From contig NZ_OY776488.1 of assembly GCF_963675635.1 (NCBI RefSeq), forward strand, positions 248,001-312,000: DNA of 64,000 nt, in the 5' to 3' direction. A program made the translations under genes and the position numbers. This DNA comes from an uncultured Pseudodesulfovibrio sp. (lineage in GTDB: Bacteria > Desulfobacterota > Desulfovibrionia > Desulfovibrionales > Desulfovibrionaceae). The notes below the pieces were generated by a model. That model worked only from the letters and a program-made list of their open reading frames with translations, had not been told where the DNA came from and ran no database searches. Of the stretch, positions 1 through 64,000 are shown piece by piece (position 1 is the stretch's first letter; the number at the start of each line of letters is the position of its first letter).

Positions 1-1
1 T

Positions 2-892
2 CCGTCCGGCGGTGCTCGTAACGTTATCATGATGACATATCTCAGCGACATGTTCGGCATGGACATTGGGTACGCCCAGTGGATCGCCTATTGTATGCCG
101 TTTGTTATTGTCATGATTCCGATCACATGGCTCGTAACCAACATGATCTTCAAGCCTCGTATTACGTCTCTTGCTCCGGCAATGCGCCATCTTGAAGGTG
201 AAATCAACAAGATGGGTAAGTGGAACAAGCATCAGATATGGGCAATGATCATCTTCGTGGTCATGGTTTTCGGATGGTTCACAGAGAAGGCCTTCTTCCA
301 GATGGGAATATACCCAATTCGTCTTGGCATCGGCGTCATCGCGGTTGCCGGCGCTGTGGCCTACTTGCTGGCCGGTGTTGTCAACTGGCGTGATTATCAG
401 GAAAAAGTCGATTGGGGTGTTGTTTGGTTGTACGCGGGTGCTATCATCTTCGGTCGCACTCTTGATGTCACTGGTGCTGCCTACTGGCTGGCACAGTCCG
501 TCATCGACATGCTGGCACCGTTGGGCATGAGTCAGGGTATCCCGCTGATGCTTACCTCAAACGGATTGACAGCAGTCCTTACCAACCTGATGGCTGATGG
601 TCCGGCCGCTGCCGCAGTCGGTCCTATCACTCTCAACATGGCGAGTATCGTCCATCCAGGAACCACGTTCCTGCCGTTCATGGCAATGGCAACAGCTGTA
701 TCTTCATCGTTTGCCTACTGCCTGATCATCGGTACGCCGCCGAACGCTATCGTGTATGCCTCCGGGTATCTGGAACCCAAGGACTATCTCCGTGTCGGTG
801 TCCCGATGTGGTTTATCGCCAACATCATGATCGTGGTGCTGACAGCCGTGTACTGGACCGGAATAGGATTCAACGATCTACCATCGTTCTGA
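2..892 (+). CDS. DASS/SLC13-family anion permease, C-terminal part (5' end outside window)
   Basis: The reading frame is open to the left edge, so this is the C-terminal ~296 residues of a longer protein; the ATG at 29 is internal. The first visible residues (PSGGARNVI) match the conserved Ser/Gly/Asn loop of divalent-anion:Na+ symporters, and a second such element (GTPPNAIVYASG) lies near the C-terminus, as in the two-fold pseudo-symmetric SLC13 fold. About seven hydrophobic segments follow. Family members import dicarboxylates, sulfate or related anions with sodium; the substrate cannot be read from the sequence. It heads a group with two small membrane proteins and a signalling block, so a regulated uptake system is a reasonable inference. 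Confidence 0.88.
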   Translation, partial: PSGGARNVIMMTYLSDMFGMDIGYAQWIAYCMPFVIVMIPITWLVTNMIFKPRITSLAPAMRHLEGEINKMGKWNKHQIWAMIIFVVMVFGWFTEKAFFQMGIYPIRLGIGVIAVAGAVAYLLAGVVNWRDYQEKVDWGVVWLYAGAIIFGRTLDVTGAAYWLAQSVIDMLAPLGMSQGIPLMLTSNGLTAVLTNLMADGPAAAAVGPITLNMASIVHPGTTFLPFMAMATAVSSSFAYCLIIGTPPNAIVYASGYLEPKDYLRVGVPMWFIANIMIVVLTAVYWTGIGFNDLPSF

Positions 893-915
893 CGATGCTG
901 AAATAACCGTTAAAA

Positions 916-946
916 CCGGCGGCCCGTCCTACGGGCGGGTCGTCGG
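916..946 (+). promoter_or_regulatory. Strong intergenic hairpin after the permease gene
   Basis: A 14-bp stem (two G-U pairs) closes on a 3-nt loop (TAC at 930-932). It lies 24 bases after the permease stop and 20 bases before the next start. There is no T-run after it, so a classical intrinsic terminator is unlikely. An mRNA processing or stabilising stem-loop that sets the permease/downstream ratio is more plausible. Confidence 0.5.
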
Positions 947-965
947 CCTTAACAGGAGAAGACCA

Positions 966-1115
966 ATGAGACAGGCAAAAAACAGTGAAAAGACTTTCGT
1001 TCATGAAAAGGGCGTGACGTATTTTTCAAAGCATACCGAACGGCGCGTGCTGTTTGTTATGACCATGGCAATGCTCATCTGGGGTGTTGTCGAATATTCA
1101 AAGGATCTCTTTTAG
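966..1115 (+). CDS. Small single-pass membrane protein (49 aa)
   Basis: A 49-codon frame with a good ribosome-binding site (AGGAG at 954-958). The N-terminal half is polar and basic; the C-terminal half is one hydrophobic helix (VLFVMTMAMLIWGVVEY) ending in a short charged tail. It fills the gap between the permease and the YIP1-like gene and is almost certainly co-transcribed with them. No family is recognised. A small accessory subunit of the permease is possible, but that rests on position and topology only. Confidence 0.6.
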   Translation: MRQAKNSEKTFVHEKGVTYFSKHTERRVLFVMTMAMLIWGVVEYSKDLF

Positions 1116-1127
1116 GGAGCAGGAACA

Positions 1128-1682
1128 ATGAAAGCAACATGTGCAGCAGACGCCAGAATGGGCATCAGGGAATACTTCGACGTCATTTTTACTGTCATGC
1201 GGTCCCCGGCCCGGCATTTTGAACGGGTCGCATCGGAGTCCGGATCGCGTCGTGCTCTGTTCTTTCTCATGATTTCTGGAATTTTCTATTGTTCCGTGAG
1301 CATGACCTATTTCTTTGAAAACTCGTTGGTCATGGGTGTCGTCATGATGGCCAACGCGGTGCTCATGCCCGCTCTTGGAGCGGTCTTCAGCTTCATCCTT
1401 CTAGGAATGACGGGACAGGGAAGAGTGCCGTACGGCAAAGTGTTTAACGTCTACGCTTATGCCAGCGGGGCGGTCATGGTCGTTTCCTGGATTCCGGGAC
1501 TCGCCATCGTGATGGAACCCGTTCGGGCCGTGCTCGTGGCTATAGGGCTGTTCAAGGTGGCGGAAGTCAGCAAGCTCAAGGCCGTCTTCATCGTTGTGAT
1601 GACAGCGTTTCTGCTGTTGGTGTTTTTCTGGGCTGCGGCTCCTTTGGTTATCGAATTGCGAGATCTTTCTGTGAGGATGTGA
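1128..1682 (+). CDS. YIP1-family integral membrane protein
   Basis: A 184-residue protein with a short soluble N-terminus containing the SPARHFER stretch typical of YIP1-domain proteins (a Ser-Pro followed by an aromatic), then four to five hydrophobic helices. A GGGAGCAGGAAC ribosome-binding region precedes the start. Bacterial YIP1 proteins have no settled biochemical role. It sits 12 bases after the small membrane gene and before a two-component cluster, so it may be part of the same membrane or sensory unit as the permease. Family confidence is moderate: the fold is recognised from general pattern, not from a unique motif. Confidence 0.65.
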   Translation: MKATCAADARMGIREYFDVIFTVMRSPARHFERVASESGSRRALFFLMISGIFYCSVSMTYFFENSLVMGVVMMANAVLMPALGAVFSFILLGMTGQGRVPYGKVFNVYAYASGAVMVVSWIPGLAIVMEPVRAVLVAIGLFKVAEVSKLKAVFIVVMTAFLLLVFFWAAAPLVIELRDLSVRM

Positions 1683-1733
1683 CCGATTCGGCGCAAACGT
1701 ATTGGTGATTGCATTCCTTACCCTCCCCATCCA

Positions 1734-1760
1734 GGCCGGGGGCAAGCCCCGCCCCCGGCC
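1734..1760 (+). promoter_or_regulatory. Perfect 10-bp GC inverted repeat between YIP1 and response regulator genes
   Basis: The arms GGCCGGGGGC (1734-1743) and GCCCCCGGCC (1751-1760) are perfect complements around a 7-nt loop. No T-run follows, so it is more likely an attenuator or processing hairpin than a simple terminator. It separates the permease/membrane group from the signalling genes. Confidence 0.5.
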
Positions 1761-1791
1761 CAGGCATGAAAAGAGACGAGTGGAGATTCAT

Positions 1792-2175
1792 ATGCAGAAA
1801 ATCAAGTTGCTTCTTGTTGACGATGAAAAGGATTTTCTCACGGTGTATGCACGGCGTTTCGTTCGCAGAAACGCCGATATCACCCTTGCGTCCAGTGGGC
1901 AGGAGGCCATCGACAAGATTCGGGCCATAGATTTCGACGTGGTTATTCTCGACGTCATGATGCCTGAAATGAACGGCATTGAAACGTTGCGGCGCATCAA
2001 GGCCATCAAGCCTGAGCTGCCGGTTATCATTCTGACGGGCCACGCAAATTCGCAAACCATGATTGAGGGAATGGATATCGGGGCATTTGATTTTCTGCTC
2101 AAGCCGGTCGGGACGGATGAATTGTATTTCAGGGTGCTGGATGCTGTCAGGTCAAAACACCGCGTTCAGGTGTAA
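1792..2175 (+). CDS. Receiver-only response regulator (127 aa)
   Basis: A stand-alone CheY-like receiver. The acidic pair is at D10/D11, the phospho-acceptor is D54 in VILDVMMPEMNG, the conserved Thr is in ILTGHAN and the Lys in LLKPVG. It ends directly after the receiver fold with no DNA-binding or enzymatic output. The start at 1792 is chosen because GAGTGGAG lies 7-14 bases upstream and the receiver begins immediately; an in-frame upstream extension would run through the GC hairpin. It probably passes phosphate to or from one of the neighbouring kinases, or acts by protein contact, perhaps with the PEP-synthase-like protein encoded next. Confidence 0.92.
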   Translation: MQKIKLLLVDDEKDFLTVYARRFVRRNADITLASSGQEAIDKIRAIDFDVVILDVMMPEMNGIETLRRIKAIKPELPVIILTGHANSQTMIEGMDIGAFDFLLKPVGTDELYFRVLDAVRSKHRVQV

Positions 2176-2193
2176 TCGGTGGAGGGCCAACAA

Positions 2194-4788
2194 ATGCAGA
2201 ATCTTTTTAAGACGCTGTTCAATTGTATTCGTCGGACTTCTGCCGGACATGAGGAAGACAGGGAACGTTTTCTGGCAAAAACTGAAAACTTCCGTCTACT
2301 GCTGGCCGCCAACAACAAGGCCCTCGAAATCATGGCGCAGATAACAGAAGATGCACAGTCGGAAAGTGTTTTCGGCATGGCTCATGTCAGGGCTCAATGT
2401 CTGAAGGCTGCCTCCGGGGTTCGCCAGATGATCGAGCGATTGTGTCTTATGGCCCCAGGGAAATATGATGAACTCAGAGATGTGTTTAACGACATCGTTG
2501 TGTCCATGGAAAGAGCCATGGATGAGGGTTCGGATCGAAACGTTGGCCCGTTGGTCCTGAGGATGGAGGACATCCGGGCTGATTCCCTGCCACAAACAGG
2601 GTCAAAAATGGCCATGCTCGGTGAAGTTCGGGCGGCTCTTGGCGTGGATGTACCCCGTGGTTTTTCAATCACCGCCTCGGCGTATCATGTCTTTATGGAA
2701 CGGTCCGGACTTGGCGATGAAATCAACCGATTAATCCAGATTCATGACAGCGAAACGCTTGATGGCTTGCGTCTTCTTGAAGAGAGCATTCGGCACGCCG
2801 TCGACATGACGGTGATTCCGCAGGATATCGAGCAGGCTGTCACGCAGAGTTGCCGAGAACTCGGCAATGTCAGAATGGCTGTGCGCAGCAGTGCTGTGGG
2901 TGAAGACTCTGAGGGTGCCAGTTTTGCGGGACAATTTGTGTCAAAGCTCGGCGTGAAGACCTGTGATGTGCTGGAGGCGTACAGGAGTGTCCTGGCGAGT
3001 GCCTATTCTGCAACGGCAATGGCGTACCGTCTCAATCGCGGACTGCGGGATGATGCTGTGGTCATGTGCGTGGCCTGTATGGAAATGATTGACGCAAAGG
3101 CAGGTGGAGTCGTCTATACCCAGTCGCCCATGGGACATGACGATGGTCGCGTGGTCGTCAATGCGGTGCCGGGACTCCCCCGGGCTGTCGTGGATGGCTG
3201 TTCCCTTGTTGATTCGTGGGTGGTCGACCGAACTTCCTTGACCATTCGGCATAGAGATATTGCGGTTAAGGAAATGTGCTATGTGAAGGCCTCCTGTGGT
3301 CGTATAAGCAAGGAAAAACTGTATGGAGACAAGAGTGTTGCGCCGTCCGTATCGGATTCGGTTATCCAGCGACTTGTCTGGCTGGCGCTTCGCATTGAAA
3401 ATCATTTCGGCATACCACAGGATATAGAATGGGCATTGGCCCGTGACGGTCGCATTGTTATTCTTCAATGCCGTCCCCTGGCAGTCTGTGCCTTGCGCGA
3501 GGACGCTCCATCTCATGTGCAGAACGACGAAGACGCGGCCTCGATCCTTTTGGAATCCTGTGTTGTAGCCAGCCCCGGCGTTGCTGCGGGTCGTGTGTTT
3601 CCTGTCACCTCTGATGAAGACATGTCCTGTTTCCCGGATGGTGGCATTCTTCTGGCACGAAGCGCTCGACCGCAACTGTCCGTGCTGATGGCGCAGGTGA
3701 GTGCGCTGGTGACAGAATATGGCAGTCCGGTCGGGCATCTCGCCAATGTCGCCAGGGAATTCGGCAGGCCATATCTGATCGGTGGTCCCGGTGCTGTTGA
3801 ACAATTGTCTGGAGTCGGCATGGTGACCGTCAACGCAGACAATGGAAATGTCTATCTCGGTCTCAGGCAGGCGCAGATAGATCAATCTGTGGCTTCTGCA
3901 GCCTCGACTCCGGGAAACGAAGTGCGACTGGCATTGCAGCGAATGCTCCCGTTTATAGTTCCTCTGTCATTGACGGACCCGGAATCGTCGGATTTCGTGC
4001 CGGGAAAATGTGTGTCATTGCATGATATCACACGATTTTGCCACGAGAAGGCCGTGAATGAGATGTTCATGGGCGGTGAGCAATTGACGGCAAATGCGCG
4101 AAAGCTGGTCGGTCAGATGCCCATGCAGTATTGGCTCATCGACATTGGCGGCGGCACTGCCGAATCATGCGATAACACACGGGTCTGTCTGGATGACATC
4201 CGGTCCAACGCCATGAAGGCTTTGTGGCGCGGGATGACTGCCATACCATGGGATGGCCCACCGCCGGTTGCTCCCGGTGGTCTTATGTCGGTTTTTTCCG
4301 AAGCCGCCTGCAACCCTGCATTGGTTCCGGGGATGGCGAACAACATGGGGGACCGCAATTATTTCACTGTCGGACGGCACTATTGCAACCTTCAGTCTCG
4401 TTTCGGATTTCACTTCTGCACCATTGAAGGGTTTGCCGGGGATAATCCTGCTGAAAATTATGCTCTCTTCCAGTTTAAGGGAGGCGGTGCAAACATGGAA
4501 CGGCGGTGCAACCGTGCGCACATGATTAGCAGTATTCTGGAGCGACATGGTTTTATCGTGGAGGTTCGGGATGATGCACTGTTTGCACGGATCGAAGGTG
4601 TGGAAAGAGAAGCCGTGGAACGGGCACTTGTTGTGGCGGGGTACCTTCTGGTGCACACCCGCCAGGTCGACATGGTCGCGGCAGACTCGGATTCTCTCAG
4701 TCGGTACGGGCAAAAGTTTACGTCGGACATTGGTTCCCTCTTGTCGGGTGCGGTCACGGAATCCCGGGACTGGAGGTGCGACGCATGA
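2194..4788 (+). CDS. PEP/pyruvate-binding (PEP-synthase-like) protein with a non-standard C-terminus
   Basis: An 864-residue protein. Residues ~1-130 are helical and of unknown type. Residues ~140-430 form a PPDK/PEP-synthase N-terminal ATP-grasp domain, with the RSSAVGEDSEGASFAG loop near 231-246 and DIEWAL...QCRPL near 410-428. Residues ~455-555 form the swivelling phospho-histidine domain, with a His in GSPVGHLANVAREFG (about H515). The PEP-binding TIM barrel that should follow is not recognisable; ~290 residues of unknown type replace it. The ATG at 2194 is preferred over a GTG at 2179 because GGAGGG sits 8 bases before it. It overlaps the next kinase gene by an ATGA junction. Inference: a phosphotransfer or metabolite-sensing protein for signalling, not a gluconeogenic PEP synthase. 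Confidence 0.8.
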   Translation: MQNLFKTLFNCIRRTSAGHEEDRERFLAKTENFRLLLAANNKALEIMAQITEDAQSESVFGMAHVRAQCLKAASGVRQMIERLCLMAPGKYDELRDVFNDIVVSMERAMDEGSDRNVGPLVLRMEDIRADSLPQTGSKMAMLGEVRAALGVDVPRGFSITASAYHVFMERSGLGDEINRLIQIHDSETLDGLRLLEESIRHAVDMTVIPQDIEQAVTQSCRELGNVRMAVRSSAVGEDSEGASFAGQFVSKLGVKTCDVLEAYRSVLASAYSATAMAYRLNRGLRDDAVVMCVACMEMIDAKAGGVVYTQSPMGHDDGRVVVNAVPGLPRAVVDGCSLVDSWVVDRTSLTIRHRDIAVKEMCYVKASCGRISKEKLYGDKSVAPSVSDSVIQRLVWLALRIENHFGIPQDIEWALARDGRIVILQCRPLAVCALREDAPSHVQNDEDAASILLESCVVASPGVAAGRVFPVTSDEDMSCFPDGGILLARSARPQLSVLMAQVSALVTEYGSPVGHLANVAREFGRPYLIGGPGAVEQLSGVGMVTVNADNGNVYLGLRQAQIDQSVASAASTPGNEVRLALQRMLPFIVPLSLTDPESSDFVPGKCVSLHDITRFCHEKAVNEMFMGGEQLTANARKLVGQMPMQYWLIDIGGGTAESCDNTRVCLDDIRSNAMKALWRGMTAIPWDGPPPVAPGGLMSVFSEAACNPALVPGMANNMGDRNYFTVGRHYCNLQSRFGFHFCTIEGFAGDNPAENYALFQFKGGGANMERRCNRAHMISSILERHGFIVEVRDDALFARIEGVEREAVERALVVAGYLLVHTRQVDMVAADSDSLSRYGQKFTSDIGSLLSGAVTESRDWRCDA

Positions 4789-6461
4789 TGCCTTCATCAT
4801 ACAAGAAGCTGCGGTGGACACTTGTTCTTATCACACTGAGTCTCTCTCTCATTCCTCTGTTTGCGCTCGGGTATGCCATTCATGCCGAATTCAGTCAGTC
4901 GTATGAAGAAAAACTGACAAGTAATCTGCGGCTTGTGACTGGCAACAAGCGGGATGCCATCGACATGTTTTTGACCGAGCGGGTCATGCAGTTGCAGCTT
5001 CTCGCCGATATGCATTCGTTTAAAGACATGACGGATCAAAACTATCTGAGTTCAGTTTTCAACATAGTCCAACAGACTTCACATTCTTTCATAGATATAG
5101 GCGTTATCGGACAGGACGGAAATCATGAAGCATATTGCGGCCCATTCGATCTCAAGGACGTCAACTACAAGGACGAACCCTGGTTCAATCAGGTCATGCT
5201 CAAGGGGCTGTATATCAGTGACGTCTTCATGGGATTCAGAAATTTTCCGCATTTCATCATAGCGGTCAAACGGCGAGAGGGTGGTTCAACATGGATTCTC
5301 CGGGCCACCATTGATTCGGACGTGTTTACGTCTCTCGTTCGTAATGTCCGTTTCGGCAGGCAGGGGGACGCCTACCTCGTCAACAAGGATTATGCACTTC
5401 AAACTCCTTCCCGTTTCGGTGGCAAGGTGCTGTCTCAGGCTGAACTCCCGGAATATCACGGTGAAAGTGATGTGGAGATCATCAATTGGAAAAAGGACGG
5501 CACGCCGCTTGTTGCCGGAATAACGCCCCTGGCCCATGCCGGTTGGCGGCTCATTATCATCGAGAATCCCGAAGAAGAACTTTCTCCGCTTTTGCGGACG
5601 CAGTCACTCATATTCATGCTGCTTTCCATCTGTGCGCTGATGGTTTTCATCGGGGCGTACATTTCTGTTGCTTCGGTGGTCGCCAAACTCAAAGCGTCGG
5701 ATCGGGAACGGGCGGCCATGGATGCGGCTGTCATGCAGTCGAGCAAGATGGCTTCTCTTGGGAAACTGGCTGCCGGAGTCGCCCATGAAATCAACAACCC
5801 GCTTTCCATCATTCGTGAGAGTGCCGGATGGATACGGGATATCATCAATGACGGCGAACTTGGTGAAGGTGCGGCCGTGGATGATCTTCAAGAGGCAACA
5901 GACGACATAGACCGTCATGTGGAAAGGGCGCGCACCGTTACGCACCGGATGCTTGGGTTCGCTCGTCGTATGGAGCCGCTTCATGAAGATGTTGATCTCA
6001 ACATGTTGGCTCTGCAAACGTTTTCATTTCTTGAAAATGAAACTCGCCATCGAAATATCGAAGTTGTGCGTAACTTTGATCAGGACCTTCCGTTCATCAC
6101 GACCGATTCGAACCAGGTACAGCAGGTCATGCTGAATCTGCTTGAAAATGCTATTGATGCCATTGGTGAAAACGGTTCCATCTCGATGACCACCCGTGGA
6201 GAAAAAGACAAGGTGGTTGTTGAGATTGAAGATAGCGGTGAAGGGATACCCGAAGAACATATCAACAAGGTTTTCGACCCGTTTTTTACCACCAAAGCCA
6301 CAGGGGAAGGGACTGGTCTCGGGTTGTCCATTGTCTATACGACGCTCAAGAAACTGGGTGGTACGATCAACGTGCGTAGCAAACGCGGGCAAGGTACTGT
6401 CTTTGTTATATCTTTGCCGTTGACCTGTCCGTATTTCCCCGACTGCCAGGAGGAAGCATGA
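4785..6461 (+). CDS. Membrane sensor histidine kinase with periplasmic Cache domain
   Basis: A 558-residue kinase with an N-terminal membrane helix (~10-32), a ~240-residue periplasmic region of double-Cache type ([16 protein letters not shown] and GDAYLVNKD elements), a second helix (~273-300), a HisKA domain with H334 in [10 protein letters not shown], and a HATPase domain (N box [33 protein letters not shown]). GGAGG at 4772-4776 supports the ATG at 4785, whose TGA-sharing junction overlaps the upstream gene by 4 bases. Cache domains usually bind small organic ligands. The C-terminus carries a short Cys-containing tail (CPYFPDC). The next gene encodes its probable receiver partner. Confidence 0.92.
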
Positions 6462-6856
6462 CTCGAATAAAAGTCCTCGTTGTGGATGATGAACCGGATT
6501 TTTTGAAGCTTATCGAGCGGCGTCTATCCAAGCGGAACGTTGACGTTGCTGTCGCGACCAGCGGCGAGGCCGCGCTTGAAAGCCTGCGCAAGAGTCTCGT
6601 GGATGTCGTCATTCTTGACGTCAAGATGCCCGGATTGAGCGGTATTGAAACTCTCAAGGAAATTCGCAAGCGATTTGGTGGGCTGGCTGTCATCATGCTT
6701 ACCGGACACGGGTCGGTGAAGTCGGGTATCGACGGAATGAGTCATGGCGCCTACGATTATATACTCAAGCCATTTTCCATTGATGATCTGCTTGAACGAA
6801 TTCGTGCGGCCAGTGAGCATTCCCGGCTGAAGAAGCTGGAGCGGGGTGATATATGA
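6458..6856 (+). CDS. Receiver-only response regulator (132 aa)
   Basis: A CheY-like receiver with D10/D11, phospho-acceptor D54 (VILDVKMPG), Thr in MLTGHGS and Lys in ILKPFS. A short charged tail follows and there is no output domain. It starts inside the stop of the preceding kinase (ATGA, 4-base overlap) and its own end overlaps the next kinase the same way, so the three genes are translationally coupled. It resembles the first receiver of the cluster at 1792. Confidence 0.93.
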   Translation: MTRIKVLVVDDEPDFLKLIERRLSKRNVDVAVATSGEAALESLRKSLVDVVILDVKMPGLSGIETLKEIRKRFGGLAVIMLTGHGSVKSGIDGMSHGAYDYILKPFSIDDLLERIRAASEHSRLKKLERGDI

Positions 6857-7770
6857 AGCTCTTGCGGGTCAGAAGGATAGCACGACTTGGGCAGTATGCG
6901 TACCCTGCTTCCTGCCTGCTGATAGCCGCAGTCGTTTGGAAATTCCCGCCGCGTGACCATATTCTTCTCATGGTGGGTATTATCGCTACTGTCACCGCAA
7001 TGTGGTTGCTGCTACGTACTTCTTCGCGATGGCTTGATGACGCGACGGCAGAGCAGTCCCGTTTGGGGAAAGAGCTCATTCAATCGCAGAAGGTCCTCGC
7101 TCTTGGTGAAATATCAACCGGTATCGCACATGAAATAAACAACCCCCTGAACATCATTCTGCGGGAAGTCGAACTGTTGCGCATGCAGCTCGAATCGCCA
7201 CCGTCCCCGGAAGAAATGGAAGAGATTCAGGACAGCCTGGATTCCATTCTGGGGCAGGTTGAACGATGTTCGGAGATAACTCATAAACTCCTTGATTTTG
7301 CACGTCATCGTCGTCCTGTTTCTCAGTTTGCAGATATCAATCTGCTCATGGAAGACATGCTGTCTCTGGTTGAACGAGAATCCGGGAGTGACAGTATCTG
7401 GATAGTCAGGGCGTTTGACGATCTTCTTCCCATGGTGAAAACCGACCCCCCTCTCCTGCGGCAGGTTTTTTTGAACCTTCTTATCAATGCCGTGCAGGCC
7501 ATGGGCAAAAGCGGTGTCATATTCGTTTCCACTTTCTGTGAAAAAAACATGGTGTGCATTGAGGTGCGAGACACTGGTCCCGGTATTCCCCCTGAAGACA
7601 TAAAGCGGGTGTTCAATCCTTTTTATACGACAAAACCCCCAGGTGAAGGGACGGGCCTCGGACTGTCAGTCAGTCTGCGTATCGTCAACGAACTGGGTGG
7701 TACCATATCCGTGAAGTCCACCGCAGGTGAAGGGGCGTCCTTTACTGTTCGAATACCCATTGAATCATGA
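6853..7770 (+). CDS. Small membrane-anchored histidine kinase
   Basis: A 305-residue kinase with two short N-terminal membrane helices (~16-31 and ~37-54) and almost no loop between them, so it has no classical periplasmic sensor. HisKA carries H93 in [13 protein letters not shown]; the HATPase domain shows NLLINAVQAM, DTGPGIP, FYTTK and GEGTGLGLS. With so little sensor it may respond to membrane state, or be driven by the neighbouring receivers in a phosphorelay. It overlaps the upstream receiver gene by 4 bases and is followed 9 bases later by another receiver. Confidence 0.92.
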   Translation: MKLLRVRRIARLGQYAYPASCLLIAAVVWKFPPRDHILLMVGIIATVTAMWLLLRTSSRWLDDATAEQSRLGKELIQSQKVLALGEISTGIAHEINNPLNIILREVELLRMQLESPPSPEEMEEIQDSLDSILGQVERCSEITHKLLDFARHRRPVSQFADINLLMEDMLSLVERESGSDSIWIVRAFDDLLPMVKTDPPLLRQVFLNLLINAVQAMGKSGVIFVSTFCEKNMVCIEVRDTGPGIPPEDIKRVFNPFYTTKPPGEGTGLGLSVSLRIVNELGGTISVKSTAGEGASFTVRIPIES

Positions 7771-7779
7771 GAGGTAACG

Positions 7780-8208
7780 ATGGAAACCATCGCACGAATT
7801 CTGGTTGTTGATGATGAAGAACGATTCCGAAAGTCCATGGTCCGAATCTTGAAATCCAAGGGGTATGTCGTGGATGAGGCCTGTGATGGCATGGATGCCC
7901 TCAACAAACTCGCGACCGGCGGATTTGATGTTGTTCTTCTTGATTTGAAAATGCCCGAACTTTCGGGAGAGGAAACCTACAATGAAATCCGCTTGCAGGG
8001 TTTTGACGTGGAAACGATCTGTCTGACAGGGCACGTCTCGATCAATGAAGCGACACAGCTCCTCCAGCGCGGGGTGTTCGATTATCTCGTGAAACCAGCT
8101 TCGGTGGAGGAAATTATTACAGCTGTGCAACGAGCAATGGATAAGAAACAACTCCGCAATAACGAGATAGAAATCGACCAGCTCTTCAAGAACCCGGCAG
8201 TGAACTGA
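7780..8208 (+). CDS. Receiver-only response regulator (142 aa)
   Basis: A receiver domain with acidic pair D11/D12, phospho-acceptor D55 (VLLDLKMPELSG), Thr in CLTGHVS and Lys in LVKPAS. A ~20-residue helical, charged tail (RAMDKKQLRNNEIEID) follows but no output domain. A GAGAGGTAACG ribosome-binding region precedes the start. It is the third stand-alone receiver of the block and ends its tightly packed part. Confidence 0.93.
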   Translation: METIARILVVDDEERFRKSMVRILKSKGYVVDEACDGMDALNKLATGGFDVVLLDLKMPELSGEETYNEIRLQGFDVETICLTGHVSINEATQLLQRGVFDYLVKPASVEEIITAVQRAMDKKQLRNNEIEIDQLFKNPAVN

Positions 8209-8561
8209 TCTAACGCTTTAACTCTCAATGTGTCATGGGGAGAACCATTGTGATGATCTCTTTCTTGAGAGCCATCGGTCTCAAGTTTCTTGGTAATGCT
8301 CTTTGATGGTATAAGGCAACCATTTCGGGACTTCTCCTCCTTCACCCCATGCTTTTGTATTGTATGTGGTCGTTCGTCGACGGATGGGTTCTTATCGGTG
8401 AATTTGTTTCATGCTGGTCATGGCCTTGAAGTATTCCCCTCGTTTTGTCGGAGGTTTACCGTTTTCGTTGTTGCGTGGCATTTCAATGACATCATTCAGT
8501 TTTTCGGCGGGTAATCACATGGGACAGCTTTTTGGAGCACTGAGATATACAGGAGTGAAAC
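8209..8561. other. Intergenic region, 353 bp, no convincing gene
   Basis: It separates the compact kinase/receiver group from the Rossmann-PAS kinase gene. A loose inverted repeat (CTCTCAA at 8222-8228, TTGAGAG at 8265-8271) is present. On the minus strand a 29-codon frame at 8392-8481 reads like protein (MPRNNENGKPPTKRGEYF...), but it lacks a ribosome-binding site and a known relative; it may be a gene remnant. No tRNA or clear terminator is seen. The promoter of the next gene presumably lies here. Confidence 0.4.
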
Positions 8562-10121
8562 ATGAATGATTTCAGTTATGAAAATATGGGATTCTGCTAC
8601 TGGAATGGCGCTTTGGGGCCGTTCAATATTGGTGTTGTCGGTGTCGGAAACGGGCTGAAAGTACTTGTAGACATTATTTATAATGAGCTTTTCAGGGAGT
8701 TCTTGCCGGAGATGAAGCTGCTCGCGGTCAGTCATGAAGGTGAAACCGAGACTGTCCTGCGGGAGCTGGATGGTATTTCCTGTCCTGTTTATGCAACCTG
8801 GGCGGAAATGCTCGACGTACACCCGGAGATTAATCTTGTTGTCCAGATCACGGGCAACCGCAGTACGCGGACTCGCTTGCGGCAATCTCTTCCGGACAGG
8901 GTTTCTCTCATGGATCATCGTGAGTTCGTGTTTCTCTGTGGTCTGCATGACATGGCCCTGGTCAAAAGCAACTACATGAATCATCTGGATCACCAACGCA
9001 TACTGCTGCAATCCATTACGGATGAAATCCGGGAAGATATTTTCCTGCTCGACAAAAAAGGTCTCATTACTGATTTGAATCGAATGGTCTGGCAAAGGGC
9101 GGGTGTGTCGCGAAAGGAACTTCTGGGCAAGCCGTGCTGGCATGCGGCCAGACTGCGTGACGGTTCGGTCTTTTGTAATGAGTTGGATCAGGCATGTCCT
9201 TTTCACGCAACATTGAAAAGCGGGAAAAAAGAAGAGTCGCTGGTGACACGGATCAATGGAAACGGCTTGCTGCAATACTATCGCTTATATGCTTATCCGA
9301 TCTATGACATGAGAGGTAACATGACTCACATAATGGTTATGCACCGGGATATTACGGAGCGGACACATCGTGAAAAATTCCAGCATCAGCGGGACAAGTT
9401 TGCAATAATCGGCGAGATGTCCACATATCTGGCTCATGAGATTCGCAACCCGCTGTTCGCGGTGGGAGGGTTTGCCAACTCCCTGTTGAAGTCCACCAAC
9501 CTCGATGAAAAAGATCGCGAAAAGGCCCAGATTATTGTTGATGAGACCCAGCGGCTGGACCGCATGCTGAGCAACATGCTGAACTTTGCCCGCCCTACGC
9601 GTACTAAGGGAGAGGATGTGGATATCGTGATTGTCTGTCAGGATGTCGCGGAATTAATGTCTGTCGGATACGGTAAACAGGGATATACCATCGAGTTGAA
9701 AGCATCATCGTTGCCACCCGTAAAAGGCGAGGCTGATGCACTCAAGCAATGTCTCGTCAATATTATCAAGAACAGTATCGAAGCCATGCCCGACGGAGGA
9801 TCAATTCTTCTTGATCTGGGATTGGAGAATGGCGAAGTCGTTCTGAAGGTCGTGGATACTGGCGTCGGAATGGTTGAGCAGGAGCTGGGAAAGGTCTTCA
9901 ATCCATTCTATTCGACCAAGGAGGATGGAAATGGTCTCGGGTTGGCCATGATCAAGAAGATTGTGGAAGATTTCGGGGGCGCAGTGGAAATAGCCAGCAA
10001 ACCGGGGCATGGAACAACCGTTTCCATCCGGCTGCTCCCTGTGCTTGATGTGGAGAGTGATTGTGCGGTTGAAGGAGCGGGAACCTCTGCGCAGTCGGAA
10101 CCCGACAGCCTTTCCCAGTAA
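8562..10121 (+). CDS. Histidine kinase with N-terminal Rossmann-like domain and Cys-rich PAS domain
   Basis: A soluble 519-residue kinase. Residues ~20-130 look like a nucleotide-binding fold (GVVGVGNG glycine motif, then alternating strands and helices). A PAS domain (~145-270) carries cysteines at about 192, 205 and 212, in the pattern GKPC...FC......CPFH. HisKA has H292 in STYLAHEIRNPLF; the HATPase domain shows NIIKNSIEAM, DTGVGM, FYSTK and GNGLGLAM. No membrane helix is seen, so it probably reads a cytoplasmic signal: the N-terminal domain could sense a dinucleotide and the Cys-rich PAS could bind metal or sense redox. ACAGGAGTG precedes the start. A strong terminator follows. Confidence 0.9.
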   Translation: MNDFSYENMGFCYWNGALGPFNIGVVGVGNGLKVLVDIIYNELFREFLPEMKLLAVSHEGETETVLRELDGISCPVYATWAEMLDVHPEINLVVQITGNRSTRTRLRQSLPDRVSLMDHREFVFLCGLHDMALVKSNYMNHLDHQRILLQSITDEIREDIFLLDKKGLITDLNRMVWQRAGVSRKELLGKPCWHAARLRDGSVFCNELDQACPFHATLKSGKKEESLVTRINGNGLLQYYRLYAYPIYDMRGNMTHIMVMHRDITERTHREKFQHQRDKFAIIGEMSTYLAHEIRNPLFAVGGFANSLLKSTNLDEKDREKAQIIVDETQRLDRMLSNMLNFARPTRTKGEDVDIVIVCQDVAELMSVGYGKQGYTIELKASSLPPVKGEADALKQCLVNIIKNSIEAMPDGGSILLDLGLENGEVVLKVVDTGVGMVEQELGKVFNPFYSTKEDGNGLGLAMIKKIVEDFGGAVEIASKPGHGTTVSIRLLPVLDVESDCAVEGAGTSAQSEPDSLSQ

Positions 10122-10152
10122 GAAAAGGCATGGCAGCACTATGCATAATTCG

Positions 10153-10183
10153 GCCCCTGCACCATGTGGTGCAGGGGCTTTTT
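10153..10183 (+). terminator. Intrinsic terminator after the kinase gene
   Basis: A perfect 11-bp stem (10153-10163 with 10168-10178) closes on a 4-nt loop and is followed by TTTTT. It lies 31 bases after the kinase stop and ends the first + strand block. Confidence 0.93.
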
Positions 10184-10225
10184 CGGGGCGTTTGTGCGGT
10201 ACCCCGGAGGAAGGGCAGTTCGGAA

Positions 10226-10843
10226 CTATTCCGAAGCTGCCTGTGCCGAGACATAGGGTGTGGGGAAAGGCGGCCCTTCATGTTCATGGGCGCCCAGTGA
10301 GAGTTCCCGTCTGACTTCATCAAGGTCGATGACACGGGGTGCAACCAGTGTGTAACCGGAAGCGTCACACCAATCGTGGTTTGTGGCGAATGTATTGTTG
10401 TAGCGAATTTCATCAAGGATGAAGTAGCCAGTCTCGCCCATAATCCTGTCCCATTGGTGAACCATGAATTCAAATCCTGACGGGTCGAAGGCTTCTTTTG
10501 TCCTCCATTTCCATGAGAACTTACAGAGTTCATTGTCAAAGCCGAGGACACACAGGTATTTGGCCTTGCTGTCCAGATACATCCTGCGTCGTATCTTCAA
10601 TGGATCGGCTGTGATTGTATTCGTGTCGAAGGCAACGGGGTTGCCGTCCACTGTTACTTGAATATGGCATTCTTCATCAATGCGCATACCCCACGTCGCA
10701 GTGTTTCCCTTGCGCCACCATTCCAGAGCTTTCATGGTGTACACGTCCGATCCGTGCTTATTGATGAGGCTCGCAGTTTTTTGGGATATTGGATGCAAAG
10801 CAAGATCACAGGAATGACCGTGTACTGTAAAAATGATTTCCAT
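10226..10843 (-). CDS. Hypothetical protein (205 aa)
   Basis: A cytoplasmic protein of 205 residues with no signal peptide or membrane helix and no recognised family. It is rich in Trp, His and charged residues; its C-terminal third (DLDEVRRELSLGAHEHEG) is polar. A strong AAGGAG lies about 8 bases upstream of the start, and it runs opposite to both neighbours, so it is a monocistronic gene. Base composition does not differ obviously from the neighbours. Its existence is well supported; its function is unknown. Confidence 0.7.
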   Translation of the reverse strand: MEIIFTVHGHSCDLALHPISQKTASLINKHGSDVYTMKALEWWRKGNTATWGMRIDEECHIQVTVDGNPVAFDTNTITADPLKIRRRMYLDSKAKYLCVLGFDNELCKFSWKWRTKEAFDPSGFEFMVHQWDRIMGETGYFILDEIRYNNTFATNHDWCDASGYTLVAPRVIDLDEVRRELSLGAHEHEGPPFPTPYVSAQAASE

Positions 10844-11414
10844 TATGAATTCTCCTTGTCGGTGGATTAATTTTCAACAATATCCTCCAGAGTTTGCACA
10901 GGACGTGCCTCATATTTAAAGGATATGACTTTGCACATCATAGCTAGTTGAATATATTACATGATATTTGATGAGAAAAATGGATGCGGCAGAGAGGCTT
11001 CTTCTAAGCCGAGTCTGAAAGCGCGATATTGCGAGATGCTTGCCAGGTTTTGCACACTGACTTTCGTGTAAGTAGTGTCATTTGATTGCGCCTTGAACCA
11101 AGGCACGGCAATAGGATCGGAAGGCTGCCGGAAAGCCGGGGCATATGGCATTTAATGTGCATTGTTTTGAGAGGGACGGCGCATGATTCGTCGCTTCTGT
11201 TGACGCGATTTGAAGGGAAGCGTATATTGTGCCCGTTTGAGCATGATGCCATGTATCTTGTTGAAAAATGGAAAGGATCAGTGTCGTAAATCCTAATGGA
11301 TTGTTGGGGCTTTAATTATGTCGCGCACAGCATAATTCTATGTAATAAGTCCGATGAAGTTGTGTTTAACTGTGGATGCAATGCCAGGATTAACTGTTCT
11401 GAATGAGAAGGTTC
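10844..11414. other. Intergenic region, ~570 bp, no gene seen
   Basis: A divergent spacer between the hypothetical gene and the molybdenum operon. It is more AT-rich than the flanks and holds only short frames without ribosome-binding sites or recognisable products. No tRNA, terminator or long repeat was found. Its length suggests room for several regulatory sites upstream of the mop promoter. Confidence 0.4.
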
Positions 11415-11504
11415 TGTCAGGCATTAGGCCTGAATAGATATAATAATAAAAGCCTCTGGGTGATGGCGGCGCCTGCCCCTGATGGAATATGGAGTTTGTT
11501 GCTG
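11415..11504 (+). promoter_or_regulatory. Promoter and leader of the molybdenum operon
   Basis: A perfect TATAAT is at 11439-11444. The -35 region is weak (TGTCAG at 11415-11420, 18-bp spacing), which suggests an activator is needed. A start near 11451 would give a ~54-nt leader holding a GC-rich segment (GGCGGCGCC around 11465-11473) and the GGAG ribosome-binding site at 11491-11494. Confidence 0.5.
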
Positions 11505-12521
11505 ATGAAAACCGTTCACGTTCACGACGCTGTCGGCATGGTGCTGTGCCATGACATGACGAAGATTGTTCCCGGAGAAACCAAGGGTCCCGCCTTCAAG
11601 AAGGGACATGTGATTGCAGAGAGCGATATCCCCGCGCTTCTGGAAATTGGCAAGGAGCATATTTATGTGCTCAATCTGGAAAAGGGGAGTATCCATGAGA
11701 ATGAGGCGGCGGAGCGCATTTCAAAGGCCGCTGTCGGACCCGGTATCACGCTTTCTGAAGTCAGTGAGGGTCGTATAAATTTTGAGGCTTCACCCGGTCT
11801 GCTCGATGTAAACATCGAGGCCCTGAATCGTATTAATTCCATCGAAGAAGTCGTACTCGCAACCATGCATAATGGTCAGCAGGTGACACAGGCGCGTCCT
11901 GTGGCCGGTACTCGTGTGGTTCCGTTGGTTATCGATGAGAAAAAGATAGAGCAGGTTGAGGCCATCTGTGCCGAATATCCATACGTGGTCGGCATCCGTC
12001 CCTTCAAACATCACAATGTCGGACTCGTCACCACCGGCAGCGAAGTGTTCCATGGACGTATTACGGACAAGTTCGGTCCGGTCATCCGCAAAAAGTTTTC
12101 AAAACTCGGTTCCACGGTCATGGATCAGCGTTTGACCTCTGATGATCCGTCCATGACCCGCGATGCCATTCTGGCCTTCATGGCTGAAGGTGCCGAGATG
12201 GTGGTGGTCACGGGCGGCATGTCCGTTGACCCGGACGACCAGACTCCCACGGCTATTCGTGCCACAGGGGCTGAGGTTATAACGTATGGCTCACCTACAT
12301 TCCCGGGCGTCATGTTCATGATCGCCATGTTGGACGGTCTGCCTATTCTTGGTTTGCCCGGGTGCGTTATGTACTACCGGGCATCAATTTTTGATCTTGT
12401 GGTGCCTCGCCTGCTGGCCGGCGAAGAAATCACCCGTGAAGACATTGTAGCTTTGGGGCATGGCGGTTTTTGTGCGGCCTGCGACGTCTGTCGCTATCCA
12501 ATTTGCCCCTTTGGAAAATAG
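11505..12521 (+). CDS. Molybdopterin-binding (MoeA/MogA-like) protein
   Basis: A 338-residue protein. Its second half is a MoCF-biosynthesis (molybdopterin-binding) domain, with TTGSEV, a Ser/Asp-rich SDDPSM stretch and VVVTGGMSVDPDDQTP matching the ligand loops of MogA/MoeA. The first half resembles the short N-terminal module of stand-alone molybdopterin-binding proteins. The C-terminus has four cysteines (CAACDVCRYPIC) that could bind metal. The start at 11505 is chosen because MKTVHVHDAVG is the usual beginning of this family and GGAG lies 10 bases upstream; an in-frame ATG at 11403 lies upstream of the promoter. It precedes mop by 67 bases and probably handles molybdopterin or molybdenum insertion for Mop. 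Confidence 0.85.
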   Translation: MKTVHVHDAVGMVLCHDMTKIVPGETKGPAFKKGHVIAESDIPALLEIGKEHIYVLNLEKGSIHENEAAERISKAAVGPGITLSEVSEGRINFEASPGLLDVNIEALNRINSIEEVVLATMHNGQQVTQARPVAGTRVVPLVIDEKKIEQVEAICAEYPYVVGIRPFKHHNVGLVTTGSEVFHGRITDKFGPVIRKKFSKLGSTVMDQRLTSDDPSMTRDAILAFMAEGAEMVVVTGGMSVDPDDQTPTAIRATGAEVITYGSPTFPGVMFMIAMLDGLPILGLPGCVMYYRASIFDLVVPRLLAGEEITREDIVALGHGGFCAACDVCRYPICPFGK

Positions 12522-12588
12522 GTGCTTATCCCTCCGCCACTCGGCGGCGTGAACCTGCGACAGTTACACACCAAGGAGGAATACTGTC

Positions 12589-15306
12589 ATGATTAAATTG
12601 AACCTCACCGTGAATGGTGCTCCCAAACAGGTGATTTGCGAAAAGGACGACAAACTTTCGTCGATCCTGCGTGAAAGCCTCGGGCTTACCAGCGTGAAAA
12701 TCGGTTGTGGAACCGGACAATGCGGTAGCTGTTCCGTTATCGTCGATGACAAGCTGGTCCGCTCCTGTTCCATGAAAATGAGCAGGGTCAAGGACGGCGC
12801 AACCATTTTGACTACCGAGGGTATTGGTACTCCCGACAATCTGCATCCCATCCAGATGTCCTGGATAGCCAACGGTGGCGCTCAGTGCGGTTTCTGCACC
12901 CCGGGCTTCATTGTCTCCTCGTATGCCCTGTTGCTGGCTAATCCCAGTCCGACTCGTGAAGATATCCGCGATTGGTTCCAGAAATATCGCAACGCCTGCC
13001 GTTGCACTGGTTACAAGCAATTGGTCGACTCCGTCATGGACGCCGCCGCTGTTATGCGCGGTGACATGACCATGGATGAGCTGGCATTCCAGATTCCCGA
13101 AGATGGGCGTATCTGGGGCACCAAGTATCCCCGTCCGACCGCCGTGGCCAAGGTCACCGGCACGTTGGACTACGGTGCAGACCTCGGTATCAAGATGCCC
13201 GAAGGTACGCTCAAGTGCGCTTTGGTTCAGGCCGAAGTCTCGCATGCGAAGATCCTGTCCATCGACACTACCGAAGCCGAAGCCATGCCCGGTGTGGTCA
13301 AGGTCGTCACGCACAAGGATGTCAAAGGCAAAAACCGCATAACGGGTCTGATCACCTTCCCCACCAACAAGGGTGACGGCTGGGATCGTCCCATTCTGTG
13401 CGATGAAAAGGTCTTCCAGTACGGTGACGCCATCGCTATCGTCTGCGCTGATACCGAAAAGAATGCCAAGGCGGCTGCCGCCAAGGTCAAAGTCGAGCTG
13501 GAGCGCCTGCCCGAGTACATGAGCGCACCTGCCGCCATGGCTGACGACGCCATTGAGATTCATCCCGGCACGCCTAACGTCTATTATATCCAGAAGATTG
13601 CCAAGGGCGAGGAAACTGCTCCTATTTTCGATAAGGCCGATGTGGTTGTCGAGGGTGATTATTTCACTACCCGCCAGCCCCACATGCCCATCGAGCCGGA
13701 TGTCGGATTCGCTTATCTGGATGACGACGGCAAACTGTGCATCCATTCCAAATCCATCGGTCTGCATCTGCATTTGTATATGATCGCTCCCGGCCTCGGT
13801 GTTGAGCCTGAGAACCTGGTCATGGTGCAGAATCCCACCGGCGGTACGTTCGGTTACAAGTTCTCCCCGACTATGGAAGCCTTGGTCGGTGCTGCCTGTC
13901 TGGCTACCGGCAAGCCGGTCTTCCTGTGCTATGACTGGTATCAGCAGCAGACCTACACTGGTAAGCGTTCGCCTCAGTTCACCTCCGTACGTATGGCGGC
14001 GAGCAAGGACGGCAAGCTGCTCGGCATGGAAACCGACTGGACTGTCGACCATGGTCCATACTCCGAGTTCGGTGATCTGCTGACCCTGCGCGGCGCCCAG
14101 TTCATCGGTGCCGGGTACAATATCGACAATATTCGCGGCGAAGGCCGGACTGTCTGCACCAACCATGCATGGGGTGCCGCTTTCCGTGGTTACGGCGGAC
14201 CTGAAGCCGAATTCCCCTCTGAGACACTGATGGATGAACTGGCTGAAAAGCTCGGTATGGACCCCTTGGAGCTTCGCTACAAGAACATATATCGTGAAGG
14301 TTCCACGACTCCCACGGGTTGTGATCCCGAGGTGTATTCCCTGCCTGAGATGTTCGACATTCTTCGTCCCAAGTACGAGGAAGCCAAGAAAAAGACTGCC
14401 GCCAACTCCACCGCTGAAATCAAACGCGGTGTGGGTATCGCCCTTGGTGTATACGGCTCCGGTCTTGACGGCCCGGACACCGCTGAAGCAGATGTTCGCC
14501 TGAACGAAGACGGCACTGTGACGGTCCTGACCTGTTGGCATGACCATGGACAGGGCGCCGACATGGGCGTGCTGGGTACAGCGCATGAATCCCTGCGTCC
14601 TCTGGGCCTTGCCCCTGACCAGATTCATTTGATCCTGAATGACACCCGCTACTGCCCCAACGGCGGTCCGGCTGGTGGCTCCCGCTCTCAGGTTGTTGTA
14701 GGCAACTCCATCAAGGTCGGCTGCGAAATGCTGATGAGCGCCATGCTCAAGCCTGACGGGTCCTATCGCACTTATCAGGAAATGATTGATGAGAACATTG
14801 ACCCTGTCCAGCATGGCAAGTGGACCGCTCCGGCCAATGATTGTGATGAAAACGGTCAGGGCAAACCCTTTGCCTGTTACATGTATGGTCTGTGCATGGC
14901 CGAAGTGGCCGTTGAAATCGCCACTGGTCAGACCACGGTTGAGAAGATCACCTTCATTGCCGACATCGGCAAGGTCAACAACGTCCTGGTCGTTGATGGC
15001 CAGATCTACGGCGGTGTTGCCCAGGGTATCGGTCTGGCCCTGTCTGAAGATTATGAGGACATCAAGAAGCACTCCACCATGAAGGGTGCCGGATTCCCGT
15101 ACATCAAGCAGATTCCGGACGATATCGAGATCATCTATGTCGAGACTCCGCGTCCTGACGGTCCGCATGGCGCCTCCGGCGTTGGCGAAGTCCCGCTGTG
15201 TTCTCCGCATCCGGCGATCCTCAACGGTATCTATAACGCATGCGGTGTCCGCATCCGTGAGCTGCCCGCTTTGCCTGAAAAGGTGCTGGCCGGTTTGAAA
15301 GGTTAA
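12589..15306 (+). CDS. mop: Molybdenum aldehyde oxidoreductase
   Basis: A 905-residue xanthine-oxidase-family enzyme that oxidises aldehydes to carboxylic acids with a molybdopterin cytosine dinucleotide cofactor. The N-terminal plant-type [2Fe-2S] domain has C40, C45, C48 and C60; the second cluster has C100, C103, C137 and C139. These are the same positions as in D. gigas MOP (907 aa). The molybdopterin domains follow, with GGTFGYK, FRGYGGPEA and the catalytic Glu at E867 in GASGVGEVPL (E869 in D. gigas). There is no FAD domain, as in D. gigas. AAGGAGGAA gives a very strong ribosome-binding site, and codon use is more biased than in the neighbours, consistent with high expression. A terminator follows, so the accessory genes downstream may be expressed at a lower level. 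Confidence 0.97.
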   Translation: MIKLNLTVNGAPKQVICEKDDKLSSILRESLGLTSVKIGCGTGQCGSCSVIVDDKLVRSCSMKMSRVKDGATILTTEGIGTPDNLHPIQMSWIANGGAQCGFCTPGFIVSSYALLLANPSPTREDIRDWFQKYRNACRCTGYKQLVDSVMDAAAVMRGDMTMDELAFQIPEDGRIWGTKYPRPTAVAKVTGTLDYGADLGIKMPEGTLKCALVQAEVSHAKILSIDTTEAEAMPGVVKVVTHKDVKGKNRITGLITFPTNKGDGWDRPILCDEKVFQYGDAIAIVCADTEKNAKAAAAKVKVELERLPEYMSAPAAMADDAIEIHPGTPNVYYIQKIAKGEETAPIFDKADVVVEGDYFTTRQPHMPIEPDVGFAYLDDDGKLCIHSKSIGLHLHLYMIAPGLGVEPENLVMVQNPTGGTFGYKFSPTMEALVGAACLATGKPVFLCYDWYQQQTYTGKRSPQFTSVRMAASKDGKLLGMETDWTVDHGPYSEFGDLLTLRGAQFIGAGYNIDNIRGEGRTVCTNHAWGAAFRGYGGPEAEFPSETLMDELAEKLGMDPLELRYKNIYREGSTTPTGCDPEVYSLPEMFDILRPKYEEAKKKTAANSTAEIKRGVGIALGVYGSGLDGPDTAEADVRLNEDGTVTVLTCWHDHGQGADMGVLGTAHESLRPLGLAPDQIHLILNDTRYCPNGGPAGGSRSQVVVGNSIKVGCEMLMSAMLKPDGSYRTYQEMIDENIDPVQHGKWTAPANDCDENGQGKPFACYMYGLCMAEVAVEIATGQTTVEKITFIADIGKVNNVLVVDGQIYGGVAQGIGLALSEDYEDIKKHSTMKGAGFPYIKQIPDDIEIIYVETPRPDGPHGASGVGEVPLCSPHPAILNGIYNACGVRIRELPALPEKVLAGLKG

Positions 15307-15321
15307 TTCGTAACATCAAAC

Positions 15322-15359
15322 AGGAGCGGTCTTTGCTTCGGCATGGACCGCTCCTTTTA
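15322..15359 (+). terminator. Terminator (possibly leaky) after mop
   Basis: A 10-bp stem (15322-15331 with 15346-15355) with a 14-nt loop is followed by a short T-run. The next gene starts only 23 bases later in the same direction, so partial read-through is likely. Confidence 0.8.
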
Positions 15360-15381
15360 GTTGAGAGACATCGGGGCGATT

Positions 15382-17634
15382 ATGGAACAGGCTGATCTGA
15401 GAAAATTGGAAAGCAGGTGTATCCAGGAGGAAGCGCCCAAATGCGTTGCTGCCTGTCCTTTACATGTTGATGCGCGCACGTTTTGTTCTCTCGTGGCGCA
15501 ACGTCGCTGGGACAAGGCGTGGCAGGTGCTTGCCAAGACCATGCCGTTGCCCGGTGTGCTGGCGCGGTTGTGTGACGGGCTCTGCAAAGTCGATTGTGTG
15601 CGCAAGGACGCCGGTGGCGCCATTGAAATGGGACTGCTGGAGAGATTCTGCGCCGAGAACGCCAAGCCTGTGGCCCCGCCCCGGCCTTTACCTTCACGCG
15701 GCAAGTCCGTGGCTGTCCTCGGCGGCGGCATGATCGGCCTGTGTGGCGCATGGGAAATGGCGCGCAGAGGTTTTGATGTCTCTCTCCATTGTGCGGTATT
15801 GGGCGAAGGGTTACCCGAACTCCCCGAAGGCGTGCTCGATAAGGAGCTGGCGAGCCTTGAAAAACTGGGAGTCGTCATTCACAGCGGCGAGAATTTGACT
15901 CCTGAAATCTTGACTTCACTCATTGCCGAGAAGGACGCCGTCTTCATTGATTCGGCCTCTATACCCTCCGAGTGCACCGTGGACTGTGACGACCCGGATT
16001 CATTGACGCTGGGGACGACCCGGATCGGTGTCTTTGCCAGCCGTGCCGATGAACATTCTGCTGTTTTGCAGGCTGCTGCCGGTCGTCGCGCCGCCAATTC
16101 CATCGAGCGGTTCACGCAGGGGGTATCCATGGTCACAGGTCGTGAGCTGGAAGGGCCGTACGCATCCCGGCTGTTTACCAGCCTGGATACAATCGATTCG
16201 GTCCCGCCTGTTGCAAGTGTTGACGGGTACTCCGAAGAGGATGCGCGTGATGAGGCGAAACGGTGCATCCAGTGCGAATGCCTTGAGTGCGTGAAAGGGT
16301 GCGAATACCTGCGGCATTACAAATACTATCCCAAGGTATACGCCCGACAGATTTACAACAATGAATCCATTGTCATGGGAACGCGGCAGGCCAACACCAT
16401 GATCAATTCCTGCACGTTGTGCGGACAGTGCGAAGTCCTGTGCCCTGAAGATTTTTCCATGGCCGACGTGTGCCTCGAAGCACGGCAGAATCTGGTCGAG
16501 CGGGGGAATATGCCGCCGTCCGCCCATGAGTTCGCCTTGCGCGACATGACTTTTGCCGATGGTGAGAGATGCGCGATGCACCGCCATGCTCCCGGTCAAT
16601 CCTCCAGTGAATATCTGTTTTTCCCGGGCTGTCAGTTGACGGCATCCGATCCTGACGGCGTGGAAGCGGCCTACGCCGACCTGCGTGATCGACTCGGCAG
16701 TGTCGGGTTGATGCTCCATTGTTGCGGCGCACCCGCTGAATGGTCCGGGCGCCGTACCATGTTTGAGGAATCCATGGCTGTGCTCAAGGGTAAATGGGAG
16801 AGTCTGGGCAGCCCGCGAATTATCGCGGCTTGTCCCACCTGCCTCAAGACATTACGCCAGGGGTTGCCCGATGCCGAGATCGTTTCTCATTGGTCTATTC
16901 TCCGGGCAATCGGTTTGCCTTCCGGGGTGATTCCGAAGGAGTGTACGTTGGCAGTCAACGATCCCTGTGCTGCCAGACATGACGCCATACTGCGCGAAGA
17001 CGTCAGGGTCTTGTTGGATCAGTTACAGGTGGTTATGACCGAGCCGGAATATAACGGCGAGATTGCTCATTGCTGCGGCTACGGTGGTCTGTTGTCCGAG
17101 GCTAATCCGCAACTCGGCATGGCTGTTGCGGAAGTTCGCGCCAGAGGGGCGGACGAGGATTTTGTCACGTACTGCATCATGTGCCGTGACATGATCGTCA
17201 AAACCGGCAAACGGGCGATACACGTCTATGATCTGCTCTATTCGAATCAGGATGATCCCGGTTCGCGGCCTTCGCCCGGATATTCGGCGCGGCGTGAGAA
17301 CCGTGTCCGCCTTCGAGAACGACTGCTGCGCGACCAGTGGCGGCAGGATGAAACACACGCTGCCGAACCGTATGAGGCCATTGAGTTTGCTATGACGGAT
17401 CATGCCGCACGCATCATGGAAGAGCGGCGTATCCTGAAAAGCGACGTGCAGAAGGTTCTGCTTCAGGCTCGGGAGTCCGGCAAACGACTCGTCAACAGTG
17501 ACACAGGGCATTTTCTTGCGTCATTCAGGCCTGTGGTCGTGACTTACTGGGTCGAATATGAACCTAAAGACGACGGTTTCCTCGTGCATAACGCATGGTG
17601 CCACCGAATGAAGATACGGGGGGCGCAGTCATGA
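15382..17634 (+). CDS. Dicluster-binding flavoprotein-like / CCG-domain electron-transfer protein, mop partner
   Basis: A 750-residue multidomain protein. Residues ~10-90 form a GltD-type dicluster region (APKCVAACPLHVD, then LCDGLCKVDC). Residues ~107-265 form a shortened pyridine-nucleotide oxidoreductase fold with VLGGGMIGL; the usual FAD-binding Gly-Asp near GRRAANSIERF is degenerate (VFASRADEHS). Two more Cys clusters follow (CIQCECLECVKGC; CTLCGQCEVLCP), then two CCG modules of heterodisulfide-reductase type (FFPGC...HCCG and CCGYGG). A ~100-residue C-terminal domain with VVVTYWVEY and HRMKI is fused at the end. It matches the family NCBI names a pyridine nucleotide-disulfide oxidoreductase/dicluster-binding protein, found next to mop (recalled). 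Likely role: electron transfer with Mop. ATG 15382 is preferred over an upstream TTG. Confidence 0.85.
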   Translation: MEQADLRKLESRCIQEEAPKCVAACPLHVDARTFCSLVAQRRWDKAWQVLAKTMPLPGVLARLCDGLCKVDCVRKDAGGAIEMGLLERFCAENAKPVAPPRPLPSRGKSVAVLGGGMIGLCGAWEMARRGFDVSLHCAVLGEGLPELPEGVLDKELASLEKLGVVIHSGENLTPEILTSLIAEKDAVFIDSASIPSECTVDCDDPDSLTLGTTRIGVFASRADEHSAVLQAAAGRRAANSIERFTQGVSMVTGRELEGPYASRLFTSLDTIDSVPPVASVDGYSEEDARDEAKRCIQCECLECVKGCEYLRHYKYYPKVYARQIYNNESIVMGTRQANTMINSCTLCGQCEVLCPEDFSMADVCLEARQNLVERGNMPPSAHEFALRDMTFADGERCAMHRHAPGQSSSEYLFFPGCQLTASDPDGVEAAYADLRDRLGSVGLMLHCCGAPAEWSGRRTMFEESMAVLKGKWESLGSPRIIAACPTCLKTLRQGLPDAEIVSHWSILRAIGLPSGVIPKECTLAVNDPCAARHDAILREDVRVLLDQLQVVMTEPEYNGEIAHCCGYGGLLSEANPQLGMAVAEVRARGADEDFVTYCIMCRDMIVKTGKRAIHVYDLLYSNQDDPGSRPSPGYSARRENRVRLRERLLRDQWRQDETHAAEPYEAIEFAMTDHAARIMEERRILKSDVQKVLLQARESGKRLVNSDTGHFLASFRPVVVTYWVEYEPKDDGFLVHNAWCHRMKIRGAQS

Positions 17635-17846
17635 GTGTTATCAGAGTGCCGGAAGCGGATGTCACAGGATGGAAGTGTGCGGCCTGTGACAAGGAACTGA
17701 CCATGGCTCCGGTGGAATTGGAATATCTCGATTCATTGTTCAATGTGGAACTGCCGACCTGCCCGTCGTGCGGGTTCGTGTTCATCCCTGAAGGGTTGGC
17801 GCTTGGCAAGATGAATCAGGTCGAGCATCTGCTGGAGGACAAGTAG
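17631..17846 (+). CDS. Small double-CxxC redox/zinc protein, DVU_1557-like
   Basis: A 71-residue protein with two CxxC pairs (CAAC and CPSC) about 30 residues apart, as in rubredoxin-like or zinc-ribbon folds. It starts in an ATGA overlap with the upstream gene, and a G-rich ribosome-binding site is at 17618-17624; an ATG 36 bases earlier would lack one. It corresponds in position and size to the DVU_1557-type small redox protein of mop clusters (recalled). An electron carrier or metal chaperone for the Mop maturation set is the likely role. Confidence 0.75.
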   Translation: MSVIRVPEADVTGWKCAACDKELTMAPVELEYLDSLFNVELPTCPSCGFVFIPEGLALGKMNQVEHLLEDK

Positions 17847-17848
17847 CC

Positions 17849-18508
17849 GTGCCTGAACAGTGTGTGCCGTTGTGGGAGAAACCGACTCTGCGAGCCGTTG
17901 CCGGGGAGACCTTGCGGCCCGGCGGTTTTGCCGTCACGGATCGGGCTGCCGAATTGATTGGGGTGATTCCCGGTTGGCGTGTGCTTGACGTGGGCAGCGG
18001 ATTGGGAGCTACGGTCGGGCGATTGCGTTCCCGATTCGGTGCTGATGCCTTGGGCGTTGAACACTCCCGGGCGCAGATTGACCGCAGTAGTGAAGCTCAT
18101 GTCGTTCAGGCGCGAGGGGATCTCCTGCCCTTTCGGAATGAAGAATTCAATGCCATATTTTGTGAGTGTGTGCTGTCGTTGTTTGTTGAGCCTCGGCAGG
18201 GACTTGTAGAGTTCTGCCGTGTACTTCAGCCGCAGGGTTATCTTGTTCTTGCTGATCTGCATGCCGAGGAAAGGGGATTGCCGAACGGGAATTCCTGTGT
18301 CGGACGTGCCGTGCCGCTCTCTGTCACGCGGGAGCAGGTGGAGGCATGTGGGTTTACAGTGCGGCTGGTTGAAGATCATTCCCGGCAGTTAAAGGATTTG
18401 GCGGCGAAGCTGATGTTCGCCGGAGGGCAGACAACCGGGGCATGTACTGGTCGTCTCGGGTATTATTTGATGATTGCGCAAAAAGGGGGAGAGCCTCATG
18501 TTGGATGA
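17849..18508 (+). CDS. SAM-dependent methyltransferase of the mop cluster, DVU_1556-like
   Basis: A 219-residue class I methyltransferase. The SAM-binding motif VLDVGSGLGATVG is at ~48-60, an acidic GVEH follows at the end of the second strand, and FCECVLSLFVEP corresponds to motif IV. The start is GTG with GGAGG 11 bases upstream and only 2 bases after the previous stop. It overlaps the next gene by 11 bases. In related genomes the same position holds a family whose substrate is unknown (recalled as TrsM or DVU_1556 family). The radical SAM protein next door suggests both act on one substrate. Confidence 0.82.
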   Translation: MPEQCVPLWEKPTLRAVAGETLRPGGFAVTDRAAELIGVIPGWRVLDVGSGLGATVGRLRSRFGADALGVEHSRAQIDRSSEAHVVQARGDLLPFRNEEFNAIFCECVLSLFVEPRQGLVEFCRVLQPQGYLVLADLHAEERGLPNGNSCVGRAVPLSVTREQVEACGFTVRLVEDHSRQLKDLAAKLMFAGGQTTGACTGRLGYYLMIAQKGGEPHVG

Positions 18509-18953
18509 TACAGGTCTCAAAATGATGGAGCTGGGCGGCAAGGGATATTGTTGCAGTCAGATCCTGATTGTGTTGGCTCTTGACGAAATAGGGCGGGAAA
18601 ATCCGGATCTGGTCCGGGCTGCTTCCGGTTTGTGTAACGGACTTGGCGATTGTTCCGGCCTGTGTGGCGTCTATACTGGTGCGGCAATACTGCTCGGGTT
18701 GTATGGCGGTAAAGGTGAAGACATAGAAGAGCCAGTCGATGTACTGCCTCTGATGCTTGAAGAGTTGCGCGACTGGTTTGCCGCGGCAACGACCCAGTAT
18801 GGCGGCATGGCGTGCAGGGATATTCTGGATGGGCGATGCGGTCAGCCGGATGCCGCCCGGTGTGGCGGTTTGGTGTCTGCGGCCTATGCGCAGGTTCGTG
18901 AAATTCTGGTGGATAACGGATTGGACCCCTCCGAAGGACGTTCCCTGTCATGA
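18498..18953 (+). CDS. C_GCAxxG_C_C family protein, DVU_1555-like
   Basis: A 151-residue helical protein of the C_GCAxxG_C_C redox-associated family: GYCCSQ near the N-terminus, then GLCNGLGDCSGLCGVYTG with the conserved Cys/Gly pattern, and further cysteines at CRDILDGRC and ARCGG. ATG 18498 follows a GGGGGAG site and overlaps the methyltransferase end. Members are often exported or cytoplasmic redox proteins of unknown chemistry; no signal peptide is seen here. Cysteine spacing suggests a disulfide relay or bound metal. Confidence 0.85.
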   Translation: MLDDTGLKMMELGGKGYCCSQILIVLALDEIGRENPDLVRAASGLCNGLGDCSGLCGVYTGAAILLGLYGGKGEDIEEPVDVLPLMLEELRDWFAAATTQYGGMACRDILDGRCGQPDAARCGGLVSAAYAQVREILVDNGLDPSEGRSLS

Positions 18954-20296
18954 GCCGTATCCCGCGAAGCGTCTGTCCTGTCTGCCTGAAACCGATCCCG
19001 GCGGAACATGAAACCATCGGGGACGAAACATTTCTGGTGAAGACATGCCCGGACCATGGTGAATTCAGAACCGTTGTCTGGCGGGGACAGCCGGCTTTCG
19101 AGGATTGGTCGCGGGTGAAGATTCCTTCGCTGCCGAAAACTCCGTTTACCCGTGTGGACAAGGGCTGCCCGCTGGATTGCGGGTTGTGCGACGCCCATCG
19201 TCAGCATACCTGTACGGCGATCATTGAAGTAACATGGCGGTGTGACCTTGGCTGTCCGGTGTGCTTTGCCTCGTCTGGTAAAAGTGCGCTACCTGATCCG
19301 ACTCATGAAGAACTCGGCTTCCTGTTTGATCGCGTCAAAGAAGCGTCCGGTTATTGTAATATCCAGCTTTCCGGCGGTGAGCCAACGGTGCGGGATGACT
19401 TGCCTGACGTGATTCGGCTGGCCAAATCCAGGGGATTCCCTTTTATTCAGCTCAATACAAACGGGCTGCGTATCGGACGAGAAAAGGGGTATGCCGCTAC
19501 GCTGGCCGAGGCCGGACTTGATTCCGTTTTTTTTCAATTCGACGGTTTGAGTGACGATGTCCATGAGACCCTGCGTGGTCGCCCTCTGGTTGATCTCAAA
19601 CTTGCCGCTTTACATGCCTTGGCTGAAGCAGGTGTCGGCGTGGTGTTGGTCCCTACGATCATACCGGGTGTTAACGAGCATGTTCTGGGTGCCATTGTGG
19701 AATTTGCGGCTGAACATTCACCGCATGTGCGCGGTGTGCATTTTCAACCCGTGAGTTATTTCGGGAGATATGCCCAATCGCCGACTGACGCACAGCGCAT
19801 CACCTTGCCGGAAATCATGAGGCTCCTTGAGAAACAGACCGGGGGAGCACTTCAGGCAAATCATTTCATGCCGCCGGGCTGTGAACATTCGCATTGCTCG
19901 TTTCACGCCAATTATATGGTGACTGAGAGCGGACGGTTGCAGAAACTTTCGGCAGACGGCAAGTGCGGGTGTAAGCCCCGTCCAGCGTCAGAGGGCGCGG
20001 ACAAGGCCAAGGCGTTTGTGAAACGCCAATGGGCGGCACCGGGAAAAATATTGCCCATGGCAGACGGTCCGGATGCCCTTGACGCCTTTATCAGTCGTGC
20101 GGCAACACATACTCTGGCCGTGTCCGCTATGGCGTTTCAGGATGCCTGGACTCTTGACTTGGAGCGCCTCAAGGGGTGTTGTATTCACGAAGTCTCTCCG
20201 GATGGGAGATTGATTCCGTTTTGTGCGTACAACCTGACCTCCATGGATGGAGAAACCCTCTACAGGGGGAAATGTCATGGATCTTCCAGCTCTTGA
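18950..20296 (+). CDS. Radical SAM protein of the mop cluster (TrsS-like)
   Basis: A 448-residue radical SAM enzyme with C98, C102 and C105 in the CxxxCxxC motif (RCDLGCPVCF), GGEPT at 142-146 and a TIM-barrel core. The N-terminus has a zinc-like pair (CPVC) plus C33, then CPLDCGLC and C88. The C-terminal part has more cysteines (GCEHSHC, KCGCK, GCC). The layout resembles the tetraether-synthase-like radical SAM proteins. NCBI names the mop-linked family radical SAM (seleno)protein TrsS (recalled); here no in-frame TGA is used. It overlaps the upstream gene by ATGA. The substrate is unknown; modification of a cofactor or thiol carrier is an inference. Confidence 0.88.
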   Translation: MSRIPRSVCPVCLKPIPAEHETIGDETFLVKTCPDHGEFRTVVWRGQPAFEDWSRVKIPSLPKTPFTRVDKGCPLDCGLCDAHRQHTCTAIIEVTWRCDLGCPVCFASSGKSALPDPTHEELGFLFDRVKEASGYCNIQLSGGEPTVRDDLPDVIRLAKSRGFPFIQLNTNGLRIGREKGYAATLAEAGLDSVFFQFDGLSDDVHETLRGRPLVDLKLAALHALAEAGVGVVLVPTIIPGVNEHVLGAIVEFAAEHSPHVRGVHFQPVSYFGRYAQSPTDAQRITLPEIMRLLEKQTGGALQANHFMPPGCEHSHCSFHANYMVTESGRLQKLSADGKCGCKPRPASEGADKAKAFVKRQWAAPGKILPMADGPDALDAFISRAATHTLAVSAMAFQDAWTLDLERLKGCCIHEVSPDGRLIPFCAYNLTSMDGETLYRGKCHGSSSS

Positions 20297-21584
20297 CCAA
20301 TGGCTTGTTCGTCGCATGAAGTGGCGTAAGAACGCACCGCCTACAGCTCGGGATATTCGCCAATGGCAGCTTGCCCGGTTGCGTGACCTGGTGACACATG
20401 CACAGGTCAACAGTCCGTTTTATGCGCGTCATCTTGCGGGTATCGACGCCTTGGATATACACTCTGTAGAAGCCTACTCCCGTTTGCCCATGATGACGTC
20501 CGAGGACATACGTGCCGGAGGTGAGCACCTGCTCTGCGTGTCACAGGATGAGATCGCACGGGTTGTGACCTTGACGACTTCCGGCACTACCGGGCAGCCC
20601 AAACGGATTTTTCATACGGCTGAGGACCTTGATGCTACAGTCGATTATTTCGGGTGGGGCATGAGGAATCTGGTAGAGTCCGGACAGACCGCACTTGTCC
20701 TCATGCCGGGTGATAGACCGGGCGGGGTGGGGCGACTGCTGATTGATGCCCTTGATCGGATAGGTGTACGAGCCGTTACACATGGCGTCATGGATGACGT
20801 TGACAGCGCGCTCGACCAATGCCTTGCAGAAGACGCAAGATGTATTGTCGGGTCGTCGGCTCATGTGAATATGCTCGCCAACGCGTGGGAGAAGCGGAGA
20901 CTGCCTTTTGGTCGAATCCAATCGGTTCTTCTGTGTTGGGATGCGGCACCGAATGCTGTGGCGTTTACTGTTGAAAGAATTTTCGGCTGTCGGGTGTTGT
21001 GTCACTGGGGCATGATCGAAACCGGCCTTGGCGGGGCGGTGGAGTGCGCTCCTCACTCGGGTATGCATTTGCGCGAAACGGATGTTTTCATGGAGATAGT
21101 TGACCCTGAAACGGGTACAGCCTTGCCGGAAGGGCTGTTTGGTGAAATGGTCGTCTCCACTCCGCTTCGTTTAGGGATGCCGCTTATTCGCTACAGGACC
21201 GGCGACATAGGGAGAATACTCCCGGACCTGTGTGATTGTAAAAGTCCTTTGCGCCGACTTGATACACAAATATTTCGAAGGGAAGATGGAGTGACTGTCG
21301 GGGCGGGGCTATTGACGCTGCGGGAATTGAATGAGGTCTTGTACGGAGTGCCGGGGCTGGAAGATTTTGGTGTATGGTGCGTTGACGGGCGGTTGCGAGT
21401 CATGGCGTGCGGGGATCAAGGTGTACTGCCCGGACTTGTTCAGGGTGCCCTTGAAGCTATGCCGGTTGTTGAGCAGGGGATTGAAGAGGGACTGCTCTCG
21501 TTGGATATAATAATTAAAGATGACGGAACCCCGGCTGTCCCGGGGCTGGGAAAAAGATCCATACAGAGAGAACTGGAGAATTGA
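20277..21584 (+). CDS. AMP-dependent CoA-ligase-like protein, DVU_1553 family
   Basis: A 435-residue adenylate-forming enzyme of the phenylacetate-CoA-ligase type: P-loop LTTSGTTGQPKR at ~100-110, a HWGMIETGLGG motif in the middle, and YRTGDIG before the C-terminal subdomain. The first residues (VRRMKWRKNAPPTARDIRQWQLARLRDL) are typical of the PaaK branch. ATG 20277 with AGGGGGA just upstream is chosen; it overlaps the radical SAM gene by 20 bases. A CoA ligase is unexpected in molybdenum-cofactor assembly. It could activate an acid produced by Mop, or a carboxylate used by the methyltransferase/radical SAM pair. Confidence 0.85.
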   Translation: MDLPALDQWLVRRMKWRKNAPPTARDIRQWQLARLRDLVTHAQVNSPFYARHLAGIDALDIHSVEAYSRLPMMTSEDIRAGGEHLLCVSQDEIARVVTLTTSGTTGQPKRIFHTAEDLDATVDYFGWGMRNLVESGQTALVLMPGDRPGGVGRLLIDALDRIGVRAVTHGVMDDVDSALDQCLAEDARCIVGSSAHVNMLANAWEKRRLPFGRIQSVLLCWDAAPNAVAFTVERIFGCRVLCHWGMIETGLGGAVECAPHSGMHLRETDVFMEIVDPETGTALPEGLFGEMVVSTPLRLGMPLIRYRTGDIGRILPDLCDCKSPLRRLDTQIFRREDGVTVGAGLLTLRELNEVLYGVPGLEDFGVWCVDGRLRVMACGDQGVLPGLVQGALEAMPVVEQGIEEGLLSLDIIIKDDGTPAVPGLGKRSIQRELEN

Positions 21585-21587
21585 ATC

Positions 21588-22574
21588 ATGAAAGCGTTTG
21601 TGCGTTCCATATGTGAACTTATCGGACAGAATGAAACCTTTGTCATGGCTACGGTGGTGGAAAGCTCCGGCTCGACTCCGCGATCTTCCGGGGCGAAGAT
21701 GGTTGTGCGCGGTGATGGCTCCATCCTCGGCACTGTGGGGGGAGGATTGGTTGAAGCCCGGGCCTGTCAGGACGGCCTGACCATGCTCAGCGCGGGGGAT
21801 GGAACCGCCAGTTTGACTTTTGTGGACATGACGCAGGAACTCGCGGCCAATTCCGACATGATCTGCGGCGGGGGGTTGAGCGTGTTGCTTGAAGTCATAG
21901 AGCCGGATGGCCCCTGTGCCGTGGCATACCTTGAAGTGAATGAACTGCTGCGGCGCGGCATCCGTTCTTCACTGGTTTCGACGTTTGAAGGAGTCACGAG
22001 TCTTTGTGGCGTGGAATATCAGGTCCTGCGGGATGAAGCTGACGGAGATACGCCTGTTTTTGAAAAGAATTCTAACGGCATACGGATTTCCGAACCATTT
22101 ATTCCTCCCGCGTCCCTGTATATCTTCGGGGCAGGGCATGTCTCGCTGTTCACGGCCCGTACTGCCGCCATGATAGGGTTCAGGACCGTGGTTCTTGATG
22201 ATCGTGAAGATTTCGCCAACACCGAACGGTTTCCCGAGGCTGACGAAGTCGTTGTCCTGCCTGGTTTTGCCGGGTGCTGCGATGCACTGGGTATGGATGA
22301 AAATTCGTATGTCATCATCGTGACCAGAGGCCACATGCATGATCGTACTGTGCTGGCTGAAGCCTTGCGGACCAAGGCTCGTTACGTGGGCATGATCGGC
22401 AGCAAGAAGAAACGCGACAAAATTTACGAATCGCTTTTGGCTGACGGGTTCACGCAGCAGGACATCAACAGGTGTCATTGCCCCATCGGGCTGACCATCG
22501 GTGCGCAGACGCCTGAAGAGATAGCTGTCTCCATCTGCGGTGAACTGATTCAGGTGCGGTCTGGGGCCGCATGA
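21588..22574 (+). CDS. XdhC/CoxI-family molybdenum hydroxylase maturation protein
   Basis: A 328-residue protein. The N-terminal XdhC/CoxI domain has ESSGSTPRSSGAKM, GGGLVEA and the MICGGG motif; the C-terminal Rossmann domain has YIFGAGHVS and VGMIGSKKKR. XdhC proteins bind molybdenum cofactor, help its sulfuration and insert it into hydroxylases of the xanthine oxidase family, so Mop is the obvious client. It follows the ligase by 3 bases and overlaps the next gene by ATGA. Confidence 0.92.
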   Translation: MKAFVRSICELIGQNETFVMATVVESSGSTPRSSGAKMVVRGDGSILGTVGGGLVEARACQDGLTMLSAGDGTASLTFVDMTQELAANSDMICGGGLSVLLEVIEPDGPCAVAYLEVNELLRRGIRSSLVSTFEGVTSLCGVEYQVLRDEADGDTPVFEKNSNGIRISEPFIPPASLYIFGAGHVSLFTARTAAMIGFRTVVLDDREDFANTERFPEADEVVVLPGFAGCCDALGMDENSYVIIVTRGHMHDRTVLAEALRTKARYVGMIGSKKKRDKIYESLLADGFTQQDINRCHCPIGLTIGAQTPEEIAVSICGELIQVRSGAA

Positions 22575-23695
22575 GCACTCTTGCCGCGATAATACCGGCG
22601 GCAGGCCTTTCTTCCCGCATGGGGGAGTTCAAACCCCTGCTGCCGTTGGGAGAAGGTACGGTGCTGTCGCAGTGTGTCGATCTGTTCCGGAAAAACAACA
22701 TTGAACAGATCGTCGTGGTCACCGGCAAACAGTGTGACTACGTGGCCGCGGCGGCTCACCAGGCCGGGGCAGTCGCCGTGCATAATCGGAATTTTGAGCA
22801 GGGCATGTATTCCTCGGTACTGACTGGTGTCCGTGCTTTGAAGGAAAACGTGTCGGCGTTTTTCATGCTTCCTGTGGATATCCCGCTGGTCAGGCCGGAA
22901 ACGGTTGGTCGTCTTATCGAGGAATTCACGCAGTCTGCTCCATCCATCCTCTATCCCCGCTTTCGAGATGAGCGCGGTCATCCGCCGCTGATCAGCCGGA
23001 GTCTGGTGCCGGTCATTCTGTCCCATGACGGAACGGGCGGCCTGCGGACAGTGCTGGACAACCATGAATCCGGGGCGCGAGATCTGGACGTGGCGGATTT
23101 CGGGACGGTTCATGATCTGGACCGCCCGGCTGATTATTCGCTGGCCCGAACCCTGGCAGATGTCCGGTATCCGACCAATGAAGAGTGCTGTCAGTTGTGG
23201 GACATGTATTCCGTGCCTATAAATATTGTTCGTCACTGTCAGGCCGTATCTCGTGTGGCCGAGGTCCTGTGCGAACGATTGAACTGTCAGCGCAACGGCA
23301 ATTGTCTTGATATCGACCTGGTTCGAGGCGCGGCTCTGACCCATGATATAGGCAAAGGCACCAGACGGCATGAGATCGTGGGTGCCGAACGATTGCAAGC
23401 ACATGGCTTTCACGATGCTGCGACTATTGCTCTTGAACATTTTGATCTGACGCTTTCGCCGGAGGAGCCGATAACCGAAAAGGAAGTTGTGTTTCTTGCC
23501 GACAAGCTCGTTTGCGGAGAGTCTCCGGTTCCCCTCAAGGTCCGGTACATGAACAAAATAGAACTCTACCGCCATGAACCGGGGGTGGAAGGGGCCATTC
23601 TTGATCGATTGGAGCGTGCGACCGATATCATGACCCGGTTTGATCGGGAGATGGGCGTTTGTGCCGAACAACTGGCGCAGGATGTTCTGGCATGA
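22571..23695 (+). CDS. MobA/MocA-like nucleotidyltransferase fused to an HD domain
   Basis: A 374-residue fusion. Residues ~1-200 are a MobA-like NTP transferase (IPAAGLSSRMGEFKPLLPLG nucleotide loop, LPVDIPLV metal site), the type that adds CMP to molybdopterin to make the MCD cofactor used by Mop. Residues ~220-374 are an HD phosphohydrolase-like domain (RHCQAVS, LTHDIGKG, LEHFD). The fusion pairs cofactor nucleotidylation with a possible nucleotide hydrolase, which could recycle or regulate MCD. It corresponds to the DVU_1551 NTP-transferase family (recalled). It is coupled by ATGA overlaps on both sides. Confidence 0.88.
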   Translation: MSTLAAIIPAAGLSSRMGEFKPLLPLGEGTVLSQCVDLFRKNNIEQIVVVTGKQCDYVAAAAHQAGAVAVHNRNFEQGMYSSVLTGVRALKENVSAFFMLPVDIPLVRPETVGRLIEEFTQSAPSILYPRFRDERGHPPLISRSLVPVILSHDGTGGLRTVLDNHESGARDLDVADFGTVHDLDRPADYSLARTLADVRYPTNEECCQLWDMYSVPINIVRHCQAVSRVAEVLCERLNCQRNGNCLDIDLVRGAALTHDIGKGTRRHEIVGAERLQAHGFHDAATIALEHFDLTLSPEEPITEKEVVFLADKLVCGESPVPLKVRYMNKIELYRHEPGVEGAILDRLERATDIMTRFDREMGVCAEQLAQDVLA

Positions 23696-24306
23696 TCGTG
23701 CTTATGCGACATGCGCAGACTGAGGGCGGTGCCGGGCGATGTATCGGCAGGACGCCGGTGCCGTTGTCCGATGCAGGGCGTGAGCGGGCGCGGCATATTG
23801 TTGCGTCTCTGCGCAGTGTCGGATTCAAACGGTTATGCGCAAGTCCTGCACAACGGGCGCAGGATACCCTTGATCCGTTGGCTCGGGTTCTCGATATGAC
23901 CGTGGAAACGCTTCCCGCTCTGAATGAGATTGATATGGGAAAGTGGGACGGACTTCCCTTTGAAGACGTGCGTCGCTTGTATGCGGATGGGTATGCTGAG
24001 CGCGGAGGTCGCTTCGGTTCGTTTCGTCCACCGCTTGGCGAGAGTTTCATGGATGTCGCGGACCGCGCATTGGTTGCCCTGAATGAACTGGCGCACGGTG
24101 CGCTTCCGGTTCTGGTCGCGACCCACGCGGGGGTGCTGCGTTCGGTACTCTGCCGGGTTACAGGCCACCCCATGGATGACCTGTTTCATTTCAAACCCGA
24201 CTATGCGCATTGTGTCCTTTTACGGTCAGGGACAAACGGACTGGAGTTGATCGCGTCCGACGTGTCCCCAGATGACCTGCCGACTTTTTTTGATTCGAAT
24301 TCTTAG
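23692..24306 (+). CDS. Histidine phosphatase (phosphoglycerate-mutase-like) protein
   Basis: A 204-residue histidine phosphatase: catalytic RHAQTEG near residue 6, a second Arg in CASPAQRAQDT, Glu in NEIDMGKWDG and the second His in VATHAGVLR. The CobC/alpha-ribazole phosphatase branch looks similar, but the position at the end of the mop cluster suggests a role in cofactor assembly or clean-up. ATG 23692 overlaps the upstream stop. It ends in a 4-base tail-to-tail overlap with the DUF364 gene of the mod operon. Confidence 0.85.
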   Translation: MIVLMRHAQTEGGAGRCIGRTPVPLSDAGRERARHIVASLRSVGFKRLCASPAQRAQDTLDPLARVLDMTVETLPALNEIDMGKWDGLPFEDVRRLYADGYAERGGRFGSFRPPLGESFMDVADRALVALNELAHGALPVLVATHAGVLRSVLCRVTGHPMDDLFHFKPDYAHCVLLRSGTNGLELIASDVSPDDLPTFFDSNS

Positions 24307-25028
24307 GCGCTCTGCGGACAGAATCGATCCCACCCCATGAGCGCGGCCCCTCCTGAAATGGTCGTGCCGTAAAAAAGCACAGGCTTTTCGGTCAGGAACT
24401 GGTCAATGGAGCTGTTCGCCAGCGTTGTGCCCGTGACGAGCAGCAGATCGCACCAGTCAATGGCCTCTGCCGTGGCCTCGCCGCCTTCCACGAGCACACC
24501 CCGTTTTGTTTGTCCGATGTTGTCCGGATCAAGGTCGATCAGTCGCACTTCGGTTTCCCTGTTCAGGACTTCGGCGAGTGCAGGCTGGAATCCGATAATG
24601 GTGATGCGGCATTGCCCGTAATTTTTTTTGATGTGATCGAAGATCGTTTTCGAACACTCCTTGGGGCCGCAGTCCTTGCAGTGGATCGTCCCTTTCGCCA
24701 ACCCGAGCGAACGAGAGACTGCATTGAGTGTGGCCACGAATACAGCACGGTTGAAGTTATTGTCCAAAGTCAGTGCGGCTACATCGCTCAATGTCCCAGT
24801 ATAATTGCCATAGTTGTCGGTAAATGCTTGTCCTCGTTCTCCCCTGAACATGGCTTCCATCAACTTCTCTTTGCCCTGCTGAATGGGGAAGTCATTTTCT
24901 TCCGGGCTGCCGATGGCCTCCTTGACTGTCAGAGGACCGGCAGAAACTGTGATGCTTTCATTGAGAATGTTCTCTTTTCCCCAGAGAAGAAGGGCTTTGT
25001 CACGGACGATTTCCAGAGTGGTTTTCAT
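24303..25028 (-). CDS. DUF364/Rossmann-like putative metal-chelation protein of the mod operon
   Basis: A 241-residue protein of the DUF364 type (putative heavy-metal chelation domain with a Rossmann-like second half): VGxxTGTLSDV-type residues near 75-85, KDCGPKECSKTIFDHI with two cysteines, ITIIGFQPALAEVL and LLLVTGTTLANSSID. It is the last gene of the modCAB operon, 8 bases after modB. Family members are often found near metal transport and molybdoenzyme genes. Handling of molybdate or tungstate after import is plausible but not shown. Confidence 0.78.
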   Translation of the reverse strand: MKTTLEIVRDKALLLWGKENILNESITVSAGPLTVKEAIGSPEENDFPIQQGKEKLMEAMFRGERGQAFTDNYGNYTGTLSDVAALTLDNNFNRAVFVATLNAVSRSLGLAKGTIHCKDCGPKECSKTIFDHIKKNYGQCRITIIGFQPALAEVLNRETEVRLIDLDPDNIGQTKRGVLVEGGEATAEAIDWCDLLLVTGTTLANSSIDQFLTEKPVLFYGTTISGGAALMGWDRFCPQSA

Positions 25029-25036
25029 GTATGCTC

Positions 25037-25705
25037 CTAGACGGCGGAAAGCCTTTTGAGTGCAATGAAGATGGTCAGTGAGAATATGCCGATGATGGCG
25101 GACAGTACCAATGCCCGTTCGAATTCGCCACTGAAGACGGCGTTGTAGATTTCAAGGGAAAGGGTGTTGGTCCTGCCGATGATGTTGCCGCCGAGCATCA
25201 ATGTGATGCCGACTTCCCCGAGGGATCGGCCAAGGGCCAGAAACCAGCCGGCGGCCACATTGCGGCGGACATTAGGGAGCAATACAAACCAGAATGTTTG
25301 CCATTCGTTTTTACCAAGCACCCTTGAGGCTTCAGCCAGTTGTTTGACGTTGCCCCGGAGAGCGGCTTCCACTGGTTTGACCACCAATGGAAGGCCGGCC
25401 ACGAATGCGGCGATAACCACACCCGGAAAGCTGAATACGATATCCACTGGCAAGACCTGCCCGATCAATCCGGCTCTGCCGAGCAGTATAAGCAGGATGA
25501 AGCCGGTGGCGATCGGCGGAAAGACGAGCGGTAGTGTAACAAGAAAATCCACCACAGAGCGCATCGTACTTTTCCCGGAGGTCAGGTAATAGCCGAGAAG
25601 AATGCCGCTGAGCAGATGGAGCAGGCCGGACACTGCCAACACCTTGAGGGTGAGGCAGAGCGGTCCGGTCGTCTGTGGTTGAACCAATATATCGAGAAAA
25701 CCCAT
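25037..25705 (-). CDS. modB: Molybdate/tungstate ABC transporter permease
   Basis: A 222-residue membrane protein with about five to six helices and the EAA-type cytoplasmic loop (EASRVLGKNEWQTFWFVLLPNVRR) that contacts the ATPase. Size and sequence fit ModB. It is 5 bases downstream of modA on the minus strand and is followed by the DUF364 gene. Confidence 0.9.
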   Translation of the reverse strand: MGFLDILVQPQTTGPLCLTLKVLAVSGLLHLLSGILLGYYLTSGKSTMRSVVDFLVTLPLVFPPIATGFILLILLGRAGLIGQVLPVDIVFSFPGVVIAAFVAGLPLVVKPVEAALRGNVKQLAEASRVLGKNEWQTFWFVLLPNVRRNVAAGWFLALGRSLGEVGITLMLGGNIIGRTNTLSLEIYNAVFSGEFERALVLSAIIGIFSLTIFIALKRLSAV

Positions 25706-25710
25706 CTTTT

Positions 25711-26433
25711 TTACAGGCCGTTGTCCTGCATGATGGTTCTGGCTTCAGGTGTTTTGAGGAAGCGGAGAAAATCCCTGGCCTGCTCCATGCGGCGACTGTC
25801 TTTGAGCAGGGCGGCAAGGATGACGATGGGAGAATAGTCTTTTTGGTCGATGATGATGTACCCGCCCAATTTGTCAGCCACGTTCAGCGTGTGCGTGAGG
25901 TTCATGAATCCCATGTCCACTTCGTTTGTTGTCAGGTAGGAAAAAACCTGCGGGATCGTGGCGACTTCCACCAATCTTGGCTTGATGTCGGGCAGTCGCT
26001 TGGTGGATTGCAGGAACTGGCGCGCAGCCTTGCCGTAAATGGCTTTCTGGGTGTCAGGCAGGGCAATGCGTCCGGCCTTGTCCAGGTCTTTCACCGTGGA
26101 GAAGGACCCTGATTTGGCAAAGGCGAGAACCAGTTTGCCCTGTCCCAGTTCCTGGCTGCCCTCCAGGGGGAGCTGTGCCTTTTTCAGGAAGGTGGCGTCA
26201 CCGATGACGATGTCCACGTTGCCGCTCTGTTTTGCCAGCGTGGTCACACGGGCCATGTTGCCGAAGAGAAGGTCCACGGTCCGTCCCGTCTGTTTCATGT
26301 ATTCCGTGTTGAGGGCATTGACCATTTTCTTGTAGCCGGCGCCGGATGCGAGGACAGCATTTTCTGCCAGGGCTGCGGTAGCCATGCAGATGACGAGAAA
26401 GGCGGTGAGAATGAATGTGCGAGTGGTGTGCAT
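25711..26433 (-). CDS. modA: Molybdate/tungstate-binding periplasmic protein
   Basis: A 240-residue precursor with a clear signal peptide (TFILTAFLVICMATAALA, cleavage before EN) and a periplasmic binding fold: VLASGAGYKKMVNAL at the mature start, NVDIVIGDATFLKK and LVLAFAKSG. It is placed between modC and modB. The ATG at 26433 is chosen for the signal peptide and AGGAAAC upstream; a longer frame would add 26 residues unlike a leader. It binds molybdate or tungstate for delivery to ModB. Confidence 0.9.
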   Translation of the reverse strand: MHTTRTFILTAFLVICMATAALAENAVLASGAGYKKMVNALNTEYMKQTGRTVDLLFGNMARVTTLAKQSGNVDIVIGDATFLKKAQLPLEGSQELGQGKLVLAFAKSGSFSTVKDLDKAGRIALPDTQKAIYGKAARQFLQSTKRLPDIKPRLVEVATIPQVFSYLTTNEVDMGFMNLTHTLNVADKLGGYIIIDQKDYSPIVILAALLKDSRRMEQARDFLRFLKTPEARTIMQDNGL

Positions 26434-26444
26434 GGTGTTTCCTC

Positions 26445-27137
26445 TTATGCGTATAAAGGGACGGTCCGCTGAGTCGAACCGTGTGGTACGTGTTGATGGC
26501 GGGCGAACCAATCCGGGGTGATCCGGCCGTTTTCCACGGCAATGACATGATCCCCCAGTTGATCTGCTTCCCCGAGGTCATGGGTTACATGGAGAATGGG
26601 AATGTTAAGGTCCTTTTTGATGTCTGACAGCAGGGAACACAAGAAGGTTCGTGTGGCCGTATCCAGAGCCGAGAAAGGTTCGTCGAGCAAGAGCAGGTCC
26701 GGTTCACTGGCGAGAGCCTGACAAAAGGCGGTTCTCTGTCGTTCTCCGCCGGAAATGGAGCCTGGCCGCTGGTTCTCAAGGTGACTGATGCCGAAGGTTT
26801 GCATCAGGGCGTCAACCGATGCCGGTCTGACGGCCCCGAAGGTTATGTTCCGGCGGACGGTCATATGTGGAAAAAGCGTGTATTCCTGAAAGACCAGTCC
26901 GATTTTTCGTTTGCGGGTGGGGATGAAGTCTCCAGTATTCGAATCTGTCCATGGCACATTGTTCAGACTGATGGCACCGCTGTCCGGTGTTTCTAGTCCG
27001 GCAATGATGCGGATGAGTGTGGTCTTTCCTGCGCCGGACGGTCCGACAATGGCTGTCAGTTCTCCTGCAGCACAGGAAAATTCGGTTTGCAGATCGAAAT
27101 GTGGGAGTTTTTTATGGATATTGACGGACAGAGTCAT
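26445..27137 (-). CDS. modC: Molybdate/tungstate ABC transporter ATPase
   Basis: A 230-residue ABC ATPase: Walker A GPSGAGKTT, Q-loop VFQEYTLFPH, signature SISGGERQR, Walker B LLLLDEP and the H-loop VTHDLGEA. It lacks the C-terminal TOBE/Mop domain of many ModC proteins; molybdate sensing may be left to the divergent TunR-type regulator. As the first gene of modC-modA-modB-DUF364, its upstream region holds the probable TunR site. Confidence 0.92.
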   Translation of the reverse strand: MTLSVNIHKKLPHFDLQTEFSCAAGELTAIVGPSGAGKTTLIRIIAGLETPDSGAISLNNVPWTDSNTGDFIPTRKRKIGLVFQEYTLFPHMTVRRNITFGAVRPASVDALMQTFGISHLENQRPGSISGGERQRTAFCQALASEPDLLLLDEPFSALDTATRTFLCSLLSDIKKDLNIPILHVTHDLGEADQLGDHVIAVENGRITPDWFARHQHVPHGSTQRTVPLYA

Positions 27138-27228
27138 GGTTTTCCATATCCTTTTAGGTGTCGGGGTAACATGCAGGCTTGTGTCATGATTACAATTTAC
27201 CTATGTTCTGTTCTGTTATTCGGCAACC

Positions 27229-27259
27229 ACGTCACGCGAATAGTAAAAAAACGTGACTT
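27229..27259. promoter_or_regulatory. Candidate TunR-binding inverted repeat between modC and tunR
   Basis: GTCACG (27231-27236) and CGTGAC (27252-27257) form an inverted repeat with 15 bases between the arms, and an outer A/T pair extends it to 31 bases. It lies 92 bases upstream of modC and 17 bases upstream of the regulator start. TunR proteins are reported to bind a motif of about 30 bp and to activate modABC; the match here is by length and position. Confidence 0.6.
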
Positions 27260-27275
27260 TCAAGGGACCATATCA

Positions 27276-28337
27276 ATGAACAATATGAAATCATCCAGCA
27301 AGGTCTGTCCCCGGGAGTTCTTTAATGTTTCGGAACATGTGAATTATCTGGAACCATCCGAGATATTCGCTTTTGAAGAGGCGTTCAGACAGTGGAAATC
27401 CGCAGCTGTTCGAACGGACAGCGTACAGGCAAGAGAGCGCATGTGGCTTATCTTTTTGATGCTCAGGCACACGGGTGCGCGTTTGGGGGAAGTTTTATCC
27501 CTTGATGATGCGACCGCCTTTGATGTTGGCGGGACGTTTGTTCGATTGGGACGGGAAGGGCGAATCCGTGAAGTGCCGCTTCCGAGCGAATTGTTTGATG
27601 AGATAATGGCAGTCCTTGAAGGCCCGTTGGGGTGTGGTTTGCGGGGAACATTCTTTCAGGTTGACCCTGGGTATTTTCGACGTATCTGCTATGCCCGCGG
27701 CAAGGATTGCGGGTTATCCAAAGACCGTGTCTGTCCGAAGTCCCTGCGGAACACCCGAGCCGTGGAGATGTTGCGCAGCGGTGTTCCCATCACTATCGTC
27801 AAGGACATCCTTGGTCAGTCTTCTCTTGATCTGACAGCGAACTTTCAACAGTTTTCGACTGGTGACATGCAGTCCATCGTGCGGACAGCCCACAGCTCCA
27901 TGCGCAAGCGGACCAGTGCGCGAAACTCTTTTGTCGGTCATGTGATAGGTGTCGTCTCAGATTCTGTCATGGCGGAAGTGATCATGGAGACGCGGTCGGG
28001 CATGGTCTTGTCCGCAGTCATCACTTCTGACAGTCTTCGTACCCTGAACCTTGTGAAGGGTGCTCCGGTTGTTGCCACGGTCAAGGCTCCACTGGTGAAT
28101 GTCGTTTTGTGTCAGAAAACGCCAGTCGGTAGTGCTCGAAACCGATTCAGGGCGACCGTGCTTCGCGTGACCGATTCTCCCGTACTTTCCGAAGTGCTGG
28201 GACGTATGCCAGATGGGACCGATGTATGTGCGCTTATCTCTGCACAGAGTGCCAACGACCTGGCACTGCAATCCGGGGATGAGGTGGAGTTCTGGTTCAA
28301 AGCTCTGTCCGTAGTCCTGAACACCATACAGCTGTGA
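27276..28337 (+). CDS. tunR: Tungstate/molybdate-responsive regulator with recombinase-derived DNA-binding domain
   Basis: A 353-residue protein. Residues ~1-200 are a tyrosine-recombinase-like fold (RHTGARLGEVLSL, SLRNTRAVEMLRSG, VKDILGQSS), but key catalytic residues are changed: the late His box is LGQ instead of LGH and the Tyr position is Phe (ANFQQFS). Residues ~210-353 are two TOBE/Mop oxyanion-binding domains, each beginning SARN. This is the architecture of TunR, described in sulfate-reducing bacteria as a regulator evolved from XerC/D recombinases that controls modABC. It is divergent from modC. AAGGGA precedes ATG 27276; a frame further upstream would run into modC. Confidence 0.9.
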   Translation: MNNMKSSSKVCPREFFNVSEHVNYLEPSEIFAFEEAFRQWKSAAVRTDSVQARERMWLIFLMLRHTGARLGEVLSLDDATAFDVGGTFVRLGREGRIREVPLPSELFDEIMAVLEGPLGCGLRGTFFQVDPGYFRRICYARGKDCGLSKDRVCPKSLRNTRAVEMLRSGVPITIVKDILGQSSLDLTANFQQFSTGDMQSIVRTAHSSMRKRTSARNSFVGHVIGVVSDSVMAEVIMETRSGMVLSAVITSDSLRTLNLVKGAPVVATVKAPLVNVVLCQKTPVGSARNRFRATVLRVTDSPVLSEVLGRMPDGTDVCALISAQSANDLALQSGDEVEFWFKALSVVLNTIQL

Positions 28338-28380
28338 CAGGTTCTGTCTGTGTGCATCTTAAACTCCAGTAAGGTATAGA

Positions 28381-28411
28381 TTGACCATGCTGTGTTTAGT
28401 TGCTAAACACA
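28381..28411 (+). promoter_or_regulatory. MarR promoter with overlapping palindromic operator
   Basis: An operator with 9-bp arms and a 3-bp centre spans 28391-28411 (core GTGTTTAG-TTG-CTAAACAC). It overlaps a possible promoter: TTGACC at 28381-28386 and TAAACA at 28404-28409 with 17-bp spacing. A transcript would start at or next to the ATG at 28416, suggesting a leaderless mRNA under autorepression. Confidence 0.7.
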
Positions 28412-28415
28412 TAGC

Positions 28416-28874
28416 ATGAGAACTTTCGAAGAAATGATGCCAGTGCTCACGCAATTCAGTCGAGCCATGACGAAGTATTCGCTTATTGACAGAAAATCCT
28501 TTGATTTTGGTGTGGGAATGCAGTTGTACCCCGCGGAGATCCATATGGTCACCACGGTGGATATGCATGATGCCGCAGGAGTGACGGAGTTGGCTGAGGA
28601 ACTCGGTACCACAAAGGGGGCTGTGTCTCAGTTGGTTGGTAAGCTTGTGAAGAAAGGGCTGCTTGTGAAGGAACCAGACCCCGAGCATGGAGCGCGTGTC
28701 ATTATCAGAACCACGGAACTCGGGAAGAAAGCCAGTGATAATCATGTGAACTTTCATCGAAATCACGACAGGGATTTTCTGGAGTTTATGAGTCAGCTTG
28801 ACGATGATGCATATGAGACTATTCGTCAGTTTGGCGAGCAGATGAATATGTGGATGGATAACTATTTGAAATAA
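28416..28874 (+). CDS. MarR-family transcriptional regulator
   Basis: A 152-residue regulator with a winged helix-turn-helix: AGVTELAEELGTTKGAVSQLVGKLVKKG for the helix-turn-helix and DPEHGARVII for the wing. No ribosome-binding site precedes the ATG; the operator ends only 4 bases upstream. The gene is followed by a methyltransferase whose leader carries the same operator core, so the protein most likely represses both. The ligand is unknown. Confidence 0.9.
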   Translation: MRTFEEMMPVLTQFSRAMTKYSLIDRKSFDFGVGMQLYPAEIHMVTTVDMHDAAGVTELAEELGTTKGAVSQLVGKLVKKGLLVKEPDPEHGARVIIRTTELGKKASDNHVNFHRNHDRDFLEFMSQLDDDAYETIRQFGEQMNMWMDNYLK

Positions 28875-28890
28875 TTTTTTTACCTTATGG

Positions 28891-28905
28891 GTTTAGCACC
28901 TAAAC
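28891..28905 (+). promoter_or_regulatory. Second MarR-type operator, upstream of the methyltransferase
   Basis: GTTTAG-CAC-CTAAAC repeats the core of the operator upstream of the MarR gene, with the same 3-base spacing. It sits just upstream of the GGAG ribosome-binding site (28911-28914), where a bound repressor would block transcription of the methyltransferase. Confidence 0.72.
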
Positions 28906-28919
28906 ACAAAGGAGTATCT

Positions 28920-29933
28920 ATGCTTGTGACGAAACCTCAGAACAATTTTGAGCCGGTACATGCCATGTTGATGCAGTCTTTTTCTGCCAAAGTCGTCATG
29001 AGTGCCGTAGATTTGAAACTTTTTGATAGGCTTGATAGGCTTCCACGTTCGGCGTCCGAGCTTGCTGATGAGATAGGGGGGATGGTCGAAAGGCTGGAGC
29101 CGCTGCTGAATCTTATGGTCGCAGCTGATCTGGTGGTGAAAAGTGAGGAGGGGTATCAAAACACTTCGCGAGCATCTGAATTTTTGGTCAGCAGCGCGCC
29201 GCGGTATCAAGGAAGTTGCATGCGGTTGACTATGCGCTTCAATGCGATGGTGGAGGACAGAATAACAGAACTTGTCTGTGGCGGAGAGGTTTCCCATACC
29301 AAGACGGATTGGGGGATCGACGAAAGCATTGAAGGCTCGGCGCAGGATGCCATGGGTGGGGCCTTGTCACATGTGCTTGAATTTACAGCTGCTTTGCCCG
29401 GCTTTTCCAAGTTCAGGCTCATGGGTGATATCGGAGGTAATCATGGCCTGTATACCATGGGTGTATTGGAGCGAAACAAAGACATGAGCGGAGTGATTTT
29501 CGATTTGCCTTCCGTTGTAGAAAAATCACAGGCTCAGTGCGATAAATACGGATTCGGTGATCGTGTAACCACACAGGGGGTGGACTTCAGGAAAGATCAT
29601 TTGCCTGCCGGAGAGTTTGACCTGATTCTCACTTCTCATGTGTTGTATATATTCAAGCAGGATCTTGTGGGGACGCTGCGAAGAATTGCCGAAGGCTTGA
29701 AGCCAGGAGGCTGGTTCGTGTCCCATCATTATTCAGGGTATGGAAAGCCCGGTTATGAAATGTCAAAGACTTCATTGGAATTGCTAACGCGTTTGTGCGG
29801 CTATTCTTCCCATTTTATTGAGCAGGAAGAATTGGTCGGGATTTTGGAAAGTCTTGGGTTTGATAATATCCGTTGTCAGCCGGTTTTCGAGAATGGCCTT
29901 GGATTGATGGTCGCCGCGCAAAAAGGGGCATGA
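28920..29933 (+). CDS. O-methyltransferase (dimerising, HIOMT-like)
   Basis: A 337-residue methyltransferase with an N-terminal winged-helix dimerisation domain (~15-95: LKLFDRLDRLPRSASELAD) and a C-terminal SAM-binding domain (FRLMGDIGGNHGLYTMGVL, VIFDLPSVV, GVDFRKDHLPAGEFDLI, GGWFVSHHY). This is the layout of plant-type and acetylserotonin O-methyltransferases, which act on small phenolic or other hydroxyl substrates. ATG 28920 has AAAGGAG 5 bases upstream. It is regulated by the adjacent MarR protein, so it may answer a xenobiotic or aromatic signal. Confidence 0.85.
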   Translation: MLVTKPQNNFEPVHAMLMQSFSAKVVMSAVDLKLFDRLDRLPRSASELADEIGGMVERLEPLLNLMVAADLVVKSEEGYQNTSRASEFLVSSAPRYQGSCMRLTMRFNAMVEDRITELVCGGEVSHTKTDWGIDESIEGSAQDAMGGALSHVLEFTAALPGFSKFRLMGDIGGNHGLYTMGVLERNKDMSGVIFDLPSVVEKSQAQCDKYGFGDRVTTQGVDFRKDHLPAGEFDLILTSHVLYIFKQDLVGTLRRIAEGLKPGGWFVSHHYSGYGKPGYEMSKTSLELLTRLCGYSSHFIEQEELVGILESLGFDNIRCQPVFENGLGLMVAAQKGA

Positions 29934-29990
29934 TGCATTTTTTTCATGGGATGCATCTGAACCCGTTGGTTCATATTTTAGTTGAGAAAG

Positions 29991-30023
29991 AAAAGGTTGC
30001 CGGGGAGTCTCGGCAACCTTTTT
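29991..30023 (+). terminator. Intrinsic terminator after the methyltransferase
   Basis: An 8-bp stem (29995-30002 with 30011-30018), extended by A-T pairs, with an 8-nt loop and a five-T run. It ends the MarR/methyltransferase unit. Confidence 0.92.
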
Positions 30024-30200
30024 GCTGTTATTGTGCAAGGATGAAACGGAGTTTTTCCTACTGTATTTCCTCAAGAAAACGCTGATCTGAAATTAAGAAG
30101 ACACCATGTTGTAACAATTCTCTGTTGTGTAAAAGTGCACATGGTTGTACTTACGGGTGTATAAAACGTTGATGTGTCATTTTTAATAAGGAGTATGACC

Positions 30201-31259
30201 GTGAAGAAGATTATCGTGTTCGCTCTTCTGGCAATGTTTGCCTTTGCCGGGACAGCCCATGCGGAAACGCTGAAATTGTTGACGTGGAAAGGGTATGCCC
30301 CGCAAAAGGTGATCGATGCTTTTGAGAAAGAAACAGGAATCAAGGTTGAAGTCACTTTTTCCAACAATGAAGAGATGATTGCCAAGTTGCGCGCCACTCG
30401 TGGGGCTGGTTTTGACCTGGCACAGCCTTCTCAGGACCGTATTTCTTCCGTGCAGGAAAAATTCAAGCTGTACCAACCGCTTGATTATTCCAAGATTGAC
30501 GCAGCTCTGTTCATCCCGTCCATGCTGGACGCGGTCAAGAAAAACACGCTGGTTGGCGGCAAGTCTCATGCTGTCCCGTTCTGTTGGGGAACTTCCGGCC
30601 TGATTGTCAACAATGACAAGGCTTCTGAAGCCACCTCCTTCAAAGCCCTGATTGATCCCAAGTACAAAGGTCGCGTGAGCTACCGTTTGAAGAGGCCTAC
30701 TCTGATCGCCATGGGTTTTGCACTCGGGTACGATCCGTTCTCCCTGTACGGTGACGTTGAAGCCTACACGGCTATGCTCGACAAGATCGCTGAGACAATG
30801 ATCGAAGCCAAGCCCATCGTGAAGAATTACTGGGCCAACGGCGACTCCCTGCTCGAATCCATGCGCTCTGAAGAAGTCTTCGTTGCCATGGCATGGGATG
30901 CAGGTGGATGGAAACTGCATGGCGATAACAAGGCCATTGATTTCAGGGCTCCCTCCGAGGGCGCATTGGGCTGGATTGACACATTCACCATTCCTGCCAA
31001 AGCCAAAAATGTTGAAGCTGCCTATAAATGGATCAACTTCATCATGAAGCCCGAAAATGCTGGATATTTTTCTTCTCAGGAAAAATACGCCACTGCTTCC
31101 AAGGGCGCACTGGAATTCACCGACAAGGCTGTTGCTGATAACTTTGCCCGCTCCTTCCCGCAAGCAACCATTGATAATATCAAGTGGTATCCGCCTGTTC
31201 CGGCCAAGCTGGAAAGCATCGAAGGCAAGATTCTGGACAAGATCAAGGCTGCAAACTAG
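30201..31259 (+). CDS. PotD-like periplasmic substrate-binding protein
   Basis: A 352-residue precursor with a signal peptide (KKIIVFALLAMFAFAGTAHA, cleaved before ETLK). It has the PotD/spermidine-putrescine-binding fold: LTWKGYAPQKVIDAFEKETG, FCWGTSGLIVN, and VAMAWDAGGW lining the substrate cleft. GTG 30201 is favoured because AAGGAG is 7 bases upstream; an ATG at 30195 would be only 1 base from it. It is first in a five-gene operon whose last gene is a glycerophosphodiesterase, so the substrate may not be a polyamine. Confidence 0.88.
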   Translation: MKKIIVFALLAMFAFAGTAHAETLKLLTWKGYAPQKVIDAFEKETGIKVEVTFSNNEEMIAKLRATRGAGFDLAQPSQDRISSVQEKFKLYQPLDYSKIDAALFIPSMLDAVKKNTLVGGKSHAVPFCWGTSGLIVNNDKASEATSFKALIDPKYKGRVSYRLKRPTLIAMGFALGYDPFSLYGDVEAYTAMLDKIAETMIEAKPIVKNYWANGDSLLESMRSEEVFVAMAWDAGGWKLHGDNKAIDFRAPSEGALGWIDTFTIPAKAKNVEAAYKWINFIMKPENAGYFSSQEKYATASKGALEFTDKAVADNFARSFPQATIDNIKWYPPVPAKLESIEGKILDKIKAAN

Positions 31260-31284
31260 CCAATGTTACGCTTCTGATGTATAA

Positions 31285-31319
31285 AAGGCGGGGTGTCCAA
31301 CCGGACCCCCGCCTTCTTT
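31285..31319 (+). terminator. Attenuating hairpin between binding protein and ATPase genes
   Basis: A GC-rich stem (GGCGGGG at 31287-31293 with CCCCGCC at 31307-31313, plus an inner 4-bp stem) is followed by TTCTTT. Placed inside the operon, it would make the binding protein more abundant than the membrane components, a common arrangement in ABC operons. Confidence 0.78.
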
Positions 31320-31341
31320 AATCTTTAATTCCACGAGTGTT

Positions 31342-32424
31342 ATGACCAACGATTTATCCGTTCGCAATATGGTAAAGCGGTTTGGCGATTTCATCGCTGT
31401 TGATGATGTCACTTTTGATGTCCCTACAGGCTCTTTTTTTTCTATTCTCGGTCCGTCCGGCTGTGGCAAGACGACGCTCTTGCGCATGATTGCCGGTTTT
31501 GAAGGGCCGACGTCCGGGACAATCGAGATCCGCGGTAAGGATATGCTTGGGGTGCCGCCCAACTTGCGGCCGGTGAACCTTGTGTTTCAGCATCTCGCTC
31601 TATTCCCCATGATGGACGTGGCAGGAAATATTGCGTTCGGTCTCAAGCGTCGTGGTTTCGGTGCTGCTGAAATCAAAACGAAAACCGAGGCCATGCTTGA
31701 GCGTGTCGGTCTGCCCGGATTCGGTAGCAAGCAGATCGGCCAACTCTCCGGTGGACAGAAACAGCGTGTGGCCATAGCCCGGTGTCTGGTGCTGGAACCT
31801 TCGGTCCTTCTGCTTGATGAGCCACTCGGTGCATTGGATCTCAAGCTTCGCGAACAGATGAAAGTGGAATTGAAGAAGCTGCAAGCCAAGGTCGGGACGA
31901 CTTTTATCTACATCACACACGACCAGTCCGAAGCCCTTGTCATGTCAGATCGGGTGGCTGTGATGAACAAGGGCCGGTTTGAACAGGTGGGTACGCCTCA
32001 GGAACTTTACGGCAAGCCCGCCACGCCGTTCGTTGCAAAGTTTGTAGGGGACAACAATATCTGGAGCGGGAAGGTGACCCAGCAGGTTGGTGACCATGTC
32101 CTCGTTTCCACGGATGAAGGGTATTCCTTCCGTACCAAGGCGCACAACTCCTGCGGTCATGGAAACAGGGTTGATCTGTTCCTCCGACCCGAGGCCATGC
32201 GTATTGAACCTCGGAATAAGGAGGGACTGAATACGTTCAACGTGATTGTGAAGAGCATTTTGTTTGACGGTGCCAACAGCCGTCTCCTGACTGTCACCAA
32301 GGAAGACCACGAATTATTGGTCACGCTCCCGCAGAATCGCAAATTCGATTACATTGAGCCGGGAAATGAAGTCACCATCGGCTGGCATCCTGATTCCGGT
32401 ATCTGTTTCGATACGGAGGCGTAA
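31342..32424 (+). CDS. PotA-like ABC transporter ATPase
   Basis: A 360-residue importer ATPase: Walker A GPSGCGKTT, Q-loop VFQHLALFP, signature QLSGGQKQR, Walker B VLLLDEP, D-loop GALD and H-loop ITHDQSEA. A C-terminal TOBE regulatory domain (~240-355) matches the PotA/MalK class. It precedes the first permease by 1 base. Confidence 0.92.
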   Translation: MTNDLSVRNMVKRFGDFIAVDDVTFDVPTGSFFSILGPSGCGKTTLLRMIAGFEGPTSGTIEIRGKDMLGVPPNLRPVNLVFQHLALFPMMDVAGNIAFGLKRRGFGAAEIKTKTEAMLERVGLPGFGSKQIGQLSGGQKQRVAIARCLVLEPSVLLLDEPLGALDLKLREQMKVELKKLQAKVGTTFIYITHDQSEALVMSDRVAVMNKGRFEQVGTPQELYGKPATPFVAKFVGDNNIWSGKVTQQVGDHVLVSTDEGYSFRTKAHNSCGHGNRVDLFLRPEAMRIEPRNKEGLNTFNVIVKSILFDGANSRLLTVTKEDHELLVTLPQNRKFDYIEPGNEVTIGWHPDSGICFDTEA

Positions 32425-32425
32425 C

Positions 32426-33280
32426 ATGAAACGTTCCCGTCTTGGTTTCTGGATATTTTTCGCGCCGGTACTTATGTGGCTCCTGCTCCTGATTGTTCTG
32501 CCGCATCTCGACCTGCTGACCATGAGTTTCAGGGGAGAAGATGACTACGGTGACGCTGTCTGGACAATGCAAAATTACATGAATTTCTTTACCGAACCAG
32601 TCTATTGGCTGACTTTCGTGCGCACCGCGCTGTATGCGATCATCACTACATTCATTACGTTTCTGCTCGCCATGCCTGTATCCTTCTATATTGCCAAACT
32701 GGCAAGAACGCGGGTGCAGGGCGCACTCATGATTCTGCTGCTGCTTCCATTCTGGGTCAGTGAACTTGTGCGTATTTATGGCTGGATGATCCTGCTGCGG
32801 GAATCCGGGGTGCTGAACTTTTTCATGCTTAAACTGGGCGTCATCGATACGCCCATCGAAATGCTCTATAATGACGCGACAATGATCATGGGGCTGGTTT
32901 ATACCTCCATGCTGTTCATGGTCGTCCCACTGGTATCCGTTATGGATAGCCTGGACGACAGTCTCATCGAGGCGGCCCACGATCTTGGGGCAGGGCATCT
33001 TACCATCTGGCGGACCATCATCATTCCGCATTGCAAGCCAGGTATCACGTCCGGTGCCATCGTGGTCTTCATGCTCGCGCTTGGTAATTACCTGACGCCA
33101 AACCTTATGGGGGGCAAGAATTCGCTCTGGTTTACCGAGCAGATTTATAACCAGTTCATTGCCAGCTTCAACTGGAGTCAGGGGTCGGCTTTCGGCTTCC
33201 TGCTGCTTTTGATCAGTTCGTTCATTATTTGGGCGGGTCTCAAGCTGACGGGCCAGAAGCTCGGGGAGGTGGCATCATGA
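32426..33280 (+). CDS. PotB-like ABC transporter permease
   Basis: A 284-residue membrane protein with six predicted helices and the EAA loop (EAAHDLGAGHLTIWRTIIIP). ATG 32426 has GGAGG 6 bases upstream. It pairs with the second permease, which it overlaps by ATGA, as PotB pairs with PotC. Confidence 0.9.
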   Translation: MKRSRLGFWIFFAPVLMWLLLLIVLPHLDLLTMSFRGEDDYGDAVWTMQNYMNFFTEPVYWLTFVRTALYAIITTFITFLLAMPVSFYIAKLARTRVQGALMILLLLPFWVSELVRIYGWMILLRESGVLNFFMLKLGVIDTPIEMLYNDATMIMGLVYTSMLFMVVPLVSVMDSLDDSLIEAAHDLGAGHLTIWRTIIIPHCKPGITSGAIVVFMLALGNYLTPNLMGGKNSLWFTEQIYNQFIASFNWSQGSAFGFLLLLISSFIIWAGLKLTGQKLGEVAS

Positions 33281-34131
33281 TCCGTTCATTGCCGCGAAGC
33301 AATACCTATAATTGGTCTTTCAATCTGTTCATTATTGCGTATTTTGCGTTCCTGTTCGCGCCGCTTCTTGTCACTTGTGTGCTGGCGTTCAATGACTCCA
33401 ATTATCCGTCGTTGCCATGGCAGGGATTTACTCTTGACTGGTTCACATCTTCCGGGCCAGAAAGGGTCGGTCTTTTTTTTGATGATCAGAATCTGCGATC
33501 TATTGTGACAAGTTTTCAGACCGCTTTTTTTGTGTCCATTTTCAGCGTAGTGGTCGGCACCTGTGCGAGCTTCCTGTTCGAAAATGAGGAATTCCGTTTC
33601 AAGGGAGTGCTCTATTTTCTTATGCTCGCTCCGTTGGTCATCCCGGGCGTTATTCTCGGTATTTCTCTGCTCCTTGCGGCCAATACGGCCGGGACGTTTT
33701 TTGATGAAACATTTGGATTGGATTTTGACTTGTTCCGTCCCAGCTTCTGGCTGGTCGTACTCGGTCAGTTCTCATTTATCACAACCTTTGTGACGCTCGT
33801 TGTTTCGGCGCGGTTGCGTAAGTTCGATAAGTCGCTTGAAGAAGCGGCCCTGAATCTTGGAGCAACCCAACTCGGTGTTATTTGGCATATTACTTTGAAA
33901 TTCCTGCGACCGGCCATTATGGGCGCAGGAGCCGTGGCCTTTCTCATGAGTTTTGAGAACTTCAACACCACGTTGTTTCTCGTGGGGTCGGAGCCGACCC
34001 TGCCGATCAACCTATACTTACAGGTTCGAGACGGCAGCACGCCGGTCATCAATTCGATATCCCTGATGCTCATTGTGGGAACGTCACTTTTGGCCATGGT
34101 CAATCTGTATTTCACGAAGAAGGAAGAATAA
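33277..34131 (+). CDS. PotC-like ABC transporter permease
   Basis: A 284-residue membrane protein with six helices and the EAA loop (EAALNLGATQLGVIWHITL). GGGGAGG at 33263-33269 supports ATG 33277 within the ATGA overlap. It is the second permease of the PotABCD-type importer. Confidence 0.9.
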   Translation: MIRSLPRSNTYNWSFNLFIIAYFAFLFAPLLVTCVLAFNDSNYPSLPWQGFTLDWFTSSGPERVGLFFDDQNLRSIVTSFQTAFFVSIFSVVVGTCASFLFENEEFRFKGVLYFLMLAPLVIPGVILGISLLLAANTAGTFFDETFGLDFDLFRPSFWLVVLGQFSFITTFVTLVVSARLRKFDKSLEEAALNLGATQLGVIWHITLKFLRPAIMGAGAVAFLMSFENFNTTLFLVGSEPTLPINLYLQVRDGSTPVINSISLMLIVGTSLLAMVNLYFTKKEE

Positions 34132-34977
34132 GTGTTCTTCGATTTTCTGCCCGGTGCGGGGTATGTCTGTGCCCATCGCGGCGCACGCGCTTTAGCGCCT
34201 GAGAATACAATGCTCGCGGCGGAACTGGCCGTGGAGCTGGGAGCCAATTTCTGGGAACTTGATGTCCATAAAGTCGCAGATGGAACGTTTATGGTTTTCC
34301 ACGACGACGTCTTGTCGCGAACCACGGACGTTGTCACACACGCAGGCTTTACCGGAGTTGAGCCGTGGTCAACGCATGAGTATTCATGTGAAGAGTTGCA
34401 ACAACTGGACGCCGGGGCCTGGTTTGTCGAGACAGACCCTTATGGGACCATTGCCAGCGGTGACGTTTCATCCGAGACTCTCGACAGGATGGCCGGGCAG
34501 AAAATTCCCACGCTTAGGCAAGCGTTGGAGTTTTCCCGGTGTCACAATCTTCCTGTAAATGTCGAAATCAAGGATCAGCTTCAATCACCGGGCGATCTGT
34601 CCATTGTCGATGACGTTCTGAAATTGGCGCGTGAAACTGAGACTGAAAATCTTATTCTGTTCTCATCCTTCAACCACGATTATTTGTCCCGGATGCATCA
34701 TATTGCTCCGGCTATGCCATTGGCGGTGTTGGTTGAGGACAATCATCCTGATGATATCTTTGGCTACCTTAAATTCTTTGGAGCTGTTGGATATCATCCA
34801 GACAAGAACATCATAGATCCTGAATTGGTACGGAGCCTTGCTAGTCGTGGCGTCAAGGTCAGTCCGTATACCGTCAACGACATGGATCAGGCGATGTCGC
34901 TGATCCATGCCGGTTGTTTCGGGATCATTACGGATTTTGTTCACACACTTCGTCAACGACTTTCAAAGCAACCATAG
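34132..34977 (+). CDS. Glycerophosphodiester phosphodiesterase
   Basis: A 281-residue cytoplasmic GDPD enzyme: HRGARALAPENTM with the catalytic His-Arg, ELDVHKVADG with the metal-binding Glu/Asp, and VFHDDVLSRTT with the second His-Asp; NVEIKDQL gives the later Glu/Lys. It hydrolyses glycerophosphodiesters to glycerol-3-phosphate and an alcohol. It starts with GTG directly after the permease stop, with AAGGAAG upstream. No signal peptide is seen. Its place at the end of the importer operon parallels ugpQ in the ugp system, suggesting the importer brings in glycerophosphodiesters. Confidence 0.92.
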   Translation: MFFDFLPGAGYVCAHRGARALAPENTMLAAELAVELGANFWELDVHKVADGTFMVFHDDVLSRTTDVVTHAGFTGVEPWSTHEYSCEELQQLDAGAWFVETDPYGTIASGDVSSETLDRMAGQKIPTLRQALEFSRCHNLPVNVEIKDQLQSPGDLSIVDDVLKLARETETENLILFSSFNHDYLSRMHHIAPAMPLAVLVEDNHPDDIFGYLKFFGAVGYHPDKNIIDPELVRSLASRGVKVSPYTVNDMDQAMSLIHAGCFGIITDFVHTLRQRLSKQP

Positions 34978-35007
34978 TGCTGATTCGGCTTTGACCAGTC
35001 GCGCCGG

Positions 35008-35619
35008 TTAGATTTTCTGCTCCTGTGCACTGAAACAGGGGATGCAGAGAGTCTTGCCGCCCAGTCTGCGTGAACGCGATTCCATGATGGATTCATTGCA
35101 GCATTCACAGACCATGCTCTCCAGGACTCTGGCTGGAGTCGGGACAGGTTCATTGGGCTGGCTGATGACAAACATTTCATCCAGCTCAAGTGTCATGAAA
35201 AGTTGCCGAGATATTTCGCGTAAGACGGTTATGCGCTCAGATTCGGCAGGCGTGATAGAGCCATTGTCATCTTTGCGCATGAGCACGGCAAGTTCGTTGT
35301 CTATTTCATCCTTTATTCCCGGCTTGACCATGGCACGAAAGCCTTTGCCGCTGTTCCTGTCATAGAATGAAAAGGCCATTTTGCCGTAATCGCGGTGCAG
35401 GAAATTCCCTTTGCCGTATGTGCAACTGGTGATGAACTGGATTGCGTCCACACCGCACATGTCGGTTTCCGAGACTGCCACCATGTTGACTTCCGGGGAA
35501 TCCCCCAGTTCGCGCAGTGCAAGTTCTGCTGCGCGGATACCGATAGCCAGACCGGGGCAGGTGTGGCCGTGAAAGGCAATGGTTTTGTCGATGGTTTCAG
35601 GCGAAAGATTACAAGGCAT
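35008..35619 (-). CDS. FmdE-family protein with C-terminal zinc ribbon
   Basis: A 203-residue protein of the FmdE family (named for subunit E of formylmethanofuran dehydrogenase): HGHTCPGLAIG at ~17-27, ETDMCGVDAIQ and TSCTYGKGN. The C-terminus has CECC...CIPC, a zinc-ribbon-like double pair. ATG 35619 has TAGGAG about 8 bases upstream. It is the last gene of a FecBCD-type ABC operon. FmdE proteins are common beside molybdenum/tungsten enzymes and metal transporters, so a metal-binding partner of the transporter is the working idea. Confidence 0.85.
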   Translation of the reverse strand: MPCNLSPETIDKTIAFHGHTCPGLAIGIRAAELALRELGDSPEVNMVAVSETDMCGVDAIQFITSCTYGKGNFLHRDYGKMAFSFYDRNSGKGFRAMVKPGIKDEIDNELAVLMRKDDNGSITPAESERITVLREISRQLFMTLELDEMFVISQPNEPVPTPARVLESMVCECCNESIMESRSRRLGGKTLCIPCFSAQEQKI

Positions 35620-35642
35620 ATAATTTCTCCTAGGATATGAGG

Positions 35643-36398
35643 TCAACCGGCAGGGACGATCATGGGATGTCCGTGTACCGTGTGGATGTGAACTGGCAGG
35701 TCATATACTTCTTCCACAACGTCGGCGGTGACGTCGCAGGCTGGACCAGTAGAATGAATGCGGCCGTTTTTGAGGAAGAGGACTTTGTCTGCGTACCGAA
35801 GGGCCGTGTTCAGGTCGTGCATTGTCATGATCGCGCTGATGCGATGCTCATCAACCACGCGGCGGAGCATGGTCAGGATGTCCACCTGACTCTTGAGGTC
35901 AAGGGAGCTTGTGGGTTCGTCGAGGAGCATAAGCTTCGGCTCCTGGACCATGGCGCGGGCAATAGCGACTTTCTGTAATTCGCCGCCGCTAAGGCAGTCG
36001 ATGTGTCTCAGTGTCAGGTGTTTCAGGTTGAGCCGTTTGATAGCCGAATCCACAATTTTCAAATCATTTTCTGTGGGTCTCCAGCGAATGTGGGGCTTTC
36101 TTCCCATGAGTACGGCGTCGAAAACCGTCATGCGGGCGGCTTCGCTTTGCTGGGCGACATAGCCGACACCCAGAGCAATTTCATGGGGCGGCATGGTCAG
36201 AATGTCGCGGCCTTCCACCATAACCGCACCTGCGGATGGACGATGGATGGCGTTGATACATTTGAGCAGTGTGGTTTTGCCGACCCCGTTGGGACCGAGG
36301 ATGGCGAGCAGCTCGCCGCCGTCGAGTTGGAAGTTGACGTCTGAGAGGACCGGAGTCGCTCCATAGGTGAATTCAACGTCGGAGATGGAAAGGATCAT
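35643..36398 (-). CDS. FecE-type metal/metallophore ABC transporter ATPase
   Basis: A 251-residue ATPase: Walker A GPNGVGKTT, Q-loop GYVAQQSEAA, signature CLSGGELQK, Walker B LMLLDEPTSSLDLK and H-loop MTMHDLNTA. This is the iron-siderophore/cobalamin class. It overlaps the permease gene by ATGA and precedes the FmdE gene by 23 bases. Confidence 0.9.
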   Translation of the reverse strand: MILSISDVEFTYGATPVLSDVNFQLDGGELLAILGPNGVGKTTLLKCINAIHRPSAGAVMVEGRDILTMPPHEIALGVGYVAQQSEAARMTVFDAVLMGRKPHIRWRPTENDLKIVDSAIKRLNLKHLTLRHIDCLSGGELQKVAIARAMVQEPKLMLLDEPTSSLDLKSQVDILTMLRRVVDEHRISAIMTMHDLNTALRYADKVLFLKNGRIHSTGPACDVTADVVEEVYDLPVHIHTVHGHPMIVPAG

Positions 36399-37465
36399 CG
36401 GCGTTGCCCCCGGATTATGAGATAAATAAAGACCGGCGCGCCCATGAAGGCTGTGAGAACTGACACCGGTAATACGTGCGGTGCCAGCATGAGGCGGGCC
36501 GCAGTGTCAGATATGAGCAATAGGAGACTGCCGCCCAGAATGGATGCGGGCAGAAGAAAACGGTGGTCCGAGCCGATGATTCGGCGGGCCATATGGGGCA
36601 CGACCAGTCCGACGAAGCCGATGATGCCGAGGAAGGAAATGATGGTCGCCGTGACCATGGAAGCCAGCAGCATGCCGATCAGACGGATTCGTTCTACGCG
36701 AACGCCAAGTCCTTTGGCTGTTTCGTCTCCGGCGTCGATGGCGTTGTAGTTCCAGCTGTTCATGAGAAAATAGAGTGATGAGACTGCAACAACTACTGAA
36801 ATAACGCCCAGTTCTGACCACGAAGCGCGGGCGGTATCTCCAAAGGTCCAGAAAACCATGGCAGCCAACTGGATGTCGTCTGCAAAGAACTGCAGGAACA
36901 TGGTGCCTGCCGTGAAAAGTGCGCCGAGAGCCACACCCGTCAGGACCATGACCTCAGGTGTTGCCCCGCGTGTCCGGGATATCCCCACAATGATTCCGGC
37001 TGCGACGAGGCTGGCGATGAAGGCCGCTCCGGTTGTCATGTACGGGCTGGTAATGGTGACAGCGCCGGCATTGGTGGATGTCATGATGCCGCCACCCAGT
37101 ACCATGACCGAGAAAGCTGCACCAAATGCTGCCGCATGGGAAATGCCCAGTGTGAACGGCGAACCCAGCGGGTTGCGCAGGATGGACTGCATAGCCGTGC
37201 CGGATATGGAAAGCCCTGCACCTGCCACTATGGCTGCGAGTGCCTGGGGCAGTCGGATGTTCCAGACGATGACGTCAACTCGTCTGGAAACCGGGAAGTC
37301 CAAGAGGGAAGCGATCACGTCGCTGAGAGGAATCCGAGCCGCTCCCAGGGAAATGGCGATCACAAGAGTGATCGCCAGAAGTCCCAGTGAGATAATAAGG
37401 AGCGTTGTTTTCCAGCCGATGTAACGACGATACTCAGCAGGAATCTGTCCGTCCGAGAAGTGCAT
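36395..37465 (-). CDS. FecCD-type ABC transporter permease
   Basis: A 356-residue permease with about ten helices, typical of FecCD/BtuC proteins: LPQALAAIVAGAGLSISGTAMQ near 75-95, NPLGSPFTLGISHAAAFGA, and FVGLVVPHMARRIIG near the end. It starts 1 base from the stop of the binding-protein gene. It forms the membrane channel for an iron, cobalamin or molybdate-type substrate. Confidence 0.92.
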   Translation of the reverse strand: MHFSDGQIPAEYRRYIGWKTTLLIISLGLLAITLVIAISLGAARIPLSDVIASLLDFPVSRRVDVIVWNIRLPQALAAIVAGAGLSISGTAMQSILRNPLGSPFTLGISHAAAFGAAFSVMVLGGGIMTSTNAGAVTITSPYMTTGAAFIASLVAAGIIVGISRTRGATPEVMVLTGVALGALFTAGTMFLQFFADDIQLAAMVFWTFGDTARASWSELGVISVVVAVSSLYFLMNSWNYNAIDAGDETAKGLGVRVERIRLIGMLLASMVTATIISFLGIIGFVGLVVPHMARRIIGSDHRFLLPASILGGSLLLLISDTAARLMLAPHVLPVSVLTAFMGAPVFIYLIIRGQRR

Positions 37466-37466
37466 G

Positions 37467-38582
37467 TCAGTTTACCGGAACGGGTTTGTATGCGTGTCCC
37501 AGAAAGAGCTGATTGATTTGTTCGAAAACAGGTTTGCCTACAAGGAAACTATAAATTTCATCAGCCTTTTTTTGTGGGTCAATGTCGGTGAAACGTTCAG
37601 GGTAGAGCAGTTTCCCGATGTAGAAGGCATTGGCCAGAATGGAACCATAGTTTTTTGAATAGCTGTTGTAGGGTAATACTCCATAAACTTTGCCATCGGT
37701 CACGGCAGTCAGGCTGCGGTATGCGGGGTCGGTTCGCAGTTCATTCAAACCACTGGCGTCCTTGCCCAGTTTCAAGGTCATAAGGTCGAGAAACAGAATA
37801 TCGGGATTCCAGGCCACGATCATTTCCTTGGAAACGTCGGAGTGGCGCAACTCCTTGCCGGACAGTCCTGTGTCGTAGGCAAGGTTCTTGACGTTGACAA
37901 AAGTGAACGGTGGGTAGGCCGGTTCTGTGGACTGGAAGCCATGCGGGCCTTTGAAAGCCACGCCGCCGACAAAAACACTGGGTCTGTCCTTTTCAGGGAT
38001 ATCTGCGGTGCGGTTTTTGAGGTCGGCGATTTCTGTTTCAAAAAAAGTAATGATTTCCTGTGCCCGCTGCTGTTTGCCCACGACTTCGCCCATGGTGCGC
38101 AATGCCTGAAAGAACTGCGGACGCAGTTTGCCGAGATCGCCGTAGTTGAGCGTGACCACTGGAATTCCGGTCTTCTGTCCCAACTCTATGGGATCGTATC
38201 CCATACTGCCTGCGTACGTTTTCAGGATGACCTGCGGTTGCGTTTCAAGGGTTAATATCAGCTCGGGATTGTCGTGGCCGCGGAACTCTCCGAATATTGG
38301 CAAACTCTTGAACTGGGGGTTGGCCAATGCGTAAGGACGTGCGTCATATGTACTTCTACGTGATTCAATATCGTCGACAGCCACGGCCATGGACTGGGCC
38401 TCAAGATATGTCAGAAGTCGGAGACTTCCGGGTCCGGAGCAGATGACCCGTGTAACTTCCAGCGGCACCTGGACGATCCGGCCGGCATCATCTGTGACGG
38501 GTCGTGTGTCGGATGAGGCCGCGGCCGAAGTGACCAACATTAGAATAAGCAGAGAAGTGCAGATACTATATTTCACTTCCAA
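37467..38582 (-). CDS. Periplasmic metal/metallophore-binding protein (FecB/BtuF-like)
   Basis: A 371-residue precursor with a signal peptide (ICTSLLILMLVTSAAAS). The mature part has the class III binding fold (PVTDDAGRIVQVPLEVTRVI; GPGSLRLLTYL; NPDILFLDLMT; DGKVYGVLPYN). It lacks a lipobox Cys at the usual place. The substrate is not settled; siderophore iron, heme, cobalamin or molybdate are all possible. The FmdE gene downstream tilts toward molybdenum or tungsten. Confidence 0.85.
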   Translation of the reverse strand: MEVKYSICTSLLILMLVTSAAASSDTRPVTDDAGRIVQVPLEVTRVICSGPGSLRLLTYLEAQSMAVAVDDIESRRSTYDARPYALANPQFKSLPIFGEFRGHDNPELILTLETQPQVILKTYAGSMGYDPIELGQKTGIPVVTLNYGDLGKLRPQFFQALRTMGEVVGKQQRAQEIITFFETEIADLKNRTADIPEKDRPSVFVGGVAFKGPHGFQSTEPAYPPFTFVNVKNLAYDTGLSGKELRHSDVSKEMIVAWNPDILFLDLMTLKLGKDASGLNELRTDPAYRSLTAVTDGKVYGVLPYNSYSKNYGSILANAFYIGKLLYPERFTDIDPQKKADEIYSFLVGKPVFEQINQLFLGHAYKPVPVN

Positions 38583-38626
38583 TCCCCTTTTTGTGCATGT
38601 TCTTTTTTTTGGTGATTTTTTATTGC

Positions 38627-38645
38627 TACTAAAATTGAGTTAGTA
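38627..38645 (-). promoter_or_regulatory. Candidate operator upstream of the FecB operon
   Basis: TACTAA (38627-38632) and TTAGTA (38640-38645) form a 6-bp inverted repeat with a 7-base spacer, 44 bases upstream of the binding-protein start in an AT-rich promoter zone. The regulator is unknown; it is not a clear Fur box. Confidence 0.4.
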
Positions 38646-38776
38646 ACACAGGCGCACGGTAGGTCAATCACTGCAATTCGTCAAGAGGGGGTATGAAATC
38701 AGAGTGTTGCAGTTAGGTATTTCGGGGTTGATTGGTCAGGTTTATTTTTACTGAAAGCACGGTGGTTGGGTACAAG

Positions 38777-38807
38777 AAAGGGCCGAGGGTGAGTCCCCGG
38801 CCCTTTT
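38777..38807 (-). terminator. Terminator of the first RND operon
   Basis: A 9-bp stem (38777-38785 with 38798-38806) with an inner GGG/CCC pair, and T-rich ends on both strands. It lies downstream of the minus-strand RND gene and no + strand gene reads into it, so it serves the RND operon. Confidence 0.85.
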
Positions 38808-38811
38808 GCAC

Positions 38812-38829
38812 CTGACATACGTATGTCAG
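38812..38829. repeat. Perfect 18-bp palindrome after the RND gene
   Basis: CTGACATACGTATGTCAG is a perfect palindrome without a spacer. It lies between the RND stop (38850) and the terminator. A protein-binding site or a remnant of a palindromic element are both possible. Confidence 0.6.
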
Positions 38830-38849
38830 ATGATTGAGGGGGAATATAT

Positions 38850-41800
38850 TTATGTCGGATTTCCCACCTTGTGGAACATCGCGAAAAGGACTGGAACCAC
38901 TATCAGTGTCAAAACCGTTGCAAAGGCCAGACCGGACATGATCGTCACTGCCATGGCAGAGAAGAACGGGTCCATCATGAGCGGGAGCATACCGAGAATG
39001 GTCGTGGCCGCCGCCATAGCCACCGGACGGATACGGCTGACGGCTGATTCAACAATGGCATCATAGGGTTGCCTTCCATTCTCCAGTTCCAACTTGATCT
39101 GATCTAGGAGGACGACAGCGTTCTTGATAAGCATGCCTGACAGGCTGAGGAATCCGAGCAGGGCCATGAACCCGAAGGGCTGGCCCGTGACCAACAGACC
39201 GAATGTCACGCCGATGATGGCGAGCGGCACTGTCAGCCAGATGATGAGCGGGTTGCGCAGCTTGTTGAAGAGCAGAATTGTCACCAGGATCATGATGATG
39301 GTCGGCAGTATGATTGATTCGCCCAGACTGGCCTGTGCGTCACGTGAATCCTCAAATTCACCGCCCCATTCCATAATGTACCCCGGCGGCAGTTCAATGT
39401 TTTCTATCTGCGGCTTGAGTTTGTTGAACAGCACGGACGGCAACCCGTGCAACGGATCGCAGGAGGCCGTGATGGTCAGCAGGCGGTTGCGTGTTTTCAA
39501 GGTGCCGAATTCCAATTCGGCGCGGAATTCTGACACCACTTCTTCCACTGGGATCATTTGTCCTGCGGTCGGGCTGAATACGCGAACATTGCCGATTTCC
39601 TTGACTTCAAGGCGTTCGTTCTTTGGAGGTCGAACCACGATTGGCAGGAGCTTGTCTCCTTCGCGGTACACGCCGACGGTGGTCCCTGTGAAGAACATGT
39701 TCAAGGCTTTGGACAACCCCGGGCGTGTTACACCGGCCCGTTTGGCCTGAGCTTCAGCCATGACCGGGTGGATAACCTTGACTTCCTGACGCCAGTTATC
39801 GCGAACTCCCTGCGCATTGCCGCTGGCATGCATCAGGTCTTGCGCCTGTCTGGACAATTGCTTCAGAACCTTGGTGTCCGGTCCGCTGAAACGGACTTCA
39901 ATCATGGCGTCGCGTCCTGGCCCGAGGCGGAATTTCTTGAACTTTGCTTCCGCATCCGGGAACTGGTTTTCAACCATATCCTGATACTTGCTCATGATGG
40001 CTTCAACCTCGTGATAGTCATTCACTTCAACGAGGAGCATGCCGTATGATGAATTCGTTTTCTCAGGACTGTAGGTCAGGATGAATCGTGGCCCACCCTG
40101 TCCCACGAATGAAGTTACGGATGCGATACGTTCATCCTTCATGAGCATCTGCTCGATCTGATTCATGTCGCTGCTGGTAACCCGAATATCTGTACCCTGT
40201 GGCAACCAGTAATGAATGAAGAACCTCGGTTGCGTGGACGCGGGGAAGAAGCTCTGTTTGACAAAGCCGAATCCGAAAATGGACAGGGCAAGCATTGTTA
40301 CCAACGCGACCACTGTGAGCGTTCGGTGATGGAGGCAGGATACAAGAAACCGTTTGTAGATGCGGTAGATTTTTCCGCTATACAAATCCTTTTCGGATGC
40401 GATTTTCGGGTGCAGGAACATGTGGCAGAGCAAGGGGGTAACGGTCACTGCCGTAATCCAGCTCATGAACAGTGAAATGCACAGGACAATGAAAAGAGAA
40501 CGGCAGAATTCTCCGACACTGTCCTCACTGAGACCGATACCAGCAAAGGCCATGATGGCAATGATGGTCGCACCAAGCAAAGGCCATTTGTTCTGGTCGA
40601 CCACAGCAATGGCGGATTCCAATCGGTTCATGCCCTGTTGATATCGTATGAGCAGGCCTTCGACCACTACGATGGCGTTATCGACCAGCATACCGAGCGC
40701 GATTATGAGTGCTCCCAGTGATATGCGTTCCAGGGAAACCCCTGCCATCTGTATGAATATGAATGATCCGCATATGGTGATGAGCAGGATTATTCCGATA
40801 AGCAGGCCGGACTGAAGCCCCATGAACAACAACAGCACAATAATGACGATGGCTACGGCTTCTGCCAGATTAATGGCAAAGGAAGTCACCGCGTTGTCAA
40901 CTCTTTTGGGCTGATAGTATATGGAATTGATGGACATCCCTATCGGGGTCTGTCCTTCCAGTTCCTTGAGCTTGGCGTCAACCGCAAGACCGAGATCCAC
41001 AACGTTGCCGGAAGAAATCATCGATATGCCGAGGGCTACCGAGTTCTTGTTGTTGTACCGCATGATCTGTGCGGGATGGTCGGAGTAACCTCGTTGGATT
41101 TCGGCAATGTCGCGGAGTGGGACAATCCGACCGCTGGCCGTGTCCTTGATGAACAGATCTCCAAGACTCTCTACCGAATCGATATTCCCTGTAGGAGAAA
41201 TCCTTACGTACTCCTTTCCAACCTGAACATTCCCCGCCGGGACAACGAGATTGCGCTGGGACAAGGCGTCGTACACGGATTCCATGGAGACACCCAGCCG
41301 GTTCATGCGCGCTCGTGATATCTCGACATAGACGTTTTCCTGTTGGCTGCCCCAGAGGGAGATCTTGGCGACCCCCTCCACCAGGAGCAGTTGCTTTCGC
41401 AGGTAATCGGCAAAATCCTGAATGTCCTGCTGAGGGTATCCTTCTCCGGTAACCGAGAGCAGAATGCCGTACACGTCTCCAAAATCATCAATGACCATAG
41501 ACGGTCCTGCGCCTGGCGGGAGCTGCCCCTGAGCGTCATTGACTTTGCGCCTGAGTTCGTCCCATATCTGTGCGAGCTTTTCCTTGCCGTACTTATCCTG
41601 CATTCGCACGGTGACAATGGACTGCCCCGGGTTGTTGACGGATTCGACTCTGTCGAGCTGGCTCAACTGCTGGGCCGCACTTTCGATAACATCAGTTACT
41701 TCGTCGGCAACTTCGGCGGGTGTCGCTCCGGGGTAATTGGTGATGATGAGCGCATCCTTGATGGTGAACTCAGGATCTTCCAGTCTGGACATGTCCATGA

Positions 41801-41885
41801 AAGAGATAGCACCACCTACAAGGAAGCAGGCCGTCAGGACTAACGTGATGGTTTTTTTGCGGATGGAAAATTCTGCCAGGTTCAT
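38850..41885 (-). CDS. RND efflux transporter, inner-membrane pump
   Basis: A 1011-residue RND-superfamily permease with twelve helices and two large periplasmic loops. Visible features are an N-terminal helix (TITLVLTACFLVGG), the second-helix region (GMLVDNAIVVVEG) carrying the conserved acidic residue, and the C-terminal block GMLIKNAVVLLDQI. It overlaps the adaptor gene by one base (TAATG). It belongs to the branch of shorter RND pumps controlled by TetR regulators. The substrate is unknown; no outer-membrane channel gene is nearby. Confidence 0.92.
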   Translation of the reverse strand: MNLAEFSIRKKTITLVLTACFLVGGAISFMDMSRLEDPEFTIKDALIITNYPGATPAEVADEVTDVIESAAQQLSQLDRVESVNNPGQSIVTVRMQDKYGKEKLAQIWDELRRKVNDAQGQLPPGAGPSMVIDDFGDVYGILLSVTGEGYPQQDIQDFADYLRKQLLLVEGVAKISLWGSQQENVYVEISRARMNRLGVSMESVYDALSQRNLVVPAGNVQVGKEYVRISPTGNIDSVESLGDLFIKDTASGRIVPLRDIAEIQRGYSDHPAQIMRYNNKNSVALGISMISSGNVVDLGLAVDAKLKELEGQTPIGMSINSIYYQPKRVDNAVTSFAINLAEAVAIVIIVLLLFMGLQSGLLIGIILLITICGSFIFIQMAGVSLERISLGALIIALGMLVDNAIVVVEGLLIRYQQGMNRLESAIAVVDQNKWPLLGATIIAIMAFAGIGLSEDSVGEFCRSLFIVLCISLFMSWITAVTVTPLLCHMFLHPKIASEKDLYSGKIYRIYKRFLVSCLHHRTLTVVALVTMLALSIFGFGFVKQSFFPASTQPRFFIHYWLPQGTDIRVTSSDMNQIEQMLMKDERIASVTSFVGQGGPRFILTYSPEKTNSSYGMLLVEVNDYHEVEAIMSKYQDMVENQFPDAEAKFKKFRLGPGRDAMIEVRFSGPDTKVLKQLSRQAQDLMHASGNAQGVRDNWRQEVKVIHPVMAEAQAKRAGVTRPGLSKALNMFFTGTTVGVYREGDKLLPIVVRPPKNERLEVKEIGNVRVFSPTAGQMIPVEEVVSEFRAELEFGTLKTRNRLLTITASCDPLHGLPSVLFNKLKPQIENIELPPGYIMEWGGEFEDSRDAQASLGESIILPTIIMILVTILLFNKLRNPLIIWLTVPLAIIGVTFGLLVTGQPFGFMALLGFLSLSGMLIKNAVVLLDQIKLELENGRQPYDAIVESAVSRIRPVAMAAATTILGMLPLMMDPFFSAMAVTIMSGLAFATVLTLIVVPVLFAMFHKVGNPT

Positions 41886-42994
41886 TATTCCCGGCCCCCG
41901 ATGCGTCCTTCGAGGACTTTGACCTTCTGGCCTTCATGCAGGTAATTGACTCCGGCTACGACCAGGACATCGCCCGGCTTGATGCCTCCGGTGACGCAGA
42001 ATGAATCCTGAATGAGGTCTTTGATTTCAATTTCACGCTTCTGCACCATGCTGTCATTATTAAGAACCCAGACATATTTTTTGCCTTCGACTTCTCCGAC
42101 CACCGAAGAGAATGGAATTGTTACGGCTTCGGAAGTCATCTGGCCGGGAATATTGCCGATGATTTCCGCAGTCATGCCGGGATAAATACCCAGTCCTTGA
42201 GCATTATCCATGGTCAGGGTTACTTCGTAGGTCTGGGTCTGCGGGTTGGCGTTGGTCTGGTATTCCTTGATGCGAACAGGAAAGAGTTTGCCGGGCAGGG
42301 ATTCAAACTGCGCACTGAAGCCTGTCAATTCGGCTTCACCCGTTCTGAATGCATTGACCCAGACGGTTTCGGGTATATCGATGATAACGTCCAGAGCAGA
42401 AGTGTCTACCAGCTTGACGATGACTTCCTTGGCCTGGACATATTCGTGGTTTGACGGAATTTTTTCTGCAATAATCCCGTCGAATGGCGCTTCAAGACGC
42501 GTGTATTGCAGGTTGAGCCGTGCTCGGCGCAGGGACTGTTCAAGTGAGAGTGCTTCTGAGCGGCTGGTTTCATAATTGGATTGCGCGGTGTCGTAGGCTG
42601 ATTGCGCGATGATGTGGTCTGCCAGCAGTTTCTGGTTGCGTTCGATGTTCAGTCTGGCTTCGTTGAGAACAGAGCGGGCACCGACCAAACGGGCTTCAAG
42701 GTCAGCTACAGCCGCCTGGAAATCGCGTTGGTCCAACATGGAGATGAGTTGTCCCTTTTTGACAAAGTCGCCTTCCTTCACATTCAGTTCGATTATCTGA
42801 CCTGCAACGCGAAACGCCAGACTTGCGTTACGAGTCGCTTTAACCTTGGCCGGGAATGTACGGGATGCTTGGGCATTGGTGTTCTCAACCGTAAAGACTC
42901 TGACGGGACGAATCGTTGCCGCCACTTTTTTCTCTTCCTTGCAGCCTGCGAGTGTGAACACTAGCAATAAACTGAAAATAATCACTTTTTTCAT
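41885..42994 (-). CDS. RND periplasmic adaptor lipoprotein
   Basis: A 369-residue membrane-fusion protein with a lipoprotein signal (IIFSLLLVFTLAGCK, lipid on the Cys). It shows the usual hairpin/lipoyl/beta-barrel order: VKATRNASLAFRVAGQI, KKGQLISMLDQRDFQ, a coiled-coil hairpin (~90-160), then LQYTRLEAPFDGIIAEK. It links the RND pump to an outer-membrane channel. A TetR-type operator lies 26 bases upstream. Confidence 0.92.
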   Translation of the reverse strand: MKKVIIFSLLLVFTLAGCKEEKKVAATIRPVRVFTVENTNAQASRTFPAKVKATRNASLAFRVAGQIIELNVKEGDFVKKGQLISMLDQRDFQAAVADLEARLVGARSVLNEARLNIERNQKLLADHIIAQSAYDTAQSNYETSRSEALSLEQSLRRARLNLQYTRLEAPFDGIIAEKIPSNHEYVQAKEVIVKLVDTSALDVIIDIPETVWVNAFRTGEAELTGFSAQFESLPGKLFPVRIKEYQTNANPQTQTYEVTLTMDNAQGLGIYPGMTAEIIGNIPGQMTSEAVTIPFSSVVGEVEGKKYVWVLNNDSMVQKREIEIKDLIQDSFCVTGGIKPGDVLVVAGVNYLHEGQKVKVLEGRIGGRE

Positions 42995-43019
42995 TATCTT
43001 CCTCGTAAAGCAAATAAAA

Positions 43020-43039
43020 AATTAATCAGTCGATTAGTT
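43020..43039 (-). promoter_or_regulatory. TetR-type operator upstream of the RND operon
   Basis: ATTAATC-AGTC-GATTAGT repeats the palindrome found upstream of the TetR gene with one mismatch in the left arm. It lies 26 bases before the adaptor start, so the TetR protein probably represses the pump. Confidence 0.78.
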
Positions 43040-43055
43040 TGTGGTTAAAAAAAAA

Positions 43056-43637
43056 TTACATCCAATATCCTGTGAGCCCTTTTTGAAGAATTTCCACGAT
43101 TGCATCCGCATATTCACCGACCATCGTCTCATCGTCGATACAGTTGCCGCCTCCAAGCAGATAGTCTGAAAAAACCGCACCGATAATGACGGTAAAACCC
43201 AATGCAGGTATACCGTCCAGACGAGGCCGTCTGATTCCCAGGCGTTCTACGTTTTCTATATAATTGATTTGGGCGGCTTTGATGAGGTCGTCTCGCAGGT
43301 CCTGTAGTTCCGGGGAATCATGATTCAATTCTCTGAGTCCTATCAGATAAAGATCACGATTGGCCCGGGCATTTGCCAATACCCTTGGAACAAAATTTTC
43401 AATCAATGAATGGGTGTCCGGTGACATGTCCATGCATCGTTTGGCTTCACTCATGAACTGATCTTTGAAGCGGGAGAAAATTTCTCGCAGCAAGCCGGTT
43501 TTGCTCCCGAAGTAATATGATACCATGGCACTGTTGACATCGGCCTCTCGTGCGATATCACGGATACCTACCGTGTCGAAAGTCCGCATGGCAAAGAGTC
43601 GTGCCGCTGTTTTTAATATATGTTCCTTCGTACTCAT
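43056..43637 (-). CDS. TetR-family regulator of the RND pump
   Basis: A 193-residue TetR regulator: helix-turn-helix VGIRDIAREADVNSAMVSYYFGSKTGLLREI at ~23-53, then an all-helical ligand domain of the CerR/AcrR class. It precedes the adaptor gene on the same strand. Its own upstream operator and the one before the pump share the same core, so it should autoregulate and control efflux. Confidence 0.92.
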   Translation of the reverse strand: MSTKEHILKTAARLFAMRTFDTVGIRDIAREADVNSAMVSYYFGSKTGLLREIFSRFKDQFMSEAKRCMDMSPDTHSLIENFVPRVLANARANRDLYLIGLRELNHDSPELQDLRDDLIKAAQINYIENVERLGIRRPRLDGIPALGFTVIIGAVFSDYLLGGGNCIDDETMVGEYADAIVEILQKGLTGYWM

Positions 43638-43644
43638 GTCTGTT

Positions 43645-43664
43645 AACTAATCGGTTGATTAGTT
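43645..43664 (-). promoter_or_regulatory. TetR operator upstream of the regulator gene
   Basis: AACTAATC-GGTT-GATTAGTT is a perfect inverted repeat with 8-bp arms and a 4-base centre, only 7 bases upstream of the TetR start. It matches the site before the RND operon. Confidence 0.82.
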
Positions 43665-43776
43665 GCTGTCAACATCAATAAACTGCCATCGCAGGTGTGT
43701 GATGGAATTTGTGTTTTCATTATGCGTGGGCAAAAATATTTGTTTATGATAGCAGTCGAAAAAAATAGGAGGGTTC

Positions 43777-44181
43777 ATGAATCCATCAACCATTTCTCCC
43801 TGTATCATAGTCCAGAATGTGCAGCTTGCCCGGGATTTTTATAGTGCCCATTTAAACGCCGTCATCACGTTCGACTGCGGTTGGTATGTGAATATGGAGA
43901 TCGGGACCGCAGGGGCCACGCTGCAATTTATGCAACCACAGTCACCGGAACAACCGCTTTTCCAGGGAGGACTGACATACAATATGCAGTTGCAATCCAC
44001 AGATCTGGTCAACACGATGCATGATCGGATCGTTGGCGCCGGATTGCCTGTTGTCATGCCGCTTGAGGATCATCCATGGGGTGACCGTGGTTTTGCCACA
44101 CTCGATCCATATGGCGTCGCGCTGTATATCTATGCGGAGACCGAACCGAGTGCAGAGTTTCAGCAGTATTTCAAGAAGTAA
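43777..44181 (+). CDS. VOC/glyoxalase-bleomycin-resistance superfamily protein
   Basis: A 134-residue single-module VOC protein (IIVQNVQLARDFYSAHLNA at the start; ATLDPYGVALYIYAE at the end). One beta-alpha-beta-beta-beta pair on each half is visible. The metal-binding His/Glu set is incomplete, so binding or resistance rather than glyoxalase activity is possible. AGGAGG precedes the start. It diverges from the TetR gene and may share its control region. Confidence 0.82.
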   Translation: MNPSTISPCIIVQNVQLARDFYSAHLNAVITFDCGWYVNMEIGTAGATLQFMQPQSPEQPLFQGGLTYNMQLQSTDLVNTMHDRIVGAGLPVVMPLEDHPWGDRGFATLDPYGVALYIYAETEPSAEFQQYFKK

Positions 44182-44187
44182 CTGTAT

Positions 44188-44694
44188 TTATGCTTTCGGT
44201 TCAAAACTGGTTGTGATGACACAGTGATCATCGCCCCGGATAAGGCTTTTCTTTATGGAGTGGACCGGGTTGAGCCTGAGTGCCTTCATGGCTCCTGTGC
44301 GAATAGCCTGACAGCCGCAAGCATAATTATCGGTCATCTTTGCGTTGGTTAAAGAGTCGTATGCGTGGCAATGACACCCGGTCCAGGTGGCGGTATTCCC
44401 CTCGAATGTGATCGTGTCGTTCACATACAGGTCGTCAAAGAAGCAGTCGGTCCAGAGACGCTTGAAAACATCCATTAATTCCTGAATATTCGTGGGGCGA
44501 GTGATGGCTTTTGAGCGCAACAGCATGAGCGTATATTTGCGAAAAAACCGTTCGTTGGCTTCCAGGTTCAATTGATTTGCGCGTTCTTCGCCCAATTCCC
44601 TGATCATAGTCGCATGCCAGTATGAGTCGTGTAGCCACCAGAGTTGTTTGGTGGTGTTGAGTTCTTCCTTGAGTGCGTGAATTCTGGATTTCAT
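44188..44694 (-). CDS. DUF6125-like protein
   Basis: A 168-residue cytoplasmic protein. Its start (HALKEELNTTKQLWWLHDSYWH) and the end with several cysteines and histidines (GCHCHAY, ACGCQAIRTGAM, RGDDHC) resemble the DUF6125 family, whose relatives include L-2-amino-thiazoline-4-carboxylate hydrolase-like folds. ATG 44694 with GGAGGGAG upstream is chosen; an upstream frame would add 21 residues. It ends 6 bases from the convergent VOC gene. Function is unknown; metal binding is suggested by the Cys/His pattern. Confidence 0.68.
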   Translation of the reverse strand: MKSRIHALKEELNTTKQLWWLHDSYWHATMIRELGEERANQLNLEANERFFRKYTLMLLRSKAITRPTNIQELMDVFKRLWTDCFFDDLYVNDTITFEGNTATWTGCHCHAYDSLTNAKMTDNYACGCQAIRTGAMKALRLNPVHSIKKSLIRGDDHCVITTSFEPKA

Positions 44695-44772
44695 GGTCTC
44701 CCTCCAATGATGAGTTGGGGGACCATATCGTGAGATTGTTGAATGTGCAACAGTCATCTTTTAAGGCAAAAA

Positions 44773-45561
44773 TTATGAGACGAAGGCTTTGCGGATGGTT
44801 CTGAAAAGGGTCGGTTTGCGGTCATACTGGTGGACAATGTGGGCCGGACTTCCGGCATCGTTCAGGACGTTCCCCATCGTATCTGTTGCCGGTTCCCCTT
44901 GTGTTTGACCAAGTGTGAGAATGGGGCCGGTGTTGTCGAACAGCGTCAGGCTATCTATCCGGCCAGTGTGGACGAGCATGTTGTGGATGGCCTGATCATA
45001 CCCAGCCATGCGTTCGGCTTTTGGGGGCGGTGTAAGAAGCCTCGTCATGTCGCGAAGGTAATCGACCATTGCACTGTGGTCGCCGATCGTTGTCCCAGAG
45101 CAGGCTACGGGCTTGTCCTTGAGCTCTCCGAGCATCTCAGTGCCGAGATGTTCACGGACCCAGTGTCTATTGTATGGGCATCCGCCGATGGTCGCGCTTC
45201 GATCTTCCAGCGTACAGTTGAGCCCTCGGGGCCATGGGAAGGAAAACGGATTGCGTTGGAAAATTACGTCTCGGACGTCAGTGATAAGGATTTTGTCGTA
45301 TTTTTTTGACGACTCCAGATAGCGCAGATAGGCAAAATAGCGCAGTCCGTTGTACGGAACGTTTTTCTGTTCAGCAGTTCGTTGGATCGGGACTGTGGCT
45401 ACAGGATGCGTTGTGATTCGGTCCAGATCGCGAGTGGTATCGGATACGAACAGGATGAGGTCGCCGCAATAGCCCGTGTTGTCCAGTGATGCAAGGAAAG
45501 GCCGCACATCACCGTAATGGTAACCTGCGGCCAATCCGAGAATAAGTGTGTTTTTCGGCAC
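44773..45561 (-). CDS. Glycosyltransferase-like protein
   Basis: A 262-residue soluble protein. The N-terminus (NTLILGLAAGYHYGDVRPFLASL) and ILITDVRDVIFQRNPF, with a DxxD-type acidic motif, resemble GT-A-fold glycosyltransferases that act on polysaccharide or protein substrates. Later residues (AGYDQAIHNMLVH) fit the acceptor side. There is no membrane anchor. It follows the DEAD-box helicase by 3 bases on the minus strand, so co-expression is likely but the functional link is not clear. Confidence 0.65.
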   Translation of the reverse strand: MPKNTLILGLAAGYHYGDVRPFLASLDNTGYCGDLILFVSDTTRDLDRITTHPVATVPIQRTAEQKNVPYNGLRYFAYLRYLESSKKYDKILITDVRDVIFQRNPFSFPWPRGLNCTLEDRSATIGGCPYNRHWVREHLGTEMLGELKDKPVACSGTTIGDHSAMVDYLRDMTRLLTPPPKAERMAGYDQAIHNMLVHTGRIDSLTLFDNTGPILTLGQTQGEPATDTMGNVLNDAGSPAHIVHQYDRKPTLFRTIRKAFVS

Positions 45562-45564
45562 GGC

Positions 45565-47316
45565 TTAACTGCTGGAAGGTTTCTTCCTGCGACGCCGACG
45601 CCGTCTAGGCTTTGGTCTGGCTGTAGAAGAAGTATCGTTTTCAGACGCTTGCGGTTCCCGGGGAGCGGCCTCGCGTTTGGGTTCGCTGACGGGTGTTTCC
45701 TTGACCGGCTGTGTTGATTGCTTGGGCTTGGGTGCGCTTTTTGGTGCGGCGGTCTCTCGCTGAGTGGGTTTAGTATCGCGTTTGGGTGCGGCGGTCTCTC
45801 GCTGAGCGGGTTTGGTATCGCGTTTGGGTTCGGACCGTTCACGCGGAGCAGGCCTTTCTTCCCGCTTTTGCGGCTTTCTTGGGGGATTGCTCTGTTTGGG
45901 GCGTGCGTTTCCAGACGGTTCCCTGGCAACAGTCGGCTCTGCGGGCTTGCCATGCAAGGTGGGCTGATAGAGCTCATCAAGCAACATGGCGAGCAGGGCC
46001 AGGGTTTCTTCGCTTTCCCCGTATTTTTTTGCCAAAGGCAGGAAGCGGGAGACACGTTCCGTCTGGATATTGGTCAGTTTACGGAAACGCTTTTCAAGGA
46101 TGGCGGTGAGCCTTTCCTCGATGATGGCCGTCACATCTTCTTCTGTGGGATCCTTGATTTCCTCAAAGGTAATCTTGAATCGGGTGGCGATGCGTTCCAG
46201 TTCCATCTTCTGGATGACGTCAACCAGGGTGATGGCGGTGCCTGTTGCTCCGGCACGTCCAGTCCGACCAGCGCGGTGCACATACGATTCCGGGTCTTCC
46301 GGCGGTTCCATCATGAAAACATGAGAAAGCTCCGGGATATCGATGCCGCGCGCGGCTACGTCCGTGGCGACGAGAAAACGCAGTTTGCCTTCCTTGATCT
46401 GGGCCATGAGCCGTTCGCGTTTGTTCTGCGTCAGATCCGAAGTCAACCCTTCGGCGTCAAAACCGAACTGGGACAGCAGGGCTGCGGTGAACTCCACATT
46501 ACGCTTGGTGTTGGCAAAGATGATCGCTGAAGAAGGATTTTCCAACTCGATGAGTTTGATGAGCTTGCGTTCCTTACCCATGGCTTGCACTTCCACAAAC
46601 TGATGGGAGATAGCCGAAACATTGGTTTCGTCAGAGGAAAGGCTCAAAAATTCGGGATTGACCATGAATTCTTCGGCCAGTCGTAAAACAGATGGTGGGA
46701 AGGTGGCAGAAAACATGAAGGAGCCGACCAGGGTGCGCGGCAGATACCGCTTCACTTCCACCATATCCGGGTAGAAACCGACCGACAACATGCGATCCGC
46801 TTCGTCGAAAATAAGCACCTTGAGGTCATCAAGAATGAGGTTGCGGCGCATGAGGTGGTCAAGAATACGACCGGGTGTGCCAACCACGAGATGAGCACCA
46901 TCACGGAAAGCGTCGAGCTGTTCCTTGTAGCCTACACCGCCGTAAACGGACACGACTTTGATGCCGTTTTCACCGGCCAGCATGCTCGCTTCCTGTGCGA
47001 CCTGTTTAGCGAGTTCGCGGGTCGGAACCATGACCATTGCCTGACATTTCGGGCTGGCAGGATCAAGTTTTTCGATAAGCGGCAGCACGAATGCGCCGGT
47101 CTTGCCGGAACCTGTCCGGGCCTGGACCATGACATCCTGACCACTCAGTAGATAGGGGAGTGCTCTTTGCTGTACCGGCATGAGTCGGTCCCATCCGGCA
47201 CGGTTGCATGCTTCTGCCATTTTTTCAGGCAGTTCTTCAAAAGTTATTCCCGGGGTAGCTGTTTCGTCTATCCCGTCGTCATTCCCGTTGTCGGGATTCA
47301 GATTTTCATTTTCCAT
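45565..47316 (-). CDS. DEAD-box RNA helicase with low-complexity basic tail
   Basis: A 583-residue DEAD-box helicase: Q-motif region (PVQQRALPYL), Walker A ARTGSGKTGA, PTRELA, TPGRI, DEAD, SAT (FSATFP), then ATDVAARGIDIPEL and HRAGRTGRAG in domain 2. Residues ~450-583 form a Lys/Arg/Pro/Glu-rich tail with a 14-residue tandem repeat and a final run of seven arginines, typical of RNA-binding extensions. The protein should remodel RNA in ribosome assembly or cold adaptation. The tail is variable in this family, so it is a likely site of strain difference. Confidence 0.93.
   Translation of the reverse strand: MENENLNPDNGNDDGIDETATPGITFEELPEKMAEACNRAGWDRLMPVQQRALPYLLSGQDVMVQARTGSGKTGAFVLPLIEKLDPASPKCQAMVMVPTRELAKQVAQEASMLAGENGIKVVSVYGGVGYKEQLDAFRDGAHLVVGTPGRILDHLMRRNLILDDLKVLIFDEADRMLSVGFYPDMVEVKRYLPRTLVGSFMFSATFPPSVLRLAEEFMVNPEFLSLSSDETNVSAISHQFVEVQAMGKERKLIKLIELENPSSAIIFANTKRNVEFTAALLSQFGFDAEGLTSDLTQNKRERLMAQIKEGKLRFLVATDVAARGIDIPELSHVFMMEPPEDPESYVHRAGRTGRAGATGTAITLVDVIQKMELERIATRFKITFEEIKDPTEEDVTAIIEERLTAILEKRFRKLTNIQTERVSRFLPLAKKYGESEETLALLAMLLDELYQPTLHGKPAEPTVAREPSGNARPKQSNPPRKPQKREERPAPRERSEPKRDTKPAQRETAAPKRDTKPTQRETAAPKSAPKPKQSTQPVKETPVSEPKREAAPREPQASENDTSSTARPKPRRRRRRRKKPSSS
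45743..45826 (-). repeat. Two tandem 42-bp repeats in the helicase tail
   Basis: Copies at 45743-45784 and 45785-45826 differ at two positions and encode KRDTKP-A/T-QRETAAP twice, in frame. Recent tandem duplication or replication slippage explains them. Confidence 0.85.
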
Positions 47317-47457
47317 AAGTACCTACAATGTATGATGTGAACTCCGGTCAAGTTAGTCGTATAAATAGGACTGGAGTGATAAATTCGTTGAAAGCTCGCG
47401 CACAGTATACCTTAATCCATTATTTGTACAATAACGGTAAAACACTCTTCCCGAAAG

Positions 47458-47475
47458 CACCTTTTACAAAAGGTG
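47458..47475. repeat. Short inverted repeat between helicase and NAD kinase genes
   Basis: CACCTTTT-AC-AAAAGGTG is an 8-bp inverted repeat with a 2-base centre, in the ~200-bp spacer. It may be an operator of the helicase or a weak processing hairpin; there is no T-run. Confidence 0.4.
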
Positions 47476-47514
47476 TCTTCAGAATGGGTACTGGGTCGTT
47501 TTCGGCGATCAAGG

Positions 47515-48291
47515 TCAATGGACAAACTGCTCGTTAAAAATGCGTTCTTCGAGCGAGTGATTCGGGTCGAAGAGAATGCAGGCCGGGCGCGAATGGTCTT
47601 CTCTGATGGTGACATGCGCCACATTGCGCACTTCGAAGGAGTCTGCTGACGCGCCGACAGGACGACGCTTGGCATCCAGTATTTCGAATTCGACAGTCGC
47701 CGAGTGCGGGAGGAGTGCGCCGTTCCAACGGCGTGGGCGAAATGGACTAACCGGGGTCAGGGCGAGAACATTAGAGCCCAGAGGGATGATCGGTCCGCGT
47801 GCGGACAGGTTGTACGCCGTGGAGCCTGCCGGTGTGGCGACCATGATGCCGTCACAGATGAGGTTGTCCAGGCGCTCCCTGCCATTGATGGACACCCTGA
47901 TTCTGGCGGATTGCTGAGAGTATCGAAGCAGAGCCACCTCGTTGAAAGCCAGGGCTGACACCTGCTGACCCTCCACTGTAAAGGCGGTCATGATCAGTGG
48001 GTTGAGGGCATGTACTTGCGCCGAGTTGAGTCGCTCCAGCAGATTGTCGGGGTTGAATTGATTGAGAAGAAATCCGATGGTACCCCGGTTCATGCCATAG
48101 ATGGGGAGACCGGAGTCGATATTGTCATGGATGGTCTGGAGCATGAAGCCGTCACCGCCCAGAGCAACCAGCACATCGGCATCGGCGATGTCGGCAAGCG
48201 GATAGCGTTCAGCAAGGACGGCAAGTCCTTCCTGAGCCTTGGGGGTATCCGATGCCACACAGGCGATTTTTCTGATCTCTTTTTTGGTCAT
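47515..48291 (-). CDS. NAD kinase
   Basis: A 258-residue ATP-NAD kinase that makes NADP: GGDGFML near residues 44-50, NRGTIGFL, AFNEVALLR, and TPAGSTAYNLSARGPI in the substrate loop. It follows citrate synthase by 6 bases on the minus strand, so they are co-transcribed. Confidence 0.93.
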   Translation of the reverse strand: MTKKEIRKIACVASDTPKAQEGLAVLAERYPLADIADADVLVALGGDGFMLQTIHDNIDSGLPIYGMNRGTIGFLLNQFNPDNLLERLNSAQVHALNPLIMTAFTVEGQQVSALAFNEVALLRYSQQSARIRVSINGRERLDNLICDGIMVATPAGSTAYNLSARGPIIPLGSNVLALTPVSPFRPRRWNGALLPHSATVEFEILDAKRRPVGASADSFEVRNVAHVTIREDHSRPACILFDPNHSLEERIFNEQFVH

Positions 48292-48297
48292 GACAGC

Positions 48298-49605
48298 CTA
48301 CAGTCGTGAGTCCAGCGGGATGTATTGTCTCGGAGCAAGGCCTGTATAAATCTGGCGCGGGCGATGTATTTTGGTAACACCATCAGTGTTTGCCTCGTTC
48401 CAATGGGCGATCCAGCCGGGCATGCGACCAATGGCGAACATGACAGGGAACATGTTCACCGGGATGCCGAGTGCGCGCAGGATGATGCCGGAATAAAAGT
48501 CAACATTGGGATAGAGTTTACGCTCGGTGAAGTATTCATCGTTCAATGCAGTTTCTGCCAGTTCGAGCGCAATGTCGAGCAAAGGATCGCTGTATCCTGT
48601 GGATTCGAGCATGCTGTGAGCCGCGTCTCGCAGTATCTTTGCCCGAGGGTCAAAGGATTTATATATGCGGTGACCGAAGCCCATGAGGCGGAATTCCTTT
48701 TTCTTGACCCGTTCAATGCACTGTTGGACGGAAAGGTCGCCGTCCTTGATCTGTTCAAGCATGGCAATGACGCCTGCGTTGGCTCCGCCGTGCAGACGCC
48801 CCCACAATGCGCAGATGCCTGCCGAAACAGACGCGAACATGTTGGCTTCGGTGGATTGCACCATGCGGACTGTGGAACAGGAACAGTTCTGTTCATGGTC
48901 TGCATGAAGCAGGAAAAAGAGGGACAGTGCCCGTACCTGGGCATCGGTCGGTTCAAACGGTCGGTGCGGAATGGAGTGCATCATGTGCAGGAAATTCCGG
49001 CAGTAGGTCAGTTTTGGGTCCGGGTACATGAACGGGAGCCCCTGCGCCTTGCGAAAGGACCAGGCCGCGATGGTGCGTACCTTGGAAATGATTTTGGCTG
49101 CGGCCCGGAGGAATTCATCTTCCGTGTTGATTTCAAGGAGGTCGGGATGATAGCAGCCGAGCGCGTTAATGACTGCGGATAGGATAGCCATGGGATGCCC
49201 ATTGGAAGGAAATCCTTCAAAATGGTGACGCAGGTCTTCATGCAGCAGTTCCTGCTCGTCGAGCAGTTCACGAAATTCCTGGCGCTGGGCACGGGTTGGC
49301 AACTCGCCGAAGATCAGCAGATAGGCCGTTTCAATGAAGGTGCCCTGGGACGCCAGTTCTTCGATCGGATAGCCACGGTATCGGAGAATCCCTTTTTCTC
49401 CATCAACGAAGGTGATGTTGCTGGAGCAAGAACCTGTGTTGGCGTAGCCTGGATCATAGGTAATGAAGCCGGTCTTGTTGCGGAGACTGGTGATGTCGAT
49501 TGCGTGCTCGTTTTCCGTACCCACGATGATGGGTAGCTCATAGGTTGCGTCACCTATGGTCAGCGTGGCCTTTTGTGCATCTGTCATTATGTTCTCTTTT
49601 GCCAT
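48298..49605 (-). CDS. gltA: Citrate synthase (Si-type)
   Basis: A 435-residue hexameric-type citrate synthase: GILRYRGYPIEELA, HHFEGFPSNGHPMA, the catalytic LFFLLHADHEQNCS (His), LHGGANAGV (His) and FRLMGFGHRIYKSFDPRA (His/Asp region). It condenses acetyl-CoA with oxaloacetate. ATG 49605 has AAGGA 7 bases upstream; a longer frame lacks a site. Confidence 0.95.
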   Translation of the reverse strand: MAKENIMTDAQKATLTIGDATYELPIIVGTENEHAIDITSLRNKTGFITYDPGYANTGSCSSNITFVDGEKGILRYRGYPIEELASQGTFIETAYLLIFGELPTRAQRQEFRELLDEQELLHEDLRHHFEGFPSNGHPMAILSAVINALGCYHPDLLEINTEDEFLRAAAKIISKVRTIAAWSFRKAQGLPFMYPDPKLTYCRNFLHMMHSIPHRPFEPTDAQVRALSLFFLLHADHEQNCSCSTVRMVQSTEANMFASVSAGICALWGRLHGGANAGVIAMLEQIKDGDLSVQQCIERVKKKEFRLMGFGHRIYKSFDPRAKILRDAAHSMLESTGYSDPLLDIALELAETALNDEYFTERKLYPNVDFYSGIILRALGIPVNMFPVMFAIGRMPGWIAHWNEANTDGVTKIHRPRQIYTGLAPRQYIPLDSRL

Positions 49606-49914
49606 GTCATTTCCTTGTCGTTTGCCGTCGACCAAGTGGCTCCGATGCCGTCGGAGGCAGAATGATATTCGTTTGCTGGACTGGGCCAGGCGGCCGATGA
49701 TCTACGGCCGATCGTTGCGGTCGATACGCTATCTTGAATTGTAGACTCGTTTGTTATCACGATGTTATTACAACAATGATGGGATTTATGTCAATTGTTG
49801 AGAATATGTCGTGTTTAAAAAGATGTTTTATTTTAATGCGTTATCCAAGCTTGTTGTCAATATTTTCTTCGTCCACAGCCAAAATAAAGAAAATCTCGGT
49901 TAAATGTGTTCATC
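49606..49914. other. Divergent intergenic region upstream of gltA
   Basis: It holds the promoter(s) for the minus-strand gltA operon and is AT-rich toward 49800-49900. A repeated CGGCCGAT (49691-49698 and 49705-49712) is present near the gltA side. No RNA gene or convincing open frame is seen. Confidence 0.4.
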
Positions 49915-49946
49915 TTGACAATGCAGAATATACCCCTATAGGGTAT
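49915..49946 (+). promoter_or_regulatory. Promoter with CsoR/CstR-like operator for the ferredoxin/cytochrome pair
   Basis: TTGACA (49915-49920) and TATAGG (49937-49942) are spaced 16 bp. Over the -10 lies ATACCC-CTATA-GGGTAT (49930-49946), an inverted repeat like the sites bound by CsoR/CstR-family (DUF156) copper- or persulfide-sensing repressors. No such repressor gene is in the window. Confidence 0.65.
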
Positions 49947-50010
49947 GCTGTGTGCTGCACCGAAATCGAATTCGAGCAGCCAGAGCGATCAAAATGAGGT
50001 GTTTACTACT

Positions 50011-51021
50011 ATGGGTAAAATGGAAAAAAAATCTCCAGGCGTCAGTCGTCGCGGGTTCTTGAAAGCCCTTGGTGCGGGCGGGGCAGGAATGCTCATCCCA
50101 TCTGGAGTTGTGGCGTCAGAGCAGCGTGTTCCCAAACCATCAGATGGAGAATTGGCTACGTTGCTTGATTTGTCCAAATGCATCGGGTGTGGTGAGTGTG
50201 TTTCTGCCTGCCGCGAATCCAACGGTGCCAAGTTCCCCGAACCCATCAAGCCTTTTCCCCGGATCGAACCGTCCAAGCGGGCCAAGCCTGAGGACTGGTC
50301 GGAAAAACGGGATGTGGATGATCGTCTTACCCCGTACAACTGGTTGTTTCTTCAGAATGCCACAGGTGAATACAAAGGCGAAGCATTCGATATCAACATA
50401 CCTCGCCGGTGCATGCATTGTCAGAACCCTCCATGCGCCAATCTGTGTCCGTTCGGCGCGGCCAACAAGGAACTCAACGGCATCACCAAAATCAGCGATC
50501 AGCTTTGCATGGGGGGGGCGAAATGTCGGACTGTCTGCCCATGGCATATTCCGCAGCGACAGTCAGGCGTGGGATTGTATCTGGACATCATGCCGAGATT
50601 CGCCGGTAACGGGGTGATGTACAAGTGTGATCGATGCTACCAGTTGCTCGATAAGGGTGAAATACCTGCCTGCATATCTGCCTGTCCGGAAGACGTGCAG
50701 ACCATCGGACCGCGCCGTGATATTATTGCCAAGGCCAAGAGACTGGCCAAGGAGATGAACGGTTTCATCTACGGTTTGAATGAAAATGGCGGAACCAATA
50801 CGCTGTATGTTTCTCCGGTTCCTTTCGAGTTACTCAACAAGGGCGTGGAAAAAGGCAAGGGCAAGCCGCATATGGCACAGGTTGAAGATGTCATGAAAGA
50901 CGAAACCAACCTCGCAACGGCCACACTGCTTGCCCCTATGGCTGGCATTGTCGCTGGATTCCTCGGCGTGGGAGCCAAACTCCTGAAACGCTCGAAAGAG
51001 GAGGGTGGCGATGAAAGTTAG
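50011..51021 (+). CDS. Tat-exported 4Fe-4S ferredoxin subunit (HybA/NrfC-like), membrane-anchored
   Basis: A 336-residue protein with a twin-arginine signal (SRRGFLKALG), ferredoxin motifs (CIGCGECVSAC; CMHCQNPPCANLCP; CMGGAKCRTVCP; CDRCYQLLDKGEIPAC...C) sufficient for about four [4Fe-4S] clusters, and a C-terminal membrane helix (ATATLLAPMAGIVAGFLGVG). This is the layout of HybA/PsrB/FdnH-type electron-transfer subunits. ATG 50011 lies about 60 bases downstream of the expected transcript start. It pairs with the cytochrome b gene that overlaps its end; no catalytic subunit is nearby. Confidence 0.92.
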   Translation: MGKMEKKSPGVSRRGFLKALGAGGAGMLIPSGVVASEQRVPKPSDGELATLLDLSKCIGCGECVSACRESNGAKFPEPIKPFPRIEPSKRAKPEDWSEKRDVDDRLTPYNWLFLQNATGEYKGEAFDINIPRRCMHCQNPPCANLCPFGAANKELNGITKISDQLCMGGAKCRTVCPWHIPQRQSGVGLYLDIMPRFAGNGVMYKCDRCYQLLDKGEIPACISACPEDVQTIGPRRDIIAKAKRLAKEMNGFIYGLNENGGTNTLYVSPVPFELLNKGVEKGKGKPHMAQVEDVMKDETNLATATLLAPMAGIVAGFLGVGAKLLKRSKEEGGDES

Positions 51022-51472
51022 ACCGTATTCCCCATGGATATCCCGGCTGTTCATCTTTGCCATGACCGGCCTGGCTTTTACTGGCGTGTTGCAAATGCCC
51101 TTGGCAAAAAGGTATTATCTGACCGATGTTCCGGGGATGGCCTGGACAGGTGATCTCTTCCTCGTGCACAAGCTGCATTACATGCTCGCAGCGTTGCTGT
51201 TATTTGTAGTTGCACTGGCGGTTATGAACTGGTTGCTTGAATGGAAAGACAAACTGATTTTAACCCGCCTGGGGTTGGTCAGGAATATCATTCTGAGTGG
51301 GCTGTTGGTGAGTGGCTTGTTGCGTGTTTATCGGAACATGCCTGGTATCACCCTTGATCCGCTCGCTATAGTTACTATCGAATGGGTGCATCTTGGTTTG
51401 GCCGTCGTTATGGGCGTCGTCGCCCTGGTAGCATTGCTCAAGAAAGATTCGGCTTATGCCGTATGGCGATAA
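51011..51472 (+). CDS. Cytochrome b-type membrane subunit
   Basis: A 153-residue membrane protein with four helices and His residues in VHKLHYM and EWVHLGL that could hold heme b, as in HybB-like or b561-type quinone-reactive subunits. A GAGGAGGG site supports ATG 51011, which overlaps the ferredoxin gene by 11 bases. With the ferredoxin it would pass electrons between quinone and a periplasmic partner encoded elsewhere. Confidence 0.82.
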   Translation: MKVRPYSPWISRLFIFAMTGLAFTGVLQMPLAKRYYLTDVPGMAWTGDLFLVHKLHYMLAALLLFVVALAVMNWLLEWKDKLILTRLGLVRNIILSGLLVSGLLRVYRNMPGITLDPLAIVTIEWVHLGLAVVMGVVALVALLKKDSAYAVWR

Positions 51473-51493
51473 TGTTCATTGGATTGAAGTGAA

Positions 51494-51520
51494 AGAGGAG
51501 GCTTCGGGGCCTCCTTTTTT
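51494..51520 (+). terminator. Terminator after the ferredoxin/cytochrome pair
   Basis: A 7-bp stem (51496-51502 with 51509-51515) with a 6-nt loop and a six-T run. Confidence 0.9.
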
Positions 51521-51567
51521 GTAGGTTCAGGCATGGTCGTGCTGCATGAACACGGTGGAGGATAGAT

Positions 51568-51903
51568 ATGGAAACCATAGACTGGAATGATTTTGAGAAG
51601 GTGGAGTTGCGCGTGGGTACCATCAACAGAGTGGAGGCATTTCCCGAAGCTCGAGTTCCGGCGTACAAGGTCTGGGTGGATTTTGGTGAAAAAATCGGCG
51701 TTCGCAAGTCGAGTGCGCAGATTACACAGCTTTATGAAATCGGAGAACTCGTGGGCAAGCAGGTAGTTGGTGTGGTCAATTTTCCGGTTAAGCAAATAGG
51801 CCCCATGAAATCCGAATGTCTGGTCACGGGCTTTTACCGTGAGGACGGTGTGGTGTTGGCTGTGCCTGACAAGAAAGTCCCCAACGGTTTGAAGTTGGGA
51901 TAA
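51568..51903 (+). CDS. csaA: CsaA-type tRNA-binding/chaperone-like protein
   Basis: A 111-residue protein consisting of one tRNA-binding OB domain ([50 protein letters not shown]). It matches CsaA in length and sequence. GGAGGATAG precedes the start. CsaA is described as an export-related chaperone in Bacillus; its role here is unknown. Confidence 0.92.
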
Positions 51904-51926
51904 TTCTATTGTCCTTCATGGACTAC

Positions 51927-51970
51927 AAAGCCCTCAAGAACACTGTGTTCTTGAGGGCTTCATTTGTTTT
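51927..51970 (+). terminator. Terminator after csaA
   Basis: A 13-bp perfect stem (51928-51940 with 51948-51960), 7-nt loop, then a T-rich tract. Confidence 0.9.
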
Positions 51971-52064
51971 TCGTTGAAGGCGATGTGGAATTAAAAAAGT
52001 CTCGGTCTGGTGTCTACTGGACGAATTCTTTTGAGATACTCGTCTAGAGGTCTTCATGTCTGCT

Positions 52065-52676
52065 CTACTCCAAAATCATTTCATCAGCAGATTGTCTCCA
52101 TGCCTTGGGATGGATATCTGTGCCTGGGTTGAGATGGCCAACTGCTATGAGCATTGGAATCCAATAGTTGTCAGGAATGGCGAATTCCTTTCTGACGGCT
52201 TCATGATCGAATCCGTCCATGGGGTGGGTGTGCAGACCGTGATTGCTGGCCGTATACATGAGCGACATGGCAAACAGTCCGGCGTTTTTGTTGGCAAATG
52301 CCTGGCTGGCAGCTTCGCTGTTGCCGTAAAGCGCGCTCGTGGTGCTGATAAACCAGTCTCGTTGTTCCGGCTGCATGTTTTTGGCAAAGTGCTTTTCCAG
52401 AGTTTCGTTCCCTTCTTTCCAACCATCGCGGTCCGCAAGCACCATGATGACCACCGAAGCTTCGGTCACCTTTGGCTGATCAAAAGCTAATGCTCGCAGC
52501 GCAGCTTTTTGTTCAGGATCGCGGACTATCTTTACCTTCCATGGTTGCAGGTTGAAGCTTGATGGCGCCTTGACTGCTTCCTCAAGCAGGTCTTTGAGCA
52601 GGGCTTCGGAAACATTGCGCGTGGGGTCAAAGAAGTTGATGGCTCGTCTTTTGATAAGGATATCGCTGAAATCCAT
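52065..52676 (-). CDS. Nitroreductase-family protein
   Basis: A 203-residue flavin nitroreductase: RRAINFFDPTRNVSEALL at the start, APSSFNLQPWKVKIV for FMN binding, and LMYTASNHGLHTHPMDGFD plus GHLNPG in the second half. It uses NAD(P)H to reduce nitro or quinone compounds. ATG 52676 has GGGAGG about 9 bases upstream; an upstream frame is rejected. Confidence 0.92.
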   Translation of the reverse strand: MDFSDILIKRRAINFFDPTRNVSEALLKDLLEEAVKAPSSFNLQPWKVKIVRDPEQKAALRALAFDQPKVTEASVVIMVLADRDGWKEGNETLEKHFAKNMQPEQRDWFISTTSALYGNSEAASQAFANKNAGLFAMSLMYTASNHGLHTHPMDGFDHEAVRKEFAIPDNYWIPMLIAVGHLNPGTDIHPKAWRQSADEMILE

Positions 52677-52732
52677 AAGGGTAACCTCCCAGTGGCTGTT
52701 TGCTGCCTTTGTCCCATGATAACAATTCCCGG

Positions 52733-52766
52733 ACAAAAGAAAAGGCCGCTTTTTCAAACGGCCTTT
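52733..52766 (-). terminator. Terminator of the argC operon
   Basis: An 8-bp stem (52741-52748 with 52759-52766), 10-nt loop and, on the minus strand, a T-rich tail. It lies 25 bases after the argC stop. Confidence 0.88.
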
Positions 52767-52791
52767 ATAATCGTACAATTGAAGCTGAAGA

Positions 52792-53847
52792 TTACGGCAT
52801 CATGGGGGCCATGGGCAGCCCTTCATCAATGTCGAGTCCACAGATAAGGTTTGCGTTCATCAGTGCCTGACCTGACGCGCCGCGACACAGGTTGTCGATG
52901 GCAGACAGGATGATCAGTCTGTTGGTGCGAGGGTCGACTACCAGGCCCAGGTCGCAGAACACGGTGCCGCGCACAAATCTGGTTTCCGGGAGTTGTCCTT
53001 TTGGTAGAACGCGCACCATGGGTTTGTCTGCATAGAATTCGGTGTAGGCCGCGTGGATGTCATCCAGTGACGTGTTGCCAGTCAGTTTGGTGTAGATAGT
53101 GGACAGGATTCCGCGATCAATGGGCAGGAGGTGGGTGTTGAAGGAAACCGTGATGTCGGTTCCGCCCAGCTTGGAAATTTCCTGTTCGATTTCAGGGGTG
53201 TGCCGGTGTCTGGGCAGACTGTATGCCTTGAAGGAATCGGCGACTTCGCAGAAGAGTGTGCCGACCTTGGCCCCGCGTCCTGCACCTGATGCGCCGGATT
53301 TGGCGTCGATGACAATATCTTCGGTTTTGATGAATCCGCCTGTCAATGCCGGGGCCAGCCCAAGGATGCTTGATGTCGGATAGCAGCCGGGGTTGGCAAT
53401 GAGACGTGCTCCCATAATCTGATCGAGATACAGCTCGGGCAGTCCATATACCGCTTCAGTCAGCAATTCTGAACGGGTGTGCTCCACGTTGTACCACTGT
53501 TCATAGGTCGTTTTATCATTGATGCGAAAGTCCGCAGACAGATCAACGACTTTGACGCCTTCGTCCAGCAGGGTGGCGGCTATTTCCATGGCGGTCTTGT
53601 GCGGCACGGCCAGAAAGACCACGTCGCATTCCTCAGCCAATGCCTTGGGGTCAGGCTGGGTGATAACCAGATCACCCAGCGGCAGGCGGTTCAGGAAGGG
53701 ATAAATTTCGGCAAGCGTTTTACCCGCTTCCGAGCGCGAAGTGACCTGGACCAGTTCCATGGAGGAGTGGTGGATCATGAGTCGCGCCAGTTCCATGCCG
53801 GTATAGCCGGTTACGCCGACCAGCCCCGCCTTGATTGTCTGAGACAT
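52792..53847 (-). CDS. argC: N-acetyl-gamma-glutamyl-phosphate reductase
   Basis: A 351-residue arginine-biosynthesis enzyme that reduces N-acetylglutamyl phosphate with NADPH: LVGVTGYTGMELARL Rossmann motif, DVVFLAVPHK, the catalytic Cys in NPGCYPTS, and SGAGRGAKVG. It starts 12 bases after the DUF1844 gene ends, on the same strand. Confidence 0.95.
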   Translation of the reverse strand: MSQTIKAGLVGVTGYTGMELARLMIHHSSMELVQVTSRSEAGKTLAEIYPFLNRLPLGDLVITQPDPKALAEECDVVFLAVPHKTAMEIAATLLDEGVKVVDLSADFRINDKTTYEQWYNVEHTRSELLTEAVYGLPELYLDQIMGARLIANPGCYPTSSILGLAPALTGGFIKTEDIVIDAKSGASGAGRGAKVGTLFCEVADSFKAYSLPRHRHTPEIEQEISKLGGTDITVSFNTHLLPIDRGILSTIYTKLTGNTSLDDIHAAYTEFYADKPMVRVLPKGQLPETRFVRGTVFCDLGLVVDPRTNRLIILSAIDNLCRGASGQALMNANLICGLDIDEGLPMAPMMP

Positions 53848-53859
53848 GGGCCTCTCCGA

Positions 53860-54150
53860 TTATTTTGTCTTGTTCACATAGGACATGCGCAAATTATATA
53901 CGATGTCGCAGAGCAGTTTTTGTTCGTCTTTTTCCAGCCCGCTGTCGAACTTTCTCTTGAGCATGCCGAGCACATCAATAGTGTGCTTGGCAAGTTGCGG
54001 ATTAAATCCGACCTGTCCTGTCCCCGGATCAGGTGCCTCGCCCAGAGCCACCATGGCCGATGAGGACAGGGAATAGATGAATGTCGTGAAATTGATATCG
54101 ATGGGGACACCCTTCATTGGGTTGTCTTTGCACGTTTTATCGTCAGCCAT
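53860..54150 (-). CDS. DUF1844 protein
   Basis: A 96-residue protein of the DUF1844 family: IDINFTTFIYSLSSSAMVALG, then PDPGTGQVGFNPQLAKHTIDVLGMLKRK and LYNLRMSYV. The start at 54150 follows GGAGAGG. It is the first gene of a two-gene operon with argC. Family function is unknown. Confidence 0.85.
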   Translation of the reverse strand: MADDKTCKDNPMKGVPIDINFTTFIYSLSSSAMVALGEAPDPGTGQVGFNPQLAKHTIDVLGMLKRKFDSGLEKDEQKLLCDIVYNLRMSYVNKTK

Positions 54151-54189
54151 GTTCCTCTCCATTTTGACGGATGCAAGTATCACTCGCAA

Positions 54190-54367
54190 TTAAGTACGGT
54201 CTGGAGTCCCCGGAGTCAATATGCGAGAGGGTGGTAAATGTGTCTACTCATCTGTATTTTAGTGCAAAACACGGTGACATGAGTACATTTTCCGTTTAAG
54301 ATGCTTTGAAATTGAACATAGGGTCTGTGGTAATGAGTAGAATTAACCCTCCAAAAAGGTTTTTGTC
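54190..54367. promoter_or_regulatory. Upstream region of the second RND operon with repeated ATGAGTA
   Basis: ATGAGTA occurs at 54279-54285 and 54333-54339 and, inverted, at 54245-54251; an 8-base version flanks the region. These could be binding sites of a regulator of the pump. No regulator gene is adjacent. Confidence 0.4.
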
Positions 54368-55564
54368 ATGGTGAATAACGGTTTGCGCAGAACTCTCCTC
54401 CTGTCTTTGGTTATATTAATGTTGATGGCTGCCGGCTGTGGCGGTGAAGATAAGACGGCTGAAGCTCCGCAAGGGCCGGTGCCAATGAAAGTGGTCAAGG
54501 CCGAGACGCGCACAATGCCGCAATGGGGCGAGTTTGTGGGGCAGATAAGTGCCGTGGAGACTGTGGAAGTTCGTGCGCGTGTGGCAGGATTCTTGATCGA
54601 ACGGAATTTCGAGGAAGGCGGGAGTGTCAAGAAGGGGGATCTGCTGTTCGTCATTGATCCCAAGCCCTTTGAAGAAGACCTGAAACAGGCGCAGTCCGGT
54701 TTGCAGTACAATCAGGCTCTGTATGCCAAAGCGAAGAAAGATTTCGAGCGGTTCAAGAAGCTCTATGATGAAGGCGTTGTCAGCCGTGATGAATACGAAA
54801 GTTATCAGACGCAGGTTGCAACCTATCAGGCGCAGATCGGCGACAATCAGGCCAAAGTAGAAAACGCAAAAATACAGCTTGGTTACACAAAAATTTATGC
54901 CTCCACAGATGGCCTTATCGGTCGAGTGAAGGTGGATGTGGGCAACCTTGTCGGTCAGGGTGAAAACACTCTGCTCGCGACTATTTCAACACAGGACCCG
55001 GTGTACGTCAGCTTCAGCGTGAGTGAAACAGACTACATTCGCGCCATGCGTAACAAAATGGATAAGGACACCGAACGGCAGATGCGGTTGATTTTGTCCG
55101 ATGGCAGTGAATACGAGCAGGGCGGTCAGGTCAGCATGGTTGATCCGACCATTGATTCGCAGACAGGGACGCTGGGTATCCGACTGGTTTTTCCCAATCC
55201 TGACAACATGCTTAGGCCTGGTCAGTACGCCAAGGTCCGGGTGCTTATTACGAATGTCGACAACGCCGTTGTCGTGCCTGCCCGTGCAGTCATGGACGTA
55301 CAGGGCATGAAGTCCCTTTATGTTGTAGGCGAAGATGGCAAGGTCAAGAGTCAGCCAGTTAAGCTCGGTTTTGAAACCGATAATCTGGTCGTTGTTGAGG
55401 AAGGCCTGAACGTCGGCGACATGGTTGTTGTTGATGGCGTCCGCCGGGTGCGCCCGGGCATGGATATCAAGCCCATCGTGGTTCCCATGACTGATGACGG
55501 TACTCAGCCTGCACCCGCAGATGCTCCTGCTGATGCTACGGATACTGAAAAGAAGGACAGCTAG
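54368..55564 (+). CDS. RND periplasmic adaptor lipoprotein (AcrA/MexA-like)
   Basis: A 398-residue adaptor with a lipoprotein signal (LMAAGCGG, lipid on the Cys), VEVRARVAGFLIERNFEEG for the lipoyl domain, coiled-coil hairpin (~95-165), LGYTKIYASTDGLIGRV, and PGQYAKVRVLI in the barrel. A Pro/Ala/Asp-rich C-terminus ends it. It pairs with the RND pump that starts 3 bases later. Confidence 0.93.
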   Translation: MVNNGLRRTLLLSLVILMLMAAGCGGEDKTAEAPQGPVPMKVVKAETRTMPQWGEFVGQISAVETVEVRARVAGFLIERNFEEGGSVKKGDLLFVIDPKPFEEDLKQAQSGLQYNQALYAKAKKDFERFKKLYDEGVVSRDEYESYQTQVATYQAQIGDNQAKVENAKIQLGYTKIYASTDGLIGRVKVDVGNLVGQGENTLLATISTQDPVYVSFSVSETDYIRAMRNKMDKDTERQMRLILSDGSEYEQGGQVSMVDPTIDSQTGTLGIRLVFPNPDNMLRPGQYAKVRVLITNVDNAVVVPARAVMDVQGMKSLYVVGEDGKVKSQPVKLGFETDNLVVVEEGLNVGDMVVVDGVRRVRPGMDIKPIVVPMTDDGTQPAPADAPADATDTEKKDS

Positions 55565-55567
55565 CCC

Positions 55568-58500
55568 ATGTTCGTCAGATTCTTTATTGATCGGCCAATC
55601 TTTGCATCGGTTCTGGCCATTATTATTTTGCTGGTGGGTGGGCTTTCCATCTTTGCCTTGCCCATCGCGCAGTACCCGGAAATAGCGCCGCCATCGGTGA
55701 GTGTCAGCGCCTCGTATACCGGTGCTGACGCTCAGACAGTCATGGAATCAGTGGCTACGCCCATCGAAGAGCAGGTCAACGGTGCGCAGGACATGTTGTA
55801 TATGTCCTCCATCTCGGCCAACGATGGTTCCATGTCACTGACCGTCACCTTCGAGTTAGGACGTGATCTTGAACTCGCAACCGTTGATGTGCAGAATCGC
55901 GTGAACCTTGCTACGGCCCAGTTGCCGCAGGAAGTTCGCAATTCGGGCATCAGCGTTGACAAGCGGTCTCCAGACATTGTTTTGATCATCAACCTGACTT
56001 CGGACAATCCGGCCTACGATACGCTTTTTCTCAACAACTACGCCAAGATCAATATCTATGATGCGCTCAAGCGTATCCCCGGTGTCGGCGACGTCATGTT
56101 GTTCGGTGATCAGGACTACGGCATGCGTCTGTGGCTTGATCCTGACAAGTTGACAACGTACGGCCTGACGGTTTCGGACGTTATCAACGCGGTCAAGGAA
56201 CAGAACGTCCAGGCTCCGGCGGGACAGATCGGTATGCCGCCCGCGCCCAAGGGGCAGCAGTTCCAGATGGCACTGCGCGTCAAGGGGCGTTTGGTCGAGC
56301 CGAGTGAGTTCGGCAACATTATCCTCAAGGCAAACGATGACGGCAGCTCCGTCAAGATTCAGGATGTCGCTCGCGTAGAACTGGGTGCCAAGAACTACTT
56401 TACCTTTGCGCGCCTGAACGGTGGTCCCACCGCTTCTCTGCTTATTTACCAACTTCCTGGTGCCAATGCCCTGGATGTTGCAGACCAGATCCGTGCGACA
56501 ATGGACGAGCTGTCCGTCGCTTTCCCGGAGAGCGTCAAGTATCAGATCCCTTATGATACAACATTGTTTGTGTCGTCTTCCATCGACGAAGTCATGGTCA
56601 CCTTGTACGAGGCGTTGATTCTCGTTTTTCTGGTGGTTTTTATCTTTCTGCAAAACTGGCGAACCACAATTATTCCCATGGTCTGTGTGCCTGTATCACT
56701 TATCGGTACCTTTGCGCTTTTCCCGCTGCTCGGCTTTTCCATCAATACACTGACCCTGTTCGGCCTTGTGCTGGCTATCGGTATTGTTGTCGATGATGCC
56801 ATTGTCGTGGTCGAAGCAACACAGCGATTTATCGATGAGGAAGGGTTGTCACCCAAGGAAGCGACCAAGAAGGCAATGACCATGGTCACCGGGCCTGTTA
56901 TCGCCAGCACGCTGGTGCTGATCGCGGTGTTTATCCCGGTCGCCTTCATGGGCGGTATTACGGGACAGCTCTACAAGCAGTTCGCACTGACCTTGTCTGT
57001 GTCCGTTTTCATCTCGTCCATCAACGCGTTGACCCTGTCTCCGGCCCTGTCTGCATTGCTGCTCAGGCCGTATAAGCCCATCCGTGGGCCACTGGGTTGG
57101 TTCTTTGATAAGTTCAATGTCATTTTTGAATCCGTGAGCAGACGGTACAACAATGCGGTCGGTTCCCTGGTCCGGCGTTCGGTCATGGGGTTGCTTATCG
57201 TGGCTATTCTTGTTGTCGGCTGCGGTGGGTTGTTCAAGATTCTTCCGTCCGGTTTTGTGCCGGATGAGGATCAGGGCTACTTCATCGTCAACTCCATGTT
57301 GCCTGAGGGCGCATCTCTTGAGCGTTCCGATGCTGTTGCCAGAAAAGTCGAGGACTATCTCAAGAATGCAGAAGGTGTTCGGAGTGTGGTTTCACTGGGT
57401 GGGTTCAGCCTGTTGACCGGCGCATATTCTTCGTACAACTCCGCGTTCTTCGTCGTTCTGGACGACTGGTCCGAGCGGACCACGCCCGACCTGACGGCAG
57501 ATGCCATTATGTCCAAGGCTCAAAAGGCGTTCTTCGGTATACAGGAAGCCATTGTTGTCGCGTTCGGACCGCCGCCCATTCGTGGTCTGAGTTCCACTGG
57601 AGGTCTGCAGTTCGAGTTGCAGGACAAGACCGGCGGTTCTATTGAGGAGTTGTCCGCTGTGGCAACCACGTTCATGGCTGAGGCAGGAAAGCTGCCAGAG
57701 GTCAGCAATGTGTTCACCACGTTCTCTGCGCATGTACCGCAGTTCAACGTGGAGATCGACCGTGACAAGGTCAAGAAGCTCGGCGTGCCGATCAGTGACG
57801 TTTTCCAGACGCTCCAGACCTACCTCGGTGGATATTATATCAATGATTTCAATCAGTATGGTCGGACCTATCGCGTCATGGCTCAGGCTGAATCAAAGTA
57901 CAGGACCAAGATCGACGATCTGGACCAGTTCTATATGCGTTCGGCCAAGGGTGACATGGTTCCGCTTTCGACCTTGAGCAAGTCCACTCGAACTGTCGGC
58001 CCGGAATATGTCCAGCGGTACAATATTTACCGCACGGTCGAGATGACGGTATCACCGGCGCCCGGATACAGTTCCGGGCAGGCCATGGCTGCTCTTGAGC
58101 GGACGGCCAATGCTACCTTACCGCTAGGATACGGGTATGACTGGTCGGGTATCGCCTATCAGGAGAAGGCCGCAGGCGGTGATACCGCTCTGGTCTTTGC
58201 CCTGGCTATAATCATGGTGTTCCTTGTGCTGGCTGCGCAGTATGAAAGCTGGGCCACTCCATTTGCGGTTATTCTCTGTGTGCCGCTCGGTATCTTCGGT
58301 GCCATGGCGTCCCAGTGGATTCGCGGGCTGGATAATAACGTGTATGCACAGATCGGGCTGATTATGCTCATTGGTCTGGCTGCGAAAAACGCCATTATGA
58401 TCGTGGAATATGCTAAGGAAAAACATGAAGAGGGCATGTCCATAAAGGATTCCGCACTGGCTGCTGCTGCGCTGCGTTTCAGACCTATTCTGATGACGTC

Positions 58501-58726
58501 CTTTGCCTTTATTCTCGGCGTTATCCCGCTAGTCTGGGCAGAAGGTGCCGGTTCATCCAGCCGTCATGCGCTCGGCACTTCGGTGTTCGGTGGTATGCTT
58601 GCGGCGACTATTCTGGGTGTGCTTGTGGTTCCGGCTCTGTACACGGCTATTCAGGGGGCTGGCGGTAAGCTCAGCAGCAAGATCCGTAAAACCCGACCAG
58701 CTGAAAAGCCCGTGTCGGATGAATAG
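55568..58726 (+). CDS. RND multidrug efflux pump (AcrB/MexB-type, HAE1)
   Basis: A 1052-residue RND pump: FFIDRPIFASVLAIIILLVG start, SASYTGADAQTVMESVATPI, the VLAIGIVVDDAIVVVEA segment of helix 4 with its two adjacent aspartates, LVLAAQYESW, GLAAKNAIMIVEYAK and GVLVVPALY at the end. It exports hydrophobic compounds with proton exchange. No outer-membrane TolC-type gene follows; the pump must borrow one. Confidence 0.95.
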   Translation: MFVRFFIDRPIFASVLAIIILLVGGLSIFALPIAQYPEIAPPSVSVSASYTGADAQTVMESVATPIEEQVNGAQDMLYMSSISANDGSMSLTVTFELGRDLELATVDVQNRVNLATAQLPQEVRNSGISVDKRSPDIVLIINLTSDNPAYDTLFLNNYAKINIYDALKRIPGVGDVMLFGDQDYGMRLWLDPDKLTTYGLTVSDVINAVKEQNVQAPAGQIGMPPAPKGQQFQMALRVKGRLVEPSEFGNIILKANDDGSSVKIQDVARVELGAKNYFTFARLNGGPTASLLIYQLPGANALDVADQIRATMDELSVAFPESVKYQIPYDTTLFVSSSIDEVMVTLYEALILVFLVVFIFLQNWRTTIIPMVCVPVSLIGTFALFPLLGFSINTLTLFGLVLAIGIVVDDAIVVVEATQRFIDEEGLSPKEATKKAMTMVTGPVIASTLVLIAVFIPVAFMGGITGQLYKQFALTLSVSVFISSINALTLSPALSALLLRPYKPIRGPLGWFFDKFNVIFESVSRRYNNAVGSLVRRSVMGLLIVAILVVGCGGLFKILPSGFVPDEDQGYFIVNSMLPEGASLERSDAVARKVEDYLKNAEGVRSVVSLGGFSLLTGAYSSYNSAFFVVLDDWSERTTPDLTADAIMSKAQKAFFGIQEAIVVAFGPPPIRGLSSTGGLQFELQDKTGGSIEELSAVATTFMAEAGKLPEVSNVFTTFSAHVPQFNVEIDRDKVKKLGVPISDVFQTLQTYLGGYYINDFNQYGRTYRVMAQAESKYRTKIDDLDQFYMRSAKGDMVPLSTLSKSTRTVGPEYVQRYNIYRTVEMTVSPAPGYSSGQAMAALERTANATLPLGYGYDWSGIAYQEKAAGGDTALVFALAIIMVFLVLAAQYESWATPFAVILCVPLGIFGAMASQWIRGLDNNVYAQIGLIMLIGLAAKNAIMIVEYAKEKHEEGMSIKDSALAAAALRFRPILMTSFAFILGVIPLVWAEGAGSSSRHALGTSVFGGMLAATILGVLVVPALYTAIQGAGGKLSSKIRKTRPAEKPVSDE

Positions 58727-58748
58727 TTGATCCAAGTAAGATTCATCA

Positions 58749-58781
58749 CAGGGTCGTCCGAAAGGGCGACCCTGTTTTTTT
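58749..58781 (+). terminator. Terminator after the second RND operon
   Basis: A stem of 11 bp capped by a GAAA tetraloop (58760-58763) and followed by a seven-T run. Confidence 0.93.
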
Positions 58782-58970
58782 GTCGAGAGCAGGGGGGGGC
58801 GGTGAATCGCTTATATGGTGTGCATGAGCGCGGATGAAGGTTGTCGATACTGCGTTTTTAACATAAACACAGTCCGTTACTTTATTTTAAAGAAGCGAAA
58901 GTATTAGGTTTTCATTTAATAAAATTTTATGTATAGTATGTCAAATACACCGCACAAGGAGATACGGTTA

Positions 58971-59174
58971 ATGAGATATTTTGTGAACAAGAATCAGCAA
59001 ACGACAGGTGAACATGAAGTGCACACTTCAGAGTGTGGCTTTTTACCTGCGCCTGAAAATCGTATTTACCTTGGAGAGTTTACGGCGTGTGAAGATGCTG
59101 TACGTGAGGCGAGGAAGCATTACGACAATGTTGATGGCTGTTATCACTGTTGTAGAGAGTGCCATAAGCGGTAG
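58971..59174 (+). CDS. Small conserved Cys/His protein (67 aa)
   Basis: A 67-residue protein with the pattern HTSECGFLPAPENRIYLG and a C-terminal Cys/His cluster (CYHCCRECHKR) suggesting zinc or other metal binding. Similar short proteins are widespread in proteobacteria, with no assigned function. AAGGAG lies 9 bases upstream of ATG 58971; an upstream ATG is less well placed. It has its own terminator, so it is expressed separately. Confidence 0.75.
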   Translation: MRYFVNKNQQTTGEHEVHTSECGFLPAPENRIYLGEFTACEDAVREARKHYDNVDGCYHCCRECHKR

Positions 59175-59206
59175 GTTGGAAGAGCTTTTTGTTGAAGAGA
59201 TCGCAT

Positions 59207-59233
59207 AAGCCCTGTTCTGCAGGGCTTTTTTTT
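59207..59233 (+). terminator. Terminator after the small Cys/His gene
   Basis: An 8-bp stem (59207-59214 with 59220-59227), 5-nt loop and a long T-run. Confidence 0.92.
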
Positions 59234-59286
59234 ATGGGATGAAAAAGGAAATAAAAAGCAAAGATGTGTTGCAAGTTTGGTTTTAT

Positions 59287-59318
59287 AAAAAAGGCCACCC
59301 TTTTGGGTGGCCTTTTCC
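59287..59318 (-). terminator. Terminator of the polA operon
   Basis: An 8-bp GC stem (59293-59300 with 59305-59312) extended by A-T pairs, with a T-run on the minus strand after polA. Confidence 0.9.
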
Positions 59319-59336
59319 CACAAAAAAAGTCGTCTT

Positions 59337-61994
59337 CTAATGCGCTTCCGCCCAATTTTTCCCGATTCCTAAATCCACTTTGAGTGGGACATCCAAGCTT
59401 GCGACATCCTGCATGATGGTTTTGAGGCGGTCTCCGGCGGCTTCGATGTTTTCCTGTGGGGCTTCGATGATAAGTTCATCGTGTACCTGGAGGATGAGCT
59501 GCGCGCCGAGGCTTTTGAGTTCTGCGTCATTGTGGGCCGCGAGCATGGCCATTTTGATGACGTCGGCGGCGGAACCCTGAATGACCGTGTTGACGGCCTG
59601 GCGTTTGGCCTGGGATTGGAGCTGGTTGTTGCGGGAGTGGAGTTCCGGGAGTAGACGGCGGCGTCCTGCGAGGGTTGCCACGAAGCCGTGTTTCTGGGCG
59701 TCTTCCACGATGGTGTCGTAGTAGGCCTTGAGGGTCGCCATTTTCTCGAAATATTTTTCTGTGAATTCCTTGGCCTCTGTCTGTTTGATCTTCAGTTCGC
59801 GGGCCAGTTTCTGGACACCCATGCCGTAGATCAGGCCGAAGTTGATGGTCTTTGCGCCGCGTCGTTCGTCCGGGGTGACTTTCTCGACGGTTTTGTCGTT
59901 GAGCAGAGCCGCCGTGCGCGAGTGGATGTCCTCGTCGTGCCGGAAAGCGTCGATCAGTGCCGGGTCTTTGGAAAAATGCGCGAGTACGCGCAGTTCAATC
60001 TGCGAGTAGTCGGCCGCAGCCAGCATGTGGCCTTCCTTGGCAGTGAAACAGGCGCGCATCCGAGGGCCGTGCACCCCGCGAATCGGGATGTTTTGCAGGT
60101 TCGGCTGCGAACTGGAAAGTCGGCCCGTGGCCGTGGACAGCTGGTTGAAATGCGTATGCAGTCTGGAGTCCTTGTCCACCAGTTTAGGCAGTGGCTCAAG
60201 GTAGGTGGAGCGCAGCTTTTCCAACATGCGGTATTCCAATACTGCTTCGACAATGGGATGGTGATCCCTAATTTTTTCCAGTATCTGGTTGGCAGTGGAG
60301 CGCAGGCCCGTGCTTGTTTTCGACCCAGCCTTGATGCCGAGCGTGTCGAATAGCACCACGGCCAGTTGCTGACTGGAGCGGATGTTGAATTCTTCCCCCG
60401 CAAAGCCGATGATGGTGCGGGTCAGTTCTGCCAGTTGTGCACTGACATCATCGAGAAATCCCTTGAACGCCTCCAGATCAACGGCAATACCGGCCTGTTC
60501 CATGGATACGAGTACCGGGATGAGCGGCAGTTCAAGATCGTGCATGAGCGGCGCGAGTTCCGCGCTTTCCACCTGCCCCTGAATGCCCTGCATGTAGGCG
60601 AGGGCAGCCAGTCCCTGTGACTGCGGGTGCAGTCCCTTGGCCGGTTCTGCGAATTCCGAGCGACCGTCCTGATGTATGGACTGCTTGAGACGCGCCCATG
60701 TATAGTTGCGTGATTCCGGGTCCAACAAGTATGCCGCCAGACTCAGATCGAACCATTGGCTCGTCAAAATATAGTCCCATGCCGCATTCGTGCGCAGTAA
60801 ATCCTGCACAGACGGGGTCGCGATTACCGAAGCGTCGGCCAGTGCGCGGACCAGTGGGGCGACTTCGCCGGTATACCTGTATTCCGTGCCTTCCATGCCG
60901 ATGAAAAATGCATCGTTTTCAAAGACCACACCGACGTCTTCACCCGCAAGATTGGGCAGGTCATCCACGGTGGATGCTTCGGTCACAGCCATAGGAGTTA
61001 CCACTTTCGGGGCAGCCGGGGTTTCGCCGAACAGAGAGAGCATGCCGCCATTTTGTGCCGGTGCGGCTTTCTGGGTGGATGCAGTCGGGGTGTCGGTCGC
61101 GGTCTGTGCGGTCTTTGCTCTGGGCAGGTCGCGTTGCAATCCGCGCAGTTCGTATTCTTCAAGAAAGGCGTTGAGTCCGTCTAGATCCATGTCCTGCACG
61201 ATGAAATCATCCACCGGATTGGTGCAGCAGTCTGCCTTCATGCGTGTCAGATCACGGAACATGAACACGTTTTCCAGTTCCGGTTCAACCTTGGTGCGGA
61301 GTTTTTCCGGAAGTTTGTCGATATTGTCGCGCAGGTCTTCAAGCGTGGGGCCGGTTTCAGCGAAAATCTTTCGCGCCGTGACCGGGCCTATCTTGGGGAT
61401 GCCGGGAATGTTATCAGCCGAGTCGCCGATTACGGCCTGGAAATCTGGCCATGTGGCAGGCTCCATGCCTTCTTTTTTACGGAATCCGTCCAGCGTGTAG
61501 AGGGTTTCCTTGCGTCCGTGCTGACTGACCATGGCAACGTTAGTATCGAGGCACTGCTTGAGATCTTTGTCAGAGGCCATGATAATGACCGGACGGTCGG
61601 CCTTGTAGCTGTTGGCGAGCGCGCAGATGCAGTCGTCCGCTTCGACGCCATCGGAGACGAGCAACTTGAGCCCGAGCAACTGAACGCCTTTCTGTACCGG
61701 CTCTATCTGTTCGGCCAGCCCTTCAGGCATGGGAGGACGGTTGGCCTTGTATTGGTCATACAGGTCGTTGCGGAAGGTCTTCCCTCTGCCGTCCATCATG
61801 AACGCAACATGCCTGGGCTGTTCGTCCCTGAGCATGTTCATGAGTACCCGCATGACCGTGTTGATCGCATTGGTGGGGAATCCATCCGAACGCGACAGGT
61901 CGGCGCGTGCGTAGAAGGCGCGATAGAGCAGGGCGGTACCGTCGATAAGGTAGACAGGTTCCTTATCGAAATTAAGGCGTTCTTTCAGCGACAT
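59337..61994 (-). CDS. polA: DNA polymerase I
   Basis: An 885-residue polymerase. Residues ~10-300 form the 5'-3' exonuclease (LIDGTALLYRAF, DGVEADDCICAL, SDKDLKQ, GDSADNIPGIPKIG). The middle region has the 3'-5' exonuclease fold, but the first catalytic Asp-x-Glu is not evident (GVVFENDAFF), so proofreading is probably lost. Residues ~500-885 form the polymerase: RLSSSQPNLQNIPIR, AADYSQIELRVLAH, RRGAKTINFGLIYGMG and LILQVHDELIIE. It works in replication and repair. Confidence 0.95.
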   Translation of the reverse strand: MSLKERLNFDKEPVYLIDGTALLYRAFYARADLSRSDGFPTNAINTVMRVLMNMLRDEQPRHVAFMMDGRGKTFRNDLYDQYKANRPPMPEGLAEQIEPVQKGVQLLGLKLLVSDGVEADDCICALANSYKADRPVIIMASDKDLKQCLDTNVAMVSQHGRKETLYTLDGFRKKEGMEPATWPDFQAVIGDSADNIPGIPKIGPVTARKIFAETGPTLEDLRDNIDKLPEKLRTKVEPELENVFMFRDLTRMKADCCTNPVDDFIVQDMDLDGLNAFLEEYELRGLQRDLPRAKTAQTATDTPTASTQKAAPAQNGGMLSLFGETPAAPKVVTPMAVTEASTVDDLPNLAGEDVGVVFENDAFFIGMEGTEYRYTGEVAPLVRALADASVIATPSVQDLLRTNAAWDYILTSQWFDLSLAAYLLDPESRNYTWARLKQSIHQDGRSEFAEPAKGLHPQSQGLAALAYMQGIQGQVESAELAPLMHDLELPLIPVLVSMEQAGIAVDLEAFKGFLDDVSAQLAELTRTIIGFAGEEFNIRSSQQLAVVLFDTLGIKAGSKTSTGLRSTANQILEKIRDHHPIVEAVLEYRMLEKLRSTYLEPLPKLVDKDSRLHTHFNQLSTATGRLSSSQPNLQNIPIRGVHGPRMRACFTAKEGHMLAAADYSQIELRVLAHFSKDPALIDAFRHDEDIHSRTAALLNDKTVEKVTPDERRGAKTINFGLIYGMGVQKLARELKIKQTEAKEFTEKYFEKMATLKAYYDTIVEDAQKHGFVATLAGRRRLLPELHSRNNQLQSQAKRQAVNTVIQGSAADVIKMAMLAAHNDAELKSLGAQLILQVHDELIIEAPQENIEAAGDRLKTIMQDVASLDVPLKVDLGIGKNWAEAH

Positions 61995-62014
61995 ATGTGT
62001 AGTGTGAGTAAGAG

Positions 62015-63010
62015 TTAAACGTTGCGAATCGTGGCTTTGCGGCCTTGTCCGATTCGCTTGAGCATGAAGATTTCCGGGTCAACGCCATCCAGTTCCTCGA
62101 TCGGCACCTCAGCGCGGGCAGCTTGGTTGTGACCACCTGCCGAACCAAGGCCGTTCATGAGTTTCTGGGCCATGGTTCCCATGTTACGGCGCTGGCCGTC
62201 TCCGCGCAGAATGCAGACAAGTTTGTCTTCGGACGTGCCAGAGACAACAACCCACGGTACGTCATGAACGCGGGTGAAAAAGTCGGCCACAATAACGAGA
62301 ATGTCCGGGTTTTCCACGTTGCCGCAGTAAGCGAACAGTCCTTTGCCGACGCGGCGCAGGTTATAGAAGGCACGGGAAATGTAGCGCATCCAGTCCAAGT
62401 GGAACTCGCTTCGGCTGATACGGTTCATCAGCTTGGAATCAGAGTACTTGGATAAATACTTGAAGGCCGCCATGTCGGCGTCGATGAATTCCCGCTCAAA
62501 GGTCTTAGTGTCGCAACGGATGCCGTACATCAGGGCCGTGGCCAGCAGTTTGGCCGGACGGATTTTCATATTGTAGAGATATTCGGTCATCATGGTGCAG
62601 ACCGCGCCGTATTTTGGTCGGATGTCCACATAGTCCGCATTGACCGGCTCTTCCGATGAGATCGGGTGGTGGTCGATGACGACCGAGAATTTGAAATCCT
62701 TAAACTCGGGATTGTGGTGGGGCTGTGAGTCCACCAGCGCGAACTTGTCGTACTGGGCAGTCAGGTTCGGGATGAGTTTTTGTGTCGGGATGCGGCAGTA
62801 ACGGATCATGGACAGGTTGTCCGGTCGTTTGATCTCGTTGATCTGGGCAATGGCGGTTTGATTGACCCGCCGTGCCATGATTCGCCTCAATGCCAAGGCC
62901 GAACCCAGAGCATCGGGGTCGGCGTTAATGACAATAAGCCAGTTGTCGTCCTTGTTGAACAATCCGAGCAGTTGCTCGACCTGTTCATCCAATTGTCGAA
63001 AGAGTGCCAA
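62015..63010 (-). CDS. DHH-family phosphoesterase (NrnA-like)
   Basis: A 331-residue phosphoesterase: VINADPDALGSALAL (first DxD), VDSQPHH, VIDHHP, the second half with RCDTKTFE, and a C-terminal DHHA1 domain with GSAGGHNQAARA. NrnA-type enzymes degrade oligoribonucleotides or 3',5'-bisphosphate nucleotides with manganese. It follows cobU by 5 bases and precedes polA on the minus strand. Confidence 0.9.
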   Translation of the reverse strand: MALFRQLDEQVEQLLGLFNKDDNWLIVINADPDALGSALALRRIMARRVNQTAIAQINEIKRPDNLSMIRYCRIPTQKLIPNLTAQYDKFALVDSQPHHNPEFKDFKFSVVIDHHPISSEEPVNADYVDIRPKYGAVCTMMTEYLYNMKIRPAKLLATALMYGIRCDTKTFEREFIDADMAAFKYLSKYSDSKLMNRISRSEFHLDWMRYISRAFYNLRRVGKGLFAYCGNVENPDILVIVADFFTRVHDVPWVVVSGTSEDKLVCILRGDGQRRNMGTMAQKLMNGLGSAGGHNQAARAEVPIEELDGVDPEIFMLKRIGQGRKATIRNV

Positions 63011-63015
63011 AAAAA

Positions 63016-63525
63016 TTATCCCCGTTTCAGGGTTAACGGAAGTCCGGCAGCGACCAGAAATGCCTGGTCAGCCTGCGTGGCTATACGCTGATTAAGCGCG
63101 CCTAGGCTCCGTACGAATGCTCGGACTTCACCGGATGCCGGTAAAACTCCAAGCCCGGTTTCACAGGAAACCAATATGAGATTCGTGGTGTCCCAATCGT
63201 TCAGAACGTCCAAGAATTCTTGCATTTTTTCTGCCTCACATCCGGCTTCACGACAGGCGAACAGCCAGTAGTCAAGACTGTCTACAAGCACTGAAGGAAA
63301 GTGCAATTTAGCCTGTCTCAGCGTCTGAGGCAAGTTTTCGGAAACTTCAATAACTTCAAGGCTTGAAGAACGTTCCCGGCGGTGTTTGACTATCTGTTCC
63401 CGGAAGGCGAAGTCTTTTGCCTTCCCTGTTGCGATGAAAACTCCCGGTTTTTCCATGTCGTTGAGCAGGTTGAGCGCAAAATCGGATTTACCGGATTTGT
63501 TGCCGCCGAGTACCAGGGTGATCAT
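63016..63525 (-). CDS. cobU: Adenosylcobinamide kinase/guanylyltransferase
   Basis: A 169-residue CobU: P-loop GGNKSGKSDFA, LVSCETGLGVLPASGEVRAF, RSLGALNQRIA and LVAAGLPLTLK. It phosphorylates and guanylates adenosylcobinamide in cobamide assembly and salvage. ATG 63525 has GGGGAG upstream and overlaps the next gene by ATGA. Confidence 0.92.
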   Translation of the reverse strand: MITLVLGGNKSGKSDFALNLLNDMEKPGVFIATGKAKDFAFREQIVKHRRERSSSLEVIEVSENLPQTLRQAKLHFPSVLVDSLDYWLFACREAGCEAEKMQEFLDVLNDWDTTNLILVSCETGLGVLPASGEVRAFVRSLGALNQRIATQADQAFLVAAGLPLTLKRG

Positions 63526-64000
63526 TGTTCGTCTCCCCAGCCGGACAGCCACTGGCCCAGCAGGTCAAGGGATTGAAAAAGCCCGTGTTCATTGAATAGT
63601 TCCAGAGTCAATGTCCGGCCTGTGAAGTTGCCGAGCAGGGTGCGTAGCAGGTCTTGCCCCGCCTTGTCCATCTCGGAGAGCGACTGGTGCTGCATGCCTT
63701 TTTCTGCTCCGTAGATATGAAGCATCTGCACATGACACCATAAATCGGGCAAATCCAGTATGTCGAATTGATTGTAGGCTTGAATATGTCCGATATCCAG
63801 ACACGCGGAATAACCGCCTTCACGCATCTCATCCCAGATGGGGGGCAGACTGTATCCCCGGATATTTTCCACCAGAAAATCGGCCGGGTCCACACCCTTG
63901 TCCCGCAGTCGAGCGGCCAGCGGGACGAGTATGTCCGGTTCGGTGGGGGGGTGAAGCACATAGGCGTGTGGCGACAGGAACGTGGCCTTGTCAATAAGCC
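63522..64000 (-). CDS. cbiR: CbiR-like cobamide-remodelling phosphodiesterase, C-terminal part
   Basis: The frame is open to the right edge, so only ~158 residues of the C-terminal half are present; an internal GTG at 63959 is not the true start. The fragment (VENIRGYSLPPIWDEM, GYSACLDIGHIQAYN, VQMLHIYG, LTLELFN) fits the TIM-barrel/AP-endonuclease superfamily branch called CbiR, which removes the lower ligand side of cobamides so they can be rebuilt. The coupling to cobU by ATGA overlap supports this. Confidence 0.78.
   Translation of the reverse strand, partial: LIDKATFLSPHAYVLHPPTEPDILVPLAARLRDKGVDPADFLVENIRGYSLPPIWDEMREGGYSACLDIGHIQAYNQFDILDLPDLWCHVQMLHIYGAEKGMQHQSLSEMDKAGQDLLRTLLGNFTGRTLTLELFNEHGLFQSLDLLGQWLSGWGDEQ

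Follow-up and report, generated by a model that had tools for sequence, protein, structure and literature searches.

The window (the whole stretch of DNA that was analysed, 64,000 nucleotides long) contains mop together with nine genes behind it and a MoCF-domain gene in front, all on the + strand, and the open reading frames place them where an earlier note on this DNA had put them. With gene starts chosen by us among the in-frame start codons, the spacings from the dicluster gene onwards range from a 20-base overlap (radical SAM and ligase genes) to a 3-base gap (ligase and XdhC genes), in agreement with the close-set arrangement described in that note; the mop–dicluster gap is larger, at 75 bases. 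Of the ten cassette proteins tested, nine exceed the threshold of an NCBIfam model made for their own family (NF045668, NF045663, NF045645, NF045667, NF045669, NF045646, NF045666, NF045664 and NF045665). The exception is the product of the upstream gene (11505–12521), which has a MoCF_biosynth domain (MoeA/Mog-like; PF00994, 85 bits) and was found at 23 of 80 TrsS loci within the stretches fetched. The cassette families are already catalogued by NCBI; our literature search found no functional study of them, and no paper on DVU_1551 or DVU_1553–1557, while DVU1552, DVU1558, DVU1559 and DVU1560 together gave three. The D. vulgaris region named in the earlier note agrees at the level of names, in that the family names DVU_1551 to DVU_1557 fit and DVU_1559 is given as an aldehyde oxidoreductase in the available text of PMC10920352.

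The mop gene (12589–15306) encodes a molybdopterin-dependent aldehyde oxidoreductase that matches NF045668 with 1680 bits (cut-off 1100) and has the aldehyde oxidoreductases 1dgj and 1sij as best PDB matches. Its [2Fe-2S] and MoCo domains are found (PF00111, PF01799, PF02738, PF20256), and against the model for selenium-dependent xanthine dehydrogenase, TIGR03311, it scores 405 bits, under the cut-off of 830. The D. gigas Mop was the first enzyme of the xanthine oxidase family with a crystal structure; the portion of PMC10223205 available describes it at 1.28 Å with an MCD cofactor, does not mention an unusual pterin or protein modification, and names flavodoxin as the putative partner of Mop, which has no flavin domain. 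At the far end of the cassette are genes for an XdhC-family maturation factor (21588–22574; NF045664, 415 bits), a MocA-like NTP transferase fused to an HD domain (22571–23695; NF045665, 428 bits; HD PF01966) and a histidine phosphatase resembling alpha-ribazole phosphatase (23692–24306), which, read from 23695, scores 127 bits with TIGR03162, under the cut-off of 163. XdhC and the MocA-like protein (MobA-like in the earlier note) are by family molybdenum cofactor proteins, as had been proposed. One sigma-54 pattern tried on the window with at most one mismatch gave no match.

Next to mop is a gene for a dicluster protein (15382–17634; NF045663, 1000 bits; PF14691, PF13534, PF02754) with a GltD-like N-terminal flavin/Fe-S part, a ferredoxin dicluster, two CCG-type motifs and a C-terminal domain of ~90 aa. 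Cysteines C424, C454, C455, C491 and C494 of one motif and C536, C571, C572, C605 and C608 of the other are all at 1.00 in 61 sequences, and both count as complete CCG motifs. The two motifs and the ferredoxin dicluster resemble HdrB and TfrB-type proteins, although the dicluster protein differs from these in its fusion to the flavin part and the 90-aa domain. It is followed by the small CxxC..CxxC protein of the DVU_1557 family (17631–17846; NF045645, 102 bits; PF24292), a SAM methyltransferase (17849–18508; NF045667, 199 bits), a C_GCAxxG_C_C redox protein (18498–18953; NF045669, 173 bits; PF09719), the radical SAM protein TrsS (18950–20296) and a PaaK-like adenylate-forming, or CoA-ligase-like, protein (20277–21584; NF045666, 436 bits).

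Distribution of mop and the Trs genes

Counted with NCBI's own models, Mop is present in 14 of 198 genomes of the phylum, and every one of the 14 has the TrsS, methyltransferase, C_GCAxxG_C_C, DVU_1557, dicluster and CoA-ligase-like families as well. The five genes that the earlier note could not place in a molybdopterin pathway thus do co-occur with mop, and the opposite pattern, in which they would be found mostly without it, was looked for and not seen. The best 20 genomes for TrsS, methyltransferase and ligase are the same 20 of the 198, 14 of them with Mop, and the co-occurrence of these three exceeds chance. Within the 20, TrsS is above its cut-off in 19 and represented in G039 by a split gene at 433 bits, the ligase is above its cut-off in all, and the methyltransferase in 18; in G104 and G131 it reaches 148 and 144 bits, short of the 155 required. 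Weaker matches reach a further 9 genomes for TrsS (≤377 bits), 41 for the methyltransferase (≤106 bits) and 122 for the ligase (≤240 bits).

The view that the whole set is a maturation cluster for Mop or its molybdenum cofactor does not fit the remaining genomes. Six of the 20 TrsS genomes have TrsS, methyltransferase and ligase but no Mop, and their TrsS proteins fall outside the Mop clade of the TrsS tree (88 rows, SH-aLRT 95; the remaining 10 rows, 83). The Trs set is likewise present in two Chloroflexota genomes (loci L120 and L126) with no Mop-family match at E 1e-60. Several Mop-less Trs loci adjoin electron-input genes, and genomes with only a sister molybdenum hydroxylase (741–809 bits; G033, G047, G089, G142 and G184) have no TrsS. 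Because Trs genes occur without Mop and outside the Mop clade, the cassette divides, at the level of sequence, into two modules, one for molybdenum cofactor maturation and a Mop-independent "Trs core". The TrsS tree spans Thermodesulfobacteriota, Bacillota, Chloroflexota, Pseudomonadota, Spirochaetota and Acidobacteriota; tree congruence was assessed by permutation only, which cannot separate shared inheritance from shared function.

Mop and its immediate neighbours also occur apart from the other genes. In a second class of 14 Mop genes, 13 have dicluster and DVU_1557 genes beside them and nine have TrsS within reach. Mop, dicluster and DVU_1557 stand alone at L179 and L180, whose genome also has the complete cassette (L175), and at L201, with the TrsS set elsewhere at L144; the genome with the lone TrsS of L104 has three such loci without TrsS, of which two are truncated where the contig stops. 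At L177 and L078 Mop has neither partner nearby, and at L203 no dicluster gene was found within 2.4 kb downstream of it. Two extra Mop copies adjoin AraC-type regulators and a transporter. At the thresholds used, eight of 56 Mop loci are without at least one of the six core genes, some of them at contig ends, and one (L089) is without DVU_1557, methyltransferase and C_GCAxxG_C_C; these annotations used our own profile HMMs built from hits in the same loci, and the counts are not independent of the seeds. Across the 99 loci and the window, recurrent non-core neighbours form nine clusters, each seen in at least four loci and the widest in 19. They are ABC-transporter parts, a sigma-54 regulator, a class-V aminotransferase, a MoeA-like/PBP protein, a kinase like that in the window and two small proteins without a Pfam hit.

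Conserved residues of TrsS, its partner enzymes and DVU_1557

TrsS belongs to NF045646 (686 bits, cut-off 490) and by profile to the same radical SAM family as the tetraether lipid synthase Tes (GDGT-MAS, PDB 7TOL; E 8e-128), with a score of 356 bits, under the cut-off of 450, against the Tes model NF045702. Across 93 aligned sequences, bar one gapped row, there is conservation of C9, C12, C33 and H36 of the rubredoxin site, C73, C77, C80 and H83 of the Fe4S4-N site, the radical SAM residues C98, C102 and C105, and C316, C410, C425 and M394. These match the Tes sites in the available text of PMC9433317, the three C-terminal cysteines being assigned by the 7TOL alignment, and TrsS has the same four metal sites as Tes at equal spacing, with the labile Met kept. 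According to the same text, the Tes substrate forms an S–C bond with the C-terminal cluster, and Tes Y459F is still active. The equivalent of Tyr459, column 414 by counting on the 7TOL profile alignment, is V, E, I, T, S or Q in 82 of 85 Mop-clade rows and V in all eight others, which accounts for 90 of the 93 rows. TrsS differs from Tes in the Mop and HdrB-like partners beside its gene, and in an extra Cys near the C-terminal cluster, at whose position L155 has a TGA codon. This internal TGA (PPGU) is the only one among 98 TrsS stretches that resembles selenocysteine; the other four TrsS rows with TGA, and eight methyltransferase rows, have it at or near an end of the match, and the lone dicluster row (L060) runs from one gene into the next. 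Selenium is therefore not general in the cassette. The selenoprotein neighbourhood of Haft and Tolstoy 2025 involves the same TrsS family, NF045646 (listed in PMC13188914). We dropped pterin methylation, suggested by the Pfam name HMPTM on TrsS, because PMC9433317, in the text available, reports a failure to corroborate what had been claimed for MJ0619.

The methyltransferase has C107 in 82 of 82 sequences and C150 in 60 of 82, and both align in an annotated ArsM. ArsM is its best family outside its own, but it is under every ArsM cut-off listed (NF040539, 49 against 240 bits; NF008823, 31 against 263). The ligase-like protein is poorly conserved after residue 345 (84 sequences) and in this differs from PaaK-type CoA ligases, whose C-terminal catalytic domain is conserved. 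In relatives of 341–381 aa (lengths from the profile match), several of them from Desulfovibrionaceae, the C-terminal domain is missing, which argues against ordinary adenylation there.

The DVU_1557 family ends in VExxLEDK-COOH (VEHLLEDK at 17820–17843 in the window), and K(-1), E(-3) and E(-7) are present in every one of the 97 Mop-type copies (76/76, 13/13 and 8/8 complete copies by set), which are not phylogenetically independent. One Mop-type tail reads LEGK (L178), and at Mop-less loci six of 11 sequences end in the Lys, whereas five have two more residues after it. The other ten cassette families have no such fixed end, their most frequent last residue being at 0.13–0.49. A Shine-Dalgarno constraint as the sole cause was rejected on the evidence of mixed synonymous codons (AAA 42, AAG 34; GAG 48, GAA 28) and of retention of the tail where the next recognised cassette gene is 189–2757 bases away, distances that allow for a nearer unrecognised open reading frame. 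NCBI names the family a redox protein. Kinship with LysW was sought and gave no hit in Pfam at E 0.01 and nothing significant in PDB, where a rubredoxin is among the non-significant hits; MasE of alkylsuccinate synthase (E 0.02) is level with unrelated LIM and zinc-finger hits and was not used.

Possible roles of the cassette

The earlier note had proposed a joint target, be it a cofactor, a carrier thiol or the Mop protein, and this interpretation is partly supported: the invariant DVU_1557 tail favours a carrier, and maturation of Mop or its cofactor by the whole set is not supported. What the cassette seems to do is assemble or load a small carrier protein, by the Tes-like chemistry with which archaea join membrane lipids. 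DVU_1557 is the candidate carrier on sequence grounds. It is small, with a Zn-type Cys pattern and predicted metal binding, and is in this similar to LysW and ArgW, small proteins with Zn-type cysteines whose chains finish in an acidic tail that is strictly conserved (PMC10433800, available text). However, its tail is VExxLEDK and not EDWGE, the last residue is Lys and not Glu, and there is no LysX-type ligase among the cassette families. The pearlin pathways (TmoA and others), as far as the accessible text of PMC9303977 goes, combine a carrier and an adding enzyme with S-methylation and C-isopropylation on the carrier C-terminus. The cassette as proposed here would share the scheme of carrier, adding enzyme and S-methylation, but it differs in having no PEARL or peptidase family and a four-Cys protein as the candidate carrier.

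Our preferred reading, advanced tentatively and with less than even confidence, is that TrsS, the methyltransferase and the ligase-like protein modify DVU_1557 in trans, and that the resulting sulfur-bearing group serves the HdrB-like partner of Mop. One module comprises Mop and its molybdenum cofactor helpers (the MoCF-domain protein, XdhC, the MocA-HD protein and the phosphatase). The other is the Trs core, which would work around a two-protein hub, the HdrB-like dicluster protein and the Zn-ribbon or rubredoxin-like DVU_1557; the hub mostly travels with Mop, and TrsS, methyltransferase, ligase-like protein and usually the C_GCAxxG_C_C protein could act in trans. For the carrier role, the sulfur chemistry, the product and its attachment, the sequence of steps, the direction of electrons and the action in trans we infer the following. 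The ligase-like enzyme may load the DVU_1557 tail with a small alkyl or acyl group, and TrsS could then activate an inert C–H bond on it and form a C–S (or C–C) bond via the C-terminal auxiliary [4Fe-4S] cluster, as in Tes. The methyltransferase might cap or tune a soft S or Se nucleophile. The resulting thiol or disulfide would be reduced or oxidised at the CCG clusters of the dicluster protein, with electrons exchanged with Mop. A bolder form, which we consider rather unlikely, is a new post-translational cofactor: a lipoate-like organosulfur group that the adenylate-forming enzyme, the S/Se-type methyltransferase and the Tes-type radical SAM enzyme would build on the C-terminal LEDK tail of a dedicated metal-ribbon carrier. 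The HdrB-like protein would use this group as redox partner of Mop or, where the genome differs, of electron sources unrelated to Mop.

PQQ and mycofactocin cassettes sit beside their dehydrogenases, and by analogy TrsS, methyltransferase and ligase might make a diffusible small molecule (a redox cofactor or metabolite) for the Mop system. In that case DVU_1557 would shuttle electrons, as a rubredoxin does, among Mop, the dicluster flavoprotein and TrsS, and its tail would be a docking peptide. The four cysteines and NCBI name of this small protein, the rubredoxin among its non-significant profile hits, the GltD-like flavin part of the dicluster protein beside Mop, and the absence of a flavin domain in Mop with its putative flavodoxin partner (PMC10223205, available text) are all consistent with this possible, if doubtful, alternative; a tail fixed to the last residue in all 97 copies seems more than docking needs, and neither an exporter nor a precursor peptide happened to be noticed. 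If all of the genes together matured the Mop protein or its molybdopterin cofactor, the co-occurrence in all 14 Mop genomes and the tight gene order would be accounted for; this reading is nevertheless quite improbable given the Trs sets without Mop in six genomes of the phylum and two Chloroflexota, the sister-hydroxylase genomes without TrsS and the MCD described for the D. gigas structure (PMC10223205, text as available). Mop-specific pterin maturation is rejected as the main reading because these Mop-less loci exist.

In a catabolic pathway, a substrate would be broken down by the Trs enzymes to an aldehyde, which Mop would oxidise and the ligase convert to an acyl-CoA. This has in its favour the substrate class of Mop, a gene for a MaoC-like dehydratase that separates the TrsS and ligase genes in L120, and the regulators and transporter beside the two extra Mop copies. 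We regard such a pathway as improbable, as the ligase does not have a conserved CoA-ligase C-terminal domain, Mop-hub copies occur without nearby TrsS, and no catabolic gene recurs as a non-core neighbour in the 99 loci and the window. Tailoring of membrane lipids by a bacterial Tes is very improbable despite the Tes-like radical SAM sites, since Mop, HdrB-like and CxxC partners fit lipids poorly and the bacterial Tes-like protein of L034, whose gene adjoins an apparent acyltransferase gene, exceeds the Tes cut-off that TrsS falls under.

If the hub is the true partner of Mop and bears a novel group, a single mass measurement on its 8 kDa member would bring a new cofactor to light. The Tes authors, in the available text of PMC9433317, left open the reactions of bacterial Tes relatives, and the cassette would offer a first functional lead for these across the six phyla of the TrsS tree. 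We also note that an extra DVU_1557 copy, at L067, sits among Fe-S assembly genes.

The molybdenum gene cluster of the window

The plus strand of the window carries a MoCF-domain gene, mop and then nine genes with ends that overlap or almost touch (gene starts being in-frame start codons that we chose), and the cluster had been described accurately in detail in the earlier note, including a 20-base overlap and a 3-base gap. Nine of ten tested proteins, from Mop through the MocA-like protein, each score above the cut-off of their own curated NCBIfam model, and the gene set has thus already been catalogued by NCBI curators; a 2026 review has an entry 'Radical SAM selenoprotein TrsS' that cites Haft and Tolstoy 2025 (PMC13188914). 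The MoCF-domain protein (11505–12521) has a Cys-rich C-terminal tail (CAACDVCRYPICPFGK), and several of its last residues, at a fixed distance from the stop, are common to 43% of 28 sequences. A convergent block on the minus strand (24303–27137) shares 4 bases with the end of the phosphatase gene and contains ModA/ModB/ModC-like molybdate or tungstate transporter genes, of which ModA alone is above its cut-off, and a 241-aa protein that gave no match in an NCBIfam search at E 1e-5. On the plus strand at 27087–28334, a tyrosine-recombinase-like N-terminal part is fused to molybdenum-pterin-binding (molbindin) domains, which we take to resemble the tungstate/molybdate regulator type of Desulfovibrio.

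Occurrence with and apart from Mop

Co-occurrence of the cassette with Mop stands. Among 198 genomes of the phylum Mop is present in 14 (13 above cut-off, and G104, where it is cut by a contig end), and all 14 carry the families of the radical SAM protein TrsS, the ligase-like protein, the methyltransferase, the C_GCAxxG_C_C protein (CGA), the CxxC protein DVU_1557 and the HdrB-like dicluster protein, each above cut-off except the G104 methyltransferase (148 vs 155 bits). The same 20 genomes top the lists for TrsS (19 above cut-off and a split gene in G039), methyltransferase (18, together with G104 and G131) and ligase (all 20); matches in the other genomes are weaker, reaching at most 377, 106 and 240 bits respectively. 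TrsS was not found at E 1e-60 in G033, G047, G089, G142 or G184, whose highest-scoring Mop-family protein is a sister Mo hydroxylase (741–809 bits), and the sole genome without Mop (G040) among seven sampled from the window's own family is also without TrsS.

At E 1e-200, Mop has no match in six of the 20 TrsS genomes (G039, G075, G108, G125, G131 and G152). TrsS, methyltransferase and DVU_1557 occur in each of their loci (L060–L065); all six genomes also have the ligase, which lies on another contig in G075. All six loci contain the dicluster protein's 90-aa tail domain (a weak match in L060). The CCG half of this protein matches strongly in L060, L061, L063 and L064 and weakly, at 31 bits, in L062; no CCG half was found in L065. 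CGA is present in L062 and L065, and no matches to XdhC, MocA-HD, MoCF or phosphatase are listed for these loci. Joint maturation of Mop by the whole set, as earlier proposed, is supported by the co-occurrence but does not cover these Mop-less loci. Neighbouring genes are RACo-like in L063 and L064 and encode a 2-hydroxyacyl-CoA-dehydratase-like protein and an activase in L061, and wider-scan neighbours include a BadF ATPase (L141) and NuoE/NuoF-like genes (L120); all are sources of low-potential electrons. Between DVU_1557 and the methyltransferase in L063 (2010–2726, plus strand) and L064 (12467–13183, minus strand) is a ~238-aa protein with no Pfam match.

Species genomes of many phyla were also searched with a TrsS alignment, giving at least 575 confirmed relatives. 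The best 80 of these loci contain TrsS (80), ligase (69), DVU_1557 (69), dicluster (68), CGA (66), methyltransferase (65), Mop (56), MocA-HD (43), XdhC (35), phosphatase (35) and MoCF (23), and at the thresholds used eight of the 56 Mop loci are without at least one of the six core genes. Many of the 24 Mop-less loci in the best 80 are contig ends; among their genomes, Mop is above cut-off in 14 and reaches 1099.7 bits in one other (G210), G218 and G200 have it as a half-length, high-scoring piece, and seven have only weaker relatives or nothing.

The dicluster and DVU_1557 genes form a hub that usually accompanies Mop. G206, the Eubacteriaceae genome with locus L113, belongs to a class of which 186 genomes were searched; Mop is above cut-off in eight of these and below it in one more. 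Of all 14 Mop places listed for this class (13 above cut-off), 13 have the hub genes beside them, and nine have TrsS in the stretch examined; one of the five without TrsS (L186) stops at a contig end. One example is G311, where one Mop comes with the full cassette and two others, at L179 and L180, form just the Mop-dicluster-DVU_1557 trio and adjoin AraC-type regulators. In a second example, G217, the trio (L201) is apart from the TrsS, ligase and methyltransferase genes (L144), and G203 has a lone TrsS (L104) and Mop-hub loci without TrsS (L190, L197 and L198, two at contig ends). In another sample of 18 Mop stretches, which includes the already sampled L078, the dicluster gene is in 13, and of the five without it three are cut by a contig end right behind Mop and two (L203 and L078) are not; L177 has Mop without the hub. 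TrsS, methyltransferase and ligase thus need not lie beside the hub, a pattern that maturation in trans would give.

TrsS and the proposed sulfur chemistry

A PDB profile search with TrsS matches the tetraether lipid synthase Tes (GDGT-MAS, 7TOL) at E 8e-128. Tes is described as having a rubredoxin iron site (C9-x2-C12-x20-C33-x2-H36), an N-terminal cluster bound by C73, C77, C80 and a His, a radical SAM cluster with the motif CX3CX2C, and a C-terminal cluster that has Met439 as a labile residue; on this last cluster the substrate radical is kept as an S-C bond (PMC9433317). TrsS has C9, C12, C33, H36, C73, C77, C80, H83, C98, C102 and C105, and for its C316, C410, C425 and M394 the aligned Tes residues are Cys and Met in the C-terminal region; the metal-site residues are kept in 85 Mop-clade and eight other sequences, one gapped row excepted. 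Unlike Tes, the TrsS rows listed have no Tyr at the Tyr459 column, and Y459F Tes is active according to its authors (PMC9433317). TrsS scores below the Tes cut-off and is therefore a Tes-like enzyme, not Tes, predicted from these residues to work in the Tes manner. Of the 85 Mop-clade rows, 50 have Cys at position C311. In L155 (near 9998–11278) an in-frame TGA stands at this PPGC Cys, beside the C-terminal cluster, and is likely selenocysteine.

With two bacterial Tes-like proteins as the root, the tree built from 98 TrsS sequences places 88 rows in a Mop clade (SH-aLRT 95); the remaining ten have support of 83 and their single grouping is less sure. Two of the ten are from genomes with Mop elsewhere (L155 and the second copy of L141), and six of the 88 carry a Mop-less label, among them L092, whose genome G200 contains the half-length piece. 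For six cassette proteins, correlations between the distance matrices range over 0.52–0.79, with none of 500 permutations as high. Some Bacillota cassettes have a class-V aminotransferase gene before trsS (L093 8504–9950, L096 8517–9948, L150, L135 and L151), with a ~100-aa partner in four of the five. Bacterial Tes-like proteins also occur in the phylum at L034 (1426–3114, minus strand; above the NCBIfam Tes cut-off and adjoining a gene that reads like an acyltransferase) and L030 (1387–3039, plus strand), and could possibly make bacterial membrane-spanning lipids.

Across 61 sequences of the dicluster protein, the two CCG-type motifs are each complete and do not vary, resembling those of heterodisulfide-reductase B subunits. 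The nearest outside families of the methyltransferase are ArsM-type, and its C107 (82 of 82) and C150 (60 of 82, 17 of the remainder being gaps) both fall on Cys when aligned to an annotated ArsM. In ArsM these Cys bind arsenic. The CCG motifs, the Cys pair and the Tes-type sites point to thiol or soft-nucleophile chemistry for the cassette. The ligase-like protein keeps its adenylation core; the name CoA ligase is unsafe because conservation of the C-terminal domain is poor and some relatives, of 341–381 residues, lack this domain.

The DVU_1557 tail

All 76 DVU_1557 proteins from Mop-type loci, translated through to the stop codon, have K(-1), E(-3) and E(-7); 75 of them have Leu(-4) and 73 have Asp(-2). 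K(-1), E(-3) and E(-7) recur in 13 of 13 further tails of a second, Mop-centred sample (one reads LEGK) and in all eight complete copies of a third, where two more are cut. The most frequent last residue has a frequency of 1.00 here versus 0.13 to 0.49 in ten other cassette families. A codon or ribosome-site constraint is insufficient alone to account for the tail, because codons for the conserved residues are mixed and the tail is identical in eight loci where the next recognised cassette gene is 189 to 2757 bases distant. LysW carriers combine Zn-binding Cys with a fixed tail, the last Glu of which is loaded (PMC10433800), and a pearlin pathway includes S-methylation and C-isopropylation at the carrier's C-terminus (PMC9303977); the Zn-type Cys and fixed tail of the former and the C-terminal modification of the latter are comparable to DVU_1557 and its proposed role by analogy, not kinship. 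A carrier/hub model is favoured, tentatively, its whole chain being rather doubtful; the two modules (the Trs core and the molybdenum cofactor genes), the predicted Tes-type metal sites, the invariant tail and the hub with Mop are held much more firmly. In 11 DVU_1557 proteins of the Mop-less type, Lys is last in six and two residues lie beyond it in five. A second DVU_1557-like gene is present amid Fe-S assembly genes in the Mop-less genome G075 (L067 10069–10257, minus strand).
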